From Rhodothermus marinus (GTDB lineage Bacteria; Bacteroidota; Rhodothermia; Rhodothermales; Rhodothermaceae), in contig NZ_AP019797.1 of the NCBI RefSeq assembly GCF_009936275.1, positions 2,773,890-2,837,889 of the forward strand: a stretch of 64,000 bases of DNA, written 5' to 3'. How positions within the stretch are numbered: the first letter of the stretch is position 1; each line of letters begins with the position of its first letter. Both the position numbers and the translations under genes were made by a program. The notes below the pieces were generated by a model that did not search any database, was not told the DNA's origin, and was given only the letters and a program-made list of their open reading frames with translations. Of the stretch, positions 1 through 64,000 are shown piece by piece.

Positions 1-517
1 TCGCCGACAGGATGATCGGCCCCTGGGCATGTGCCATCCCGTCGAATTCGCCCGCCTCGTCTTCGAAATAGTCCGCGTCGAACCGATCCGCATAGAACAG
101 AATGGTGCGGCGCGCGGGCCACTCCCAGTCGGGCCGTCCGTGCAGCAACAGCGCCGCTCCGGCCGCCACGGCCAGCCGGAGTTCGTCGGTCACCTCGACG
201 CCCACCCCCTCGAACCGCTGCTCGGCGAGGAAGAACTGCACATCGCGCTCGAAACGACGGCGCCCCGCCACATCCAGCGCCCGGTAGAAGGGCACGTGCG
301 CCTCGAGCCATCGGCGCCAGGCTTCGGGAAAAGGACGACGGGCCAGACGCCAGCGCCGGAGCGGCTTTCGGGCCCCCACGGCCAGCACCCCCAGCGCCAC
401 CACCCCGCCCGGCCAGGCACCGACCCCGGCCCGCAATCCGACCAGCGCGGCCAGACCGCCCAGCACCAGCGCCAGCATCCCGTAAAACCAGACCGTCACC
501 GGCCGTACAATCCGCAT
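1..517 (-). CDS. mtfA: MtfA-type zinc peptidase (M90), C-terminus off window
   Basis: The reverse complement gives an open frame of 172 codons running off the left edge. It begins with a hydrophobic segment (about residues 8-48, two short membrane spans), followed by a soluble domain containing PFYRALDVAGRRRFERDV, FLAEQRFEGVGVEVTDEL and ILFYADRFDADYFEDE. This order (WL..PFY..L, then RF, then IL.Y...F) is that of the MtfA/DgsA anti-repressor peptidase family. The HExxH zinc motif would lie beyond the window, so catalysis cannot be checked. In Enterobacteria MtfA binds Mlc and influences PTS control; no such partner is visible here, so only the peptidase assignment is supported. It is transcribed away from the flagellar operon. 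Confidence 0.72.
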   Translation of the reverse strand, partial: MRIVRPVTVWFYGMLALVLGGLAALVGLRAGVGAWPGGVVALGVLAVGARKPLRRWRLARRPFPEAWRRWLEAHVPFYRALDVAGRRRFERDVQFFLAEQRFEGVGVEVTDELRLAVAAGAALLLHGRPDWEWPARRTILFYADRFDADYFEDEAGEFDGMAHAQGPIILSA

Positions 518-632
518 AGTATCGCCCGTCTGGTAGCAAACTCAAGGAAAAGTTGCCCGTCTCGCTGGAAAATTATGCCTTTTCCGGACGAATCACGCCC
601 GGCAAATCCGCGCGTTTCCGCACCTGCAACAC

Positions 633-648
633 TGGCAATGCTTTTGCC
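633..648 (+). promoter_or_regulatory. candidate sigma-54 promoter of the flagellar operon
   Basis: The sequence TGGCAATGCTTTTGCC has the invariant GG and GC exactly 10 bases apart and matches TGGCA-N6-TTGC. The -12 GC lies about 42 bases upstream of the flgF ATG, leaving a leader of about 30 nt. Sigma-54 commonly drives middle flagellar genes. No enhancer-binding regulator is encoded in this window, so the site is inferred from sequence and position only. Confidence 0.55.
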
Positions 649-688
649 GGAGGCCTCCTCGGGTTCATTCAGCCATCCTGCCCTGCCC

Positions 689-1417
689 ATGCTGTTACGC
701 CTGCAGAATGCCGCGGCGTCGATGACCGAGGCGATCCGCCAGCAGGAACGTCTCGCCAACAACCTGGCCAACGTCAACACGGCCGGCTATAAACAGGAGC
801 GCTTCTTCGTGGAGGCGCTCAACGAACGGCTCGACGCCGAACGCTCGCCGAGAAGCGACCGGCGCCTCACGCAGTGGAACGACCTGACCCAGGGGGCGCT
901 CGAGCACACGGGCAGCCCGCTGGACGTGGCCATCGAAGGCGACGGTTTCTTCGTGGTCACCGATGCGGCGACCGGGGCCACCTTCTACACGCGCGCCGGC
1001 CAGTTTCGACTGGACGGGGAAGGTTACCTGCGCACGATCGACGGCCTGCTTGTGGAAGGCGAAGACGGTCCGATCCAGCTCCTGCCCCACGAGCGCAACC
1101 GCACGCTTTCGATCAGTCAGGACGGCGTGCTGCGCGCCGACGAACGCGAGGTCGCCCGCCTGCGCATCGTGCGCTTCGCCCGCCCCGAAGCGCTGCAGCG
1201 CGTCGAAGGCGCCCGCTTTGCCGCCACCGACCAGGAGCCCCTTCCGGTCGAAACACCCCATCTGCGCCCTGGCTTCCTGGAAAGCAGCAACGTAAATCCG
1301 GTGCTCGCCATGACCGAGATGATCGAGCACTTTCACCGCTTCGAGACGCAGCAGAAGGTCATCCAGACCACCGATCAGCTGCTCGGACAGATTACCCGGG
1401 ATCTCGGAAAGTTCTAA
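689..1417 (+). CDS. flgF: Flagellar basal-body rod protein FlgF
   Basis: A proximal/distal rod subunit of the FlgE/F/G family, 242 aa. The N-terminal rod signature NNLANVNTAGYKQ lies near residues 26-38. The D1 region has SPLDVAIEGDGFF, and the C-terminal helix has GFLESSNVNPV and MTEMI, as in all axial proteins. The frame stays open far upstream, but rod proteins start a few residues before the amphipathic N-helix, so MLLRLQNAAA at 689 is chosen. It is the first gene of the rod/ring/hook operon, 18 nt before flgG. Like other axial proteins it is exported by the flagellar type III apparatus without a cleaved signal. Confidence 0.93.
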   Translation: MLLRLQNAAASMTEAIRQQERLANNLANVNTAGYKQERFFVEALNERLDAERSPRSDRRLTQWNDLTQGALEHTGSPLDVAIEGDGFFVVTDAATGATFYTRAGQFRLDGEGYLRTIDGLLVEGEDGPIQLLPHERNRTLSISQDGVLRADEREVARLRIVRFARPEALQRVEGARFAATDQEPLPVETPHLRPGFLESSNVNPVLAMTEMIEHFHRFETQQKVIQTTDQLLGQITRDLGKF

Positions 1418-1435
1418 ACCATCCGTCGTGCACTT

Positions 1436-2224
1436 ATGCTTCGGGCCCTCCGCACCGCCGCGCTGGGCATGAACGCCCAGCAGACCAACGTCGATAACAT
1501 CGCCCACAACCTGGCCAACGCCAACACGACGGGCTTCAAAAACGCCCGCGTGGTCTTTCAGGACCTGCTCTACCAGACCGTCCAGACGCCCGGCCAGGAA
1601 GAAGCCGAGGGGCTCACGCCACCGGCCTCGCTGCAACTGGGCAGCGGTGTGGCCGTCGTGGCCACCGTGCGCCAGTTCACGCAGGGCAGCCTGGTGGAAA
1701 CCGGCAACGCACTGGACCTGGCCATCAACGGCGACGGCTTCTTCCAGATTCGGCGGCCAGACGGCACCATCGTTTACACGCGCGACGGCACCTTCACGCT
1801 GAACGCCGACGGCACATTCGTCACGCAGACCGGCCTTCCGCTCGAGCCCGAGCTGAGCGTGCCCCCCGATACCATCGAGATTCACATCAGCCAGGATGGC
1901 GTCGTGTCGGTCCGGCTGCAGGGCGAGACGGAAAGCGTGGAGATCGGCCGGCTCGAGCTGGCCCGCTTCCCGAACCCGGCCGGCCTGCGGGCCATCGGTG
2001 GCAACCTCTACGAGCAGACCGAAGCCAGCGGCTTTCCGATCCTGGGGGCACCCGGTGAGGAGGGCTTCGGCACGGTCAAGCAGGGCTTTCTGGAAGCGGC
2101 CAACGTGGACGTCGTGCAGGAGATGGTCAACCTGATCACGGCCCAGCGGGCCTACGAGATCAACTCGAAGATGGTTACCACCACGGAAGAAATGCTCCAG
2201 ACGGCCAGCCAGATGAAGCGCTGA
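1436..2224 (+). CDS. flgG: Flagellar distal rod protein FlgG
   Basis: 262 aa, the usual FlgG length. The N-terminus MLRALRTAALGMNAQQ is followed by HNLANANTTGFKNAR, the rod signature. ALDLAINGDGFFQI marks the core, and the C-terminus has GFLEAANVDVVQEMVNLI and RAYEINSKM, diagnostic of FlgG. It forms the distal rod that passes through the P and L rings encoded just downstream. Its stop overlaps the flgA start (ATGA), which implies translational coupling. Confidence 0.95.
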   Translation: MLRALRTAALGMNAQQTNVDNIAHNLANANTTGFKNARVVFQDLLYQTVQTPGQEEAEGLTPPASLQLGSGVAVVATVRQFTQGSLVETGNALDLAINGDGFFQIRRPDGTIVYTRDGTFTLNADGTFVTQTGLPLEPELSVPPDTIEIHISQDGVVSVRLQGETESVEIGRLELARFPNPAGLRAIGGNLYEQTEASGFPILGAPGEEGFGTVKQGFLEAANVDVVQEMVNLITAQRAYEINSKMVTTTEEMLQTASQMKR

Positions 2225-2949
2225 TGATGCGGCTGCTGTGGATCATCGGGCTGTTGCAGGTGCTCGGCCTGCGTCCGGCCGCCGAGCCGGTGGACGTGCG
2301 GCTCCGGCACGCGATCGATTCGCTGCTGGCCGATGCGTTTCCCGCGCTGGTCGGCCATCTGGAGCCGCGCCTGGTGCGCTATCAGGCCGCCGAATCCGAT
2401 CGGATTCAGTTGCGTCTGCCGCCGGCCGTCGACGATCCCACGGGCTCCCTGCAGGTCGAGATCTGGACGCCTGACCCCCGCGGCGCATGGCGCAAGGCGG
2501 GCTGGGCCCTGTTCTACGTGGCCCGGTACGACTCGGTCATCGTCGCCCGCCAGGCGCTCCGCCGCGACGAGCCGGTCAATCCAGGCGCCCTGGAGATCAT
2601 CTGGCAGGAAACCACCCGGCTCCGGACACCTCCGCTGACCCCGACCCGGCTTCGCCAGCTCCAGCGGCAGGGGCCGCTGCTGGCCGTGCGCTCCGTAGCG
2701 GCCGGACAGGTCCTGCGCGCCGACGATCTGCGCCCGCCCTATGCCGTCCAGACCGGCGAAACCGTCTGGATGCACTATCGCCGGGGCGGCATTCTGTTGC
2801 GCCTGCGCTGCCAGGCCCGCGCGGCCGGCTTCGTGGGCGACGTGATCGAACTGTACGCGCCCCAGACGCGGGCCACCTATCGAGGCCGCATCGTGGCTCC
2901 CGGACTGGTGGAATGGATCGCCACCCTGCAACCATACGAACCGCATTGA
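2224..2949 (+). CDS. flgA: P-ring assembly chaperone FlgA
   Basis: 241 aa with an N-terminal hydrophobic stretch (MMRLLWIIGLLQVLGL) that should direct Sec export to the periplasm, where FlgA helps FlgI form the P ring. The C-terminal half (about residues 100-240) is SAF-like: ARQALRRDEPV, then LAVRSVAAGQVLRADDL, then a closing beta region with AAGFVGDVIEL. There are two possible ATGs, the first overlapping the flgG stop and the second one codon later; the first is listed. It lies between the rod and ring genes, as in many flagellar operons. Confidence 0.88.
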   Translation: MMRLLWIIGLLQVLGLRPAAEPVDVRLRHAIDSLLADAFPALVGHLEPRLVRYQAAESDRIQLRLPPAVDDPTGSLQVEIWTPDPRGAWRKAGWALFYVARYDSVIVARQALRRDEPVNPGALEIIWQETTRLRTPPLTPTRLRQLQRQGPLLAVRSVAAGQVLRADDLRPPYAVQTGETVWMHYRRGGILLRLRCQARAAGFVGDVIELYAPQTRATYRGRIVAPGLVEWIATLQPYEPH

Positions 2950-2952
2950 CCC

Positions 2953-3534
2953 ATGCGTGCCCTTTTGCTTGCATTGAGTCTGCTGCTGCCCGGCCTCTCG
3001 GCCGTGGCCCAGTCGTCCCTGTATGCCGACTTCCGCGCGGTGCGTCCGGGCGACGTCATCACGATCATCCTGGCCGAGCGCACCGCCGCCCAGCGCGAGA
3101 GCAACTTCGAACATCTGGCCAATGCCAAAATCGGCGGCGCCGGCGCCGTCAGCGGCACGCTGGGCGGCAAGTTCAGCGCCGACGCAACGTTTTCGCGCGA
3201 GAGCAAGGCCAACAACGAAACGCTCCAGCGCGACCTGCTCGAGGGCACCGTCACGGCGCTTGTCGTGGGCATCGACTCCACCACGGGCAACCTGCTCATC
3301 CGGGGCGAACGCAAACTCAACATCAACGGCGTCACGCACCTGATGCGCATTTCCGGCACGGTGCGGCCCTACGACGTGCGCTACGACAACACGGTGTTTT
3401 CCTACCAGATTGCCAACGCGCATATCGAGTACCGACAGAGCGGCCTGCCGCGCAAGTTCTTCCGTCCGGGCTTCCTGACGCGTCTGGGCGCCCTGGCGCT
3501 GATCGGTGCCGCCATTGCCCTCGGGGTTCAGTAA
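2953..3534 (+). CDS. flgH: Flagellar L-ring protein FlgH (no lipobox)
   Basis: 193 aa. The core is typical FlgH: RPGDVITIILAERT, a Gly/Ala-rich stretch (about residues 55-75), GTVTALVVGIDSTTGNL and IRGERKLNINGV, ending in VRPYDVRYDNTV and IANAHIEYR. FlgH forms the outer-membrane L ring. Canonical FlgH is a lipoprotein, but here the signal peptide ends LSAVAQSS with no cysteine, so a signal peptidase I type is expected. The C-terminus adds a hydrophobic segment (LGALALIGAAIALGV) that could anchor the protein. It starts 3 nt after flgA and is followed by flgI. Confidence 0.92.
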   Translation: MRALLLALSLLLPGLSAVAQSSLYADFRAVRPGDVITIILAERTAAQRESNFEHLANAKIGGAGAVSGTLGGKFSADATFSRESKANNETLQRDLLEGTVTALVVGIDSTTGNLLIRGERKLNINGVTHLMRISGTVRPYDVRYDNTVFSYQIANAHIEYRQSGLPRKFFRPGFLTRLGALALIGAAIALGVQ

Positions 3535-3550
3535 ACGAGCGGAAAGTGCC

Positions 3551-4666
3551 ATGCGTCGGCTGATTTTGCTCGGACTGTTGCTGTTGCTGCTGCCGCTCCT
3601 GCCCGCCCGGGGTCAGGACGCCGGACAGGCACGCCTGAAGGATCTAATCACGGTGGAAGGCGCCGCGCCGATCCAGCTCATCGGCTACGGGCTGGTGGTG
3701 GGACTGGACCGCACGGGCGACCGGGCCCGCGGCCAGCGCGGCTCGCCCTACACGGTGCAGAGCATCGCCAACATGCTGCGCCGCTTCGGGATCACCGTCG
3801 ATCCCAACCTGCTGCAGGCCCGGAATGCCGCCGCCGTCATGGTGACGGCCACGCTGGATCCGTTTGCGGCGCCGGGCACGCGCCTGGATGTGACCGTCTC
3901 GGCGCTGGGCGACGCCCGCTCGCTCTCCGGCGGCGTCCTGCTCCAGACCCCCCTGCAGGATCCCACCACCGGGCAGGTGTATGCCATCGCGCAGGGGCCC
4001 GTATCGACCGGCGCCGTGCTCGCCTCCAGTTTCGGTTCTTCGGTCCAGATCAACCACACGAACACGGGCCGCGTGCCGGGCGGTGCCGTGGTGACGGCCG
4101 CCCCGCCGGTCACGCTCGGCGGGCCGCAACTGGGCCTGGTGCTCAAACGGCCCGACTTCGTAAACGCCACGCGCATTGCCGAAGCCATTAACGGCCGCTA
4201 CCCGAACACGGCCGAGGTGGTGCACGCCGGACTGGTGCGCGTCAACCTCCCCAACGGCGTCAACAACCCCGCGCAACTGCTGGCCGAACTGGAGCCGTTG
4301 ACCATCGACGTGGACATCCCGGCGCGGGTCGTCATCAACGAACGCACGGGCACCATCGTGGCCGGTGGCAACGTGCGCATCAGCGAAGTGATGATCACCT
4401 ACGGCAGCCTGGTCATTTCCACCCAGGCCGAGCCGTTCGTGGCCCAGCCGCCCCCCTTCAGCCAGGGCGAAACGGTCACCGGCGCACGTGCCACCATCGA
4501 CGTGCAGGAAGAAGTGGCCCGCTCGGTGGTGCTGGGTCCCAACGCCGACGTCGCCCAGCTGGCCGCCGCCCTCAACGAGCTGGGGCTGACCGCCCGCGAC
4601 ATCATCGCCATCTTTCAGGCCATCGAACGCGCCGGAGCCCTCCAGGGAGAACTGGTCATTCTGTAA
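3551..4666 (+). CDS. flgI: Flagellar P-ring protein FlgI
   Basis: 371 aa, standard length. A Sec signal peptide (MRRLILLGLLLLLLPLLPARG) precedes RLKDLITVEGAAPIQLIGYG, the near-invariant FlgI start, then GLVVGLDRTGD, and the C-terminal ALNELGLTARDIIAIFQAI. FlgI polymerises around the rod in the periplasm with FlgA assistance. A GTG 45 nt upstream is also in frame but lies inside flgH and would bury the signal peptide. The ATG at 3551 has the GCC context common in this genome. Confidence 0.95.
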   Translation: MRRLILLGLLLLLLPLLPARGQDAGQARLKDLITVEGAAPIQLIGYGLVVGLDRTGDRARGQRGSPYTVQSIANMLRRFGITVDPNLLQARNAAAVMVTATLDPFAAPGTRLDVTVSALGDARSLSGGVLLQTPLQDPTTGQVYAIAQGPVSTGAVLASSFGSSVQINHTNTGRVPGGAVVTAAPPVTLGGPQLGLVLKRPDFVNATRIAEAINGRYPNTAEVVHAGLVRVNLPNGVNNPAQLLAELEPLTIDVDIPARVVINERTGTIVAGGNVRISEVMITYGSLVISTQAEPFVAQPPPFSQGETVTGARATIDVQEEVARSVVLGPNADVAQLAAALNELGLTARDIIAIFQAIERAGALQGELVIL

Positions 4667-4669
4667 GCC

Positions 4670-5011
4670 ATGATCGAGCAAATTCAACCATCGCCGGGAC
4701 CCACCGGCAGCGCCGCCCTGCTGGGCGTGCGCCGGCCGCATACGCCCGAAGAGGCCGCCCGCCAGTTTGAAGAGATCCTGCTGCGCCAGTTTGTGCAGGC
4801 GATGACGCGCGACCTCTTCCGCGCGTCGCTGAGCGGCGACGAAGCACCCGGCTGGCTGGGCTCCTACCGCGACACGCAGCGCGACGTGCTGACCGACGTA
4901 CTGGCCCGCCACCTGGCCGAGCAGGGCCGACTGGGCATCGCCGAACTGCTCCTGCGCCAGTGGCGGCAGGCCGGACACCTTTCCGCGAACGAATCGGAGA
5001 CGAACCCATGA
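4670..5011 (+). CDS. FlgJ-like rod-binding domain protein (no muramidase domain)
   Basis: 113 aa, the size of the N-terminal rod-capping half of FlgJ alone. AARQFEEILLRQFVQAMTRD matches the conserved A..FE..LL..ll..M motif, and YRDTQRDVLTDVLARHLAEQ matches the second helix ending in a.~GGiG-like LGIAEL. The peptidoglycan-hydrolase half of enterobacterial FlgJ is missing, as in many non-gammaproteobacteria, so a separate lytic enzyme must open the wall for the rod. It starts 3 nt after flgI, and its stop overlaps the next start (ATGA). Confidence 0.82.
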   Translation: MIEQIQPSPGPTGSAALLGVRRPHTPEEAARQFEEILLRQFVQAMTRDLFRASLSGDEAPGWLGSYRDTQRDVLTDVLARHLAEQGRLGIAELLLRQWRQAGHLSANESETNP

Positions 5012-5532
5012 GCGTCCCGTCCAACATCCTGCAGCAGTTTATCGAAGCGATCGAAGAAGAATTGCACCTGCTGGGCCAACTCGAACAGAGCTTCGAAGCT
5101 CAGCTCGAAGCCCTGCGACGCCACGACCACGAAGCGCTGGAACAGGCGGCCATGCAGACCAGCGAGCTGGTCACCCGGCTCGAACGCCTTCAGCAGAAGC
5201 GCGCCGGCAAGGGACGCCTGCTGCGCCGCATGTTGAAGCTGGAGCTGACGGCCTCGACCGAGCAGCTGCTGGCCGCCCTCGAAGCCCGCCCGGAAACGCA
5301 GGCGGCCGCCCATACGCTTCGCGGATTGCAGCAGCGGCTCCAGGGGCAGCTCCAGCAGACACGCCAGCGCTGCGAATCGCTTGAGTTTTCGCTGAAATAC
5401 GCGATACAAATAGGACAGGAGCTGCTGGAATTGCTGCAGGCGTTGGACCAGCCCGCCAGCCGCGTGTACACCCCCACCGGACAGACCCGGCAGGCCAGCC
5501 CGCAACGATCCGTCGTCAATCGCCTGGGGTAA
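5008..5532 (+). CDS. flgN: FlgN-family hook-filament junction chaperone
   Basis: 174 aa and almost entirely alpha-helical, with long runs of Leu, Gln and Glu (LQQFIEAIEEELHLLGQLEQ, then LRRHDHEALEQAAMQTSEL). This fits a coiled-coil export chaperone. FlgN proteins bind the C-termini of FlgK and FlgL, which are encoded immediately downstream. Sequence conservation in this family is low, so the call rests on size, helical character and position. The tail (about residues 155-174) is polar and probably disordered. The start overlaps the FlgJ-like stop. Confidence 0.75.
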   Translation: MSVPSNILQQFIEAIEEELHLLGQLEQSFEAQLEALRRHDHEALEQAAMQTSELVTRLERLQQKRAGKGRLLRRMLKLELTASTEQLLAALEARPETQAAAHTLRGLQQRLQGQLQQTRQRCESLEFSLKYAIQIGQELLELLQALDQPASRVYTPTGQTRQASPQRSVVNRLG

Positions 5533-5535
5533 GCA

Positions 5536-6930
5536 ATGAGCCTGAATCAACTGTTCAGCCTGACGCGCCGCTCGTTCCAGACGATCCAGGCGGCGATGAA
5601 CACCGTCGGGCAGAACGTAGCCAATGCCAACACCGAGGGCTACGCGCGCCGGCGCGTGACATTACAGGCCGTCAACATCCGGGATACGGGCCTTTACACG
5701 GCCCTTCCGCCCCGCTCGGCCACCGGGATGGGCGTTTCGGTGGCCACCTACGAACGCCTGCGCGATCACCTGCTCGACGTGGCCGCCTGGGACGCCCGCG
5801 CCAGCCTGGGCGCCTCCGACGAAGAAACGCGCATCTACCAGGTACTGGAAAGCCTGCTGGCCGCCGACGACGACACCGGTCTGGCCGCTCTGCTGAACGA
5901 TTTCTGGAACCGCTGGAGCGACCTGGCCGACAACCCCACCGACACGGGCGTCCGCGAAGCGCTGCGCGGCCAGGCTCAGACGCTCATCGACACATTCCAC
6001 CGGCTGGCCCGCGATCTGGACACGCTCACCACCCAGACCACCGAAACGCTGCGCGACGCCGTCGATCAGGCCAACAGCCTGCTCGAAGAGCTGGCCTCGC
6101 TCAACGCCACGATCCAGGCCGCCCGCCAGAAAGGCAATCCGGATCTGGTGGCCGAAGACCGCCGCGACCAGCTCGTCCATGAGCTGGCCGAGCTGCTCCC
6201 TGTCCAGGTCCACGCCCTGGAAGACGGTTCCTATCAGCTCACCGTCAATGGCATGGCGCTCGTGCAGGGCGACCGGGTCATGCCGCTGACGCTGGACCTG
6301 AGCGGCGGCACGCCCTCGCTGACCTTCGGCAACACGGGCATCGCCTTCCGGGCACCCGAGGGGCAGGACGGCCGCATCGGTGCCCAGTTGCGTATGCTGA
6401 CGCAGACGATCCCCGACGTGCGTCAGCGGCTCGACACGCTGGCCGCCACGCTGGTCAACGAGGTCAACAGCCGCCATGCAAGCGGCTACGGCCTCGACGG
6501 CCTGACCGGCCGCGCCTTCTTCGATCCGGCCGGAACCACGGCTTCCACGATCGCCCTGTCGGCCGACGTACTGGCCGACAGCCGCGCCATCGCCGCCTCG
6601 GGCGACCCCACCGCCCCGGGCGACAACAGCATCGCCCTCCAGATTGCCGGACTGCGCGACGCCCTGCTCTTCAACGGCGGCACCGAAACGGCCGAAACCT
6701 ACGCGATCAACCTGGCCGGAAGCATCGGCGCGGCCGCGAAAGACGCTACGGGCCGCCTGGAGCGCTCGCGGGCGACCATCGACCACCTGGACGCGCTCCA
6801 GCAGGGCGTCATGGGCGTCTCGCTCGACGAAGAGCTGACCAACATGATCCGTTTCCAGCAGGCTTACGCGGCCACCGCGCGCGTGCTGGACACCGCCCGG
6901 AGCATGATGGACACGCTGCTGAACCTCTGA
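5536..6930 (+). CDS. flgK: Hook-associated protein 1 FlgK
   Basis: 464 aa, somewhat shorter than the enterobacterial protein (about 550), through a smaller variable surface domain. The N-terminus LTRRSFQTIQAAMNTVGQNV and VANANTEGYARRRV is the axial signature of FlgK. FNRWSDLADNPTD-like FWNRWSDLADNPT (about residues 115-130) and DLVAEDRRDQLVHELAELLP are typical of HAP1. The C-terminus has GVSLDEELTNMIRFQQAYAA and ends in a terminal helix. It joins hook to filament and is exported by the flagellar secretion system. It lies 3 nt after flgN. Confidence 0.95.
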   Translation: MSLNQLFSLTRRSFQTIQAAMNTVGQNVANANTEGYARRRVTLQAVNIRDTGLYTALPPRSATGMGVSVATYERLRDHLLDVAAWDARASLGASDEETRIYQVLESLLAADDDTGLAALLNDFWNRWSDLADNPTDTGVREALRGQAQTLIDTFHRLARDLDTLTTQTTETLRDAVDQANSLLEELASLNATIQAARQKGNPDLVAEDRRDQLVHELAELLPVQVHALEDGSYQLTVNGMALVQGDRVMPLTLDLSGGTPSLTFGNTGIAFRAPEGQDGRIGAQLRMLTQTIPDVRQRLDTLAATLVNEVNSRHASGYGLDGLTGRAFFDPAGTTASTIALSADVLADSRAIAASGDPTAPGDNSIALQIAGLRDALLFNGGTETAETYAINLAGSIGAAAKDATGRLERSRATIDHLDALQQGVMGVSLDEELTNMIRFQQAYAATARVLDTARSMMDTLLNL

Positions 6931-6941
6931 AGTAGTCGGCC

Positions 6942-7874
6942 ATGGATCCGCTCAACGTTGCCTTTACCCGCCAGCAGAGCCTCTATCAGGCCCTGGCCGA
7001 GCGCCAGATTCAGGAGCGCCGGCTGGAGCTGGCCCGGCTGCAGGAGCAGATGGCGACCGGCCGCCGCGTCAACCGTCCCTCCGACGACCCGGGCGCCTAC
7101 ACCCGGAGTCAGGCGCTGCGCCGGCTGGCCCAGCGCTACGACCAGCACGAGCGCACGCTGACCATCGGACGGGCCTGGCTGACCGCCACCGAAGACGCTC
7201 TCTCGACGCTCGTCGATCTCTTCAACAGCGCCTACGAAGAAGGCGTGCGCATGGCCACCGATACGGCCTCGACGGCCGACCGCGCCACCACGGCCGACGT
7301 GCTCGAACAGCGCCTGCAGGCCGTGCTCGACCAGCTCAACGCCCGCCACAACGGCGAATACCTGTTCGCCGGCACCCGCACCACCACGCAACCCTTCCAG
7401 CTCAGCGGCGGCACCGTCGTCTATAACGGCAACGACCAGACGCGCCTGCTGGAAATTGCACCCGGTCTCCAGATCGCCATCAATCTGACGGGCAACGATG
7501 TCTGGGAAGTGGACGAAAACGGCGACAGCGTCACGGACTTCACCATCACCGAGGCCTGGCAGGACCTGATCGATGCACTCCGGGCCGACGACACGACGCA
7601 GATTCAGAACGCCATGGCCCGGGTGGAAGCCGCGCGCGATCACCTGCTCGATCGTATCGCGCAGGTGGGCGAAACCTCCCGCCGTCTGTCGATGGCCGAG
7701 ACGGAACTGCAGGACGCCCGCCTGCGCCTCGAATCGCAGCGAAGCGATCTGGAAGACGCCGACTTTGCCGAAATCGCCGTCAAACTGCAGCGCAATCAGC
7801 TCAGTCTCGAAGCCACCCTCCAGGTAACCTCCCGCCTGCTGCAAACCAGCCTGCTGAACTATCTGGCGCCATGA
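6942..7874 (+). CDS. flgL: Hook-associated protein 3 FlgL
   Basis: 310 aa, flagellin-like. LARLQEQMATGRRVNRPSDD is the conserved N-terminal D0/D1 signature of FlgL and flagellins. LNARHNGEYLFAGTRTTTQP is the HAP3 hallmark. The C-terminal helix has AEIAVKLQRNQLSLEATLQV, then LLQTSLLNYL. It forms the second junction ring below the filament. The start at 6942 has the GCC-ATG context. The stop overlaps the next gene (ATGA), so the downstream TPR protein is probably translated with it. Confidence 0.95.
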   Translation: MDPLNVAFTRQQSLYQALAERQIQERRLELARLQEQMATGRRVNRPSDDPGAYTRSQALRRLAQRYDQHERTLTIGRAWLTATEDALSTLVDLFNSAYEEGVRMATDTASTADRATTADVLEQRLQAVLDQLNARHNGEYLFAGTRTTTQPFQLSGGTVVYNGNDQTRLLEIAPGLQIAINLTGNDVWEVDENGDSVTDFTITEAWQDLIDALRADDTTQIQNAMARVEAARDHLLDRIAQVGETSRRLSMAETELQDARLRLESQRSDLEDADFAEIAVKLQRNQLSLEATLQVTSRLLQTSLLNYLAP

Positions 7875-8695
7875 TGCACGGATCGTTTCTGGAAAACTTT
7901 CGCCTGCCGCTGCCCGCATTTGAGCGGACGGAGCAGCTCGGTGAGCGGCTACGTGCGCTCTGGGAAGCCGTCCGCCGCCGGGAATCCCGACGCGTGCTGA
8001 CCCAGGCCGCTCCCCTGCTGGCCCTGCCCGAGATGGCGGCTCCCGAAGCGCGTGCGGCACTCCTCAATGCGCTGGGGGCCGCGCGCATGCAGCTTCGCCA
8101 CTACGAAGCGGCCGAGCGCATGCTGCGGCTCTCGCTGGCCGCCCTGCCCACCCAGTGGATGGCCACGCGCCTGCTCGTGCACGTCTGCGAAGTGCAGCGA
8201 CGCTACGAAATGGCCTACGATCTGCTGGAGCACCTGCGGGGACGGCCGGCCATGGCTTCCTGGGACGAGCCGCTTTCCGACACGGAATGGCATCTGGGCA
8301 TGGCAGCGCTGGCCTGGCGGCTGCGCCGGTGGAAAGTCGTCAGCACGCACGTGCGTGCCGCTTTCCCGAAGGTTACCGAGATGCCGCCAGCGCTGCAGGC
8401 CGACCTGCTGCGCCTGGCTTTCTACCGGGAGCGTCCCGCCGAGGCACTGGCCATGGCCCGCCACCTGCTCGAACAGCAACCCGACGAGCAGGCCGTCGAT
8501 ACGCTGCTGCAGACGTTCGTCCAGCAGGGCTGGAAACAGGAAGCCTGCATGCTCTACCGCCAGGCCTACCAGCGCTACCCGGAGAGCGAACGCTTTCGCC
8601 GACGCCTGGTAGCGCTCTGCCTGCAGACCGGTGCCGTCGAAGAGGCGCGCCGACTGGCCCGCCTGGGCGCGCTCTCGCTGGATGTCGAACCATAA
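7871..8695 (+). CDS. TPR-like helical repeat protein, translationally coupled to flgL
   Basis: 274 aa with no signal peptide or membrane segment. It is built of helical pairs with TPR-like spacing: AALLNALGAARMQLRHYEAA, then LLVHVCEVQRRYEMAYDLLE, then a Trp-rich pair, then AEALAMARHLLEQQPDEQAV and ACMLYRQAYQRYPESERFRR. I do not recognise a named family. In many bacteria fliW-csrA follows flgL; here this protein takes that place, and its ATG overlaps the flgL stop. A role in flagellar assembly or its regulation is inferred from coupling only. The product is probably a cytoplasmic scaffold. Confidence 0.7.
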   Translation: MMHGSFLENFRLPLPAFERTEQLGERLRALWEAVRRRESRRVLTQAAPLLALPEMAAPEARAALLNALGAARMQLRHYEAAERMLRLSLAALPTQWMATRLLVHVCEVQRRYEMAYDLLEHLRGRPAMASWDEPLSDTEWHLGMAALAWRLRRWKVVSTHVRAAFPKVTEMPPALQADLLRLAFYRERPAEALAMARHLLEQQPDEQAVDTLLQTFVQQGWKQEACMLYRQAYQRYPESERFRRRLVALCLQTGAVEEARRLARLGALSLDVEP

Positions 8696-8707
8696 CCCAC
8701 CGAACCG

Positions 8708-9646
8708 ATGCACGCGGCGCGTCCGACCCTGAGCCGACTGGAACTGCGCTGTCCACCGCTTCCCCAGACACTGGTGGAAGCCATGAAATTGCTCAACCGG
8801 CCCGATCAGCTCGAAGTGAAGCCGATCACCCGGCTGGTGGAGCGTGACCCCGTCGTAGTGGCCCGCCTGCTGCAGATCGTCAACTCGGCCTACTACGGGC
8901 TGCGCCGCACGGTCAGCAGCGTCGAACGCGCCGTGGTGCTGCTGGGGCCGGTCAGTGTGGCCGGCATCATCGTGGGCATGCACATGCTGCGGCTGCGCAC
9001 CACGCTGCCCGGTTCGGCCATGGCCTGCTTCAACCGACTGGCCCAGCACTGCCAGGCCACCGCCTTTCTGGCCCGCCACCTGCTCGAGACGGTGTTGCCC
9101 CGCCTGAGCGGCCAGACGGGCGTGGGCTTCACGGCCGGCCTGCTGCATGATTTCGGCAAAATCATTCTGATCTATAACTTTCCCCATGAAGCCGTCGGCT
9201 TCTACGAGCAGCAACGCCTGCAAAACGAAGTGCAGGCCAGCGACGAGCGCCACCTGGAGCAGCTTCTGTTCGGTTGCGACCACACCGAGGCCGGCGAATA
9301 CGTGGCGCGCAAGCTGAACTTTCCCGATGTGCTCGTCGATGTGATCCGCTACCACCACGCGCCCCACCAGACGCCCGCTACCAGCGAGGCCTACATGATC
9401 ACGCCGGCCGTGGCCGTGGCCGACCTGGTCGCCCGCACCATGGGCTACGCCTTCACGCACCCGCTGAGTCCGGAGCAGTGCCTGGAGCATCCGGCCTGGC
9501 AACTGCTGCTAAAGCGTTACAAACTGAGTGACTGGACTCCCCAAAGCCTGTTGGCCCACCTGCAGGAGCAGCAGGAATTCCTGGACCAGCACGTGCAACA
9601 TCTGAGCCTCCCCAACCCGCTCCAGCATAACCGACGCGCCCTATGA
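8708..9646 (+). CDS. HDOD-domain protein
   Basis: 312 aa. The HDOD domain covers about residues 12-215: LPQTLVEAMKLLN, then IVNSAYYGLRRTVSSVERAV (the S..yg...i.s...Ai motif), VSVAGIIVGM, and GLLHDFGKIIL, which keeps the HD-type HD pair. DHTEAGEYVARKLNFPDVLV and IRYHHAP complete it. HDOD proteins are signalling outputs, often fused to or next to receiver domains and frequently linked to motility or c-di-GMP. The stop overlaps the following receiver-like gene (ATGA), so the two are probably made together. It lies 12 nt after the TPR gene, so it probably belongs to the flagellar transcript. Confidence 0.85.
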   Translation: MHAARPTLSRLELRCPPLPQTLVEAMKLLNRPDQLEVKPITRLVERDPVVVARLLQIVNSAYYGLRRTVSSVERAVVLLGPVSVAGIIVGMHMLRLRTTLPGSAMACFNRLAQHCQATAFLARHLLETVLPRLSGQTGVGFTAGLLHDFGKIILIYNFPHEAVGFYEQQRLQNEVQASDERHLEQLLFGCDHTEAGEYVARKLNFPDVLVDVIRYHHAPHQTPATSEAYMITPAVAVADLVARTMGYAFTHPLSPEQCLEHPAWQLLLKRYKLSDWTPQSLLAHLQEQQEFLDQHVQHLSLPNPLQHNRRAL

Positions 9647-10098
9647 AACTGCTGCTGATCGAACCCTCCCAGCTTCGTTGCCGCATCAGCAACCTGCTGC
9701 GGCTGGGCGGCATCGAAGATGTCACCGAAGCGACGAGCAGCACCGAAGCGCTCCGGCTGCTGCAGAAACAGGTTTTCGATCTGCTGCTCATCGGTCCCAC
9801 CGTGAAGGACCCTTCCGGTCTGGAATTGCTGCGCCGCGTGCGCCAGATGGAAGGCCATGAAGATACGGCCGCGCTGATCTTTCTGGACATGCCCACCGAC
9901 GAACTCGTGCTGGAAGCGGCCGAACTGGACGTGCAGGGCATCATCGTGGTGCCTTTTGAAGACGACTACCTGCTCTACCGCGTGCGCGAGACGCTGCGCA
10001 AGCTGCGCCAGCGCCGGCTGCAGGCCGAAAAGCCCGCCTACCGCAAGCGCCTGCACCTGGTTACTTCTTCCAGTCCCGGCAAATCCTCCACGACATAG
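9643..10098 (+). CDS. Degenerate receiver-domain protein
   Basis: 151 aa, one CheY-like fold of about 120 aa with a short basic tail. The fold is readable: beta1 KLLLIEPSQL, beta3 FDLLLIGPTVKDPSGLELLR, beta4 AALIFLDMP, beta5 VQGIIVVPFEDDYL. The key residues are gone. The acidic pair after beta1 is Glu-Pro, the phospho-acceptor Asp after beta3 is Gly, and the beta5 Lys of KP is Val. The PSGLELLRRVR helix and the PF pair remain. The protein is therefore unlikely to be phosphorylated and is probably a pseudo-receiver working with the overlapping HDOD protein. Confidence 0.8.
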   Translation: MKLLLIEPSQLRCRISNLLRLGGIEDVTEATSSTEALRLLQKQVFDLLLIGPTVKDPSGLELLRRVRQMEGHEDTAALIFLDMPTDELVLEAAELDVQGIIVVPFEDDYLLYRVRETLRKLRQRRLQAEKPAYRKRLHLVTSSSPGKSSTT

Positions 10099-10198
10099 GA
10101 GGAACCGTTTCCAAAATGCCCGCCGGTCTTCTCATTCAGCGCCTCGGGCCGTAGATTTCCGGGCAAGACCTTCAGCCGTAAACCAATCCGGCTCGCCC

Positions 10199-12028
10199 AT
10201 GCACCTGACGTGGCTCGACGGCGTGCTGATCGCCGCCTATTTCGTCTTTTCGCTGGGAATCGCGCTGTATTACTATCGCCGCGCCGGAAAAGACACGTCG
10301 GAGTTTTTCCTCTCCGGCCGCAGCATGCCCTGGTGGCTGGCGGGCACCAGCATGGTGGCCACCACGTTCGCGGCCGACACGCCGCTGGCCGTCTCGGAGC
10401 TGGTAGCCTACAACGGCATCGCGGGCAACTGGCTCTGGTGGAATTTCGCGTTGGGTGGCGTGCTCACCGTGTTTTTCTTCGCCCGGCTCTGGCGGCGCAG
10501 CGGCGTGCTGACCGACGTCGAGTTCGTCGAACTGCGCTACAGCGGACCGGCCGCTGCCTGGCTGCGCGGCATCAAGGCCGTCTACTTCGGCCTGCTGATG
10601 AACGTGATCATCATCGGCTGGGTGTCGCTCGCCATGGAAACGGTGATCGACGTGCTGTTTCCGGGGCTGACGCTCTTCGGCCGCGCGTCGTTCACATTGC
10701 TGGGCATCAAAATGAGCGCCTCGCTGGTGCTCGTCGGACTGCTGGTCCTGCTGGTGGGCGTCTACTCGCTGATTTCCGGGCTGTGGGGGGTGGCCGTCAC
10801 CGACCTGTTTCAGTTCGTGCTGGCCATGGTGGGCACCACGCTGCTGGCCTTCTTTGCGCTGGACTTGCCCGAAGTGGGCGGTCTGGCCGGACTGAAAGCC
10901 CGCCTTCCGGAGACCACCTTCCGCATGCTGCCCACCATCGGCGAGGCGGCGCAGGGCGCGGGCGTGCTGGCGCTCTCGGCTGCCGCCTTTGCGGCCTACG
11001 TGGGCGTGCAGTGGTGGGCGAGCTGGTATCCGGGCGCCGAGCCGGGCGGCGGCGGTTACATCGCCCAGCGCATGCTGGGAGCGAAGGACGAGCGACACGC
11101 CGTGTTCTCCGTGCTCTGGTTCAACATCGCCCACTACTGCCTGCGGCCCTGGCCCTGGATCCTGACCGCTCTGGTGGCGCTGCTGCTCTTTCCGGACGAA
11201 AACCCCCGCGCCGCCTACGTGCTCGTCATGCGCGACACGCTGCCCCCGGGCCTGCTGGGCCTGCTGTTTGCCGCCTTTCTGGCCGCCTTCATGAGCACGG
11301 TCTCGACCCAGCTCAACTGGGGCGTCTCGTACCTGGTCAACGACGGCTGGCGCCGCTTTGTGCGCCCCGACGCCGACGAAAAGCACTACGTGCGCGTCGG
11401 GCGCGTGCTGACCTTCCTGTTGGCCGTCGTCAGCGTGCTGGTCACCACCCAGCTCGAATCCATCAGCGGCGCCTGGAGCCTGATTCTGACCGCCTCGGGT
11501 GGGCTGGGCCTTGTGCTGATCCTGCGCTGGTACTGGTGGCGCGTCAACGCCTGGAGCGAACTGACGGCCACGCTCGTACCGCTATTTCTGGCCGGGCTGG
11601 CCCTGCTGGGGGTGCCCGTGCCGGGGCTGCTGGATCCCTTCCCCACCAACCTGTTCGCCGTTGTCGCCTACACGACGCTGGCCTGGGTGACCGTCACGCT
11701 CTTCACACCACCGACCGACACGGCCACGCTCGACGCCTTCTATCGCCGGGTGCGTCCCGCCGGACCCGGCTGGCGTCCCATCGCCGCCCGCCATCCCGAC
11801 ATCTACCCCGATACTTCGCTGGGCACGCTGGCCCTCGACTGGCTGGCCGGCGTCGTGCTCGTCTACAGCACGCTGTTCGGCATCGGCCAGCTCCTGGTGG
11901 GTTCGGCCGGGCTGGGCCTGTTGCTGCTGGCCGTGGCCGTCGGTGCCGGCGCGTTTCTCTGGCGCCATCTGCGCCATCAGTTGCCCCACCCTACCCCGGC
12001 TTCGCGAAACGTCCCGCCGGCCGATTGA
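10199..12028 (+). CDS. Sodium:solute symporter (SSS family)
   Basis: 609 aa polytopic inner-membrane protein with about 13-14 segments. YYYRRAGKDTSEFFLSGRSM and WWLAGTSMVATTFAADTPLA are the conserved SSS loop 1/TM2 region with the Na+-binding TFAADTPL stretch; AAFLAAFMSTVSTQLNWGVS is the TM8 Na2-site motif. Substrate is not readable. This subfamily (long C-terminal part, GLGLVLILRWYWWRVNAWSE) resembles uncharacterised Bacteroidota transporters. The frame is open upstream into the receiver gene, but MHLTWLDGVLIAAYF at 10199 places the first membrane helix correctly. About 100 nt separate it from the previous gene. Confidence 0.88.
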   Translation: MHLTWLDGVLIAAYFVFSLGIALYYYRRAGKDTSEFFLSGRSMPWWLAGTSMVATTFAADTPLAVSELVAYNGIAGNWLWWNFALGGVLTVFFFARLWRRSGVLTDVEFVELRYSGPAAAWLRGIKAVYFGLLMNVIIIGWVSLAMETVIDVLFPGLTLFGRASFTLLGIKMSASLVLVGLLVLLVGVYSLISGLWGVAVTDLFQFVLAMVGTTLLAFFALDLPEVGGLAGLKARLPETTFRMLPTIGEAAQGAGVLALSAAAFAAYVGVQWWASWYPGAEPGGGGYIAQRMLGAKDERHAVFSVLWFNIAHYCLRPWPWILTALVALLLFPDENPRAAYVLVMRDTLPPGLLGLLFAAFLAAFMSTVSTQLNWGVSYLVNDGWRRFVRPDADEKHYVRVGRVLTFLLAVVSVLVTTQLESISGAWSLILTASGGLGLVLILRWYWWRVNAWSELTATLVPLFLAGLALLGVPVPGLLDPFPTNLFAVVAYTTLAWVTVTLFTPPTDTATLDAFYRRVRPAGPGWRPIAARHPDIYPDTSLGTLALDWLAGVVLVYSTLFGIGQLLVGSAGLGLLLLAVAVGAGAFLWRHLRHQLPHPTPASRNVPPAD

Positions 12029-12071
12029 GTATCAGAGGGGCGTTTACGAAGCAGCCGTCACAGCAGGCACC

Positions 12072-12491
12072 ATGCACAAGTTTCGGGGGGAACTGATCAT
12101 CGTCGGCGATCGCGTGCTGATCGAGCCGGACGAAGGGGAACGCCAGACGCAGACCGGCCTGTACCTGCCGGCCACCGTGGTGGAACGCGAGCGCGTGGGC
12201 ACAGGCCGCGTCGTCAAGGTGGGGCCGGGCTATTTGATGCCCAACCCGGAATACTCCGAAAGCGAACCCTGGGCCTCGCACAAGGAGGCCGTCCGCTACC
12301 TGCCGCTGCAGGCCCAGCCCGGCGATTACGCTTTCTTTCTGAAAAAGGATGCCATCGAACTGACCTACGAAAACCGCAACTACGTGATCGTCCCCCACAG
12401 CGCCATTCTGGCCCTGGTGCGCCCGCACACCGAAGACATTCTGGAGAACCTGGACGACCTGGAAGACCTGGACGATTTGCTCAATTCATAG
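12072..12491 (+). CDS. GroES-family (Cpn10-like) protein with insert and acidic tail
   Basis: 139 aa against about 95 for GroES. GDRVLIEPDEGERQTQTGLY, then ERVGTGRVVKVGPG, matches the GroES core including the mobile-loop region and the GxVVxVGPG strand. A segment of about 30 aa (YLMPNPEYSESEPWASHKEA) replaces the roof loop, and the C-terminus ends in an Asp/Glu/Leu repeat (LDDLEDLDDLLNS). No groEL is adjacent. It could be a specialised co-chaperonin or a GroES-fold protein with another job. The start has an ACC-ATG context, 43 nt after the symporter. Confidence 0.75.
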   Translation: MHKFRGELIIVGDRVLIEPDEGERQTQTGLYLPATVVERERVGTGRVVKVGPGYLMPNPEYSESEPWASHKEAVRYLPLQAQPGDYAFFLKKDAIELTYENRNYVIVPHSAILALVRPHTEDILENLDDLEDLDDLLNS

Positions 12492-12508
12492 CCATTTCTC
12501 CGAAATGG
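12492..12508 (+). terminator. short hairpin after GroES-like gene
   Basis: CCATTTC and GAAATGG pair perfectly around a 3-nt loop directly after the stop codon and are followed by TCGTTT. The T run is short, so this is only a possible terminator. The next gene converges from the other strand. Confidence 0.35.
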
Positions 12509-12613
12509 TCGTTTAGTCGGCAAAGCCGCCACCCGTTCGCGGTCAGGGTGTCGTTCAGATAACCCGCTTTCCCTCACAGCCTGGTGCGCAGACGCCTTTG
12601 CTCCCTGGTATCG

Positions 12614-14440
12614 CTATCCCATCTGCTCCCACCAGGGCCGATCTTCGTCGAGCGCTACGGAAGCAGCGGGCGGCGGGGTATGGACGACGGAAGGCGGCGG
12701 TGGCACCGGGGGCGTCGGTGCCGACTCGGGTGAGGGCAAAGGGCGCAACCGCAGCAGGTAGGCCAGATAATGGGCGAACGTCAGCGGAGGAAGGGCGGCC
12801 AGCCGTTGGGACACCTGCTCCCGTTCTGTCTGCTGCACCTGCATGCGCTCGAGCAGCCGCTGCCGCTCTTCCTCGAAGCGGGCCAGCCGCTGGCGCACGT
12901 AGCGCTCCAGACGCAGTTCTTCGGCGGGCGAAAGCCGATCGGGCAGTTCGTCCCGGTAGCGAGCGACCAGTCCGGCCCGCCAGAGGTTGACACGGGCGCG
13001 CGTCTCGTCGCTGAGCTGACGGGCACGGGCCACCCGCTCGGGCGTGGCCTGATAGGCGTTGCGAATGCCGGCCGCCTTGAGCCGGATCACCACCTTGTGC
13101 GACAGCCCTTCGAACTGCGCGGCCTCGTCGATGAAATGATACTTCAGCCGATCATACAGCGCCTCCTCGCGCAATTCCTCCAGCCGCCGCATCCGGAGCG
13201 TCTGCTGTTGCGTGAGAAACGTACGGCGCTCCACGTCGATCCGGTCGAGCTGCCGGTGCAGCCGCTCCAGCAGGCGGTCGAAGAAGGCCAGTTCGCGCCG
13301 GAGCCGCCGCCGACGTCGCACGATCGGAAGCCGTCGGTAATGCATCAGCGCCAGCCCCAGCGCCGCCAGTCCCCCGATCCCCCACACGATGGTGCCCGCG
13401 GTGAGCCCGACCGCAAGCGTCAGGCCCGCTCCGAGCGCCCCCGTGCCCAGCACGCCCGGAAGCCAGGCCCGTTCGAAACGACTGCGTGCCTCGGATGGCC
13501 GCCGACGCGGCCTGCGCCGCCGAGGACGGACGGACCCGGTCTTTACCGCGCCCTCGTGCACCTCGGCCAGCGAGGGCACCTGCTCGGGCTCCAGGTGACA
13601 GGCCTGTCGAAGCAGCGTCACCAGCGGCCGGATCGGCTCCAGCCCGGCCAGCTCCTGAAACAGCGGCGAGCGGTCCGGTGCGTAAAAGTCGCCCGCCCGG
13701 AACAGCAGCGCTTCGTCGAGCGGGTAGCGACGTCCCAGTTCCGGTCGGTGCTGCAATGCCTGCAGCGCCGTGTAGATGACCAGCGCCGGAAAGCGATCGA
13801 TCCAGGGCCCGAAGTCCGCCTCGCTTCGATCCGGGTGCTGGTAGTTGCGATGGCCGAGTTCGGGGCTTTTGCGACCGCGCAGCGCCGGCACGTACACCGC
13901 GTCGTAATCGACCAGCGTGAGCTTCAATTCGTCCGATTCCTGCGCGACGAGCACGTTGCCGTGCTGCAGGTCGCCGTGGGCCATCTCGGCCGCCTCCAGC
14001 CGGGCCACAAGCGCCACCCAGGCCTCGACCAGGCGCGCGAGCACCTCCGGCGCGTCCAGGTGTTCGGCCACGAAGCGGTTGAGCGGCACACCCTCGGCCC
14101 AGTCCATTTTCAAGAGCGGCCAGGTCTGCTCGTCCACCCGAATGCCGGCTTCCTGAAACGCAAAGTCCACGAAAGGAAGCGACGGGTGGCGCTCCAGATG
14201 TCGGGCCAGCGCCCGGTAACGCTCGGCCAGGTCCGGCACCGGAGCGTGGAAGCAGCGCACGGCCCACCGTCGCGCACGCCCCTGCAGCACGAACACGGTC
14301 GCAAAGGCCCCGCTGATCGCCCGGGGCAGTCCCAGCGCGTCCACCTCGGGCGTGGCCTGTTGCAGCTCCGGATCGGTGAAGGCCGTCTCCGGAAACTGCA
14401 CCGCCTCGCGGTACTGACCGGGTGTGGGGAATGCCGGCAT
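12614..14440 (-). CDS. Kinase-like protein with helix-hairpin-helix domain (TerY-P type, YegI-like)
   Basis: 608 aa. Residues about 30-290 form a protein-kinase-like domain: a glycine loop GAFATVF, RWAVRCFHAPVPDLAERYRA, then AHGDLQHGNVLV (catalytic loop HGD....N) and LVDYDAVYVP in place of DFG. The position of the VAIK lysine is Arg (AVRCF). Two hydrophobic segments follow (around 340-390), then a coiled coil and an HHH-like part (GLSHKVVIRLKAAGIRNAYQ). This is the COG4248 architecture, known to accompany TerY VWA and PP2C proteins. Both partners lie about 3 kb away beyond aceA. It starts 4 nt after the scfR stop, with GCC-ATG context. Binding of nucleic acid by the HHH part is inferred. Confidence 0.82.
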   Translation of the reverse strand: MPAFPTPGQYREAVQFPETAFTDPELQQATPEVDALGLPRAISGAFATVFVLQGRARRWAVRCFHAPVPDLAERYRALARHLERHPSLPFVDFAFQEAGIRVDEQTWPLLKMDWAEGVPLNRFVAEHLDAPEVLARLVEAWVALVARLEAAEMAHGDLQHGNVLVAQESDELKLTLVDYDAVYVPALRGRKSPELGHRNYQHPDRSEADFGPWIDRFPALVIYTALQALQHRPELGRRYPLDEALLFRAGDFYAPDRSPLFQELAGLEPIRPLVTLLRQACHLEPEQVPSLAEVHEGAVKTGSVRPRRRRPRRRPSEARSRFERAWLPGVLGTGALGAGLTLAVGLTAGTIVWGIGGLAALGLALMHYRRLPIVRRRRRLRRELAFFDRLLERLHRQLDRIDVERRTFLTQQQTLRMRRLEELREEALYDRLKYHFIDEAAQFEGLSHKVVIRLKAAGIRNAYQATPERVARARQLSDETRARVNLWRAGLVARYRDELPDRLSPAEELRLERYVRQRLARFEEERQRLLERMQVQQTEREQVSQRLAALPPLTFAHYLAYLLRLRPLPSPESAPTPPVPPPPSVVHTPPPAASVALDEDRPWWEQMG

Positions 14441-14444
14441 GGCG

Positions 14445-15962
14445 TCAGGGCAACCGTCCGTTGCGTACCGCTTCAAGTAATGCTTCCAGCGCGGCTTCTC
14501 GTTCCCGCTGCGCTTCCTGGGCCCGGTACACCTCGGGCTCGGCCGCCCGCTCGGCACAGTCGGCCAGCGGGCAACGCTCGCAGGTCAGGTTGACCTCCAG
14601 ATCCGGCAGCGCCGGGTCCTGCGCAAAATGTACCTGCTCGCGGCAATGCGCGTCCAGCAGAAAGCCGATCGCCACACAGGCATTCTGCTCGGGCGTGAGC
14701 ACCAGCGGACGCGCCAGCGCAACGGTAAAGAACGTGGCGTCTTCGTTGATGAAATGCATGCGGGCCGCTGCCACCAGCGGATCGCCTCCCGGGTCCGGCG
14801 GGGGCGTCTGCGCGGCCAGCCGACGCAGCAGTTGAATGGCCACCCAGCGGCGGCAGTAGTGCTCGCCCAGTCCGATCCCGTGCGGCACCGGCACCCGCGA
14901 CAGGTTGAAGACCTTCGTGAGCTGGAAGCGGTCGGTGCCCGGCCGATGGAACAGCCGCAGGAAAAAGAGCTCCCGCAGGCCGAAGTGCTGCGGGAGCAGT
15001 TCGGTCAGCCGGTAGCAGAGCATTTCGGGCGTGGCGCCGTAGCGTTTCAGAAAGGCCCGGAGCACGGCCCCGTCCCAGTGCGGGTAGCTCAGGAAGGTGC
15101 GCAGATCGGCGCAGAGCGTGGCTTCGTCGAGCAGCAGCGCACCGGCGAAGTAGGAAGCCCGGAAGTTGTTGAGCACCTGGTCGAACGACTCGACGCGCAG
15201 CCAGGACGAGGTGATCGCCCGCTCCTTCAGGTCCAGAAACCGATAGCCCAGCTCACGGGCCAGGATGAAGGCCTGCTGCGCCGGCAGCAACCGGCCGTTG
15301 ACGAACAGTACCGGCTGCGGCCCTTCGGCAAAGACGGAGCGAAAACCGTGCAGCACGGGATGACGCGGAAGCGTCTCCGTGTCGATCCGGTAGCCGTAGT
15401 CTTCTTCCAGGATCCGACGCAGGCGTTCGGGCGGAATCGGCTCGCCGGCGGGCAGGTCATACTCTGTCCGAAACGCGCGCGCGGCCTCTTCCAGCTCCGG
15501 GAAGTAGTTGTTGTGCAGTTGCTGGTAGGAGCGCAGCGCGGCAAACAGGAAGTGCTCTACCTGCACGTCGTACATCTTCCCGATCTCCAGGAAGGTGCGC
15601 ACGAGCGCCCCGGCCTTCGTGGGCTGGTCCGTAAAGAGCTGGAAGAGATCTTCAGGCGTCAGGCCAAACAGCTCGAAGGGAAACTCCTGCACGAAAGCAG
15701 ACGAAAAGACCACGGCCAGCGGATCGAGCCGCTCGTCGAGGCGGGGTGAGATCAGTTCCTCGTAGGAGACGGAAAAGACCGAAGCCAGGTCGATGAGTTT
15801 GTCAGGTTTCGGAAATTTTTTGCCCTTTTCGATCTCGCTCAGGTAGGAGACGGAGAGTCCGGCCCGCGAGGCCACATCCTGGAGCGTCAGGCCGCGTTGC
15901 TGGCGGAGCGCTTTGAGTTTCAGGCCAAGGACGAAGCGTACCAGGTCGGCGTTGAGTTCCAT
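14445..15962 (-). CDS. XRE/ScfR (RamB-type) transcriptional regulator
   Basis: 505 aa. Residues about 8-65 are an XRE helix-turn-helix (KLKALRQQRGLTLQDVASRA, GLSVSYLSEIEKGKKFPKPD). The middle resembles the IrrE/ImmA domain, but the zinc site is lost: FILARELGYRF stands where HELGH would be. The C-terminal ScfR-type domain ends with cysteines (LTCERCPLADCAERA). RamB and its relatives sense short-chain acyl-CoA status and control acetate/propionate genes including isocitrate lyase. Here the gene diverges from aceA, with a palindrome between. The ATG at 15962 is preferred over an upstream GTG-started extension because the HTH begins a few residues later. The kinase gene follows by 4 nt. Confidence 0.87.
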   Translation of the reverse strand: MELNADLVRFVLGLKLKALRQQRGLTLQDVASRAGLSVSYLSEIEKGKKFPKPDKLIDLASVFSVSYEELISPRLDERLDPLAVVFSSAFVQEFPFELFGLTPEDLFQLFTDQPTKAGALVRTFLEIGKMYDVQVEHFLFAALRSYQQLHNNYFPELEEAARAFRTEYDLPAGEPIPPERLRRILEEDYGYRIDTETLPRHPVLHGFRSVFAEGPQPVLFVNGRLLPAQQAFILARELGYRFLDLKERAITSSWLRVESFDQVLNNFRASYFAGALLLDEATLCADLRTFLSYPHWDGAVLRAFLKRYGATPEMLCYRLTELLPQHFGLRELFFLRLFHRPGTDRFQLTKVFNLSRVPVPHGIGLGEHYCRRWVAIQLLRRLAAQTPPPDPGGDPLVAAARMHFINEDATFFTVALARPLVLTPEQNACVAIGFLLDAHCREQVHFAQDPALPDLEVNLTCERCPLADCAERAAEPEVYRAQEAQREREAALEALLEAVRNGRLP

Positions 15963-16042
15963 GAGACAGCTCGCGTGCAGTGTCAGGACCGCCCAGTTAA
16001 CGAACAAGTCGGGCGAAAGTCCCTTTTGTGAAATTTCTGTGT

Positions 16043-16058
16043 TAGCGAAATTTCGCTA
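16043..16058. promoter_or_regulatory. 16-bp palindrome abutting the aceA -35 box
   Basis: TAGCGAAATTTCGCTA is a perfect palindrome that ends one base before the aceA TTGACA box. A partial copy of its core (GTGAAATTTC) lies just upstream at 16029-16038, and TTCGCT recurs at 16071-16076. It sits between aceA and the divergent ScfR/RamB-type gene, so it is the likely operator of that regulator. The regulator assignment is inference. Confidence 0.55.
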
Positions 16059-16087
16059 TTGACATGTCAGTTCGCTGAACGTATGGT
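16059..16087 (+). promoter_or_regulatory. sigma-70-type promoter of aceA
   Basis: A perfect TTGACA (16059-16064) is followed after 17 bases by TATGGT (16082-16087), matching the consensus -10 at four of six positions. The expected start near 16094 leaves a leader of about 35 nt before the aceA ATG. Confidence 0.6.
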
Positions 16088-16129
16088 ATCACCAGACGCT
16101 TCCAATTATCAACCAACCTCGCAGTCGCC

Positions 16130-17416
<1,287 letters not shown>

Positions 17417-17424
17417 GCGTCCGC

Positions 17425-18117
17425 CTACCGGGGACAGTGCACCACCACGGCGGCCACGTCGTCGTTGCGCAGGGCGCGACGGCGGCGGGCCGCCGTAACG
17501 TGTCGGGCCAGTTCGCCGGTCGTCAGACGCAGCGGCAGCGTCGGATCGTCGCCCAGCAGCCAGGCACCCAGCGCATCGGTGGCCAGCACGAACGCATCGC
17601 CCGGAAGCCATTGCGCTTCAGTGACTTCAACAGGAGGTGGCATGCCATCATCCCGGCTACCGAGTAGCACCGGGCGGTGGTGAAACCGGCTCGGGTCGTC
17701 GATCGGCCAGGCCGCAAGCAGCCGGGTTCCGCGCAGGTGAAGCAGCACGGCATCGCCAACGGCCACGGCCCGCCAGGTGCCGTCCGGTTGCACCACGAGT
17801 CCCAGCAGCGCGGCGTGGGCGCCTTCTTCCAGCTTGGCCGCCACGTACCAGGGGAGCGTCTCAGGCACCTCGGGTTGCCAGGCGGCGCGCCAGTCCGCAA
17901 GCCGGTGCTGCAGCGCCTCGGATGTGGCGGGCAGATCGCGGCAGAAGCACTGCACCAGGTGGCGCGCCCAGGCGCCCGAAAAGGCCGACTCGGTAGCCCC
18001 ATCCGCCACGGCCGCCGCAAACGGCCAGCCGGGCCGCACGGCGAAGGCATCTTCGCACGCGGTGGGTGCGGCGCCGTCCCGCGGCAGCCAGAACGTACGC
18101 ACCAGCGGCGCGCGCAT
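17425..18117 (-). CDS. PP2C-type protein phosphatase (TerY-P module)
   Basis: 230 aa. CEDAFAV, then AAAVADGATES (PP2C motif with metal-binding Asp-Gly), FVLATDALGAWLL (motif 8) and NDDVAAVVV (C-terminal metal Asp) mark a soluble PP2C-family serine/threonine phosphatase. It follows the VWA gene by 7 nt in one operon. VWA plus PP2C plus HHH-kinase is the TerY-P triad described from comparative genomics, so this enzyme probably reverses phosphorylation by the kinase encoded at 12614-14440. The ATG at 18117 (GCC context) is chosen because the upstream part of the frame overlaps the VWA gene. Confidence 0.85.
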   Translation of the reverse strand: MRAPLVRTFWLPRDGAAPTACEDAFAVRPGWPFAAAVADGATESAFSGAWARHLVQCFCRDLPATSEALQHRLADWRAAWQPEVPETLPWYVAAKLEEGAHAALLGLVVQPDGTWRAVAVGDAVLLHLRGTRLLAAWPIDDPSRFHHRPVLLGSRDDGMPPPVEVTEAQWLPGDAFVLATDALGAWLLGDDPTLPLRLTTGELARHVTAARRRRALRNDDVAAVVVHCPR

Positions 18118-18124
18118 GGCCGGC

Positions 18125-18988
18125 TCAGCGCAGCGTGCTCGGACGCGTGCCGATCTCCAGAAAGCGCACCAGCGCCACCGGATCGGCATTGAACACGAAG
18201 CCGCGTGTGTCCATCGTCACGCGGTAGCCCTCCTGTTCGGCCGCCGCCCGCATCGTAAAGGGCAGCAGGCTCGACATCTGGAACAGCAGCACCGCGTACT
18301 CGTCGCGCGGCAACTCATCGACGCTGGAAGGCAGCTCGACGGCCGGCTCCTCGGACGACGAGAGATGCACGTTGAAAAGCAGCGTCTCGCCGTCGTCGGT
18401 GGCAAAGCTCCGGAGCTGTTGCGCGTAGCGCAGCGGATCGCCGTCGGTGGCCTCCCCATCGGTGATGTTGATCACGATGGGCGGGAAGGAATGCGGGTGC
18501 AGGTCGATCCAGGTCCGCACCATCGAGGCGGCCAGGTCGAGCGCCTGGCACATGGGCGTGCCGTTTTTCGCATGGGGATCGAACCAGACCGGAAATTTGA
18601 CGCGTTGCTCCACGAAGCCGCCTTTACCGTCCGGCACTTTCTTCAGGCGCTCTTCCAGGCGAAGTGGCCGCTCGGCCAGGTGGCTGATCGGCACCAGGTC
18701 GCCCGCCACCCGGTACTCCTCGGCGGGACGAATCAACGGCTGCACACGTTCGCCGTAGCCGATCACCCCCACGTAGAAGTAGTCGCGCACGCCGTCTTCC
18801 TTGGCGCAGCGCAGAATCAGATTCTGCAGCAGACGGTTGACCACGTCGGCCAGCACCCGCGCCTTGCTCGGCGCGGCATCGCCCCGCTGCTCGGCCCCGC
18901 CGAACGGCTCCTGCATCGAAGCCGACTGATCCAGCAAAAACAGAATGGCCGTCGGCGAGGTCCGGCTGATTTCCGCAGAGTACGCCAT
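18125..18988 (-). CDS. TerY-like von Willebrand factor A protein
   Basis: 287 aa, a single VWA domain. FLLDQSASMQ is the MIDAS DxSxS motif near residue 20, KNGTPMCQAL supplies the MIDAS Thr, and INITDGEATDGDP supplies the distal Asp, so metal binding looks intact. No signal peptide or membrane segment, so it is cytoplasmic. Unlike typical TerY (about 210 aa), it has a C-terminal extension (VTMDTRGFVFNADPVALVRF) seen in larger relatives. It is first in a two-gene operon with PP2C. No Ter operon (terZ/terD/terC) is visible in the window. Confidence 0.85.
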   Translation of the reverse strand: MAYSAEISRTSPTAILFLLDQSASMQEPFGGAEQRGDAAPSKARVLADVVNRLLQNLILRCAKEDGVRDYFYVGVIGYGERVQPLIRPAEEYRVAGDLVPISHLAERPLRLEERLKKVPDGKGGFVEQRVKFPVWFDPHAKNGTPMCQALDLAASMVRTWIDLHPHSFPPIVINITDGEATDGDPLRYAQQLRSFATDDGETLLFNVHLSSSEEPAVELPSSVDELPRDEYAVLLFQMSSLLPFTMRAAAEQEGYRVTMDTRGFVFNADPVALVRFLEIGTRPSTLR

Positions 18989-19084
18989 CTATGCTCGTCT
19001 ATGGCTGGTTTTCAGAAGACACACACCGGATAAAGAACACACGAAGGCGGGAAAGGTTGTCCCGCTGTTTGCCGAAGGAAATGA

Positions 19085-19151
19085 CGGGCGGACACACAGG
19101 CGCACCTTACCACCAACATCTCCGACAGGGACGGACCTTTGCGTCCGCCCG
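19085..19151. repeat. imperfect palindromic element (REP/MITE-like)
   Basis: The left arm beginning CGGGCGGACACACAGG (19085) and the reverse complement of the right arm, CGGGCGGACGCAAAGG (19151 leftwards), agree at 16 of 22 positions, the first nine perfectly. The two arms are separated by about 23 bases. This layout is that of dispersed palindromic repeats, but no second copy is present here, so the call is tentative. Confidence 0.42.
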
Positions 19152-19240
19152 GCTCATCGGACGCCGGAGGGCGCCCCTATCCCAAACGCTCCTCCCCGGT
19201 CGTATTTGACCACGAACGTGCGTTTGTAGCGAGCCGGAGA

Positions 19241-19266
19241 AGCGTCAGCCGGAATGACGCTTTTTT
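19241..19266 (+). terminator. orphan intrinsic terminator
   Basis: AGCGTCA and TGACGCT form a perfect 7-bp stem with a 7-nt loop, followed by a run of six T. It acts on the plus strand only. Both neighbouring genes are on the minus strand, so it ends an unannotated transcript or is a relic. Confidence 0.65.
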
Positions 19267-19326
19267 GAAACGGCACTTCGCTTCGCTCCGTGCCGAACTA
19301 CGAACGATATACGCTCTGGCAAACGT

Positions 19327-20085
19327 TCAGCGGATGCGTGCCAGCAGACGACGGGCTTCCTCCTGGTAGGTCGTGTCGTCGGGTTCGGTGGGCGGTAGGG
19401 CCAGGGCCCTTTCCAGTTCATGAACGGCCCCTTCGCGATCGCCCAGTCGCAGCAGCGTACGGCCCAGCTCCAGGTGGTGTACCACGCGCTCGCGGAGGGC
19501 CAGCGCCCGCCGGAAGTCCTCGGCCGCTTCCTCCAGCGAGGCATCCGGAAGCCCACCGTAGATCAGGCGGACCAGCGTGCGCTCGAAAAAGTTGAGCGTG
19601 GCGACTTCGTAGTGCCAGCGACCGCGCAGGTGGTAGGCGATGTCGTCGTTCGGATCGAGCGCGAGTGCGCGGTCGATATAGGCGCGGATCTGGCGGGCAC
19701 GCTCCACCTTGTCCCGCGGACCGGAGACCAGCGCCAGCCGTCCGGCGGCGATGGCGGCCGCCACGTAGGCGCGGCTGTTGAGCGAGTCGGCGGCAATGGC
19801 GGCGCGGGCATCCTTCAGCCCCAGCCGGTACAATTCGCGCCGGCGCTCTTTATCGCGAGCGCGCAGGCCGAGTTCGACGCGCACGCGCGACCGACGCCAG
19901 AGCAGTTCGGCGGCGTTCGGGTTGCGTTGCAGACTGTCGTCCAGCAGCGCCAGCGCCTCCTCGAAAGCCCCCTGTTGCCACAGACTGTCCACGTGGGCCA
20001 GCCACAGGCCGTCCTGGGCCCACCCTACCTTCGCGCCAAGCAGCCAGAGCGCAACGATCAGCAGTCGGGTTTTGCCCGAACGCAC
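19327..20085 (-). CDS. Exported TPR protein (RMD-like)
   Basis: 252 aa from a GTG start. That start gives a signal peptide (RSGKTR, hydrophobic LLIVALWLLGAKVGWA, then Gln), whereas the upstream ATG at 20145 adds a charged, proline-rich leader and overlaps the neighbouring gene by 53 nt. TPR units follow: DSLWQQGAFEEALALLDDSL, then IRAYIDRALALDPNDDIAYH, LRGRWHYEVATLN and HHLELGRTLLRLGDREGAVH. The GRWHYEVA..N....... pattern is shared with bacterial proteins annotated as regulator-of-microtubule-dynamics-like; that eukaryotic name says nothing about function here. Probably periplasmic. It follows the RicT-like gene by 7 nt. Confidence 0.75.
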   Translation of the reverse strand: MRSGKTRLLIVALWLLGAKVGWAQDGLWLAHVDSLWQQGAFEEALALLDDSLQRNPNAAELLWRRSRVRVELGLRARDKERRRELYRLGLKDARAAIAADSLNSRAYVAAAIAAGRLALVSGPRDKVERARQIRAYIDRALALDPNDDIAYHLRGRWHYEVATLNFFERTLVRLIYGGLPDASLEEAAEDFRRALALRERVVHHLELGRTLLRLGDREGAVHELERALALPPTEPDDTTYQEEARRLLARIR

Positions 20086-20092
20086 CGTTCCT

Positions 20093-21058
20093 TCAGGATT
20101 TGCCCGTGGTGGTTCTGGGCCGAAGATACGGCTGCACGTCCTCAAGGGCCATATCTTCCCAGCTTCCGTCTTCGTACTGAATCCAGACGCGCCGTTTGAA
20201 GATGTCCAGCTTCTGGACCGTCCCCCGACCGCGCTCGGTCTCGACCGGCGTGTCCACCGGTGGAAAGTCTTTCAGCGCGGCCATGTACTGTTCCAGTTCG
20301 TAGTTCAGGCAGCACTTCAGCCGGCCGCACTGGCCGCTCAGGCGGGCCGGGTTCAGCGGCAGGTTCTGAATCTTGGCCGTCTGGGTGGCCACCGGCTTGA
20401 ACTCCTGCAGCCAGGTGGAACAGCAGAGTTCACGACCACAGGAGCCGATGCCCCCGATGCGGGCCGCCTCGTCGCGAGCGCCGATCTGACGCAGCTCGAC
20501 GCGCGTGCGAAACGTACGGGCCAGCTCGCGCACCAGTTGTCGGAAGTCCACGCGATGATCGGCCGTGAAGTAGAAGGTGATCTTCTTGTGATCGAATTGC
20601 CATTCGGCATCGACCAGCTTCATGGGAAGCCCCAGCCGTTCGATGGCCTCGCGGGCGATGTAGAACGCCTCGATCTCCTGCTGTTTGTTGGCTTCCCAGC
20701 GGTCGATGTCGTCGAGCGTGGCCAGACGCACGATGCGCGGGAACTCGGCATCGTCGTCGAGCCCCTTGGCACGCACGCGCAGGCGGACGAGCTCGCCGGT
20801 CAGGTGGACGATCCCGAAGTGCACGCCCCGATCCGCTTCCACGATCACGTAGTCCCCTGCCTGAAGGTCCAGTCGATCCACGTTGCGGTAAAGTCCTTTG
20901 CGGCGGCCTTTGAAGCGGACCTCCACGATGTCGTAGGTCGGATAGGGGCCGCTGAGGTGACTCAGCCAGTCGAACACGTGCAGCGAGGGGCAGCCGTTGC
21001 CGGAGGCGCACCCGCCGCCGCATCCCCCTCCCTGCACGCACGCACTACCACAGGCCAT
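20093..21058 (-). CDS. PSP1-domain protein, RicT/YaaT family
   Basis: 321 aa. The core PSP1 domain has VEVRFKGRRKGLYRN, then LVRLRVRAKG, ITFYFTADHRVDFRQLVREL and the cysteine-bearing GIGSCGRELCCSTWL and SGQCGRLKCCLNYE, hallmarks of RicT. In Bacillus, RicT forms a Fe-S-containing complex with RicA and RicF affecting RNase Y and mRNA processing. RicA and RicF are not seen here. The N-terminus adds a Cys/Gly-rich tag (CVQGGGCGGGCASGNGC) that could bind metal. It sits downstream of holB, as yaaT does in many genomes. The C-terminal tail (about residues 280-315) is a small beta extension. Confidence 0.88.
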   Translation of the reverse strand: MACGSACVQGGGCGGGCASGNGCPSLHVFDWLSHLSGPYPTYDIVEVRFKGRRKGLYRNVDRLDLQAGDYVIVEADRGVHFGIVHLTGELVRLRVRAKGLDDDAEFPRIVRLATLDDIDRWEANKQQEIEAFYIAREAIERLGLPMKLVDAEWQFDHKKITFYFTADHRVDFRQLVRELARTFRTRVELRQIGARDEAARIGGIGSCGRELCCSTWLQEFKPVATQTAKIQNLPLNPARLSGQCGRLKCCLNYELEQYMAALKDFPPVDTPVETERGRGTVQKLDIFKRRVWIQYEDGSWEDMALEDVQPYLRPRTTTGKS

Positions 21059-21132
21059 GGTCTATGATCAGGCAGATTTTTCGAAGCCAGCGTGTCTCTG
21101 ATAGACCCGCGCGGACCTCAAGGTTCCGCGGC

Positions 21133-22308
21133 TCAGGCCAGTCCGAGCGCCAGCGGGTCGTCCAGCGCCGGCACGAGGCGCTCCGGTGCCCGGCCGTGCA
21201 TGGCGTCGCGCAACGCCGCGGCCAGCACGCTCAGCACCAGAAACGGCTGCACGTTCCGCTCGATCAACTCGAGCGCTTCTTCGAGCAGTCGTGCCATACC
21301 CTCCAGGTCGGCTTCGGGCAGGTTCTGGCAGAAGCGCCGGATGGCCTCCTGCTGGTCCAGGTTGACCAGCTCGGCTCCGTCGCCGAGCGTCCGAAACAAC
21401 ACCAGGTCGCGCACCCAGCCCAGCATGAGCTGTAGCAATCCCTTGAGGCGCTCGCGTCCCAGCGCGCTCAACTGTTCCACCAGATCGACCAGCGCCTCGC
21501 TGTGGAAGCGGTAGGCCTGGCGCAGGAAGGCCAGCGCCTGCTCACGGTCGGCCTGCAGCACCTCGTTTTCGAGCAGGTCGAGCGCCCGGCTGTAGGAGCC
21601 GTCGGCCATGCGCGCCAGCACCATGGCCCGCGCTTCGTCCACCCCCTCTCGCTCCACAAGGGCCTGTGCGATCGCCTCGGCCGGCAGTGGATCGAACCGG
21701 AGGTGCTGGCAGCGCGAGCGAACGGTGGGCAGCAGATGATCGGGACGAGACGTGGTCAGGATGAACACCGTCTGCGGGCCCGGTTCTTCCAGCAGCTTCA
21801 GGAAAGCGTTGGCCGCCTCGACCCGCATCCGGTCGGCATCGATCAGGATGGCGACTTTGTAGCGGCCTTCCAATGGTTTGAAGCTGACGCTGCGCCGGAG
21901 CGATTCGTTGATACGGGCCACGGAATAGAACGCCTGCTTGTTGGACGCCCGCGTCGGGTCGTCCAGCACGGGCCGGCGAATGTAATCCACGGTGGCGTAG
22001 GGCTCGGCGGCCAGTCGTTGCAGACGTTCGTAGAGGTCGTCCGGGTCGGCGTCGCTGGGATGCGGCAGCATCACCTGAACGTCCGGGTGAATCAGGCGCT
22101 GCACCTTGGTACAGGGCACGCACTGGCCGCACGGATCGCTCCCACCCTGCTCGCACTGCAGCGCCTGCGCGAAGGTCAATGCAGCCGCCCGCTTGCCCGT
22201 CCCGTCGGGGCCGTAGAACAGATAGGCGTGGGCCACGCGCTGCTGCGCCAGCGCCCGCCGCAACGCCTCGACGACGCGTTCCTGTCCGATGATGCGATCC
22301 CAGGTCAT
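21133..22308 (-). CDS. holB: DNA polymerase III delta-prime subunit
   Basis: About 391 aa. MTWDRIIGQERVVEALRRAL begins the AAA+ clamp-loader fold. FYGPDGTGKRAAAL is Walker A. A four-cysteine zinc knuckle (CEQGGSDPCGQCVPCTKVQ) lies near residues 60-80, and LKLLEEPGPQTVFILTTSRP is the sensor-1 region typical of DnaX/delta-prime. Delta-prime is usually ATPase-inactive although a P-loop-like sequence persists here. It loads the beta clamp with DnaX and HolA. An ATG 18 nt upstream (22326) is equally in frame; the inner ATG matches family starts. The RicT-like gene follows. Confidence 0.9.
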   Translation of the reverse strand: MTWDRIIGQERVVEALRRALAQQRVAHAYLFYGPDGTGKRAAALTFAQALQCEQGGSDPCGQCVPCTKVQRLIHPDVQVMLPHPSDADPDDLYERLQRLAAEPYATVDYIRRPVLDDPTRASNKQAFYSVARINESLRRSVSFKPLEGRYKVAILIDADRMRVEAANAFLKLLEEPGPQTVFILTTSRPDHLLPTVRSRCQHLRFDPLPAEAIAQALVEREGVDEARAMVLARMADGSYSRALDLLENEVLQADREQALAFLRQAYRFHSEALVDLVEQLSALGRERLKGLLQLMLGWVRDLVLFRTLGDGAELVNLDQQEAIRRFCQNLPEADLEGMARLLEEALELIERNVQPFLVLSVLAAALRDAMHGRAPERLVPALDDPLALGLA

Positions 22309-22382
22309 GGGCCTGTCGTTTTGCACGCTATTAACGGGACGGGCCGAAACAAAGTGCCCGCCTTGCTCATTGGCAAGGACGC

Positions 22383-22412
22383 TTGCGGGAACGTTGGTGC
22401 CCGCCGTAATTT
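22383..22412 (+). promoter_or_regulatory. possible promoter of tRNA-Met
   Basis: TTGCGG, an 18-base spacer, then TAATTT lies 15 bases before the mature tRNA 5' end. The match is moderate, and a nearby GG/GC pair has the wrong spacing for sigma-54. Confidence 0.35.
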
Positions 22413-22427
22413 CAAGTAAAGGCGTCT

Positions 22428-22504
22428 GGCGCGGTAGCTCAGTCGGTTAGAGCGTCGGATTCATAACCCGGAGGTCGAGGGTTCGAATCCCTCCCGCGCC
22501 ACCA
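22428..22504 (+). tRNA. tRNA-Met (CAT anticodon)
   Basis: The 77-nt gene folds as a cloverleaf. Acceptor GGCGCGG pairs with CCGCGCC, the D arm reads GCTCAGTCGGTTAGAGC, the anticodon loop TTCATAA carries CAT, the variable loop is AGGTC, the T arm is GAGGG-TTCGAAT-CCCTC, the discriminator is A, and CCA is encoded. The 1-72 pair is a normal G-C, so it is not an initiator. It could be elongator Met or lysidine-modified Ile2, which share the CAT anticodon; similarity of the D and T arms favours Met. Pair 31-39 at the anticodon stem base is A-C. Confidence 0.88.
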
Positions 22505-22509
22505 CGAAA

Positions 22510-22540
22510 AAAGCGCCCCGACGGCGAATCGGGGCGCTTT
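22510..22540. terminator. bidirectional terminator between tRNA-Met and fusA2
   Basis: A 12-bp perfect stem (AAAGCGCCCCGA with TCGGGGCGCTTT) has a 7-nt loop and is flanked by A and T runs on both sides. It can stop the tRNA transcript on the plus strand and the converging EF-G-like gene on the minus strand. Confidence 0.85.
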
Positions 22541-22560
22541 TCGTTTATGGATCGCAAGAC

Positions 22561-24684
22561 TCAGGCCTCCTGCATGGCCTCGGCCTCGGCCACGACTTTC
22601 TCCTGCACGTGGCGCGGCATGGGCTCGTAGTGGCTGAAGCGGGCCCGATGGATACCGCGTCCCTGCGTGAGCGAGCGCAGCGTCGTGGCGTAGCGGTACA
22701 GCTCGGCCTCGGGCACGTAGGCCTTGATCTTCTGGAAGACGCCTTCCGTCTCGATCCCCTGAATGCGGGCGCGGCGCGTGTTCAGATCGCCCATCACGTC
22801 ACCGGTGAAGGCGTCGGGCACGATCACCTCCACCTCGTCGATGGGCTCCAGCAGCACGGGTTGCGCTTTCTTGAACGCCTCGCGGAAGGCCATGCGGGCG
22901 GCCGTCTTGAAGGCCGCCTCGTTGGAGTCGACCGGGTGCATACCGCCGTGGTAGATGATCACGCGCACGTCGCCCACCGGATAGCCCGCGATCGGACCGT
23001 TCTGCATGGCCTCCAGCACGCCTTTCTGGATGGCGCCGAAGAACCGCTTCATGTCGATGACGCCTCCCACGATCGCATCGACGAAGTGCACGCGCGCGCC
23101 CCAGTTCGTCTCGACGGTCACCTCGCCGCGCACGGTGATGTCCGAGGGCGGCTGGAACGGTTCGGTCAACGGCTCGATGTGGATGGAAATGTCGGCGAAC
23201 TGTCCGGCACCGCCCGTCTGCTTCTTGTGGCGGTAGGAGGTGCGGGCGCTCGTCTGGATCGTCTCCCGGTAGGCTACCTTCGGCTTGACGAACTCCACCT
23301 CCACGCCAAAGCGGTTCTTGAGCCGGAAACGGGCGATCTCCAGGTGCATCTCGCCCTGTCCGGCCAGCACGATCTGGCGCAACAGCGGATCCTGAATGAT
23401 CTTCAGCGAGGGATCCTCCTCGACGAGCTGGTGCAGCCCCTGCATCATCTTGTCTTCGTCGCCCTCGCGGAGCGGGCGCACGGCCACCGCGTAGCGCGGC
23501 TCGGGGAATTCGATGGGCGGCAGCACGTAGGACGTCCCTTTGGGCCGGAGCGTGTTGTTCGTGTGCGTGTCGCGGAGCTTGACCGTGGCGCCCAGATCGC
23601 CGGCCACCATGCGCGGGACGGCCTCCCGCTCACGCCCGTTCATGGCATAGAGCGTACCCAGCCGCTCCATGGTGCCGGTCTGGGCGTTTTCCAGGTCCAT
23701 CCCCTGCTCCAGCGTGCCCGAGTAGACGCGGAAGTAGGAGAAATCGCCCACATGCTGCTCGGCCATCGTGCGGAAGATGAAGGCCACCGGCGGCCCCGAC
23801 GGATCGGGCGCCAGCGTGCCGCCGTCCACCAGCTTCGCGGGTGGCATGTCGGCGGGCGAGGGTGCCACGTTGACCAGAAAACTCAGCAGCCGCGAGATGC
23901 CGATCACCTCGGTGGCGCTCACCACGAAGATCGGGAAGAGCTGTCGGCGGATCATGGCCGCCCGGAGCCCCTTGCGCATTTCGTCTTCGGTAAGCGTGCC
24001 CTTCTCGAAGTAGAGCTCCATCAGGCCCTCATCGTTTTCCGCAATGTCTTCGATGAGCGCCGTATGGAGCTCTTCCGCCTCCTCGCGGAAGGCCGGATCG
24101 ATCTCGTTTTCCTCCGGCGTGAGGCTGCCTTTCGGGTAGGTGAGCTGCTTCATGTGCAGCACGTCGATGATCGTGCGCGTGCCCGTCCCGGCCGGAATTT
24201 GCACCACCGTGGCCCCGCGCCCGAACCGTTCCTTGATCTGCGCTACCAGCGTACGGAAATCGGACTCGGCCCGGTCCAGGTGGTTGACCACGAACATCGA
24301 CGGAATCTCCTGCTTGAGACCGTACTCCCAGGCCAGCTCCGTGCCCACCTGGACGCCTTCGACAGCGTTCATCACGTAGATGGCCAGATCCGCCACCCGG
24401 AGCGCGGCCAGTACTTCTCCGACGAAGTCCGGGTAGCCCGGCGTGTCGAGCACATTGATTTTATGGTCCTGCCAGGGCACATGCAGCAGCGACGTGAAGA
24501 CCGACATGCCGCGCTCCTTCTCGCTGGGGTGGTAGTCGCTGACCGTGTTGCCCTCTTCGATCGACCCCATGCGCGAGATGACGCCGGCCGTGTAGAGCAT
24601 CGCCTCGGCCAGCATTGTTTTACCGCTCCCCTGGTGTCCGACCAGCGCAACGTTACGAATGTGCGTGGCTTCGTAGACCTTCAT
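22561..24684 (-). CDS. Elongation factor G-like protein (EF-G2 subfamily)
   Basis: 707 aa with all five EF-G domains. G1 is GHQGSGKT rather than AHIDAGKT, G3 is DTPGYPDF with Tyr replacing the catalytic His, and G4 reads NHLD instead of NKxD. Domain IV and V motifs (GGAGQFADI, FKTAARMAFREAF, GDLNTRRARI) are present. These changes define the EF-G-like subgroup (Mycobacterium Rv0120c, Thermus EF-G2), whose role in translation is unclear. AGGAGG sits 5 nt before the ATG at 24684, one of the few clear Shine-Dalgarno sites here, so this start is chosen over the in-frame GTG two codons earlier. A second, canonical fusA is expected elsewhere. Confidence 0.9.
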   Translation of the reverse strand: MKVYEATHIRNVALVGHQGSGKTMLAEAMLYTAGVISRMGSIEEGNTVSDYHPSEKERGMSVFTSLLHVPWQDHKINVLDTPGYPDFVGEVLAALRVADLAIYVMNAVEGVQVGTELAWEYGLKQEIPSMFVVNHLDRAESDFRTLVAQIKERFGRGATVVQIPAGTGTRTIIDVLHMKQLTYPKGSLTPEENEIDPAFREEAEELHTALIEDIAENDEGLMELYFEKGTLTEDEMRKGLRAAMIRRQLFPIFVVSATEVIGISRLLSFLVNVAPSPADMPPAKLVDGGTLAPDPSGPPVAFIFRTMAEQHVGDFSYFRVYSGTLEQGMDLENAQTGTMERLGTLYAMNGREREAVPRMVAGDLGATVKLRDTHTNNTLRPKGTSYVLPPIEFPEPRYAVAVRPLREGDEDKMMQGLHQLVEEDPSLKIIQDPLLRQIVLAGQGEMHLEIARFRLKNRFGVEVEFVKPKVAYRETIQTSARTSYRHKKQTGGAGQFADISIHIEPLTEPFQPPSDITVRGEVTVETNWGARVHFVDAIVGGVIDMKRFFGAIQKGVLEAMQNGPIAGYPVGDVRVIIYHGGMHPVDSNEAAFKTAARMAFREAFKKAQPVLLEPIDEVEVIVPDAFTGDVMGDLNTRRARIQGIETEGVFQKIKAYVPEAELYRYATTLRSLTQGRGIHRARFSHYEPMPRHVQEKVVAEAEAMQEA

Positions 24685-24787
24685 AGGCACCTCCTGCTGG
24701 TTTGGAACCGGGCCGAAGCGCTTTCATGAACGCCCCGCAAAACCCCGGCTGTTTTCGGAAAAGAACTGTCCCTTTCGGGTTTTGTTT

Positions 24788-24815
24788 AAGATACAAGCGA
24801 ATCCGAAATAGTCAA
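24788..24815 (-). promoter_or_regulatory. promoter of fusA2
   Basis: On the minus strand TTGACT (24815-24810), 16 bases, then TATCTT (24793-24788). The predicted start near 24781 leaves an unusually long leader of almost 100 nt before the ATG. tsaB diverges from the same interval. Confidence 0.5.
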
Positions 24816-24827
24816 GCCGACCGCTGC

Positions 24828-25562
24828 ATGAAACCCCTACTGCTTGCTCTGGAAACGGCCACGGACGTGTGCGGGGTGGCCCTGTTTGCGGGCGAAGCGC
24901 TCTGCTTCGAGGCCATCCTGCAGCGCGGACGTGTCCATTCCGAGCAGTTGGCTCCGCTGATTGCCAATGCCCTGGAGCGGTGCGCGCTGCAGGCTGCCGA
25001 TCTGGACGCCGTGGCCGTCTCCATGGGGCCGGGCTCCTACACGGGCCTCCGCGTGGGCGTCAGCACGGCCAAAGGACTGGCCGAAGCGACCGGTGCCCGG
25101 CTGATCGGGGTACCCACGCTGGAGGCACTGGCTGCCTCGGTCACGCCCTACGCTGCGGCCGGCGACGTCGTCGTCCCGCTGCTGAACTCGCGCCGTACCG
25201 AGGTGTACACGGCCGCCTACCGGATCACGTCTGATGCCACGCTGGAGTTGCTGGCCGAACCCGCTGCGCTGGAAGCGGCCTCGGTGCCCGACTGGCTGCC
25301 ACGGCCGGACGACGGCGGCCACCTCTGGCTGGTGGGCGAAGGCACGGCACGCGTGGCAGCGCACCTGACCGAGCCGCCCGCTTCGCTCCGGCTGCTCGAT
25401 CCCCTGCAGCACAACCTGCGGGCCTTCTGGGTGGGGCGGCTCGGACTGGAACGCTACCGGTCCGGACGCTTCGAGGATGTGGCGAGCTTCGAGCCCTTCT
25501 ACCTGAAGGATTTTGTGGCAAAGCCGCACCGCCGCGCGCCGGCCGCTTCCCTTTCCTCCTGA
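24828..25562 (+). CDS. tsaB: tRNA t6A biosynthesis protein TsaB
   Basis: 244 aa. LLLALETATDVCGVALF is the ASKHA beta1-beta2 phosphate motif, VHSEQLAPLIANAL and AVSMGPGSYTGLRVGVSTAK are the TsaB signature, and VPTLEALAAS follows. TsaB scaffolds TsaD, TsaE and TsaC in making threonylcarbamoyl-adenosine at position 37 of ANN-decoding tRNAs. TsaD is encoded 13 kb away at 38151. The frame continues upstream, but MKPLLLALETAT at 24828 matches family starts. It diverges from fusA2 and precedes accD. Confidence 0.92.
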   Translation: MKPLLLALETATDVCGVALFAGEALCFEAILQRGRVHSEQLAPLIANALERCALQAADLDAVAVSMGPGSYTGLRVGVSTAKGLAEATGARLIGVPTLEALAASVTPYAAAGDVVVPLLNSRRTEVYTAAYRITSDATLELLAEPAALEAASVPDWLPRPDDGGHLWLVGEGTARVAAHLTEPPASLRLLDPLQHNLRAFWVGRLGLERYRSGRFEDVASFEPFYLKDFVAKPHRRAPAASLSS

Positions 25563-25606
25563 ATTTTTGTATGCTACAGACCCTCCCCAACGAGTTTTGC
25601 AGCAAC

Positions 25607-26488
25607 ATGGCCTGGTTCAAGCGCAAGACGCAGGGCATTCTGACCTCCCGCGACGAGCAGATCGACGTTCCGGAAGGCCAGTGGGAAAAGTGTCCCGAGT
25701 GCTCCCACATCCTGCACCGGCGTGAGTTGGCCGAGCATGCCCGCGTGTGCCCGAAGTGCGGGCATCATTTTCCCATGACGAGCCTGGACTACTTCCGGCT
25801 CATCTTCGACGAAGGACGCTTCACGCTGCACGACCAGCACCTGACCTCGGCCGACCCGCTGGAGTTCGTCGATCGCAAGCCGTACACCGTGCGCCTCGAA
25901 GAAGCCCGGCGCCAGACCGGCCTCAACGAGGCGGCGCAACGGGCCACCGGCACGGTGGGCGGCCACCGCATCTCGGCGGCTGCGCTGGACTTCCGCTTCA
26001 TCGGGGGCTCGATGGGTTCAGTCGTGGGCGAGGTTGTCGCCCGCGCCATCAAGACGGCCTACACCGAACGGATCCCGCTCCTGATCATCTCCCAGAGCGG
26101 CGGCGCCCGCATGATGGAAGGCATCCTCAGCCTGATGCAGATGGCCAAGACGGCCGCGCTGCTCACCCGGCTCGATGAAGCACGGCTTCCTTATATCTCT
26201 CTGATGACAAACCCCACCACGGGCGGCGTGACGGCTTCGTTCGCCATGCTGGGCGACATCAACCTGGCCGAGCCCGGCGCTCTGATCGGCTTTGCCGGCC
26301 CGCGCGTCATCCGTCAGGCGGTGGGCCAGGACCTGCCGCCCGGCTTCCAGAGCGCCGAGTTTCTGCGGGAGCACGGCTTTCTGGACGACATCGTGGATCG
26401 TCGCCAGCTCCGGCGCTACCTGATTCACCTGCTGGATTTGCTGCTGGAATCCGGCGCCCCCTTGCCCGAAACCCCGTCGTCGTCGTAG
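25607..26488 (+). CDS. accD: Acetyl-CoA carboxylase carboxyltransferase subunit beta
   Basis: 293 aa. The N-terminal zinc ribbon has Cys29, Cys32, Cys48 and Cys51 (CPEC and CPKCGHHF). The crotonase-like core has SGGARMMEGILSLMQMAKT, TNPTTGGVTASFAMLGDI and IGFAGPRVIRQAV, the carboxybiotin/acetyl-CoA site. With AccA it moves the carboxyl from biotin to acetyl-CoA, forming malonyl-CoA. accA is not in the window. Start MAWFKRKTQGILT at 25607 is the usual one; an upstream ATG at 25571 adds an unconserved leader. It lies 44 nt after tsaB. Confidence 0.96.
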   Translation: MAWFKRKTQGILTSRDEQIDVPEGQWEKCPECSHILHRRELAEHARVCPKCGHHFPMTSLDYFRLIFDEGRFTLHDQHLTSADPLEFVDRKPYTVRLEEARRQTGLNEAAQRATGTVGGHRISAAALDFRFIGGSMGSVVGEVVARAIKTAYTERIPLLIISQSGGARMMEGILSLMQMAKTAALLTRLDEARLPYISLMTNPTTGGVTASFAMLGDINLAEPGALIGFAGPRVIRQAVGQDLPPGFQSAEFLREHGFLDDIVDRRQLRRYLIHLLDLLLESGAPLPETPSSS

Positions 26489-26601
26489 CTTTACCTGTGG
26501 TCTGCTTTTTGATTGCCAGCATGCACGCAAGCCCAACCCGCTGGAGTCGTATCGCGCGAGCGCTACCACATCGAAGCATCCTTCCATAACCGGCCTGTGC
26601 C

Positions 26602-26619
26602 CTTCCCCGCGGGGAAGGC
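26602..26619. promoter_or_regulatory. 18-bp perfect palindrome upstream of sprA
   Basis: CCTTCCCCGCGGGGAAGG is a perfect inverted repeat 46 bases before the sprA ATG, inside the 176-base gap after accD. It could be an operator or an RNA hairpin in the leader. The role is unknown. Confidence 0.4.
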
Positions 26620-26664
26620 AAGGTGGGCGAACGTCCGGAAAGAACGCACCCAGTCCGGTTGGTC

Positions 26665-29600
26665 ATGAGCGAAGCGCTGCGTGCCGGGAAATTCTGGAGC
26701 GGGTTGGTACTGTTGCTGGTGGGTGGGTTGCTGCTGCCCGGACTGCACACGCCGACCGGCACCTGGGCGCTGCATGCCCAGACGCTGCCCGATAGCCTGC
26801 AGGCCGACTCGTCCCGCATCGACACGCTGCACACGCCGCGCGCCGACCGCCTGCTGCCGCGCCGCACACGCGATCTCCCTTACGCTCGACTCTGGCCACG
26901 CACCGCTTCGCTGACGGCACTACGTCCGAGCACCTGGAAGCGTGAGGTCACGCTCGACTCGACCCGTCTGGTCTATCACATCCACGAGCGCCTCGGCCAG
27001 ACCGACGTGCGCGTGCCCGTCACACTCGACTTCGAGCACTATCGACAACTACGGCTGCGCCAGGCGCTGCGCCAGAACTGGGGCACCGTCCAGACCCAGC
27101 GGCAACGCCAGGCCAGCCAGCGGCGCCGGGGCGGTCTGGGCGTGAGCATCGCGCTGCCCGGTGGCCGACAGAGCGCCTTCACCACGATCTTCGGCCGCCC
27201 CGAGGTGGACCTGCGCGTCAACGGCCAGGCCAACATCAATGCCGGCTTCAACTACCGCAAAAGCGACCAGCAGGTGGCCTTTTCTGGCCGCGCCGCCCAG
27301 CTCGACCCGGACTTCAAGCAGGACCTGCGACTGGGCATCACCGGCACCATCGGCGACAAACTCCGCGTCAACGTCAACTGGGACACGAACAACCAGTTCG
27401 ACTACCAGAACCAGCTTCGCCTTGAGTACACCGGCTACGAAGACGAGATCATCCAGCGCATCGAGGCCGGCAACGTCATGCTGCAGACCCCCTCCCAGCT
27501 CATCCGGGGCGGCCAGAGCCTGTTCGGCATCAAGGCACAATTCCAGCTCGGCGGCCTGCAGCTGACCACCGTGGCCAGCCAGCAGGAAGGTCAGTCCAAC
27601 TCGCTGACGATCAGCGGCGGCGCGCAGACCACCACGTTCGACCTGCAGCCCACCGACTACGACGACGGCCGCCACTTTTTCCTGGCCTACTACTTCCGCA
27701 ACCGCTGGGAGGACGCACTCTCCGATCCCCCAAACATCCGCGTGGCCAACGGCTTCGAGCGCATCACCGAGATCGAGGTCTGGAAGCTGGTCTATCCGGT
27801 GCGCGACGACGAGAACGTGCGCCAGGTGGTGGCCATCGTCGATCTGGGCGAGCCCGAGGAGTTGCTGACGCTGGCCGATGCCTACACGCGCGACGATGCC
27901 GGCGCTCTGCCTGACAACCGCAACGACCGCTACGACGACACGCCCGGCGGCGAAGTCGATACCTACCTGCGCAACGGCCAGGCCAACGCGGCGGCCTACC
28001 TGAAGGACCAGCGCGGCCTGAGCGAAGACGACTTCCAGATCGGCCGCTTCAAACGCCTGGAGCCCGGCCGCGACTACACCTACGACGAAGTGCTCGGCTA
28101 CATCTCGCTCACGCAACGCCTGCAGGAAAACGAGGCGCTGGCCGTCGCCTTCCGCTACCGGGCGGGCGGCCGCATCTATCAGGTGGGCGACTTCTCGTCG
28201 GAGACGGGCGGCGCCGGCGGCGGCCAGGACGAAGACCGCCTCGTGCTCAAGCTGCTACGGCCGAGCCAGCTTCGCCAGCCTTCGCCCACCACCGGCTACA
28301 ACCCGGCCGTCTGGTACCTGGAGCTGCGCAACCTCTACCGCCTGCCCGGTCGCGGCATCAACCCCGAGGATTTCGAACTGGAGATCTACTACCAGCCGCC
28401 CGGCAAGACCGCCCAGAAGTTCCTGACCGAGCTGGGCGCTCAGCGCACGCTGCTGCAACTGCTCGGCCTGGACCGCCTCAACCAGGATCAGGCGCCCGTG
28501 CCCGACAACCGGTTCGACTTTCTGACCAGCATCACGATCGACCCCGGCGAGGGCCTGCTCATCTTCCCCTTCCTGGAGCCCTTCGGTAAGCGCCTCGAAC
28601 AGCTCATCGAAGCCACCGAGCTGCCCGACGATCAGAAAGCGGCCCTCGAAGACCGCTACGTCTTCCGCGATCTCTACACCCAGAAAAAGGAAAACGCCCG
28701 CCGCAACACGCAGCACAACGTCTATCGCATCCAGGGCTCCTACAAGAGCGCCGTGCAGGACTTCTACGACCTGCAGGCCTACGCCGGACTGGTCGAAGGC
28801 TCCGTGCGCGTCACCTCGGGCGGCACCCCGCTGCAGGAAGGCGTCGACTTCGTCGTCGATTACCAGAGCGGCACGGTGCGTATCATCAACCCGGCCTACC
28901 TCACACCCGGCCGGGAAATTCAGATCTCCTACGAACAGAACGCGCTGTTCAATCTGCAGAAAAAGACGCTGCTGGGCCTGCGGGCCGACTACACGCTGGG
29001 CGAAAACCTGGCGCTGGGCGCCACCATGATGCGCCTGAGCCAGAAATCGCCCGTCGACAAGTTCCGCCTGGGCGAAGAGCCCATCAGTAACATGATCTGG
29101 GGTGTCGACGGCTCGTTTACGGCCCAGCCGCGCTGGCTCACGTATGCACTCGACGCGCTGCCCCTGATCCAGACCAAAGAGCCCAGCGAGGTGTCTTTTT
29201 CCGGCGAGTTCGCTCAGCTCCGGCCCGGTCACGGCGAGACGCTGGCCTTCGAGCGCACGCGCCGCGAGCTGCGCGACAACAACCGCGACTTCCCGGCCGA
29301 CGAGCTGAAGGGCATCTCCTACATCGACGACTTCGAGGGCTTCGAAACCACCTTCTCGCTCAAGCAGCCCGGAAGCTGGCGACTGGCCTCGCCCCCCGAT
29401 TCGATCGCCCGCTACCCGGCCGGCTTTGTCGGAAGCCTGTACGACTCGCTGCGCACCACCTGGCGCGGCGTCTTCGCCTGGTATCAGCTCAGCGAGGTGC
29501 TGGTGGCCGACCTGGCCCGCCGCGCGCCGGTCTACGACCCGGAGGCCGTCCGTCCCGTGCTCATCACCGACGTCTTCCCCAACCGGGACGTCCGCGGCGA

Positions 29601-32600
29601 GCTGAACCAGACGCTGCCCACGCTCGACGTGTACTTCAACCCCTACCGCCGCGGCCCCTACAACTACACGACCGAGCTGGAAGACTTCCTCAGCCATCCC
29701 GAGGAGGTCTGGGGCGGCATGATGCAACGCCTGCCCGAAGGCTACACGGATTTCAATCTCAAAAACATCGAGTTTATCGAATTCATCTTCCGCCCCTTCC
29801 CCGAAAACCCCGAGCGCGACGCCGGCCCCGATGCTAAACTGTACATCGATCTGGGCTCCATCTCCGAGGATGTGATTCCCAACGGCAAGCTCAATGCGGA
29901 GGACGGCCTGTCGATGACCGATCCGACTTCCGGCTTCCGGGGCGACCAGTGGAGCCGCTATCCGACCAGCATCCAGAACAACTCGGTGGACCTGGACCTG
30001 AGCCTGCGCCGCACCGAAGACCTGGGCCTCGACGGACTCGCCTCCTATGATCCTTCGGCCTATCCGGAGATCTACACGGAGGCCTTCCACTTCCGGCGCT
30101 TCCTCGAAGCCCTCGATCCCAACAACCCGGATCCCCGTTACCGGGCCGAACGTGCCCGCGCGCTACGCGACCCCTCCGGCGACGACTATCAGAGCTTCGA
30201 CAACGAAGCCTTCTTTAGCGACCCGGAGCTGTTCCCGCCCGAACTCTACCCGAACGGCGTCCCGCTCCAGGAGCGCTTTGCCCACTACTTCCCCGGCCTG
30301 GAGCTGAACGCCTACGAAACCCAGAATCAGCTCGCCACGAACGCCTCCGTACGGCGCGGCAACTCCCGCATCCCCGACACCGAAGACCTGAACTTCAACG
30401 CTTCGATAGATACGGACAACAGCTACTTCGAGTACGAAATACCGCTCAGCAAAGCCGTGCTCGACTCGCTGGCCCGGCCGGACCGCGAGGACGACTACAT
30501 CGTCGGCGCTATCACCAACAGCAAGGGTGAGACCTGGTATCAGGTGCGCATCCCGGTGCGCAACTACACGCGCCGCGTGGGAAATATTCAGGATTTCTCG
30601 CTGATCGAGTCGATCCGGGTATGGACCACGGGCCACCGCGTGCCCATCACGCTGCGCTTCGCCACGTTCGAACTGGTGGGTAGCCAGTGGCGCAAGGCCG
30701 AAGAGGTGGCCGTCGAGGAGCAGACGCCCTCGGACACGCTCTTCACGAACACGCGCGTCAGCATTTCCAGCGTCAACAACGAAGAAAATCCCGACATCTA
30801 CCGCACGCCCAACGGGGCCATCATCAGCCAGGTGCGGACGGCCAGCGGCGTCGTGCGCAATGCCCGCGAACAGGCCCTGGTGCTGCGCGTCGAGAACCTC
30901 TTCCCCGGCCACCAGCGCGGCATCTACAAGACCTTCACCCAGGGGCTGGATCTGCTCAAGTACTCGAACCTGCGCATGTTCGTCCACCTGCACGGCCGCC
31001 TGGGCGACGGCACGCCGCTCGAAGCACTGGCCCAGCAGGACCCCGAAGCCGCCCGTCAGAAGGTGCGGCTCTTCGTGCGGCTGGGCTCGAACGCCAGCGG
31101 CGACTACTACGAGTACGAACAGCCGCTCATGCCCAGTTCGGTCACCTCGGGCAACAGCGACGAGCTGTGGCAGACCTTCCAGCGCTGGGGCGACCGGGTC
31201 ATCGACCTGAACTCGGTCAACATCCTGCTGGGCGCGCTCAACGAGCTGAAAATCGCCCGCGATGCGGCAGGCTTCCCGGCCGACAGTGTCTTCTGGAACG
31301 AAATTGACGGACGCCCCACGGCCCCGGGCGTGCCCGACGCGGATGAATTCGCGCCGCCGGGCACGCGCCTGGCCGTCAAGGGCAACCCTTCGCTGGGGCG
31401 GATCACGATGATCATCGTCGGCGTGCGCAATCCGGCACCGCCGGGTAGTGCCGACCCGCGCGACCGGCTCGAAGAGGTGGTGGTCTGGCTCAACGAACTG
31501 CGCGTCTCGGGCTACGACGAGAAGAACGGCTACGCGGCTGTGGCCAACGTGAACCTGAAGCTGGCCGATCTGGGCCGCGTCCGGGCCAACTTCCGCATGC
31601 AGACCGACGGCTTCGGCTCGCTTTCGAGCACGCTGGGCGAGCGCGAACAGACGAACCAGCAGAGCTGGAGCATCGCCACCGACTTCAACCTGGACCGTCT
31701 GCTCCCCCGTCGCTACGGCTGGTCGATCCCCTTCTCGCTGCAACTGCAGTCCAGTACCTCCACGCCCCGCTTCGACCCGGCCCGCGGCGACGTGCGCGTC
31801 GAGGAAGTGCTCAACCAGATCGAACGGGATACCACGCTCTCTCGCCGCGAGCGGGAGCTGCAACGTCAGGACGTCATCGAGCGTGTGCAGACGCATTCGT
31901 TCACGCGCTCCTACAGCTTCCGCATCCAGAAGCAGGGCTCCCGCTCCTGGCTGATGCGCACGCTGGTGGACGGGCTCAGCTTCAGCTATGCCTTTGCCGA
32001 AACCCAGGCCCGGAGCCCCACCCTGCGCTTTCAGAATTCCTGGCGCTGGAATACCGCGCTGAGCTATCGGCTGAACATCCGGCGTCCGCGCACGGTGCGG
32101 CCGTTCTGGTTCCTCGACGACCTGCCGCTTGTGGGGCTGCTGGGCGACCTGCGCTTCAACTACCTGCCCCAGAGCCTCTCCTGGTCCGGCAATGCCAGCC
32201 GCAACTTCTCGGGGAGCCAGGACCGTCCGACCGTCCTGCCCGGCCAGGGCAATCCCGAGCTTCCGGACCTGGTCGCCAACCCGATTCGCGAGCAGCACAG
32301 CCTGGCCCACAGCCGCACCTTCAGCCTGCAGTACAACCCCTTCACCTTCCTGAACCTGAGCTTCGACACGAACACCCGGCAGAGCCTCAACGCGATCAGC
32401 GTCGACACGGTCTACCAGGTCGTTCTGCCCGACACGGTGCTGCGCGGGCTGACGATAGCCGAGGCGCTGGCCCGGGGGCTTGTGGACTCGGCGGACGTCG
32501 GCGTGCGGGCTTTCGAGCAGTACCGACTGCACCCGGTGCCCGTCCGGCGCGTCATGCAGCGCATCCTGGACGGCGCCGAGGGCCTGCGCACCGACAACTA

Positions 32601-34293
32601 CCAGCAGCGCTTTACGGCCGTGCTGCGTCCCAACCTGCGCACGCGCTGGATGCAACTACAGGACCTCAACTACACGGCCCAATTCAGCTGGCAGAACGGC
32701 TCCATCCAGCGCAACACGGGCGCCAGCGTGTCGAACCAGGCCAGTCTGAGCAGCGGCCTGACGCTTCGTCCTCGCGAACTGTGGCGAAAATTCGCCTTCT
32801 ACCGCAAGCTGGAAGAGCAGGAGCGCCAGTCCGGTCAACGCCGCCGCCAGCCCCGCACCGAAGAAGAGGAAGACAAGCCGAAGCCGCTGATCCGACCGCC
32901 CAATCCAATCGTGCTGCTGCGGCGGCTCTTTCTGGCCGTCACCGGTATCGAAAACCTGCAGATCACCGGCCGCGCCAACTGGAGCAGCGCTTCGAGCAAC
33001 GTCGGGCGCGGTCCGATCGACAGCGTGCAGGTGGCCTATAGCCTGCTCGACGCGCTGCGCGGACGGGGGCCGTCGGTGGGCTACCGCTTCGGCCTGGACC
33101 GCCGCGTCGATCTCGCCAACCGCGTGCTGGATCCCAGCCTCCAGGTATCCGACGCACTCAACAACGATTACGAGCTGCGCGCTTCTACCACCCTGCAGCT
33201 CAGTCCGAACCTGCAGGTGTCGCTCAACTGGAGTGTCAACTGGAACAAGCGGACCGACTATTCCTATCGGCCGGTGGAAGGGGGCGGCGTCGATACCACG
33301 ATGACCGAACGCGGCACCAGTCGGGCCTCGATCTGGGCCTTCGGTGCTTCGTATCTGGAGCTGTTCCGCCGCCAGCTCGATACCTACCGCCGGGACCTCA
33401 GCCGGGCTACCGATCCGTCCGAAATCGGCGACGAAAACGGCGACGGACGCGTGGCGCTGACCAATGCCTCGGTGGTGGCCGACTTCCGGCGCGCCTTCAT
33501 GCACACGCCCGGCCTGCTGGGCACCCATACGCCCATTCCCCTGCCCGGCTGGCAACTCACCTACTCGGGACTGTCGAACTGGCCGCTCTTCCGGCGCCTG
33601 GCCCAGAGCGTCACGATCCGCCACGGTTACAGCGCCGACTACAGCGCCGACTACCGCACCAACCTGAATGCGCTGACCGACGACCCGGAAGCCGCCTTCG
33701 GCACGTTTGCGCTGGGCGGCCGCCGCATCCGCTACCGCTTCTCCCGCTACGAGGTGAGCGCCGTCCGCATCAATGAGCGCTACCAGCCATTGATCGGGCT
33801 CGACATCACCTGGAAAAACCGCCTGCAGACGAACCTGGCCTGGTCGAAAAGCCGCTCCTACTCGCTTTCAACCAACAACGAAGTGAACGCAAGCGCCACT
33901 GGCGAGCTGGCCTTTACGCTCAGCTACCAGGTGCAGGGCCTGCGCATTCCGTTCCTGCCCATCAAGCGCCTGAACAACCGCGTCGGCATCAGCCTGAACA
34001 TCGCCCGCTCGTCCACCGAGGAGCGGCGCTTTTCGCTTTTCCGGGCCATGCAGGCCGCCGCCGACGATCCGGACGCATTCGATCCGAAAGACGCCCTGAG
34101 CCCGGACTTCGCGCCCATCCTCACTTCGTGGACACGCACCACGATTGCGCCCCAGATCTCCTATCAGTTCAGCAACCGCGTCTCGGCCAGCTTCCAGTTG
34201 CGCTACGAGCGCTTCGAAAGCGCCGACAGCCGCGTGCCTTCGTCCACGACCATGCAGGGCGGGTTCAACATTCGCGTGAGCATCTCGAACTGA
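26665..34293 (+). CDS. sprA: SprA/Sov-type outer-membrane translocon of type IX secretion
   Basis: 2542 aa. After a signal peptide (hydrophobic [14 protein letters not shown], processing near ALHAQ) the protein follows the SprA layout. [15 protein letters not shown] and [15 protein letters not shown] lead into repeated beta strands, with [58 protein letters not shown] and a C-terminal barrel ending [12 protein letters not shown]. SprA forms the giant outer-membrane pore of the T9SS used for adhesin and hydrolase secretion and for gliding. The ATG at 26665 is chosen because an upstream GTG frame would precede the signal peptide with 14 polar residues. Other T9SS genes are not here. It is followed by lipB 56 nt downstream. 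Confidence 0.93.
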
Positions 34294-34349
34294 GGGCACG
34301 TCGGCCGCCGCCCGGCGTAAAAGGCCGCGCAAACCTTCGAAGTACTGCC

Positions 34350-35129
34350 ATGGCCGAACCGGTTGTCGTGTGTCATCTGGGGCGCGTGGCCTATAAGCCC
34401 ACCTGGGACCTGCAGAAGCTTCTGCAGGCCCGGCTGGTGGCGGCCAAGCGCCAGGAGCCCCCGCAGCGTATCCCGCATGTGTTTCTGCTGGTCGAGCACC
34501 CGCCCGTCTATACGCTGGGCAAAAACGGCCGTCTGGACCACCTCCTGCTAACCGAAGAAGCGCTGCGTGCCCGCGGCGCCGAGTTTTTCCACATCGACCG
34601 GGGCGGCGACATCACCTTCCACGGTCCCGGCCAGCTCGTGGGCTATCCCATCCTGGACCTGGACCGCTTTTTCACCGACATTCATCGCTACCTGCGCGAA
34701 CTGGAAGAGACGATCATCCGCACCTGTGCGGACTACGGCCTGCAGGCCGGACGTGTGGCCGGCCGCACCGGCGTATGGATCGGACCGGACGCCCGGGGTC
34801 CCGAGCGAAAGATCTGCGCCATGGGCATCCGCTGCAGCCGCTGGGTGACGATGCACGGATTCGCATTCAACCTGAACACCGATCTGCGCTATTTCTCCTA
34901 CATCGTGCCCTGCGGCATTGCGGATCGGGGCGTGACGTCGCTGGCCGCCGAACTGGGCCGCCCCGTCGATGAGGCCGAGGTGCGCGCGCGTCTGCTCCGC
35001 CACTTTGCCGAACGCTTCGAGGCGGCGCTGACCATCCACGAGGGCGACGAAGCGTTTGCGTTTCTGGAAGATTATCTCGAAAAAGAAAACATTGCCGCTT
35101 GGGTTAAAGCGGACGCCGTCGTATCATAG
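34350..35129 (+). CDS. lipB: Lipoyl(octanoyl) transferase
   Basis: 259 aa. It transfers octanoyl from acyl carrier protein to lipoyl domains. [19 protein letters not shown], then [20 protein letters not shown] (RGGxxTyHGPGQ) and KICAMGI with catalytic Lys154 and [13 protein letters not shown] with catalytic Cys188 are all present, so it should be active. The family-typical start [11 protein letters not shown] at 34350 has GCC-ATG context. The C-terminus has about 20 extra residues. lipA is not in the window. A 9-bp hairpin follows the stop. Confidence 0.95.
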
Positions 35130-35136
35130 GAAACGG

Positions 35137-35159
35137 AACCGAAACCGGCCGTTTCGGTT
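35137..35159. terminator. hairpin after lipB
   Basis: AACCGAAAC and GTTTCGGTT pair perfectly around a 5-nt loop, 8 bases after the lipB stop. No T run follows, so termination is uncertain. Confidence 0.4.
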
Positions 35160-35195
35160 GTCTGTGCATCGCTTCGTCAACCTGCAAGGCTGGCC

Positions 35196-35549
35196 ATGGC
35201 TGCTTTTGATCTCGATCACTTCACGCGCCAGTTGATCGCCGAAGCCCTCTTCTACGACGAGGAGTACGGCGCGCTGGGCAACCTCAGCCTGGTCGATCCG
35301 CGCGAGGGGAAAGAGCGATTTATCGCCTCCTACGTGCCGGAGGAAGGACATTTCACGATTGAGGAGGCGACGGCGTGGGAGCCGGGCGAGGTCGATGAGG
35401 AGGTGGGCTACGCGCTGGCGGTCGATTCTCGCGAGTACGGCATCTACGACACGCCCGAGGCGGCGGCCGAGGCGTTGCTGGCGCTGGCCCGTGAGCACGA
35501 CCTGCTCCCGAGCATCACGCTCCTTTTCGAGGAGGACGAGGTGAGCTAA
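35196..35549 (+). CDS. Small acidic protein of unknown function
   Basis: 117 aa, strongly acidic, with no signal peptide or membrane segment. Readable parts are FDLDHFTRQLIAEALFYDEE, LVDPREGKERFIASYVPEEG and the helical AAAEALLALAREHDLLPSI. The composition and clean GCC-ATG start suggest a real soluble protein, but I recognise no family. Its stop codon overlaps the stop region of the converging DUF423 gene by 4 bases. Confidence 0.6.
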   Translation: MAAFDLDHFTRQLIAEALFYDEEYGALGNLSLVDPREGKERFIASYVPEEGHFTIEEATAWEPGEVDEEVGYALAVDSREYGIYDTPEAAAEALLALAREHDLLPSITLLFEEDEVS

Positions 35550-35923
35550 GGCCGTAGTGCCTGCCAGAGGCTCCAGGCCAGCACGCCCCACCCCAGGATG
35601 AAGGCCGTGCCGCCCAGCGGGGCCACGGCGCCCAGCCACGGCGTGTCGGTGAGCACCAGCACGTAGAGGCTGCCGGAAAAGAGCACGATCCCGGCCAGGA
35701 AGCACCATCCGGCCACGGTCAGCCCCGGCACGTTCAGCCGATATACCAACCAGCCGGTCACTAACAGGGCCAGTGCGTGATACATCTGGTAGCGCACGCC
35801 CGTCTCGAACGTCTGCAGCCGCTCGGGGCTGACGCGCGGCGCCAGCCCGTGTGCGGCAAACGCCCCCAGGGCCACCGCCAGGCCGGCCAGCATGGCACCC
35901 AGCACCAGAAACGTACGGGCCAT
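35546..35923 (-). CDS. DUF423 family membrane protein
   Basis: 125 aa with four predicted membrane helices. FLVLGAMLAGLAVALGAFAA, then HGLAPRVSPERLQTFETGVR and YQMYHALALLVTGWL are the DUF423 signature (AFgAHgL...l....l..~~~T~~~yq~~HalaLl). These small inner-membrane proteins are widespread and of unknown function; the E. coli member is YgdD. The gene converges with the small acidic protein. Confidence 0.88.
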   Translation of the reverse strand: MARTFLVLGAMLAGLAVALGAFAAHGLAPRVSPERLQTFETGVRYQMYHALALLVTGWLVYRLNVPGLTVAGWCFLAGIVLFSGSLYVLVLTDTPWLGAVAPLGGTAFILGWGVLAWSLWQALRP

Positions 35924-35991
35924 CGTCGCTGCTCTGGTTGGTTGCGGGTTGCTCCGGCTACGTCGGCACCCGACGGGCGTTTCGGGTTCGG

Positions 35992-36495
35992 CTATTCTTC
36001 AGGAACGCGAATCTCGAATGTAAAGACACGGCCGTTGAGCTTCAGCGTGTAGCTGCCGGGCGCCAGACTGTCGGCCAGCATCAGGTAGAAGCGAAAAGGC
36101 CGTACCACCGGCCGGCAACGCCTGCGCTGTGGTCGGCGCATCCAGAGCTGGACGTGAAGCAGATGGCCCGTCCGTTCCTGCGCGACGCTGTCCAGCTCCG
36201 AACAGGCATCGGGAAGATTGCCTTTGATCAGCAATTCGACGGGCACCGCCTGCACTGTCGGCGACAGATCCGGTCGAAAAGGCCCCGGGCGGACGTGGAC
36301 GGTATCGATCGGGGCCGGATAGTGCCAGTAGCTCCGGGTTGAATCCGGAGGAGCCAGCGAAAGCGTCACCCGACCGTCCGGGGCCTGTCCCGTGTAGCGG
36401 TGCCCGAACCGGTCGTCCGGAGCCAACAGGCGGGGGCCGGTGCAGGCGCTCCAGAGCGCCAGGATCAGCAGTCCGTGCCCCCACCGCACCCGCAC
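35992..36495 (-). CDS. Predicted lipoprotein, unknown function
   Basis: 167 aa from a GTG start. GHGLLILALWSAC is a signal peptide with a lipobox-like LWSAC, so Cys18 would be lipidated. The mature part has several Pro-rich stretches and two to three cysteines (DACSELDSVAQ, RRRCRP), and ends with a beta-hairpin (GSYTLKLNGRVFTFEIRV). No family recognised. It lies 12 nt after the rsfS stop in the same leftward direction. Confidence 0.6.
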   Translation of the reverse strand: MRVRWGHGLLILALWSACTGPRLLAPDDRFGHRYTGQAPDGRVTLSLAPPDSTRSYWHYPAPIDTVHVRPGPFRPDLSPTVQAVPVELLIKGNLPDACSELDSVAQERTGHLLHVQLWMRRPQRRRCRPVVRPFRFYLMLADSLAPGSYTLKLNGRVFTFEIRVPEE

Positions 36496-36507
36496 GTTCG
36501 CCAGGGA

Positions 36508-36966
36508 TTAGCCTGCTGCTGTGGCTACCGGCTCCTGCAGGAGCTGCACGTCGGCGCCGGAGCGATCTTCGGCGACCTGCTCCTGCGGCGCGTCGCCCCA
36601 GAGCCGCTCCAGCGCATAGAACGCCCGCTTCTCGGGCGTGAAGATGTGCACCACCACATCGACATAATCGAGCACAACCCACTGCAGGTGCTCCCGTCCC
36701 TCCACGTGCCAGGGACGTTCCTGACAGTGCTGCTCGATCCGTTCTTCAATCGCTTCGGCAATCGCGCGAATCTGCAGGTCCGACTGTCCGGTGCAGAGCA
36801 CGAAATAATCGGCCACGCCACTGACCTGGCGCATGTCCATCACCACCAGGTCCTGCGCCTTTTTGTCCAGCGCGGCATCGACGGCGTGCCGCGCCAGCAC
36901 CCGCGACGGGTAGTGCACGCGATGCCGACGATCCGACTGCATCCCTTTGGTCTGAAGCTTCGTCAT
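36508..36966 (-). CDS. rsfS: Ribosomal silencing factor RsfS
   Basis: 152 aa. AVDAALDKKAQDLVVMDMRQ, then GVADYFVLCTGQSDLQIRAI and VLDYVDVVVHIFTPEKRAFY are the Iojap/RsfS motifs. RsfS binds uL14 and blocks 30S-50S joining under starvation. There is an N-terminal extension of about 25 basic residues; an inner ATG at 36942 would remove part of it. The C-terminal tail (residues 125-152) is variable. The LytR_C gene precedes it by 21 nt. Confidence 0.93.
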   Translation of the reverse strand: MTKLQTKGMQSDRRHRVHYPSRVLARHAVDAALDKKAQDLVVMDMRQVSGVADYFVLCTGQSDLQIRAIAEAIEERIEQHCQERPWHVEGREHLQWVVLDYVDVVVHIFTPEKRAFYALERLWGDAPQEQVAEDRSGADVQLLQEPVATAAG

Positions 36967-36987
36967 TCCTCCTCGTTTTCGTTCGAC

Positions 36988-37458
36988 TTACTCTCGAAAC
37001 GGTGCCAGTTGTGCATAATCTTTCCCAATTATGACGGAGGCATCCAGAAAGAGATCCGGCTGAATCTGCTGACGCACCCGTTTCTCGGGAATGCCCAGCA
37101 CGGCGGCCACTTTGCGGGCGGCCTCCAGATCACCCACCCGATCGATCACCAGCGAGTGAGGCACGTCGAAAGACGTGTAGTCGCCCATTTCCACGACATC
37201 AAAGCCATGCGCCCGCAGATAGCGCGTCGTGCGCGCCGCTACACCGTCCACCCCGCACCCGTTGCGCACCTCGAGCTGGATGATGTCGCCCACCAGATGG
37301 GCCGGATTGGCTTCCCGGACCGGATCGACACGTGGCGCCAGCAGGCGCACGCCCAGCGCGTACAGCAGCACCCCGACGCTCCCGACCAGAAGAATGAGCA
37401 GCAGATTTTCGAGCCTTCTGGAACGCCTCTTTTCCCCGCGCCTCGTCTTTTTCGTCAT
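36988..37458 (-). CDS. LytR C-terminal domain protein
   Basis: 156 aa. A basic N-terminus (KKTRRGEKRRSRR) and one membrane helix (LENLLLILLVGSVGVLLYAL) make it an inner-membrane protein with a periplasmic domain. IQLEVRNGCGVDGVAARTTR and LRAHGFDVVEMGDYTSFD are the LytR_C fold (nGsG..G.A......L...Gf.v...g). The catalytic LytR-CpsA-Psr domain is absent. Standalone LytR_C proteins next to rsfS occur in several Bacteroidota-related genomes. The function is unknown, perhaps in cell-wall polymer handling. Confidence 0.85.
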   Translation of the reverse strand: MTKKTRRGEKRRSRRLENLLLILLVGSVGVLLYALGVRLLAPRVDPVREANPAHLVGDIIQLEVRNGCGVDGVAARTTRYLRAHGFDVVEMGDYTSFDVPHSLVIDRVGDLEAARKVAAVLGIPEKRVRQQIQPDLFLDASVIIGKDYAQLAPFRE

Positions 37459-37489
37459 AGCGCACGGTCAGCAGGTGCGCGCGTCGCCC

Positions 37490-37993
37490 TCAGTGGTCGT
37501 TCCAGAACAGGGCCCGCTCTGAACTCCGAAACGGATAATAGCCATACGGCGCCATGAAGTAGCCGTACGGACTCTGCCGCACGGTGAACTGGAACAGCAT
37601 GTTCTCGCGCGGCCGGTAGGCAATTTCGGCATTGCGCAGGAAGATCTGCGGGCGTCGGTTCAGGCCCAGACTACCACCAAATGGCGAATGCGCCACGCCA
37701 ATATCTACCCGCGCCGCCAGCTTGTCGCTGAACTGCCAGAGCATCGAGTTCGTGTAGACGCCCAGCGAGTAGCTGTAGCCGCCGATGGTGCCCATGCTCA
37801 TCTCGTAGGAGTGCTGCATGCGGAAATGCTCCGGGCTGAACAGATCGCTCAGCGAAAAGCCGGTGCCCGGATTGTAAAGCCGTATCGGCGCGCGCTGCAC
37901 GGCCGAAGAAACATCGGCGCGAAGCTGCGCCTGCGCCGGGGCGGTCACGCCCAGCAGCACCACCAGGCCGATCAGCAGGAAGGTCTTACGCAT
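37490..37993 (-). CDS. Exported protein of unknown function
   Basis: 167 aa. The signal peptide RKTFLLIGLVVLLGVTAPAQ ends before QAQ. The mature chain is rich in Ser, Tyr and Phe, with GTIGGYSYSLGVYTNSMLWQ, AARVDIGVAHSPFGGSLG and NMLFQFTVRQSPYGYF, alternating as in beta strands of an outer-membrane or surface protein. No family recognised. A TTGACA-N17-TACACT promoter is placed correctly for the ATG at 37993 (GCC context), supporting that start. tsaD diverges. Confidence 0.7.
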   Translation of the reverse strand: MRKTFLLIGLVVLLGVTAPAQAQLRADVSSAVQRAPIRLYNPGTGFSLSDLFSPEHFRMQHSYEMSMGTIGGYSYSLGVYTNSMLWQFSDKLAARVDIGVAHSPFGGSLGLNRRPQIFLRNAEIAYRPRENMLFQFTVRQSPYGYFMAPYGYYPFRSSERALFWNDH

Positions 37994-38026
37994 GGCTTTT
38001 TCTGCGGTTAGGAGCGTCGTGCTTAT

Positions 38027-38055
38027 AGTGTACATGATCCGGCCGTCATTGTCAA
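38027..38055 (-). promoter_or_regulatory. promoter of the exported protein gene
   Basis: On the minus strand a perfect TTGACA (38055-38050), a 17-base spacer, then TACACT (38032-38027). The predicted start near 38020 leaves about 27 nt to the ATG. Confidence 0.6.
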
Positions 38056-38150
38056 GAACGGTGTTTACGGTCAATTGTTGCCCGGATGGAAACCTTTCGC
38101 GCGCTGTTGCATGCCTTTCAGCCCTGAACGTGTTTGTAGCCGATCGATCC

Positions 38151-39170
38151 GTGATCACGCAGGCTCGCGTCATTCTCGGCATCGAAACGTCGTGCGACGA
38201 CACGGCCGCGGCCGTGGTCGTCAAGGGTAAGCTGCGCTCGAACGTGGTTGCTTCCCAGCAGCGCACGCACCTGCGCTACGGCGGCGTAGTGCCCGAACTG
38301 GCCTCGCGTGACCACCAGCGACGCATCGTTCCGGTCGTGCGCCAGGCGCTGCAGGAAGCCGGCCTGACGCCCCGCGACCTGGACGCCATCGCCGTCACCT
38401 ATGGCCCGGGACTGGTCGGCTCGCTGCTGGTGGGCCTGAGCTTTGCCAAAGCCTTTGCGCTGGGACTGGGGCGTCCGCTCATCGGGGTCAACCACCTGGA
38501 AGGCCACATCTACTCGGTCTTCATCGAGCCGCCTTCGCCGCCGTTTCCCTACCTGTGCCTGATCGTCTCCGGCGGGCACACCCAGCTCATGCGCGTCGAT
38601 GAAGGCTTCCGCCACACCCTGCTGGGACGCACGCGCGACGACGCGGCCGGCGAGGCCTTCGACAAGGTCGCCCGCCTGCTGGGACTGGGCTATCCGGGTG
38701 GACCGGAAATCGACCGGTTGGCCCGCCAGGGCGATCCGAACTTTGTGGCCTTCCCACGCCCGCGCCTGGAAGGCTACGACTTCTCGTTCAGTGGTCTGAA
38801 AACGGCCGTGCGCTACTACCTCGATCAGTTCCCGGAGGCCGAGCGGGCCCGTCTGCTCGCGCAGCATCGCGCCGATCTCTGCGCCGCGTTTCAGCAGGCC
38901 GTTGTCGATGTATTGATCGACGCCCTGCGGCGGGCCATTCAGGATACCGGTCTCCGGCACGTGGCCATCGTGGGCGGCGTCTCGGCCAACTCGGCGTTGC
39001 GTGCTGCCGCCCAGGCGCTGGCCGAGGAGCTGGACGTCCGGTTGTATATTCCACCGCTGGCCTACTGCATGGACAACGCGGCCATGATCGCCATCACCGG
39101 TTACTTCAAGGCATGCGCCGGGCTCGAAAGCCCGCTGACGCTGGCGGCCGTCCCGGCGCTGACCGTCTGA
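38151..39170 (+). CDS. tsaD: tRNA N6-adenosine threonylcarbamoyltransferase TsaD
   Basis: 339 aa from GTG. VILGIETSCDDTAAAVVV starts the fold; HLEGHIYSVF holds the metal-binding His pair, and IVSGGHTQLMRV and GVSANSALRAAA complete the ASKHA core. TsaD performs the final transfer in t6A synthesis with TsaB (24828), TsaE and TsaC. The frame is open upstream to 37992, but conserved TsaD starts a few residues before ILGIETS, so the GTG at 38151 is chosen. chorismate mutase and mltG follow. Confidence 0.95.
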   Translation: MITQARVILGIETSCDDTAAAVVVKGKLRSNVVASQQRTHLRYGGVVPELASRDHQRRIVPVVRQALQEAGLTPRDLDAIAVTYGPGLVGSLLVGLSFAKAFALGLGRPLIGVNHLEGHIYSVFIEPPSPPFPYLCLIVSGGHTQLMRVDEGFRHTLLGRTRDDAAGEAFDKVARLLGLGYPGGPEIDRLARQGDPNFVAFPRPRLEGYDFSFSGLKTAVRYYLDQFPEAERARLLAQHRADLCAAFQQAVVDVLIDALRRAIQDTGLRHVAIVGGVSANSALRAAAQALAEELDVRLYIPPLAYCMDNAAMIAITGYFKACAGLESPLTLAAVPALTV

Positions 39171-39193
39171 AACCTGGTTTCTTTCGATCGCCT

Positions 39194-39559
39194 ATGTCGC
39201 TCGAACAGCTCCACAGCGCCATCGACCACGCCCAGAACCACCGTCCGGAGCTGCCGGAGTCGCCCACCGAGGCGGACATGATCCCCTGGCGTCGTCGCAT
39301 CGACGAGATCGACCGGGCGATCCTACGCCTGCTCAACGAACGCGCCCGCTGCGCCAACATCATCGGCTACATCAAGAAGAAGCTGGGCCTGCCCGTCTAC
39401 GTGCCCGAGCGCGAAGAGGAGGTGCTGCGCAACGTGCTGGCGGCCAACGAAGGGCCGCTCTCCAACGAAGCCGTCCGCCGTCTGTTCGAGCGCGTGATCG
39501 ACGAAACGCGCGCGCTGGAACGCCAGAAATACCAGGATCTCCCCCCGGAAGCTGAATGA
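39194..39559 (+). CDS. Chorismate mutase (AroQ class)
   Basis: 121 aa. WRRRIDEIDRAILRLLNERA, then IGYIKKKLGLPVYVPERE and VRRLFERVIDETRALE match the three-helix AroQ chorismate mutase fold, with Arg, Lys and Glu residues of the active site in place. It converts chorismate to prephenate. A 30-aa N-terminal extension precedes the domain. No DAHP synthase or prephenate dehydratase is fused. The stop overlaps the mltG start (ATGA). Confidence 0.9.
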   Translation: MSLEQLHSAIDHAQNHRPELPESPTEADMIPWRRRIDEIDRAILRLLNERARCANIIGYIKKKLGLPVYVPEREEEVLRNVLAANEGPLSNEAVRRLFERVIDETRALERQKYQDLPPEAE

Positions 39560-40599
39560 AGCGCTGGATTGCTGGAGCCGTACTGGTCCTGTTGCTGCTG
39601 GCCGGTGGATTGGTCTGGATCGCGCTGGCGCCCAACACCCCGCCGTTCGAAGGCACGCGCGGCGTGAAGATCCCCCGGGCGGCGAGCTTCGAGCAGGTGG
39701 TGGATTCGCTGCAGGCGGCGGGCATCCTGCGCCATCGCGCCTCGTTCGTCTGGCTGGCCCGCCTGACCGGATGGCACCGCCAGATCAAAGCGGGCTACTA
39801 CACGTTCGAGGCCGGCGCGTCCAACTACCACCTACTCAGTGTCCTGCGCCGGGGCCTGCAGACGCCCGTCCGGGTGACCATCCCGCCGGGCTCACGGGCC
39901 GAGGTGGTGGCGGCCGTCGTCTGCCGGACGCTCGCCTGCGTGCCCGACTCCCTGCTGGCCGCGCTGCGCGACAGCAGCCTGGCCGCCGAACTGGGAACCG
40001 ACACGCTGCACCTCTTCGGGCGCCTGCTGCCCGACACCTACTTCTTCTACTGGCTCACCGACCCACGCACGGTGATCCGGCGCGTACATCAGCACTTCCT
40101 CGACTTCTTCACACCCGAACGGCGCGCCCGCGCCGACAGCCTGGGGCTGTCCATCGACGAAGTCGTCACGCTGGCCTCCATCGTCGAATGGGAAGCCGGA
40201 CCGGAAGAGCGTCCCCGCATTGCGGGGGTCTACCTGAACCGCCTGCGCCGGGGCATGCCGCTGCAGGCCGACCCGACCGTACAGTACGCCGTTCTTCAAC
40301 TGGAAGGCCAGAAGCGCCGCCTGCTCTTTGCCGACTACCAGATCGACCATCCCTACAACACGTATCGCTTTCGCGGCCTGCCACCCGGCCCGATCACCAA
40401 TCCTTCCCCCGACGCCATCGACGCCGTGCTGCATGCCGAACGGCACGACTACCTGTACTTCGTGGCCGATGGCGAAGGCGGACACGTCTTCAGCCGCACC
40501 TTCCGGGAGCACGTGCGCGCGGCCAACCGCTACCGCCGCCTCATGGAACAGCGCCGACGCCAGGCCCGCGACACTACCGACGGCGGGGCGGACGGGTAG
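39556..40599 (+). CDS. mltG: Endolytic transglycosylase MltG
   Basis: 347 aa. One N-terminal membrane helix (AGAVLVLLLLAGGLVWIALA) anchors a periplasmic YceG domain. RAASFEQVVDSLQAAGIL and IKAGYYTFEAGAS are LysM-like, then SLGLSIDEVVTLASIVEWEA contains the catalytic Glu (ASIVE.E). MPLQADPTVQYA and PYNTYRFRGLPPGPI complete the signature. It cleaves nascent glycan strands to terminate peptidoglycan polymerisation. The 3' end overlaps the converging outer-membrane protein gene by 26 bases. Confidence 0.94.
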   Translation: MKRWIAGAVLVLLLLAGGLVWIALAPNTPPFEGTRGVKIPRAASFEQVVDSLQAAGILRHRASFVWLARLTGWHRQIKAGYYTFEAGASNYHLLSVLRRGLQTPVRVTIPPGSRAEVVAAVVCRTLACVPDSLLAALRDSSLAAELGTDTLHLFGRLLPDTYFFYWLTDPRTVIRRVHQHFLDFFTPERRARADSLGLSIDEVVTLASIVEWEAGPEERPRIAGVYLNRLRRGMPLQADPTVQYAVLQLEGQKRRLLFADYQIDHPYNTYRFRGLPPGPITNPSPDAIDAVLHAERHDYLYFVADGEGGHVFSRTFREHVRAANRYRRLMEQRRRQARDTTDGGADG

Positions 40600-42172
40600 C
40601 CCGGGCACGCGGCGGCTGGAACGTGTAGGTCAGTCCGATCACGAATCGATTCCGCCGCACCTCTTCGCGCACATAGGGCGGCCGCTCCACGTCGCCGTAG
40701 GGCTGATAGTAGTCGTCGAACTGCTCCTGCGCCCAGCCGATGTTCAGCCGAAACGACTCGGCCAGTTGAATGGAAACGCCCAGCGAACCGAAAACGCGTC
40801 GGCGATCGGCCTCCGCCTCCCGGATTTCCGATTTATGGGGATCCGGAAAAACGGCCACACCACCGTAGAGCGTGGTACCGCCCATCTGGTAGGCCAGTCC
40901 CAGCCGGGTATTGACCACCGGCTCCATCGTGTCCCGCACCTGGCGGTTCAGGTCCTGGATGAAGCTGCGGTTGGTGGACGCATCGAAGCGCATCTGCGAC
41001 CAGTCGACCAGCTCCAGGTCCAGTCCCACGTGGAGTTGCCGGGTCTGGTAGGCAACGCCCGCCCTAAGCCGCCAGGGCGTGCGGATTTCGTAGTCGAATG
41101 AGCCCGTGCCGGCATCGCCGGGCTGGCCGCCATACCGAAGCGAGCCGCCTTCGTCGAAGAAGGTCTCCAGTTCGGTACCGTAGTCTTCCTGCACGGAGAA
41201 AAAGACCGGCGTTTCCACGCCGACACCCAGCCGCCAGCTCGGCGAGAGCCGCGCCGACAGCCCTGCCCGCACGCTGAAGCCCTGCAGGTCCGACTCGAAA
41301 TAATCCTGCGCAAGCAGGTAGTCAAATCCGTACAGAAATCCCCCTTCGACCGCTACGGCATACAGGTCCGGCGTGTTCTCGTTGCGGAAATCGTCCTCCT
41401 CGTACTGGCGCTCGAAGCGATAGGAGCCGGTGACGATCCCGACCGAAAGCCCCAGAAACAGGTCGGGGGCTGCTTCGATGGCTCCGCCGAAGCTCAGCTC
41501 ATGCAACCCGCCCTCTTCGGTCACTTCGCCGGTCTGCCGAATGGTGGTTCCGGGCGCCACGGCCTGATAGAATGGATAGCGTCCGGCTTCATATTCCGAA
41601 GGCAGAAATTCGATCGCCCCGGCCTGATAGGCGATGAAGGGAATGTCGCTGTTGAACTGAAGCGCGCCGTCCGAAGTCACCGTGTATTCGTCCGGATACG
41701 GAAGGTAGGAGTCGGTGATCGAGTTGGCGTCGTTGTCGCCCTGGAAGTAGAGGCGGCGGGTGAAGTCGGCCACGCGGGCGTAGGCCATACCCAGTACGAG
41801 CGACCCGCGCACGGTGGGCACCTTGTAGACGGCCACCAGGTGATCCAGGTTGGTGGCGCGTAGCTCGCTTTCCCAGTCGAAGCGATTGCCGGGCACATGG
41901 TAGGTGGCCGCATCACGGGCATTCAGCCAGGTCAATCCGCCGGACACTTCCGAGGCCCGGTAGTAGCCCAGCCCGGCCGGATTGCTGAACAGCGCGCCAT
42001 AGTCGGCCAGTCCGGCCGCGCTGGCGCCGCTCATGGCCGTCAGGCGTGCACCGACGCCCGGGAGTCGCTGCGAAAAACGCCAGGCGTCATCCACGGTCTG
42101 CGCATGGGCCTGCATTACCAGCAGCATCAGCAGGCAGAGTCCACTCGAAAGGGATCGAACGGCGTACTTCAT
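40574..42172 (-). CDS. Outer-membrane beta-barrel protein (OmpP1/FadL-like)
   Basis: 532 aa. The signal peptide (MKYAVRSLSSGLCLLMLLVM, then QAHAQ) precedes GVGARLTAMSGASAAGLADY and ALFSNPAGLGYYRASEVSGG, the N-terminal hatch motif of the FadL/OmpP1 and related PorV-like families. Alternating strands run to the end (RFVIGLTYTFQPP). FadL proteins pass hydrophobic compounds; T9SS PorV/LptO relatives share this fold, which is worth noting given sprA. Substrate unknown. The first ATG of the frame is 9 nt upstream (42181). Confidence 0.8.
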   Translation of the reverse strand: MKYAVRSLSSGLCLLMLLVMQAHAQTVDDAWRFSQRLPGVGARLTAMSGASAAGLADYGALFSNPAGLGYYRASEVSGGLTWLNARDAATYHVPGNRFDWESELRATNLDHLVAVYKVPTVRGSLVLGMAYARVADFTRRLYFQGDNDANSITDSYLPYPDEYTVTSDGALQFNSDIPFIAYQAGAIEFLPSEYEAGRYPFYQAVAPGTTIRQTGEVTEEGGLHELSFGGAIEAAPDLFLGLSVGIVTGSYRFERQYEEDDFRNENTPDLYAVAVEGGFLYGFDYLLAQDYFESDLQGFSVRAGLSARLSPSWRLGVGVETPVFFSVQEDYGTELETFFDEGGSLRYGGQPGDAGTGSFDYEIRTPWRLRAGVAYQTRQLHVGLDLELVDWSQMRFDASTNRSFIQDLNRQVRDTMEPVVNTRLGLAYQMGGTTLYGGVAVFPDPHKSEIREAEADRRRVFGSLGVSIQLAESFRLNIGWAQEQFDDYYQPYGDVERPPYVREEVRRNRFVIGLTYTFQPPRARATRPPRRR

Positions 42173-42299
42173 GGTCCGCATTCATGCCTGGTGAAAGAGG
42201 TTACCCGATCGGCTGCGCCGCCTCCATGCGAAAGCCCGCGCCGGTCGGCCCTGACGCGGGCTCGGTTGCGAGAAGCCTTCCGCCATACGATTCAGGCGA

Positions 42300-43703
42300 T
42301 CAGTGGCCGCCCCTGGAACTACCGCGTCCACCGCTGCTCCGGGCCGGCGCCCGGCTGCCGCTCGATGGACGGCTTCCGGAGGAACGGACGGCCGGAGCCG
42401 GACGCGGCGCCGGTGCCGACTGCACCCGCGGCGCAGGAGCACTGGAACGCGGCGGCGTGGTCTGCATCTGCGGCGCAGGCGGCGTCGCACGCACCGTCGT
42501 CCGGGAGCGTTCCGGCGCCGAGGTCCGCACCTGCGGCGGAGGGGGCGTCGGGCGAATCACCGTCGACGAACGCTCCGGTGCCGAGGTCTGGATGGCCGGC
42601 GCCCGGTAGGTGCGCCCCGCTTCCGGGCGGTACTGCAGCTCCTGTCGGTCGTCGTTGCCCCCACGCGGCCGCGTGCGCGTCGTGGAACGGGCGGGCTGGT
42701 CGCCCGAACGCGTGGCCGGGGCCCGCTCCGTCCGCGGCGTCGTGCCCTGCGTACTCGGCTGGCGCGTCACCGTGGGCCGCTGCGATTCAGGCCGCACCGC
42801 CGCACCGCGATCGCCGGAACGCGACGCTTCGCGCGTCACGGTCGAACGACTCCGCTCACCGGAGCGCGTTGCCTCGCGCGTCACAGTCGAGCGCCCGGTC
42901 GTCGTACGAGGCCGCTCGGAGCTGCGCACCTGCGTGTCGCGCGTGCGCGTTACCGTGCGGGCACGCGTCTGCGTTGCCTCCTGCGTGGTACGCCGCTCCA
43001 CACCGGTCGACGAACTGCGCGGCGTCACCGCCGTGCTCCGCGTGGTGCGGACGACCGACCGCGTGCGCATGTCGTCGCGCTCGTAGCCGCTCCGCCCCAC
43101 GGTGCGCGGGCTGCGACCGATCCAGGCGCTACGCCCCAGCGACGAACCCCGCGGCGCATAATTCCAGACGACGCGTCCCCGATAGGGCGCATAGAAATGG
43201 TAGTGATAGCCCGGGGCGTACGCCCACCAGTAGTAAGGGCTGTAGTAGTAATAGCCGAATCCGTAGAACCAGTAATGGCCGTGGTAAACCGGCGGCCAGT
43301 AGAAGAACGGATCGCCGAAGTAGAAGCTCAGCCGGAAGCGAAACGACGGTCCGTAGTAGAAGGGGTCACAGTAGAACGGATCGTAGTAAAACGGATCGAA
43401 GCAGTCGTAGTAGAAGAACGGATCGCCGTAGAAGCGGGCAAAATAGCGGCGGTAGTAATACGGCGAACGGTCGTAGTAGTAGTACTCCTTGATGACCGTG
43501 CTGTCGTCGTCGTAGCGTTCGACGATGACCCGATCCGGCTGCCGTTCGTAGGCTTCTTCTTCCTCGTAATAGACCCGCTCGGTGGCCGCCAGCTGCGTGT
43601 AGCAGCCCGTCAGTCCCAGCAGAAGCAGGCCGGCCAGCAGCAGGCTCCAGAAACTACCGCGGGCCGGTTCCGTTGTGTGAAGGCGTTGCAGCAGGCGGTT
43701 CAT
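42300..43703 (-). CDS. Tyr/Phe-rich lipoprotein with Arg/Ser/Thr repeat tail
   Basis: 467 aa. An N-terminal membrane stretch ends in LLLLGLTGC, a lipobox, so the protein should be lipidated. Residues about 75-185 are extremely rich in Tyr, Phe, Trp and Pro (FYYDPFYCDPFYYGPS, YYYYSPYYWWAYAPGYHYH). Residues about 210-467 are low-complexity Arg, Ser, Thr, Pro with repeats: RSTVTREATRSGERS then RSTVTREASRSGDRG, and TSAPERSSTVIRPTPPPP then TSAPERSRTTVRATPPAP. I recognise no family. The composition suggests an exposed structural or adhesive layer protein. GCC-ATG start, 126 nt upstream of a converging arrangement with none of its neighbours. Confidence 0.72.
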   Translation of the reverse strand: MNRLLQRLHTTEPARGSFWSLLLAGLLLLGLTGCYTQLAATERVYYEEEEAYERQPDRVIVERYDDDSTVIKEYYYYDRSPYYYRRYFARFYGDPFFYYDCFDPFYYDPFYCDPFYYGPSFRFRLSFYFGDPFFYWPPVYHGHYWFYGFGYYYYSPYYWWAYAPGYHYHFYAPYRGRVVWNYAPRGSSLGRSAWIGRSPRTVGRSGYERDDMRTRSVVRTTRSTAVTPRSSSTGVERRTTQEATQTRARTVTRTRDTQVRSSERPRTTTGRSTVTREATRSGERSRSTVTREASRSGDRGAAVRPESQRPTVTRQPSTQGTTPRTERAPATRSGDQPARSTTRTRPRGGNDDRQELQYRPEAGRTYRAPAIQTSAPERSSTVIRPTPPPPQVRTSAPERSRTTVRATPPAPQMQTTPPRSSAPAPRVQSAPAPRPAPAVRSSGSRPSSGSRAPARSSGGRGSSRGGH

Positions 43704-43774
43704 GGCTCGGGCCCGGTCTGGTTAACGGGGTGTTCACGGTGTTAACGTCGGGGCATTGCAAAAGGTTTGGCGGC

Positions 43775-43803
43775 TTGCCTGCAAGCACCCGCGCCCCTAT
43801 ATT
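43775..43803 (+). promoter_or_regulatory. possible promoter of proS
   Basis: TTGCCT, 17 bases, TATATT. The -10 matches TATAAT at five of six positions, and the leader to the proS ATG would be about 120 nt. The 226-base interval holds nothing else clear. Confidence 0.4.
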
Positions 43804-43929
43804 CGCGGACGCTTTCCTGATAAAAAAAGAACCAAATTGCAGGCCGAAATCGACTTTTGCGGCGCTTGAAGCGTTAGAGAGCCGCCGACGGTTTGTCGTG
43901 TCCTGTTTTGCTTTCAACCGCTGTACAGT

Positions 43930-45420
43930 ATGGCTGACGTCATCACACCGCGCTCGGTCGACTACGCCCAGTGGTACGTCGATGTCGTGCGGGCGGCCAA
44001 GCTGGCCGACTACTCGCCCGTGCGGGGCTGCATGATCATCCTTCCCAACGGCTATGCGCTCTGGGAGAACATGCGGGCCGTACTCGACCGCATGTTCAAA
44101 GAAACCGGCCACGAAAACGCCTATTTCCCGCTGTTCATCCCGCAATCGTTTCTGGCGAAAGAGGCCGAGCACGTCGAAGGCTTCGCCAAGGAGTGCGCCG
44201 TGGTGACGCACTCCCGGCTGAAGATCGACGAACAGGGTCAGCTCATTCCCGATCCGGAATCGAAGCTCGAAGAAAACCTGATCGTCCGTCCCACCAGCGA
44301 GACGATCATCTGGGACGCGTTCAGCCGCTGGATTCAGTCGTGGCGCGACCTGCCCATCCTGATCAACCAGTGGGCGAACGTGGTGCGCTGGGAAATGCGC
44401 ACGCGGCTGTTCCTGCGCACCATGGAATTCCTCTGGCAGGAAGGTCACACGGCCCACGCCACCCGGGAGGAGGCCATCGAGGAGGCGCTGCGCATTCTGG
44501 ACATCTACACGACGTTCGCCGAAGAGTACATGGCCATGCCGGTCATTCAGGGCGTCAAGACGCCCAGCGAGCGCTTTGCCGGTGCGGTCGATACTTATTG
44601 CATCGAGGCGCTCATGCAGGACGGCCGGGCGCTGCAGGCCGGCACCAGCCACTTCCTGGGCCAGAACTTCGCAAAAGCGTTCGACTGCAAGTTTCAGAAC
44701 AAAAACAACGAACTCGAATACGTCTGGGCCACCTCGTGGGGCGTTTCGACGCGCCTGATCGGGGCGCTGGTCATGACGCATTCGGACGATCAGGGGCTGG
44801 TCCTGCCGCCGCGTCTGGCGCCCACCCAGGTGGTGATCATCCCCATCTTCCGCAACGACGTTGAAAAGTCGGCCGTACTGGAGCAGGCCGGGCGCATCGA
44901 GCGCGAGCTGAAAGATGCCGGCTTCACGGTCAAGCTCGACGCACGCGAGACGCACCGGCCCGGCTGGAAGTTCAACGAATACGAGGTGCAGGGCGTCCCG
45001 GTGCGCGTGGCCATCGGTCCCCGCGACGTCGAGCAGGGCACGGTCGAACTGGCCCGCCGCGACACACGCACCAAGGAGACGGTGCCACAGGAGGGCCTGG
45101 CCGAGCGCGTGCGCACGCTGCTCGAAGACATCCAGCAGAACCTGCTGGCGCGGGCCCGCGCCTTCCGCGACGAGATGACCACGCGCGTCGACACCTACGA
45201 GGAATTCAAGGAGGTGCTGGAAGAAAAGGGCGGCTTCATCCTGGCCCACTGGGACGGCACGCCGGAAACCGAAGCGCGCATCAAGGAAGAAACCAGGGCG
45301 ACCATTCGCTGCATCCCGCTCGATCGCGATGCCGAAGCGCTCGGCACGCGCGAGGAAGGCCGCGACATGCTGACCGGCAAGCCGTCCAAACAGCGCGTGG
45401 TTTTTGCCAAGGCCTATTGA
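43930..45420 (+). CDS. proS: Prolyl-tRNA synthetase, archaeal/eukaryal type
   Basis: 496 aa. Class II motif 1 is within [16 protein letters not shown], motif 2 is [20 protein letters not shown], and motif 3 is [16 protein letters not shown]-like [37 protein letters not shown] binds proline and ATP. It lacks the bacterial-type editing insertion and carries the C-terminal Zn-domain-like extension (CIPLDRD, ending [10 protein letters not shown]), so it is ProRS type 3, as found in Bacteroidota and thermophiles. The ATG at 43930 follows a leader of about 120 nt. Confidence 0.96.
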
Positions 45421-45471
45421 AATCGGGGCTCTGCCGTCGATAACTTCAAGCAAACATAACCATCCGCCACC

Positions 45472-45536
45472 CGCCTGCCTTGATTGCTACGACGATTGCT
45501 GTAACTGTCACCTGAGATGCCCTGAACGGGCAGGCG
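45472..45536 (+). promoter_or_regulatory. long-range stem in the TonB receptor leader
   Basis: CGCCTGCC (45472-45479) and GGCAGGCG (45529-45536) are perfectly complementary and enclose about 49 nt. The second arm ends 4 nt before the ATG. A nested TGCCC/GGGCA hairpin overlaps it. Pairing could mask the start; this is inference. Confidence 0.35.
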
Positions 45537-45540
45537 TGGT

Positions 45541-47985
45541 ATGGTTCGTCTGTTTGCTTTTCTTCTGGGGCTCATTCCGGCGGCCGCACTGGCGCAGGGC
45601 TGGGGCCGTGTGGCCGGACGTGTCACCGATGCCGAGACGGGCGCGCCGCTGGCCGCCGTGACCGTGCTCGTCGACGGTACCAACTACGGCACAGCCACCG
45701 ACGAAGCCGGCCGCTACCAGCTCCGCCTGCCGGCCGGACGCTACGTGCTCCGCTTTTCGGCCATCGGCTACGCCACGCGGCGCGACTCGGTGACGATCGT
45801 GCGCGACGAGACGACCTGGCTCGACGTGGCCCTGGCCGTCGAAGTCGTCGAACTGGAAGACGTGACCGTCGAGGCGCGGGCCGCCGAGACCGAAGCGGGC
45901 GTCTTTACCATCGATCCGGAAACCGCCCAGCGCATTCCGGCTCCGCTCAGCAGCGGTTTCCGGGCGCTGAAGGTGCTACCCGGCGTCGTCTCCAACAACG
46001 AACTCTCCTACCAGTACTCGGTCCGGGGCGGCGGCTACAACGAAAACCTGGTCTTTATCGACGGCTTCGAGGTGTACCTGCCCTTCCGCGCCCAGAAGGG
46101 CGAGCAGGAAGGGCTGGGCCTGCTGAATCTGGCACTGGCCGAACAGGTGACGCTCTATGCGGGGGGCTTTCCGGCTCGATACGGCGGCAAGCTCTCCTCG
46201 GCGCTGGAAGTGCGCTACCGGCGTCCCTATCAGGAGCCACTGCGCGGCTCGGCCACGCTCTCGCTGCTCGATGCCGGGCTGGCGGCCGGCTCCTCGGCAC
46301 TTGACGGCAAGATCGGCTGGATGCTCGGTGTCCGAAAGGCGCGCGCCCGCCGCTTTTTCAGCACCCAGGAACTCAAGGGCAACTACCAGCCGGATTACAC
46401 CGACCTTCAGGGTACGCTGACCTTCCGCCCCTCCGCCCGCCATACGATCGAGCTGCTCGGCATCGCGGCCCACCACGACTTCCTGCTCGATCCCGGCACA
46501 CGCAAGACCTACTTCGGCACGGTCAGTTTCGACCCGACGAAACCGTCCGATCTGGAATCCATCTGGCTGAGCTACGAAGGTGAGGAACGTGCGGGCTTCC
46601 GGACGTATTTCGGCGGCGCGCGCCTGTCGAGCTGGCTGGGGCCGGGCGTGCGGCTCTCGCACGAAGCCGCCTACTTTGAAACCGTGGAAAGTGAATCCCG
46701 TGACGTCAGCGCCAATGCGGTGCTCTACCAGGTGGACCCCGGCAGCGGCGAGCATGTGCCCGAGGGGGCTGCGCGTCAGCAGGACCTGGCCGACAACCAG
46801 GTGCGCGTGCAGACCTGGACGGCCGCCCAGCGCTGGCAGTTTTACCCGCACCGTCACGCAATCGAGGCGGGCGCTTACGTGCGCCACCTGGTCTTTACCG
46901 ACCGACTCGACGAACTCTCGGCGGCCGTCGGCGCCGATCCGTCCGGCCAGGGGCTGCTGCGCGTGGTGCTCGACAGCCTCAATGCTCGCGCCCGCCTCGG
47001 CACCTGGCAGGCCGGCGGCTACGTGCAGGACGCCATCGAACTTTTACCTGAAAACCGCCTGCTCGTCACGGTGGGCGCCCGCCTGGACTATTTCGACTTC
47101 AACGGCGAGTGGACCGTCTCGCCCCGCCTGTCGGTTCGCTACAGAGCCTCCGACGTACTCACGCTCACCGGCGCCTGGGGCATCTACTACCAGCCGCCCT
47201 CCTACCAGGAGCTGCGCGGCCAGCCCAACCCGGAGCAGCCCCTGCGCGACCAGCTCAACCGCAACCTGAAGGCCCAGCGGGCGCACCTCGTGGTGGCCGG
47301 CGCCGAGTACTTTCTGCCTCGCAAGCGGCTCTACCTTCGCGCCGAAGCCTACTGGAAGGACCTGGACCGCCTGATCTCCTACGAAGTCGAAAACGTACAC
47401 CTGGAGTACAGCGGCTTCAACGACAGCTACGGCTACGCCTACGGGCTCGATCTGCAGGTGCGCGGCGAGTTTGTGCCCGGCGTCGAAAGCTGGGTGAACT
47501 ACGGTTTCCTCGTCACGCGCGAGCACTTCCTGCCGGCCTACGAGAACGACTACAACCGGGGCTGGCGGCCGCGCCCCACCGACCAGCGACATACGCTGTC
47601 GCTGTTCGTGCAGGACTATGTGCCGGGCGATCCGACCTGGAAGCTGCACCTGCGCATTCTGTTCGGAAGCGGCCTGCCCTACACGCCCCCGGTACCCGGC
47701 CGCCGCGTGGGCACCTACGTGGCTCAGGTGCCCGGCCCCCGCATGTCGGCCCGCTACCCGGAATACCGGCGCGTAGACATGGGCGCCACCAAAGAACTGG
47801 AGCTGACCCGCCTGCCCGACGGAAGGCCGGTCTATCTGGAGCTGAGCGGCGAACTGCTCAACGTGTTCGACATGACGAACACGGTCGATTACACCTGGAT
47901 TCCCGGCCAGAACGGCATCTGGAAACGCATTCCCACCCGCCTCACGCCCCGCACGTTCAACCTCCGCCTCCGCGTCCGTTTCTGA
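45541..47985 (+). CDS. TonB-dependent receptor with CarboxypepD_reg domain
   Basis: 814 aa. A signal peptide (VRLFAFLLGLIPAAALAQ) is followed by a carboxypeptidase-regulatory-like domain (about 22-105; GRVTDAETGAPLAAVTVLVD and RYVLRFSAIGYATR), a plug (YSVRGGGYNENLVFIDGFEV, PARYGGKLSSALEVRY) and a barrel of about 600 aa ending FNLRLRVRF. It imports a ligand across the outer membrane using TonB energy. The ligand is unknown. No SusD partner follows, so it is not a classical Sus pair. The neighbouring proS is unrelated. Confidence 0.92.
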   Translation: MVRLFAFLLGLIPAAALAQGWGRVAGRVTDAETGAPLAAVTVLVDGTNYGTATDEAGRYQLRLPAGRYVLRFSAIGYATRRDSVTIVRDETTWLDVALAVEVVELEDVTVEARAAETEAGVFTIDPETAQRIPAPLSSGFRALKVLPGVVSNNELSYQYSVRGGGYNENLVFIDGFEVYLPFRAQKGEQEGLGLLNLALAEQVTLYAGGFPARYGGKLSSALEVRYRRPYQEPLRGSATLSLLDAGLAAGSSALDGKIGWMLGVRKARARRFFSTQELKGNYQPDYTDLQGTLTFRPSARHTIELLGIAAHHDFLLDPGTRKTYFGTVSFDPTKPSDLESIWLSYEGEERAGFRTYFGGARLSSWLGPGVRLSHEAAYFETVESESRDVSANAVLYQVDPGSGEHVPEGAARQQDLADNQVRVQTWTAAQRWQFYPHRHAIEAGAYVRHLVFTDRLDELSAAVGADPSGQGLLRVVLDSLNARARLGTWQAGGYVQDAIELLPENRLLVTVGARLDYFDFNGEWTVSPRLSVRYRASDVLTLTGAWGIYYQPPSYQELRGQPNPEQPLRDQLNRNLKAQRAHLVVAGAEYFLPRKRLYLRAEAYWKDLDRLISYEVENVHLEYSGFNDSYGYAYGLDLQVRGEFVPGVESWVNYGFLVTREHFLPAYENDYNRGWRPRPTDQRHTLSLFVQDYVPGDPTWKLHLRILFGSGLPYTPPVPGRRVGTYVAQVPGPRMSARYPEYRRVDMGATKELELTRLPDGRPVYLELSGELLNVFDMTNTVDYTWIPGQNGIWKRIPTRLTPRTFNLRLRVRF

Positions 47986-48045
47986 CCGCATAGCCGCACC
48001 CCGCGCCTTCGTCATGACCGGAGCAGCCTCAGCCCGGGCGGCGCG

Positions 48046-48930
48046 CTACTCCTCGCGGCGCACCTCGTAGGCAATCAGGCGGTCGGACATCATCACAGGC
48101 AGGTAGAGGCGCTGCTGCTCCGGCACGTAGTCGAAGTCGGCCGTGCCCTGGCTGACCTCGACGAGCACCTGCAGCGAGTCGATCGTGGGGTCGTAGAAAA
48201 AGACGCGGGCCGCGCCCCAGTCCGACAGGAAAAAGCCGCCGTCGGCCGGTTCCACGCCGTCGATCCCACCCAGTGGCCGCACGGCGCCCAGTGGACGCGG
48301 TGTACGATCCGCATAGGCGACGGCGTGCAGGTAGCGCACACCTCCCGGACGGGCAGCACTGCTGTCGGCCGCGGCCACCACCAGATAGTCCGGCAGCGCG
48401 TAGATGCCGTTCGGCGAGCGAAGCAGCGGCGAATCGAGCCAGACCGTCAGCGAGTCGCCCTGCAGCCGGTAGATGCGGTGCGTCTGGGAATCGGAGACGT
48501 ACACGTTGCCGGCCGTGTCGGCCGTCACGTCGTTCAGGAAGCGTGCGCCCGGTGCCCCGTAGCGGGCGGTGATCTGTCCGGTGGCCGGATCGATTTCGAC
48601 GAGCGTATCGATGTCGGCCACATAGAGCCGTCCCCGGCTGAGCGCCATACCCTTGGGCGCATGCAGGCCGGTCACCCAGCGGGCCTGCAACAGTACCCCG
48701 TCGGGTGCAATGCGACTGATGTAGCCGTTGCCGTCCTTTTCCGTCGGCCCGCCGTTGATGTTCGACACATAGATCACGTTCGCAACCGAATCGAACAGGG
48801 CCGATTCGGGTCGGGCCAGGCTGTCGCTCACCTCCCAGACCGGCGTCAGCGTCCAGTGTGTCACCACGGGCGAAGGTGCCAGCTGGCAGGCACTCAGCAG
48901 AACCAGCAGGGTGGCAATTTCCCGGGACAT
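48046..48930 (-). CDS. Beta-propeller (NHL/SMP-30-like) lipoprotein
   Basis: 294 aa. REIATLLVLLSAC is a lipoprotein signal with Cys15; the ATG at 48930 (GCC context) is chosen over one 36 nt upstream because it gives a standard signal. The rest is repeated propeller blades: VIYVSNINGGPTEKDGNGYI, LHAPKGMALSRGRLYVADID, FLNDVTADTAGNVYVSDSQT, and LRSPNGIYALPDYLVVAAAD. SMP-30 and NHL proteins bind sugars or act as lactonases. The metal ligands are not certain here, so the catalytic role is open. Confidence 0.75.
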   Translation of the reverse strand: MSREIATLLVLLSACQLAPSPVVTHWTLTPVWEVSDSLARPESALFDSVANVIYVSNINGGPTEKDGNGYISRIAPDGVLLQARWVTGLHAPKGMALSRGRLYVADIDTLVEIDPATGQITARYGAPGARFLNDVTADTAGNVYVSDSQTHRIYRLQGDSLTVWLDSPLLRSPNGIYALPDYLVVAAADSSAARPGGVRYLHAVAYADRTPRPLGAVRPLGGIDGVEPADGGFFLSDWGAARVFFYDPTIDSLQVLVEVSQGTADFDYVPEQQRLYLPVMMSDRLIAYEVRREE

Positions 48931-49005
48931 GGCGGCCGTCTGGATCGTTTCCGGTAGCCGCTTCAAGGTGAGCTGCCGATTACCGGACGAAGCCGTACTT
49001 CTGGC

Positions 49006-49659
49006 TCAAAGTCCCAGCCGATGCAGCAGATACTCCAGGCGAGCCCGCCAGCCCAGACCGTAGCCGTAGCGGGCGGCCGTGCCACGTCCCAGATGATGCA
49101 CGTAGGTTTCGATTGGAAACGAAATCAGCCGATAACCGGCCTGTTCGGCCGCCCGAAAGTTTCGAATCGTCGGAAGGCCGTGGTGGATGAACGGCGGCAG
49201 TCGGAAGTAGAAGTCGCGACGCAGCAGCATGTGCGGGGTGGTGAGCACGGGCATTCCTCCCGGCTTCCGGAAGCCCCGGCGCCGATCCACCTCGACGACG
49301 CGACCGGCCCCATAAGCCATCGGATCGGCCTCCAGCGCCGCGATCATCGGTTCCAGAAAGCCGCCCCGCCGCGTCTCCGTGTCGCTGTCGAAAAAGTACA
49401 CGTAGGGTGTCGAGACCGTCTCCATGGCCCGATGCATGGCCGGGCCGTGATAGATGTTTTCGGGCAGCCAGAGCGCCCGCGTCGTCCCTTCCCCTTCGGT
49501 CAGGAGCTGCTCGATGACCGTGCGGGAGTGATCCCGGGAGCCGTTATCGACGATCAGCAGCGATACGTCCGGGTAGTAGTGCCGGAAGGAACGCACGGCC
49601 ACTTCCAGCAGCTCGGGCGTCTGGTAGTTGACGACGACGGCCGTAACGGGCAGCGACAT
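49006..49659 (-). CDS. Family 2 glycosyltransferase
   Basis: 217 aa, short for the family. TAVVVNYQTPELLEVAVRSF and SLLIVDNGSRDHSRTVIEQL form the GT-A nucleotide site, and VYFFDSDTETRRGG holds the DxD-type metal motif. No membrane segment. The start at 49659 (GCC context) is chosen because the frame upstream is low-complexity. The gene lies downstream of the mannonate operon terminator and is not obviously part of a glycan cluster, so the acceptor is unknown. Confidence 0.85.
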   Translation of the reverse strand: MSLPVTAVVVNYQTPELLEVAVRSFRHYYPDVSLLIVDNGSRDHSRTVIEQLLTEGEGTTRALWLPENIYHGPAMHRAMETVSTPYVYFFDSDTETRRGGFLEPMIAALEADPMAYGAGRVVEVDRRRGFRKPGGMPVLTTPHMLLRRDFYFRLPPFIHHGLPTIRNFRAAEQAGYRLISFPIETYVHHLGRGTAARYGYGLGWRARLEYLLHRLGL

Positions 49660-49677
49660 GGCCCTGCAGGTTGCAAC

Positions 49678-49714
49678 AAAAAAGGCGACGAGCCTGCAAC
49701 GCCGGCCCGTCGCC
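49678..49714 (-). terminator. intrinsic terminator of the mannonate operon
   Basis: GGCGACG and CGTCGCC form a 7-bp stem with a 17-nt loop, followed on the minus strand by a run of six T. It lies about 20 nt after the kdgK stop. An alternative TTGCA/TGCAA pairing overlaps it. Confidence 0.75.
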
Positions 49715-49736
49715 CGTGGATTCCGTTCGGATGGGC

Positions 49737-50765
49737 TCAGCGTTCGACGCGTCCGGAGCCCGTGCCCTGCGCCAGCTTCTCCACCTCCTCCACACTCACC
49801 AGATTGAAATCCCCCGGAATCGTCTGCTTCAAACACGACGCCGCCACCGCAAACTCCAACGCCTCCCGCGTGTCACCCTTCGTCAACATACCGTAAATCA
49901 ACCCACCCGCAAACGCATCCCCTCCCCCTACCCGGTCCACCAACTGGATCTCATACCGACGCGACCGATAACCCTCCCGACAATCCCGATCGTCCAACAA
50001 CAACGCACTCCAGCCGTTGACCGACGCCGAATAACTCTCCCGAAGCGTGATCGCCACCGCCTCAAACCCAAACGTCCGCTTCAGCTCCTGCGCCAGCTCC
50101 CGATAGGCCGCCTCCTCCAGCTTCCCCGCCTCCACGTCCACCCCCTTCGGCTTAATCCCCAGGCTCTTCTCCGCGTCCTCCTCGTTCCCTATGCACACGT
50201 CCACGTATTCCATCAACGACCGCATCACCCGCTGCGCCTCCTCCACGCTCCAGAGCTTGGCCCGGTAGTTCAAATCCGCACTCACCTTCACCCCCAGCCG
50301 ACGCGCCACCTCCAGCGCCCGACGAAGCTCCGAGCGCACCGCCTCGCCCAGCGCCGGCGTGATCCCCGTCCAGTGAAACCACCGCGCCCCCTCCAGCACT
50401 CGTTCCCAGTCGATCTCCCCTTCGCGAAGCGTCGTGATCGCCGCATGCGCCCGGTCGTAAATCACCTTCGAAGGCCGCTGACTGGCCCCCGTCTCCAGAA
50501 AGTAAATCCCGATCCGATCCCCGCCCCGCACGATGAAATCCGTCCGCACCCCGAACCGACGCAGATGATTGACCGCCGCCTGACCAATCTCGTGCTTGGG
50601 AAGCTTCGTCACGAAGTAACTCTCCAACCCGTAGTTGGCCAGCGATACGGCCACGTTCGCCTCCCCGCCTCCGAACGTCACCTCGAACGTCGACGCCTGC
50701 ACAAACCGACTGAAACCCGGCGTCGACAGCCGCAACATGATCTCTCCAAACGTGACAACTTTCAT
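49737..50765 (-). CDS. kdgK: 2-keto-3-deoxygluconate kinase (PfkB family)
   Basis: 342 aa. VTFGEIMLRLSTPG and TFGGGEANVAVSLANYG are the N-terminal KdgK substrate motifs; VDRVGGGDAFAGGLIYGML holds the ATP/anion-hole motif with the catalytic Asp (GGGDAF). It phosphorylates KDG to KDPG, the substrate of the adjacent aldolase. Its codon choice differs from its neighbours: on the coding strand G-ending codons (GCG, GGG, ACG) predominate where neighbours favour C-ending ones. This may reflect a separate origin. It is last in the operon, 18 nt after eda. Confidence 0.93.
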   Translation of the reverse strand: MKVVTFGEIMLRLSTPGFSRFVQASTFEVTFGGGEANVAVSLANYGLESYFVTKLPKHEIGQAAVNHLRRFGVRTDFIVRGGDRIGIYFLETGASQRPSKVIYDRAHAAITTLREGEIDWERVLEGARWFHWTGITPALGEAVRSELRRALEVARRLGVKVSADLNYRAKLWSVEEAQRVMRSLMEYVDVCIGNEEDAEKSLGIKPKGVDVEAGKLEEAAYRELAQELKRTFGFEAVAITLRESYSASVNGWSALLLDDRDCREGYRSRRYEIQLVDRVGGGDAFAGGLIYGMLTKGDTREALEFAVAASCLKQTIPGDFNLVSVEEVEKLAQGTGSGRVER

Positions 50766-50783
50766 GGCTGCTGCTCCGATTGG

Positions 50784-51428
50784 TTACTGGGCCCGTGCCT
50801 GACGAATGCTTTCCACGAGCGTGCGTGCGTTTTCGGTGAGCTTCTCCCAGCGCCCCTCGGCGATCGCCGCACGGTCCAGCAGCGCGCTGCCCACCCCCAC
50901 CGCACACGCCCCCGCCCGAAGCCACTCGCCCGCGTTCGTGAGCGTCACCCCACCGGTGGGCATCAGCTTGAGCTGCGGCATCGGCGCTTTAATCGCCTTG
51001 AAAAACGCCATCCCCACCACGTCGGCCGGAAACACCTTCACGATGTCGGCCCCGGCCTCGTGCGCCGCCAGAATCTCCGTCGGCGTAAAGGCGCCCGGAA
51101 GCGCCGGCACGTCGTAGCGGTGCGCCGTCTGGATGATCTCCGGCTTGAAGACCGGACTGACCACGTAGCGGGCCCCGGCTTCGATGACCAGGCGGGCCGT
51201 CTCGGCGTCGAGCACGCTCCCGGCGCCCACCAGCGCCACGTCGCCCAGGCGACGCGCGACTTCTTCGATCATCTGAAAGGCGCGCGGCACGCTCATCGTG
51301 ATTTCGATGGCCGTCACGCCGCCCTCGCAGATGGCTTCCACCACGCGCACCAGGCGCTCGGGGTCGCTCATGCGGATGACGGCCACCGCCCCGCGCCGGA
51401 TCAATTCCGAAACAATCTCGTGGCGCAT
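50784..51428 (-). CDS. eda: KDPG/KHG aldolase
   Basis: 214 aa. Class I aldolase: AVIRMSDPERLVRVVEAICE, AIEITMSVPRAFQMI with the active-site Glu, and GADIVKVFPADVVGMAFFKA with the Schiff-base Lys. MPTGGVTLTNAGEWLRAG and AVGVGSALLD bind phosphate. It splits KDPG into pyruvate and glyceraldehyde-3-phosphate. The gene lies between manD (6 nt) and kdgK, making the three-step route from mannonate complete. Confidence 0.95.
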   Translation of the reverse strand: MRHEIVSELIRRGAVAVIRMSDPERLVRVVEAICEGGVTAIEITMSVPRAFQMIEEVARRLGDVALVGAGSVLDAETARLVIEAGARYVVSPVFKPEIIQTAHRYDVPALPGAFTPTEILAAHEAGADIVKVFPADVVGMAFFKAIKAPMPQLKLMPTGGVTLTNAGEWLRAGACAVGVGSALLDRAAIAEGRWEKLTENARTLVESIRQARAQ

Positions 51429-51434
51429 GGCTCT

Positions 51435-52643
51435 TTACCAGTTGAACATGGTGCCGTCTTCCTTGCGGTTGACGGGCAGATAGGCGCGCTCGTACGGATA
51501 GCGCGCCGCCAGCTCCTCGTTGAAGTCCACGCCCAGCCCCGGCGCATCGCCCGGATGCAGGTAGCCATCCTGGAAGTAGTAGGCATGCGGGAAGACCTCG
51601 TCGGTCTCGGGCGTGTGGCGCATGTATTCCTGGATGCCGAAGTTGGGCACCCACAGGTCGAAGTGCAGCGCGGCCGCCATCGTGATGGGCGACAGGTCCG
51701 TCGCCCCGTGGAAGCCCGTGCGCACGTGGTAGAGTTCGGCCAGCGCCGCCACCTTGCGCATGTGCGTGATGCCGCCGCCGCGCAGGACGGACGTCCGCAG
51801 ATAGTCGATGAGCTGCTCGGTGATGAGCAGATGCGCGTCGTAGATCGAATTGAACACCTCCCCGACGGCCAGCGGCGTGGTAGTGTGCTGGCGAATCCAC
51901 CGGAAGCTCTCCTGCAGCTCGGCCGGCACCGGGTCTTCGAGCCAGAACAGATGGTAGGGCTCCAGCTCTTTACCCAGGCGGGCCGCCTCGATGGGCGTCA
52001 GCCGGTGGTGGACGTCGTGCAGCAGGTGCACATCGTCGCCGTAGACATCGCGCAGGCGCTGGAAGAGTTTGGGAATGAAGTTCAGATACTTTTCGGTGGA
52101 CCAGATGTGTTCGGGCGGCAGGCCCTTTTCGGCAGGCTCGTAGAAGAGCTTTCCGCGCCCGACTCCGTAGGTGGTGGGCAGGCCCGGGATGCCGCATTGC
52201 GCCCGCACGGCCTTGTAGCCCATCTCCAGGTAGCGGCCCACCTCATCGACGACCTCTTCGATGTCGCCGCCGCTGGCGTGGCCGTAGACCATCACACCGT
52301 AGCGGCTGGGTCCCCCCAGCAGGTTGTAAACGGGCGTGTTCAGCGCCTTGCCTTTGATGTCCCAGAGCGCCATATCGACGGCCGCGATGGCGCTCATCGT
52401 GACCGGACCGCGCCGCCAGTAAGCCCCTTTGTACAGGTACTGCCAGATGTCTTCGATCTGGAACGGATCGCGGCCGATCAGGCAGGGAATCACATGTTCT
52501 TCGAGATAGGCGACGACGGCCATTTCCCGGCCGTTCAGCGTGGCATCGCCCAGCCCGTAGATGCCTTCGTCCGTGTAGAGCTTCAGCGTAACGAAGTTGC
52601 GGCCGGGCGAGCAGACGAACACCTTTCCATCGGTGATCTTCAT
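51435..52643 (-). CDS. manD: D-mannonate dehydratase (enolase superfamily ManD)
   Basis: 402 aa, the ManD/RspA length. [17 protein letters not shown] and [20 protein letters not shown] are family signatures. The catalytic set aligns position by position with the characterised enzyme: Arg147, Tyr159, Asp210 and His212 in LLHDVHHRL, Glu236 in WLEDPVPAE, Glu262 in AVGEVFNSI. It dehydrates D-mannonate (some relatives also D-gluconate) to KDG. Uronate isomerase and mannonate oxidoreductase are missing from the cluster, so mannonate itself or an imported aldonate may be the substrate. Confidence 0.93.
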
Positions 52644-52669
52644 AGACGACTTCTATTAGCGGTTGATGG

Positions 52670-53971
52670 TTATTCGACATATCCAAAGACACGAGGCATC
52701 CAGAGGCTCAGCTCCGGCAGGTACGTCACCAGCAGCAGTGCGATGATCATCGCCGCGTACATGGGCAAGAGCGAGCGCAGCACGCGCGTCATGGGCGTCT
52801 GCGTCACGCCCAGTCCCACGAACAGCACGGTCCCCACGGGTGGCGTGCAGAGTCCGATGCAGAGATTGAGCACCAGGATGATCCCGAAGTGAATGGGATC
52901 GATGCCCAAATTCAGCGCCACCGGCAGAAAGATCGGGGTGAAAATCAGCACGGCGGGCGTCATGTCCATGAACGTCCCGACGGCCAGCAGCACGAAGTTG
53001 ATGATCAGCAGAATCAGAATCTTGTTGTCGGTCAGGGCCAGCAGCGCCTGGCTGACGCCCTGGGGAATCTGCTCGTAGGCCAGGATCCACGACATGGCCA
53101 TCGAAGTGGCGATGAGCAGCAGCACGATGGCGGTCGTGGAAGAAGCTTCGAGCAGCACGCGGGGTAGATCCCGCAGCCGCAACTCGCGGTAGAGCAGCGC
53201 CAGAATCAGCGCGTAGAGCACGGCCACGGCGGCCGCCTCGGTGGCCGTGAAGATGCCCCCGATGATACCGCCGATCACGATCACCAGCAGCAGCAGGCTG
53301 GGGGCAGCCTCCCAGAACGTGGTCCATAGACGGCGGAGGCTGGGCCGACCGGCCACCGGGTAGCGCCGCTTCCAGGCGATCCAGCCGGCCACGAGCATGA
53401 GCAGCAGACCGAGAAGAATGCCCGGAACGTAGCCCGCCAGAAACAGCGCAGCGATCGACGTACCGCCCGAGGCCAGCGAATAGACGATCAGGATGTTGCT
53501 GGGTGGAATGAGCAGGCCGGTAGTGGCCGAGGTGACGTTGACCGCCACGCTGTAGCCCTTGTCGTACCCCTCGCGCTCCATGTGCGGCGCCATGATGCTG
53601 CCGATGGCCGAGGCGGCGGCCGCCGCCGAACCCGAGATCGCCCCGAAGAGCATGGCCGCCAGGATGTTCACGTGCGCCAGCGCACCCGGCAACATACCCA
53701 GCGCCGCTTCGGCGAAGTTCACCAGTCGCCGGGCAATGCCGCCCCGGTTCATCAGATGCCCGGCCAGAATGAAAAACGGAATGGCCAGCAGCGTGAACGA
53801 ATCGAGTCCGGTGGCGATGCGCTGCGCCTCGGTGGTCAGCGCCGGGGCCAGCGGCATGCTCGGCAGCATGGTCAGGATCGTGGCCAGCCCGATGCAGACC
53901 GCGATCGGCACGCCCAGCAGCAACAGCACCGCAAAGGAGACGACCAGAATCAGGACGGCGATCCACTCCAT
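52670..53971 (-). CDS. dctM: TRAP transporter large permease DctM
   Basis: 433 aa, about 12-13 membrane helices. LLGVPIAVCIGLATILTMLP, FFILAGHLMNRGGIARRLVN, AAMLFGAISGSAAAAASAIG and the conserved IPPSNILIVYSLASGGTSIA are DctM/SiaM motifs. It couples sodium flow to movement of an organic acid delivered by DctP. It ends 26 nt before manD, so transporter and catabolic genes share one transcript. Confidence 0.95.
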   Translation of the reverse strand: MEWIAVLILVVSFAVLLLLGVPIAVCIGLATILTMLPSMPLAPALTTEAQRIATGLDSFTLLAIPFFILAGHLMNRGGIARRLVNFAEAALGMLPGALAHVNILAAMLFGAISGSAAAAASAIGSIMAPHMEREGYDKGYSVAVNVTSATTGLLIPPSNILIVYSLASGGTSIAALFLAGYVPGILLGLLLMLVAGWIAWKRRYPVAGRPSLRRLWTTFWEAAPSLLLLVIVIGGIIGGIFTATEAAAVAVLYALILALLYRELRLRDLPRVLLEASSTTAIVLLLIATSMAMSWILAYEQIPQGVSQALLALTDNKILILLIINFVLLAVGTFMDMTPAVLIFTPIFLPVALNLGIDPIHFGIILVLNLCIGLCTPPVGTVLFVGLGVTQTPMTRVLRSLLPMYAAMIIALLLVTYLPELSLWMPRVFGYVE

Positions 53972-53983
53972 GAGTCCGGCTGT

Positions 53984-54496
53984 TTATTCGGCAGGGTCTG
54001 GTGGGTCCACCGGTGCCCCGGCGGTTCGCAGCGCCCGCACGCCCTTCCAGAGGTAGTAGCTCGAATAAAACCCGATAAAAGCCCCGCTCAGCGGGAGCAC
54101 CAGGTACACGTACCCCAGGGGTACCTGCAGCGCGGCCGAGATCTGCCCCAGGTAGAGCATCAGCCACACCAGCCGCGCACCGCCCACAATCAGCAGCAGG
54201 GCAAAAGCCAGCGTGCACGCCTCGATGATCAGTTCAAGAATCTGTCGCTGTCGCCCCTGAAGGCGTCCCGGCAACAGATCGACGGCCAGATGCAGGTGCT
54301 GTCCCGCCGCATAGCTTCCGCCCAAGAGCCCCAGCCAGATCAACAGGAAGCGCGCCAGTTCCTCGGTGTACGAGCTCGGATCGCGCAGCACAAAGCGCGT
54401 AAACACCTGCCAGAGCACGTCCAGCACCAGCACCGCCATGATGACGATGACCAGACTGGCCAGCACGCGATCGATCACCTGCTTGAGACGCTCCAT
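53984..54496 (-). CDS. dctQ: TRAP transporter small permease DctQ
   Basis: 170 aa, four membrane helices. VLVLDVLWQVFTRFVLRDPS, then YTEELARFLLIWLGLLGGSY and HLHLAVDLLP follow the DctQ pattern (W...E..R~~~iW....G....~..~H......~~). It forms the membrane complex with DctM. It starts 1 nt after dctP. Confidence 0.92.
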   Translation of the reverse strand: MERLKQVIDRVLASLVIVIMAVLVLDVLWQVFTRFVLRDPSSYTEELARFLLIWLGLLGGSYAAGQHLHLAVDLLPGRLQGRQRQILELIIEACTLAFALLLIVGGARLVWLMLYLGQISAALQVPLGYVYLVLPLSGAFIGFYSSYYLWKGVRALRTAGAPVDPPDPAE

Positions 54497-54497
54497 G

Positions 54498-55481
54498 TCA
54501 CTCGACGGCTTTGATGCGCGCGATGAGCCGGTTCAGCTCCGGGCGATTCCGATACTGTTCGTAAATCGGCTGCACTTTCTCGACAAACGGTTGCTTGTCC
54601 GGATAAATGATCTCGACGCCGGCCTCCTGCACGGCCCGCAGCGCTTCCTCGGTGGATTCTTTCCAGAGCTGCTTCTGGTATTGCGCCGACTCCATCGCCG
54701 CTTCCTGCACCCACTGCCGCTGCTGCGGGGTGAGCCGATTCCACACGTGCAGGCTGATCAGCAGCACGTCGGGGATCGACGTGTGCTCGTCGAGTGTGTA
54801 GAAACGGGCCACCTCGTAGTGGTGCGACAGGTAGAACGACGGCGGATTGTTCTCGGCACCGTCCACAATGCCCTGCTGCAACGCCGTGAAGACCTCACCC
54901 CAGGGAATCGGCGTGGCCGAAGCGCCCATCAGGTTGACCATCTGAATCTGCGTGGGGCTTTCCAGCGTGCGAATCTTCAGCCCCCGCAAGTCGTCGGGTG
55001 TGTAGATGGGCCGCGTGACCGTGTAAAAACTCCGGCTCCCGGCGTCGTAGTAGCAGAGCCCGCGCAGCAGCACACGCTCGCCGGCCAGCAGCAGCTCCTG
55101 CCCGATGGGTCCTTCGAGCACCTTGAACCGGTGCGTGTCGTCCCGGAAGAGATAGGGCAGGCTGAACACCTGATACTCCGGCACGAAGCCCTCCAGCACG
55201 GCCGCCGACACTTTGGCCATGGCCAGGCTCCCGATCTGAAGCAGCTCCAGCAGCTCACGCTCCGAGCCCAGCTGCTGGCTCGGATAGACCACCACGCGGA
55301 TGGTACCGCCGGACTTCTCCTCCAGGCGCTCGCCCAGATAGACCATGGCCCTGTGCACCGAGTGCGTGGGGCCCAGCGCATGCGCCAGCCGCAGCACGAG
55401 CACGTCCTGCGACCGGGAAGCGCATCCGGCCAGCACCAGCGCCAGCAATACCGGCACCCACGCACGCAACAGCATTCGCAT
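54498..55481 (-). CDS. dctP: TRAP transporter substrate-binding lipoprotein DctP
   Basis: 327 aa. WVPVLLALVLAGCAS is a lipobox, so the binding protein is tethered rather than free. LRLAHALGPTHSVHRAMVYL, then VVYPSQQLGSERELLELLQI, LRGLKIRTLESPTQIQMVNL (with the conserved Arg that binds carboxylate) and FYLSHHYEVARFYTLDEHTS are DctP motifs. UxuA/KDG context predicts a sugar-acid ligand. An inner ATG two codons later is also possible. First gene of the operon, behind a promoter and palindrome. Confidence 0.94.
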   Translation of the reverse strand: MRMLLRAWVPVLLALVLAGCASRSQDVLVLRLAHALGPTHSVHRAMVYLGERLEEKSGGTIRVVVYPSQQLGSERELLELLQIGSLAMAKVSAAVLEGFVPEYQVFSLPYLFRDDTHRFKVLEGPIGQELLLAGERVLLRGLCYYDAGSRSFYTVTRPIYTPDDLRGLKIRTLESPTQIQMVNLMGASATPIPWGEVFTALQQGIVDGAENNPPSFYLSHHYEVARFYTLDEHTSIPDVLLISLHVWNRLTPQQRQWVQEAAMESAQYQKQLWKESTEEALRAVQEAGVEIIYPDKQPFVEKVQPIYEQYRNRPELNRLIARIKAVE

Positions 55482-55502
55482 CGGACCTGCGTCGATTCGT
55501 TC

Positions 55503-55516
55503 CTTAACCGTTTAAG
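55503..55516. promoter_or_regulatory. LacI-like palindromic operator of the mannonate operon
   Basis: On the minus strand CTTAAACGGTTAAG, symmetric except at one pair and with a central CG, overlaps the -10 region and lies 22 bases before the dctP start. This is the usual form of a LacI-family site. No LacI or GntR gene lies in the window. Confidence 0.45.
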
Positions 55517-55542
55517 CTAACATTTCGTTGTGATTCTGTCAA
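55514..55542 (-). promoter_or_regulatory. promoter of the mannonate operon
   Basis: Minus strand TTGACA (55542-55537), 17 bases, TAGCTT (55519-55514). The -10 overlaps the palindrome, fitting repression. Predicted leader about 25 nt. Confidence 0.55.
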
Positions 55543-55616
55543 GGCTCCCGCCGGGCACCCTGCGATTTTATTGAAGACACGTGCACCTGCCTCCCTTCCT
55601 ATCGAGCCCCGCCGCC

Positions 55617-55645
55617 CGGGCTTTCCTGTACAAGTAGAAAGCCCG
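55617..55645. terminator. hairpin between divergent operon ends
   Basis: CGGGCTTT and AAAGCCCG form an 8-bp stem with a 13-nt loop, about 55 bases after the stop of the 36-aa gene. It lacks a T run on the minus strand, so termination of the leftward cluster is only suggested. The rest of 55546-55699 shows nothing clear. Confidence 0.4.
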
Positions 55646-55699
55646 CGCCCGCTTTTCACAGGAGCTTCACCAGACAATTCCCTTCCGGAACGCGCTCGC

Positions 55700-55810
55700 T
55701 TATCGGAACAGCAGATAGCAGAGCAGACCGGTGAGTACCACCACGGCCAGCAGGAGCAGCAGCACCGGCCCCATCGGAAGCACCGGCGGTACCGGATGAC
55801 GCCAGGACAT
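55700..55810 (-). CDS. 36-aa single-span membrane peptide
   Basis: The minus strand encodes 36 residues: a short polar start (SWRHPVPPVLPMGP), then one hydrophobic helix (VLLLLLAVVVLTGLLCYLLF) ending in Arg. It begins 2 nt after the stop of the preceding gene and has GCC-ATG context, so it is a credible last gene of the cluster. Small single-span peptides often accompany oxidase complexes (such as CydX or the cbb3 small subunits); two oxidase-like fragments lie upstream. I do not assign a function. Confidence 0.6.
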   Translation of the reverse strand: MSWRHPVPPVLPMGPVLLLLLAVVVLTGLLCYLLFR

Positions 55811-55812
55811 GG

Positions 55813-56240
55813 CTATCTGTCGTTGGTGGTTTGATCGGACCAGACGGAAGCAGGCAGTTCGCCCAGCACGGTGTGCAGTGTATTACGGGCGACGTACCAG
55901 GCGGCCAGAACCGCCTCGCGCTCGGCAACCCGGGGCACATGCCCGTCGGCCAGCGCCGCGGTCAGCTCTTCCAGATTCTCCGTGGGTTGGCAAAAAGCTC
56001 CAGGCTGCTGGCCAGCGGCACCGCGCATTGCCAGTAACGTCGCAAGGGGGCTTTTTTGCTAAGTGGAACATCGTGGAAAATCAGAAAAGCGCGCAGCGCA
56101 GCTTTGAGCGCCTGGAGCGTCTGCTCCGCTGCCTCGCCCCAGTGCTGTGATCGACGCTGTTGCAGCAGCCTGGCCGCCTTCTGAAGCAGCATGCGCGTCA
56201 GGTCCAGCCGCTCGTTCAGCGGCAACGAAACAGGCTCCAT
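55813..56240 (-). pseudogene. Helical protein interrupted by a frameshift (HEPN-like?)
   Basis: Reading from the ATG at 56240 gives LPLNERLDLTRMLLQKAARL, an all-helical segment, FLIFHDVPLSKK and LASSLELFANP, then stops at 55962. Moving back one base near 55984-55986 (a run of three C on the coding strand) continues as TENLEELTAALADGHVPRVA and EREAVLAAWYVARNTLHTVL to 55813, giving about 142 aa. Third-position GC favours the first frame until that point. One missing base explains it; a sequencing error, programmed slippage (an A6 run lies at about 56053-56058) or decay are alternatives. The fold hints at HEPN, but this is weak. Confidence 0.55.
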
Positions 56241-56248
56241 CGTTTCGT

Positions 56249-56659
56249 TCAGGAAGCCCGATGGTGTCGGTTGGCGATCAGGATGCGCGGCCAGAGCAGC
56301 CGCGCCCAGCCTACAACGGCGAGCAGTTCGAGCAGGCGACCGGCCGTCTGCACCTCCCGGACGGCGCCCATCGCGCCGACAACAACCAGCCACACGCCCA
56401 TTGCCAGTAATCCGCCGGCCGCCCAAGCGCCCCGGTCCGGCGGTCGCTCACCGCGCGTCCGGGGTAGAATCCACCAGGCCACCGCCACGGCAAACAGCAC
56501 CATGAAGCCCAGCAGCACCAGCTCGACGTGCACCGTCAGCAGACCGGGCAGAGCCGGTAGCCATCCGGCCTTGTGCACCAGCAGCCAGGCGCCCGCCGTA
56601 AAGCCCAGCAGCAGATGCACCAGCGACAGACGAACCAGCCAGTAGCTTGCGGGCGGCAT
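56249..56659 (-). CDS. Small heme-copper-oxidase-like membrane protein (first copy)
   Basis: 136 aa, four membrane helices. SYWLVRLSLVHLLLGFTAGA and LLTVHVELVLLGFMVLFAVA, then VAWWILPRTRG, match the W.v......l..G......... and H.h.l..Gw~~~l~~gva~wi~PR pattern of small proteins related to oxidase subunit I helices. The His-Val-Glu may bind heme but only one helix of the set is seen. It overlaps neither neighbour and precedes the helical gene by 8 nt. It is paralogous to the next-upstream gene. Confidence 0.65.
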   Translation of the reverse strand: MPPASYWLVRLSLVHLLLGFTAGAWLLVHKAGWLPALPGLLTVHVELVLLGFMVLFAVAVAWWILPRTRGERPPDRGAWAAGGLLAMGVWLVVVGAMGAVREVQTAGRLLELLAVVGWARLLWPRILIANRHHRAS

Positions 56660-56662
56660 GGC

Positions 56663-57082
56663 TCAGCGGCGTTTGACCCGGGTCCACAGATAGCCGGCCA
56701 TGAGCGCGCCGGCCGTCCACTGCAGCAGCGCCGAAAGCGCCAGCAGTATCTTCCACAGGGGCGCGGCCGTCCAGGCAATGGCCGGCTCGGCCACCAGGCG
56801 TAGCAGGATGCCCGCATTGAGCAGCGGATAGGCTGCGCGCGCCAGCGCCTGCGGGCCGTAGGGCCGGGCGCGCGAATGCCGCGGAAACAGCCAGAACGCC
56901 ACGCCGAAGATCAACTGCGTCAGCCAGCCCACCGTCAGCAGGTGAATCCACGCAGGCCAGAGCAGGCCCTGCCAGAACGACGCGCCGCCCTCGGCCGGCC
57001 ATACGATCACCACCCCCAGCAGCAACGCCAGCGCCAGATAGGCCAGGGCCGTCTTGACGTACCAGCGCGAAAGGTCAGGCAT
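56663..57082 (-). CDS. Small heme-copper-oxidase-like membrane protein (second copy)
   Basis: 139 aa, four membrane helices. RWYVKTALAYLALALLLGVV, then WPAWIHLLTVGWLTQLIFGV and AFWLFPRHSR show the same layout as the downstream paralog but with a clearer H...G......g.a~w~~PR motif. Such proteins often neighbour NO reductase, NnrS or cytochrome oxidase genes. It lies 3 nt before its paralog and overlaps the NnrS-like stop by 8 bases. Confidence 0.68.
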   Translation of the reverse strand: MPDLSRWYVKTALAYLALALLLGVVIVWPAEGGASFWQGLLWPAWIHLLTVGWLTQLIFGVAFWLFPRHSRARPYGPQALARAAYPLLNAGILLRLVAEPAIAWTAAPLWKILLALSALLQWTAGALMAGYLWTRVKRR

Positions 57083-58160
57083 AGGCGTCGAAGGTCTGCT
57101 TGCGCCGTCGCCGCTGCTCCACCCACGTGGTCCCGACGGTAACCCCCAGAAAGATCAGGATCGCCAGCGCGTTCAGCAAGCCGCCCCAGCGTCGCCAGAG
57201 CAGCAGACCGGCTACATTCCCCACAAGGCGCACGATCAGCGCAGCGTGCAGAAGTACCAGGTGTCCGTAGAAAAACGGTCGCCAGGCCACGGGCACGCCC
57301 AGCACCGACGGAAAGATGATCGGCGCGTGTCCGAAGACCATGCTGAAAACGAAGCCCACCAGCACCGCATGCAGGGCCGCATCGTACCACGGTCCGGCCA
57401 CGAGCTGTCCGCGCACGAGCATCACGAGCCCGCCCACCACGAGCCAGCCGTAGCCCAGCAGCAGGCACCAGGCGATAAAGCGCGTCAATCCCGGCTGGCG
57501 TACCGTGTGGCGGGCCACGTCGTAGCGCAGCAGCCAGAGCGCCAGCAGGATCAGCGTGGCGCCCGTCAGGTGCCAGGCCAGCGGCGGATGTACGAACGTC
57601 AGCAGCAGGCTCAGTCCGTAGAGCCCGACGATGCCCAGAAACTGATGCTCGACGCGGGCGCCGTGCAGCAGCATGCGGCTGAGTTCAAGGCGCTCGCCGG
57701 CGATCGTCAGCACCAGAAACGCCATCCACCAGGGCACCACTGCCGGCACCGGCTGTCCGAGCAGCCAGGCTGCATTGCCGACGATCAGCGCGACGGCTCC
57801 GGCGGCCATCACCAGCAGAAACGACGCGCGTTGAATGCGCAGGGCCGCCGCAAAAATCCCGACCAGCCCCAGGCTTCCCAGCGTCAGCAGCAGCGGTCCG
57901 GCCAGCCGACTGCCGGCCAGGGTCAGCAGCGCGCCCAGTCCGCAGAGTGCCGGCACGGCGTAGGCCGGCGGTCGATCCAGCGCCACGGCCCGCTCCAGGC
58001 TGATCAGCGTCCCGAAAAAGCCCGCAATCATCAGCGGTCCATGCAGCAGGGCCAGGGAAGGCGCCACGCCGAGCTGCCAGCCCAGCCGCTCCAGTCCGGC
58101 CGCCAGACCCGTCAGCAGGGCCACCATGCCGAGCGCCAGCAGGGGAAAGCGCCGTTTCAT
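57075..58160 (-). CDS. Polytopic membrane protein, NnrS-like
   Basis: 361 aa with about 11-12 helices. HGPLMIAGFFGTLISLERAV, then ALRIQRASFLLVMAAGAVAL, GERLELSRMLLHGARV and HAVLVGFVFSMVFGHAPIIF carry conserved His that could bind heme, as in NnrS, a heme- and copper-containing membrane protein that protects against nitric oxide. Length and helix number fit NnrS (about 400 aa) but the similarity is only partial, so the family name is provisional. Its ATG overlaps the DUF488 stop. The last helix is followed by a basic tail (QRRRRKQ). Confidence 0.68.
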   Translation of the reverse strand: MKRRFPLLALGMVALLTGLAAGLERLGWQLGVAPSLALLHGPLMIAGFFGTLISLERAVALDRPPAYAVPALCGLGALLTLAGSRLAGPLLLTLGSLGLVGIFAAALRIQRASFLLVMAAGAVALIVGNAAWLLGQPVPAVVPWWMAFLVLTIAGERLELSRMLLHGARVEHQFLGIVGLYGLSLLLTFVHPPLAWHLTGATLILLALWLLRYDVARHTVRQPGLTRFIAWCLLLGYGWLVVGGLVMLVRGQLVAGPWYDAALHAVLVGFVFSMVFGHAPIIFPSVLGVPVAWRPFFYGHLVLLHAALIVRLVGNVAGLLLWRRWGGLLNALAILIFLGVTVGTTWVEQRRRRKQTFDAYA

Positions 58161-58519
58161 AAGTCCGTCGCGGCTTTGCGAAGCAGATAGTCGCGGAGCA
58201 CCACGGCCTGGTTGTGCTCCGGATCGCGCGCGCCGTAGCAGAGCGTCAGCCGCCCCGCGCGGGCACGCTCGAGCAACCAGCGCACCCCTTCCGGATTGGC
58301 CTCCAGTTCGGCCTCGTAGCGGCGTCGGAATTCCTCCCAGCGGGCCGGATCGTGCCCGAACCAGCGCCGCAGCGCGTCGCTCGGCGCCACGTCCTTCCGC
58401 CAGGCGTCCAGCGCAGCGGCGTCTTTTCTCAAGCCACGGGGCCAGAGCCGATCGACCAGCACCCGGAAGCCGTCGTCCGGCGCCGGCGGCTCGTAACCCC
58501 GTTTGATCCGGATATCCAT
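58157..58519 (-). CDS. DUF488 (YeaO-like) protein
   Basis: 120 aa. RIKRGYEPPAPDDGFRVLVD, then RLWPRGLRKD and VAPSDALRRWFGHDPARWEE are hallmark DUF488 motifs, and RLTLCYGARDPEHNQAVVL completes the domain. The family is cytoplasmic and uncharacterised, sometimes next to oxidative or heme-related genes. It overlaps the NnrS-like start (ATGA). Confidence 0.92.
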   Translation of the reverse strand: MDIRIKRGYEPPAPDDGFRVLVDRLWPRGLRKDAAALDAWRKDVAPSDALRRWFGHDPARWEEFRRRYEAELEANPEGVRWLLERARAGRLTLCYGARDPEHNQAVVLRDYLLRKAATDL

Positions 58520-58540
58520 CGCAACTCGACGATGGACGAT

Positions 58541-58906
58541 TCAAGTGGCCTGTTCGGCCAGTGCGGCTTCTACCTCCACATGATCGGCCGCAGTGGGTGG
58601 CGGCGAGACCACCGCCAGCGCCACCAGCCGCGTGTGCGCCCGCACGCTCCGCGGCGTCCCGGCCGGCACGCACACCACCGAGCCCGGTCCCACCACACCT
58701 TCCTTCTCCCCGGCAATGACCAGTCCGTGACCCTCCAGCACGGTCAGGACCAGATCCACGCCCGGCGTGTGCAGCGGAATCTGCTGGCCGGGCTCAAAAC
58801 ACACGAGCTGCACCTTCAGTCGGTCGTTCTGCGCCAGCGGTACCGGCCGAAAACGTTCCGGATCGAACTGCACCCACTCGGCCGCCCTCAGAATCATCGG
58901 ATCCAT
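58541..58906 (-). CDS. Cupin-domain protein
   Basis: 121 aa. The cupin barrel shows VQLVCFEPGQQIPLHTPGVD (motif 1, H.....) and a second motif GPGSVVCVPAGTPRSVRAHT. VLTVLEGHGLVIAGEKEGVV lies between. The metal site has few His. ATG at 58906 has GCC context; another ATG at 58918 gives four more residues. Cupins recur in nitric-oxide detoxification clusters, possibly as sensors or dioxygenases. Confidence 0.82.
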   Translation of the reverse strand: MDPMILRAAEWVQFDPERFRPVPLAQNDRLKVQLVCFEPGQQIPLHTPGVDLVLTVLEGHGLVIAGEKEGVVGPGSVVCVPAGTPRSVRAHTRLVALAVVSPPPTAADHVEVEAALAEQAT

Positions 58907-58928
58907 GGCTTTTTCCATGTTTTGCCCT

Positions 58929-59429
58929 TTACATGCCGCCACGCACCAGCAACACGGCCAGCGCCAGGATCGCCAGCGACAGCAGCGTCATCAGGCGCCC
59001 CAGGTAGCTGGCCACGCAGCGCAGGTGCTCGGCCGACGCCTCGCCGCGCTCCAGGAGTTGCATGGTACGCGGCCCCAGATAGAAATCGTGCACGGCGCTG
59101 ATGCCCATTACGAGCAGCACCAGCACCAGCTTCCAGGCCAGCGTACGTCCCCAGGGCCCCTGCCAGAGCGCTCCGGAAAACAGGTCGTCCCAGCCATAGC
59201 CCCGATAGCCGATGTTCACGATCCCCGTGATCACCAGCAGCAGCAACACCGTCCAGCCGATCCACCGGAAGCGCAGGCCGAGCTGATAGAGCATGGCCGT
59301 CCGCACCGGGGCAAATTCCGGGCGGCGCAGCAGGGGCACCACGGCCACGCCCAGAAAAATCATCGAGCCGATCCAGACGGTGGCCGCCAGAATGTGCAGC
59401 CACACGGAAAACAGATACCAGCCGGACAT
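58929..59429 (-). CDS. CopD-like membrane protein
   Basis: 166 aa, four helices. SVWLHILAATVWIGSMIFLG, then RFRWIGWTVLLLLVITGIVN and LAWKLVLVLLVMGISAVHDF match CopD/PcoD-related proteins with conserved His on helices 1 and 4. CopD members are linked to copper import. It begins 1 nt after the ferredoxin stop, so the two are closely coupled. Confidence 0.78.
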   Translation of the reverse strand: MSGWYLFSVWLHILAATVWIGSMIFLGVAVVPLLRRPEFAPVRTAMLYQLGLRFRWIGWTVLLLLVITGIVNIGYRGYGWDDLFSGALWQGPWGRTLAWKLVLVLLVMGISAVHDFYLGPRTMQLLERGEASAEHLRCVASYLGRLMTLLSLAILALAVLLVRGGM

Positions 59430-59430
59430 C

Positions 59431-59787
59431 TTACGACGCCTCCGATACGTCCCAGGTCAGAATGTCTCTCTCCGATTTGGGTCGGTTGCGCCACGCCTCG
59501 GCCTCGGGCAGCGGCGCTTTCTTCTGCGTGATGTTGAAGCCCTGCGCCTTCCACTGCTCGGCCAGGTACCGATTCCACTCGATGTAGTGCTGCCATTCCT
59601 CCGGCACCTCGTCGTCCGGATAGATGGCCTCGGTGGGGCATACCGGCACGCAGGCGTTGCAGTCGATGCATTCGTCCGGATGAATCGCCAGGAAGTTCGG
59701 CCCCTCGTAGAAGGCGTCCACCGGGCAGACTTCGACGCAGTCGGTGTACTTGCAGTTGATGCAGGGCTCGCAGACGACGTAGGGCAT
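59431..59787 (-). CDS. fdxA: 7Fe ferredoxin (FdxA-type)
   Basis: 118 aa. [20 protein letters not shown] and [20 protein letters not shown], then [20 protein letters not shown], match Azotobacter ferredoxin I with a [3Fe-4S] and a [4Fe-4S] cluster. The C-terminal helix is 10 aa longer than the Azotobacter protein. An electron carrier of low potential; in this cluster it may donate to an NO-linked or repair reaction. The GCC-ATG start at 59787 is 14 nt after the previous gene. Confidence 0.93.
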
Positions 59788-59801
59788 GGCTACCAGAGGG
59801 T

Positions 59802-60098
59802 TTAAGGTGACGGTTGGAATTCGCCGGGGCGATAGAACCAGATTTCCCAGTCGTCGCCTTCGCCGCGGGCGATCCAGTGCGCCCAGCCTTTCAGGCGCAT
59901 CACGCCGAAAAGCGGCACGGGCTTGAACGTCGCCCGCAGGCGAAGCACGTGACCGGGCGGTACGCGACCGGCCGTTTCCATGATCAGCGAAAACGGCTCG
60001 CCGCCGCTCCGCAGAATCGGCCGCACGTCCAGTTCCACAAACCGGTCTTCCGAAAGCCCGGCCAGAAAGGCCGGGGGTTGCGAGACGGTTTCCGACAT
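59802..60098 (-). CDS. DUF2249 protein (copy 1)
   Basis: 98 aa. [56 protein letters not shown] and EIWFYR match DUF2249, a small TusA-like fold (LDVRp...). The usual TusA cysteine is absent, so it is probably a binding or partner domain. One of three DUF2249 proteins in this cluster. Confidence 0.8.
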
Positions 60099-60113
60099 GG
60101 CTTTCCCGGGTTT

Positions 60114-60443
60114 TCAGTAGGAACGCGCGTACATCGGAAAGCGATAGCGCCGCACCTCGGGATCGATCATGTAGGGCGACCAGGGGGGCTCCCAGACCAG
60201 CTCGATGATGCCCCGCCGGATGCCCGGCGTGCGCTGCAGCACCCGGGCGACTTCCTGCTTGATATAGCTCGACATCGGACAGGCCGGCGTGGTCATCGTG
60301 AGCTTGATCTCGACGGTGCCGTCGGGCGACACCTGCAGATCGTAGATCAATCCCAGATCCACAATGTTCAAACCGACTTCGGGGTCGATCACCGAACGCA
60401 GGCGCTCGACCACCTCCAGTCGGGATGGTACCGGCGTGCTCAT
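60114..60443 (-). CDS. DUF59/MIP18 metal-sulfur cluster assembly protein
   Basis: 109 aa. [20 protein letters not shown], then [20 protein letters not shown] and [12 protein letters not shown] are the DUF59 signature with the conserved Cys. Relatives are PaaD, SufT and eukaryotic MIP18, which promote Fe-S assembly on target proteins. The ATG overlaps the preceding DUF2249 stop. Likely works with ferredoxin or RIC in this cluster. Confidence 0.92.
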
Positions 60444-60700
60444 GATTCCGCCTCCCGTTTTTCCACCTGAACGCGCCAGACCTCCGGTCCGCGCTCCAGG
60501 TAGGTGAATCGAAACGCTTCGGCGCCCTGCTCGGCCAGCAGCGTGTAGTACATGCACGAAGGCTCGTGGTCCACGACCAGCTCGAGCACTTCGCCCGGTG
60601 CCAGCTGCCGGTAGGCGCCCATGATGGTTTCCAGACGCGCCCGTGGCGGCACGGGCCGCACGTCCAGCACAAGGTCGGGCGTTGCAGTCCTGGTCTTCAT
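60440..60700 (-). CDS. DUF2249 protein (copy 2)
   Basis: 86 aa. [20 protein letters not shown], then [20 protein letters not shown] and [20 protein letters not shown] resemble the third copy (62176-62418) closely, especially the ending YLE.GPEVWRV. Both start and stop overlap neighbours (ATGA), so it is translationally locked between the RIC and DUF59 genes. Confidence 0.88.
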
Positions 60701-61413
60701 GATGCCGCTATGCCGGTTTGCAGCAGGCGACGCGCCCGGGGAAACAGAATGTTGTTCTCGCGATGCACGTGGCGATGCATGTCGGCTTCGAGCGCCTGGA
60801 GCCCTTCCAGAAGCGCTCGGAAGCTGCTGCAGGCCCATTCGGGCGGCCGATAGTTCCCGGAAAGCATCCGCAACCGGTGCAGCGCCTCGCCGGCCGCATC
60901 GTGCTCCTGTTCGGCCTGCACGAGCAGCGGCTCCAGCTCGGCCGCGGCGTCGGCCGAGCCCTCCTCCAGCGCCCGGATCAGCGGAAAGATCGCTTCTTCC
61001 TCGCTGCGCATGTGGGCCTCCAGCTCCAGCTTCAGCCGCCCGAACACCTCGCGGGCTTCGTGCAGCCAGGTGCCCTGATGCCCGTGCACCTGGGCGACCC
61101 GGTCCATCAGCGCGCTCAACCGCGGCAGCTCGCGACGCAAGTACGCATGGTGTGTCGCGACGATATGGTCGATCAGGTCGGCCAGCGGCCGCGTGCGCCA
61201 GTCGACGGCGGGTTCGTCGGCCGCCTCAGTCGTTTCCAGGGCGTCCAGCACGGCCGCCACCGTGGCCGGATCCAGCCCGCGCTCCCGACAGGCGGCTTCC
61301 AGTGAGCGATCACCGCCGCAGCAGTAGTCCAGTCCCAGGCGGTCGAACAGCGCCGCCCGCCGCTCGTCGGCGGCCACCAGCTCGCCGAGCGTCTTGCTTA
61401 AAAGCTCCGACAT
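60697..61413 (-). CDS. ric: Iron-sulfur cluster repair protein RIC (ScdA/YtfE-type)
   Basis: 238 aa. Residues about 1-60 are the ScdA_N part with DYCCGGDRSLEAAC. The hemerythrin-like diiron part has HHAYLRRELPRL, EAHMRSEEEAIFPLIRAL, EQEHDAAGEALHRL and DMHRHVHRENNILFPRARRL, with His and Glu ligands in place. RIC proteins repair Fe-S clusters damaged by nitric oxide or peroxide. The ATG at 61413 (GCC context) is chosen; the upstream reading is low-complexity. A gap of 70 nt to the next gene upstream may hold an internal signal. Confidence 0.93.
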   Translation of the reverse strand: MSELLSKTLGELVAADERRAALFDRLGLDYCCGGDRSLEAACRERGLDPATVAAVLDALETTEAADEPAVDWRTRPLADLIDHIVATHHAYLRRELPRLSALMDRVAQVHGHQGTWLHEAREVFGRLKLELEAHMRSEEEAIFPLIRALEEGSADAAAELEPLLVQAEQEHDAAGEALHRLRMLSGNYRPPEWACSSFRALLEGLQALEADMHRHVHRENNILFPRARRLLQTGIAAS

Positions 61414-61483
61414 GGCTTTTTCATGGTTTGGTTCGGGTGAACTGCTTGTTTTCAAAGGGCCTGAAGTCAACGTCCGGGCACTG

Positions 61484-62179
61484 CTATCTCGAAACCCCGG
61501 CACGCGCCTGTCGGGCGGCTGCGGTTCCACATCCCCAACCGCGCCGTCGCAGCAGCCACGTCTCCCACGCCGGAAGTCGATCCGGGCCGGACGGAATCAG
61601 CGCCACCGTACCGGTGTAACCGGCCAGGGTCAGCGCCGCCAGAAACGCCCCGACGCCGGTCGGTGCCCCGGCCTCCTGTCCTTCGGGTCCACTCCCCGGA
61701 AGCCGCACATGGGCCAGCGTGGGGAGCGTCTGCGCCAGCACCACCCGCCAGGTGCCCTGCTGCAGCGCCTCGGGCTCCGGCTGATAGCAGGTGAACATCC
61801 CCTGTTGTTGCGCCCATGCCACGGCCTGCTCGACTTCGGCCAGGTCGCTCCCGTGCACCAGCGCCGCCCGTACCGGACGGGGCAACTCCTCGACCGGCGC
61901 CCGGAGCAACAGCCCGGCGCCCAGGCGATGCGCCTCGCCGGCCCAGGTCATCAGTTCGCTCAGCCGTGGCCGCCCCGGCAGCGCCAGCCAGTAGACGGGC
62001 ACCGGTGGCACGACCGCTTCGTCGCCGGCCTCGATCGGACAGCGCAGCGACTCGTACCGATGACCCTGCCCCCGGCCGAGCACCAGCTCCAGCCCGGCCA
62101 GCGCCCGACGCCGGCAGGCCACGCCCAGTTCGTCGAGCGTGGCCGCCGGCAACGCATCGCTGCTGAGCAACAGCTTCAT
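61484..62179 (-). CDS. Possible TIM-barrel protein of unknown function
   Basis: 231 aa. LPAATLDELGVACRRRALAG, then LELVLGRGQGH, LAEVEQAVAWAQQQGMFTCY and GYTGTVALIPSGPD suggest an alternating alpha/beta barrel like xylose-isomerase-type epimerases, but I cannot identify metal ligands. Ends in an Arg/Ala-rich tail. Its ATG overlaps the stop of the first DUF2249 gene, so it is a true member of the operon. No function assigned. Confidence 0.6.
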   Translation of the reverse strand: MKLLLSSDALPAATLDELGVACRRRALAGLELVLGRGQGHRYESLRCPIEAGDEAVVPPVPVYWLALPGRPRLSELMTWAGEAHRLGAGLLLRAPVEELPRPVRAALVHGSDLAEVEQAVAWAQQQGMFTCYQPEPEALQQGTWRVVLAQTLPTLAHVRLPGSGPEGQEAGAPTGVGAFLAALTLAGYTGTVALIPSGPDRLPAWETWLLRRRGWGCGTAAARQARAGVSR

Positions 62180-62418
62180 GCCCGCACCCGCGTAATGCGT
62201 ACGCGCCAGACCTCAGGCCCCTGCTCCAGGTACTCCCACGTAAACTGGCCGCTGCGCTCAAACTCGAACTGATAGCGCAGCGGCACCGGATCGTGATCGT
62301 TCACCAGCACGAACGACTCGCCCGGCGCCAGTGCATCGAACGTGGCGAAGATCGTGGCGTGCTTCTCACGCGGCGGAATCGGCCGCACGTCCAGCGTCTT
62401 TTCGGTCTGCGTGCTCAT
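62176..62418 (-). CDS. DUF2249 protein (copy 3), first gene of the cluster
   Basis: 80 aa. TLDVRPIPPREKHATIFATF, DALAPGESFVLVNDHDPVPL and YLEQGPEVWRVRITRV are a clear DUF2249. It is the smallest copy and lies at the promoter-proximal end of the minus-strand cluster. The start has an ACC-ATG context. A TTGACA promoter lies 42 bases upstream. Confidence 0.88.
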   Translation of the reverse strand: MSTQTEKTLDVRPIPPREKHATIFATFDALAPGESFVLVNDHDPVPLRYQFEFERSGQFTWEYLEQGPEVWRVRITRVRA

Positions 62419-62459
62419 GGTTGCATTCAGGTTATCAATTCAGGACAAAAGACACCTCA

Positions 62460-62488
62460 AATGTACACGCGCCACCGCTCCATGTCAA
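62460..62488 (-). promoter_or_regulatory. promoter of the NO/Fe-S cluster
   Basis: Minus strand TTGACA (62488-62483), 17 bases, TACATT (62465-62460). Predicted start near 62453, leader about 35 nt. It diverges from the regulator promoter. Confidence 0.6.
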
Positions 62489-62514
62489 GTTTTAGAAGGA
62501 AAAAATCTTTTTTA

Positions 62515-62543
62515 TTGACAGAAGCTCCACGAACCCGTAGTTT
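62515..62543 (+). promoter_or_regulatory. promoter of the winged-helix regulator
   Basis: Plus strand TTGACA (62515-62520), 17 bases, TAGTTT (62538-62543). The -10 lies inside the TACGGG repeats, consistent with autoregulation. Confidence 0.55.
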
Positions 62544-62560
62544 ACGGGCGGGCTACGGGT
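62533..62560. promoter_or_regulatory. repeated TACGGG operator
   Basis: Three half-sites are present: CCCGTA at 62534-62539 and TACGGG at 62543-62548 and 62554-62559. The outer pair extends to a perfect 8-bp inverted repeat, ACCCGTAG and CTACGGGT, spaced by 12 bases. It overlaps the -10 of the regulator gene. The likely ligand-binding protein is the downstream regulator itself. Confidence 0.6.
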
Positions 62561-62576
62561 AAAACGAAGCGGTGTA

Positions 62577-63227
62577 ATGGCGACCTGGACACTCCTGGGC
62601 TCCGAGACGAAACGCCAGCTCCTGTTGCTGCTCAAGCGACGCGGGCAGCTCACGCTCGACGAAGCGGAGGAGGCCACCGGACTGACGCGCCCCACGCTTC
62701 GGGAGCACCTGACGCAGCTCGAGCGGGACGGCCTTGTGCGTCGCAGCACCGAACGCCGGGGGCGCGGCCGGCCGCGCCTGCTGTACCGACTCACGCCGGC
62801 CGGTGCCCAGCTTTTTCCGAACCGGGACGGCATGCTCCTGGGCCGTCTGCTGGACTTCCTGAAGGAAGAAGGAGCCGAGGAGCTGCTCCGCCGCTTCTTC
62901 GAGCGCTACTGGGACGAGCGCCTGCAGGCGGCCCGGCAGCGGCTGACGTCCGCGCAGACGCCGGAAGCACGGCTGGCCGCGCTGCGTGATTTTCTGGAAG
63001 AAGAGGGGTTCATGCCCGAGATCGTCGTGTCCGAGCAGGGCGTGGAGATCCGCGAGTGCAACTGTCCGTTTGCCGAAACCGTCCGGCACACGCGTCTTCC
63101 CTGCTACCTGGAAGCTCGCTTTTTCGAGCAGCTGCTCGGCCGAGAGGCCGTCCGCGTCGCCTACATCCCCGACGGCAGCCCGGCGTGCAGCTATGCGTTC
63201 GATTCCCCGTCCAAGGCGGCTCAATAG
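62577..63227 (+). CDS. SufR-like winged-helix regulator with four cysteines
   Basis: 216 aa. An N-terminal winged helix (about 5-80): LGSETKRQLLLLLKRRGQLT, then ATGLTRPTLREHLTQLERDG and RGRGRPRLLYRLTPAGAQLF. A linker helix region is followed by a C-terminal part with Cys161 and Cys163 (RECNCPF), Cys176 (LPCYLE) and Cys204 (PACSYAF). SufR-type regulators hold an Fe-S cluster with such cysteines and are sensitive to oxidants and NO. The gene diverges from a cluster containing Fe-S repair genes and probably represses it. Exact cluster type is unknown. Confidence 0.83.
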   Translation: MATWTLLGSETKRQLLLLLKRRGQLTLDEAEEATGLTRPTLREHLTQLERDGLVRRSTERRGRGRPRLLYRLTPAGAQLFPNRDGMLLGRLLDFLKEEGAEELLRRFFERYWDERLQAARQRLTSAQTPEARLAALRDFLEEEGFMPEIVVSEQGVEIRECNCPFAETVRHTRLPCYLEARFFEQLLGREAVRVAYIPDGSPACSYAFDSPSKAAQ

Positions 63228-63688
63228 GGCGTGCGGTCGGGGTGGTCGAGCCAGGCCTGAAACGGAGCCCAGGCGTCGCGGTCGGGCACGTGAATGAACG
63301 GAATGCGGCGTTCGGGTCCCGGTCGTTCCAGTTCGTCGTAGATCAGCGCGTCGTCGAAGCCAGCGCGGGCGGCGTCGTGGCGGGTGGCGGCGTAGAAGAC
63401 GCGGGCCGGTCGCGCCCAGTAGATGGCGCCCAGGCACATCGGGCACGGCTCGCAGGAGGTGTACAGGTCGCAGCCGCTCAGCTGAAAGTGTCCCAGGCGG
63501 CGACAGGCCTCGCGGATGGCCACGATCTCGGCGTGGGCGGTCGGGTCGTTGTCGGTGGTGACCCGGTTCGTCCCGACGGCCAGGATCTCGTCGTCACGTA
63601 CCACCAGCGCGGCAAACGGCCCGCCGCCCCGGCGGACGTTCGCTTCGGCCAGACGGATCACTTCGCGGATGAAGGCTTCCGGGTTCAT
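63221..63688 (-). CDS. guaD: Guanine deaminase (CDA family)
   Basis: 155 aa. Zinc-site motifs HAEIVAIREA and PCPMCLGAIYWARPARVFYA match Bacillus GuaD, including AAR-type AARAGFDDALIYDEL. It converts guanine to xanthine. A tRNA adenosine deaminase is the alternative, but the ARAGFDD motif is GuaD-specific. The ATG at 63688 overlaps the zwf stop. It converges with the regulator. Confidence 0.9.
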   Translation of the reverse strand: MNPEAFIREVIRLAEANVRRGGGPFAALVVRDDEILAVGTNRVTTDNDPTAHAEIVAIREACRRLGHFQLSGCDLYTSCEPCPMCLGAIYWARPARVFYAATRHDAARAGFDDALIYDELERPGPERRIPFIHVPDRDAWAPFQAWLDHPDRTPY

Positions 63689-64000
63689 GGGCTGTCGAGT
63701 TTGCCGATGGGACGCCACACGTGGCCGGGCTCGAGGATGCGGTGCTGGCCGGTGGGGCCTTCGCTGCCGGCCGCGTAGGGTTCGGGCGCCCCGTGCTGCC
63801 AGGCCTTCAGCACGGGATCGAGTACGCGCCAGGCCCATTCCACCTCGTCGTGTCGCAGAAAGTGTGTGCGGTCGCCGCGCACGACGTCGAGCAGCAGCTG
63901 CTCGTAGGCGCTGAACTCGGGCTCGTCGTCCTGGCGGAACGGGGCCGAGAGCACCAGGTGGCGGGCGTTGAGCTGGAGTCCGGGTGCCCGGGCCCAGGCG
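63685..64000 (-). CDS. zwf: Glucose-6-phosphate dehydrogenase, C-terminal part only
   Basis: The 104 residues in the window run off the right edge. APFRQDDEPEFSAYEQLLLD, then VVRGDRTHFLRHDEVEWAWR and VLDPVLKAW match the end of Zwf, which oxidises glucose-6-phosphate with NADP. The catalytic His lies outside. The stop overlaps the guaD start. Confidence 0.9.
   Translation of the reverse strand, partial: AWARAPGLQLNARHLVLSAPFRQDDEPEFSAYEQLLLDVVRGDRTHFLRHDEVEWAWRVLDPVLKAWQHGAPEPYAAGSEGPTGQHRILEPGHVWRPIGKLDSP

Follow-up and report, generated by a model that had tools for sequence, protein, structure and literature searches.

TPR and HDOD Proteins Encoded Behind flgL in Rhodothermus marinus: Candidate Regulators in the Sigma-54/Sigma-28 Flagellar Hierarchy

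The window analyzed here, a 64,000-nucleotide stretch of the Rhodothermus marinus genome, opens with the flagellar operon flgF-flgG-flgA-flgH-flgI-flgJ-flgN-flgK-flgL, which continues unbroken into genes for a TPR protein, an HDOD-domain protein, and a receiver-like protein. The linkage of the TPR and HDOD genes to flgL is conserved, and the TPR gene, often accompanied by the HDOD gene, is kept with regulators after flagellar loss; thus, a regulatory reading is supported. We consider the conclusion that the TPR and HDOD proteins are regulators in the sigma-54/sigma-28 flagellar hierarchy, and not dedicated to filament assembly, to be evenly poised between right and wrong. The elements of the locus, with the basis of their assignment in parentheses, are as follows (window coordinates).

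633 to 648, + strand: sigma-54-like -24/-12 site TGGCAATGCTTTTGCC, approximately 40 bp 5' of the flgF start (consensus match only)
689 to 1417, + strand: flgF, first gene of the operon, whose products belong to the rod, ring, and hook junction (tblastn and open reading frame calls over relatives; start codon from sequence)
1436 to 4666, + strand: flgG, flgA, flgH, and flgI
4670 to 5011, + strand: flgJ-like rod-binding protein (Pfam Rod-binding, 6e-7)
5008 to 5532, + strand: flgN chaperone (Pfam FlgN, 2e-13)
5536 to 6930, + strand: flgK (TIGR02492, 1.5e-90)
6942 to 7874, + strand: flgL (TIGR02550, 4e-60)
7871 to 8695, + strand: TPR protein, 274 aa (Pfam TPR; 20-sequence alignment; AlphaFold; distribution over genomes)
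8708 to 9646, + strand: HDOD-domain protein, 312 aa (Pfam HDOD, 3e-41; alignment; tree; PDB relatives)
9643 to 10098, + strand: pseudo-receiver, 151 aa (Pfam Response_reg, 4e-9; aligned against two CheY-like proteins from the flagellar cluster of this genome)
10199: SSF transporter gene, downstream of the receiver gene

The three genes after flgL had been reported as a closely spaced trio by a first-pass annotation of this DNA. All three open reading frames are real and have Pfam support, and the short or overlapping gaps were confirmed, at -4 bp between flgL and the TPR gene, +12 bp between the TPR and HDOD genes, and -4 bp between the HDOD and receiver genes (negative values denote overlap). 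A scan of positions 6900-10400 revealed neither a sigma-70-like promoter nor a convincing terminator directly 3' of the receiver gene, and no RNA families were found in positions 1-16000. Downstream of the SSF transporter gene and a Cpn10-like gene, a minus-strand pair encodes a weakly kinase-like protein (12614-14440) and an HTH-IrrE-type regulator (14448-15962).

Among 60 Rhodothermales genomes, FlgI was found in 27 and FlhA in those same 27, and flgL neighborhoods were read in 25 of these flagellated genomes. An HDOD gene follows flgL, directly or after a TPR gene, in 20 of the 25 (seven in family f1, two in f2, one each in f4, f5, and f7, three in f9, two in f11, and three in f13), and a TPR gene follows flgL in 14 (f1, f4, f7, f8, and f11); the neighborhood conservation that had been proposed as a check was thereby borne out. 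The order flgL-TPR-HDOD recurs in four families (f1, f4, f7, and f11) and flgL-HDOD, with no TPR gene between, in four more (f2, f5, f9, and f13). Therefore, the linkage goes beyond chance. Family f8 carries the TPR gene behind flgL and has dropped the HDOD gene, the TPR gene has been lost in f5, f9, and f13, and f12 has neither gene at this position. Since each gene has been dropped in some families, and both in f12, neither is essential to the Rhodothermales flagellum. Neutral hitchhiking, in which the genes would sit downstream with no flagellar or joint role, could account for this patchy presence between families, but it is very improbable: nine families keep a TPR or HDOD gene after flgL, with protein identities of roughly 35-60%, the gene starts overlap, and the genes are retained with regulators after flagellar loss. 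The remark that other genes stand here in a slot often taken by fliW-csrA also holds: FliW and CsrA were each found in 0 of the 60 genomes, with control genomes positive.

The TPR protein lies just over the Pfam cut-offs for TPR_14 and TPR_19, and its AlphaFold model is all-helical and confident (pLDDT 93). The family, aligned from 20 sequences, has a mean column identity of 57% and is confined to Rhodothermales: 10 of 198 genomes across the phylum were positive, all 10 of them in this order, and when 84,980 species genomes were scanned by pattern, in a search that was not exhaustive, the 26 loci obtained fit the Rhodothermales group by title or gene neighborhood. One alternative is that the protein helps to secrete or assemble parts of the filament or hook junction (FlgK, FlgL, or flagellin), either as a chaperone or as an assembly factor. 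TPR folds are common among type III secretion chaperones, and the TPR start overlaps flgL. The protein also matches the SctY-type secretion chaperones at 29.7 bits; this is under the NCBIfam cut-off of 70, and an SctY-type identity was rejected. Against a chaperone role, the operon already encodes FlgN, and a Foldseek search with the TPR model returned generic TPR repeats as the closest solved folds and nothing more specific. Further evidence on this point comes from relatives that lack a flagellum, as described below.

The HDOD protein scores 141.5 bits against PF08668 (3e-41; cut-off 22.9), its HD motif is intact (H114, H147-D148), and the structure of Cj0248 (1vqr) is among its PDB relatives (1e-12). 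In alignment A2, the 15 HDOD sequences from flagellated genomes all keep H114 and D148, and 14 keep H147; among the five from flagella-less genomes, D148 is kept in G023 alone. The other four proteins, all from f4, diverge strongly and no longer have the Asp of the HD motif. Judged from these residues, it is as if the HD motif mattered most where a flagellum is present. The HDOD tree by itself leaves the four divergent f4 proteins unplaced, and a clade uniting them with the flgL-linked group was not rejected (AU p 0.52); therefore, their orthology rests on synteny together with this clade. In two f9 genomes, a second HDOD gene follows the first in tandem (L044:7180-8112 and L046:7311-8237).

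These features bear on another alternative, namely that the HDOD protein is a receptor for c-di-GMP, or a similar nucleotide, that switches flagellar operons alone, the TPR protein being merely a co-transcribed neighbor. SadB, which combines YbaK and HDOD domains, binds c-di-GMP and controls the flagella of P. fluorescens (PMC6543031), the HDOD gene stands behind flgL without TPR in f2, f5, f9, and f13, and nearly every flagellated member retains the residues of the HD motif. However, the adjacency of TPR and HDOD lasts in flagella-less f4, which argues for a joint role, and we regard a receptor acting by itself as a possibility, if an unlikely one.

The third gene of the trio has a different standing. 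Its product exceeds the PF00072 cut-off (37.0 vs. 30.2 bits, E = 4e-9) and carries G51 in place of the phospho-Asp, E7-P8 in place of the acidic pair, and V103 in place of the Lys; on account of these absent residues, it was filed as a pseudo-receiver. Gly occupies the phospho-Asp position in all seven receiver sequences from the two families f1 and f11, and two CheY-like proteins from the same genome's flagellar cluster retain the phospho-Asp in the alignment. The three genes form a looser group than a trio: the pseudo-receiver is limited among the relatives to f1 and f11, where it overlaps the HDOD gene or lies just behind it, and in G004 it is separated from that gene by a TnpB/OrfB-IS605-type gene (L021:9299-10531). 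The trio is loosened further by the families that have HDOD without TPR and by f8, with TPR and no HDOD. In G001, a chemoreceptor gene with an MCP signaling domain follows the pseudo-receiver on the opposite strand (L024:9459-10595).

R. marinus has been described as non-motile, with no visible flagella (PMC3035238); among the relatives, Roseithermus sacchariphilus strain RA is reported to be motile (PMC4943939). A second, large flagellar cluster is nevertheless present in the genus Rhodothermus; in this genome, a single contig of 3.43 Mb, it lies at approximately 909-952 kb, and its genes were named by eye where no profile scan was made. The first part of this Rhodothermus cluster encodes PpiD, FliA, a small protein, FlhG, FlhF, and FlhA through FlgB, and the rest encodes a sensor-less histidine kinase, an NtrC-type activator, FlgM, a FliT-like protein, FliD, FliS, and flagellin. 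The kinase and the sigma-54 activator lie between flgB and flgM/fliD (L059:11718-12440 and 12511-13929). Because the NtrC-type activator scores 329 bits against the NCBIfam FlgR model, below the curated cut-off of 750, it is called FlgR-like only. Rhodothermus FliA is over the cut-off of TIGR02479 (FliA/WhiG; 217 vs. 189.6 bits), and the copy in flagella-less G053 falls just under it at 189.2 bits. Sigma factors of the FliA type, with 55-62% identity to the query, also occur in G011, G024, and G015, which have neither flagella nor TPR, and this type of factor may have wider non-flagellar targets. Just 5' of fliA, with or without flagella, lies a gene for a small hydrophobic protein of approximately 80-110 aa with no Pfam match (L057:14574-14858; L035:11479-11748); it is possibly a membrane protein and may belong to the sigma-28 circuit.

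Eight genomes that lack both FlgI and FlhA still retain the TPR gene (G009, G023, G041, G047, and G053 of f4; G021, G031, and G040 of f2), and seven of these genomes are at least 94% complete; the remnant clusters share descent, so the eight represent few independent events. Five of them, all f4, also keep HDOD. The gene order in G009, G041, G047, and G053 is TPR-HDOD-kinase-NtrC-small protein-FliA-PpiD, and G023 has the same genes with the kinase and NtrC on the other strand; this f4 cluster lies behind the ribosomal gene rplU. In flagella-less f2, TPR is near NtrC and FliA and HDOD is absent, with the TPR contig of G021 too short to tell; FlgM-like genes in f2 loci are weak, under the Pfam cut-off, and were kept out of the main evidence. 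Identity of the remnant proteins to the Rhodothermus flagellar-cluster copies is 63-70% for NtrC, 65-71% for FliA, and 35-40% for the kinase, which was not found in f2, f8, or G033 at the cut-off used. In the flagellated f4 genome G033, the genes PpiD-FliA-...-FlgB-NtrC-FlgM-...-flagellin-HDOD-TPR-flgL lie within approximately 50 kb of one contig, and the f4 remnant order is that of this supercluster with the structural genes missing.

In the TPR tree, G023 groups with flagellated f4 members (97/94), while f2 forms one clade of mixed flagellated and flagella-less members. The remaining remnants fall in a separate 13-row clade (100/99) that includes loci known from the scan only, and genome-wide flagellar absence covers those members that are among the 60 genomes. 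From these three placements, at least three flagellar losses kept TPR. Flagellated f2 members likewise have TPR on the NtrC/FliA side, away from flgL, which indicates that this move preceded flagellar loss. Since TPR survives without a flagellum, a pure chaperone role is hard to reconcile with its distribution, and the f2 arrangement also speaks against it; we hold such a role to be improbable. The first-pass annotation had suggested a regulatory checkpoint for filament assembly. The regulatory part gains support from the conserved linkage and from retention with flagellar regulators after loss, whereas filament assembly is not supported as the main function, because the TPR gene has persisted in at least three lineages after the flagellum was lost.

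Conversely, the main function could lie outside motility, for example in controlling the envelope or growth alongside PpiD and the FliA-type factor, the place in the flagellar operon being secondary. Persistence of the cluster next to rplU and PpiD in at least three lineages that have no flagella would fit such a function, as would the FliA-type factors retained by members of f6 and f10 that lack both flagella and TPR; flagellar genes are reportedly reused in non-flagellated Lysobacter (PMC7277350, PMC9927559). Nevertheless, in flagellated families the genes are mostly within flagellar operons, and the HD residues decay once flagella are gone, as if a constraint had been lifted. We consider a primary role outside motility quite unlikely.

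The regulatory reading also concerns sigma-54; RpoN is present in all 60 genomes. The sigma-54-like sites, for which at least 9 of the 12 consensus positions had to agree, are matches to a consensus among related sequences and not mapped promoters. The site upstream of flgF matches at 9 of 12 positions and is the sole such site in the window; within the genus it is conserved, as in G002, G003, and G004, comparable sites occur in G033 (f4) and f12, and no good site was found 5' of flgF in L027, L031, L039, or L043. Displaced TPR genes have a sigma-54-like site 50-93 bp upstream in 8 of 11 loci (background 5%), with none at L033 and L040, and flagella-less f4 fliA operons have one upstream in five of five cases (background 8%). 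For TPR genes behind flgL the count is zero of six, as expected there. The window's genome also contains two tandem flgE-like open reading frames with identical starts (L058:15854-17530 and 17665-18912), each with the same sigma-54-like site approximately 85 bp upstream.

From this arrangement we infer the regulatory role, its partners, the direction of control, and the use of the sigma-54-like sites. The TPR and HDOD proteins would be cytoplasmic and made together with the products of the rod, hook-junction, and FlgK/FlgL genes, with expression of the flgF operon probably driven by a sigma-54 promoter ahead of its first gene. The two proteins may act back on the histidine kinase and the NtrC-type activator (FlgS/FlgR-like; sigma-54), through which the effect would pass to the FliA (sigma-28)/FlgM pair. 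The HDOD protein would provide the signal-dependent output and the TPR protein an adaptor docking it to a partner, and the pseudo-receiver would be an added, dispensable partner in Rhodothermus and f11. More tentatively, and with less confidence than in a regulatory role as such, it is possible that TPR and HDOD form a hitherto undescribed pair of adaptors acting as a gate on the sigma-54/sigma-28 cascade of Rhodothermales, take the place after flgL left by the absent FliW-CsrA loop, and run the cascade for non-flagellar ends in lineages that have lost the flagellum. Flagellar regulators are usually found via mutants in a few model phyla, and flagellar control is almost unstudied in this one. 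Here, natural, repeated loss of structural genes parts regulators from hardware and flags two uncharacterized proteins as candidate members of the control layer. The role of a sigma-54/sigma-28 cascade in a bacterium without a flagellum thus becomes a testable question.

Several known systems offer points of comparison. The HDOD proteins GsmR (Xanthomonas), Cj0248 (Campylobacter), and SadB (Pseudomonas) are reported to change motility or the expression of flagellar genes (PMC11004494, PMC6543031). The Rhodothermus protein shares their domain, a role in motility being suggested by its genomic context, but differs in lying within the flgF-flgL operon beside an order-specific TPR protein; in addition, SadB has an extra YbaK domain that is absent here. 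Literature searches for HDOD with flgL or with FlhG found nothing. As in the FlgSR, FleSR, and FlrBC systems with sigma-54, a histidine kinase and an NtrC-type activator lie in the flagellar cluster, in keeping with the polar-flagellate program (PMC7064773); however, descriptions of those systems do not include TPR or HDOD as components, that article makes no mention of HDOD, and the activator reaches 329 bits where the curated model for FlgR asks for 750. The FliW-CsrA loop occupies a similar operon place after flgL but involves other protein families. Pseudo-receiver domains in general are Pfam receivers that have lost the phospho-Asp, as here, whereas the present one is peculiar to f1 and f11 and to its position at the HDOD gene. 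Flagella-less Legionella oakridgensis keeps FliA/FlgM despite loss of the flagellar regulon (PMC5655016); regulators likewise outlast the regulon in Rhodothermales, but these keep NtrC (often with the kinase), TPR, and in f4 HDOD, in a compact cluster and in at least three lineages. Thus, HDOD motility regulators and regulators that survive flagellar loss are known already, whereas, within the reach of the searches made, the order-specific TPR family and its pairing with HDOD behind flgL appear new, as does the finding that TPR was retained repeatedly, in f4 together with HDOD, alongside an FlgR-like activator and sigma-28.
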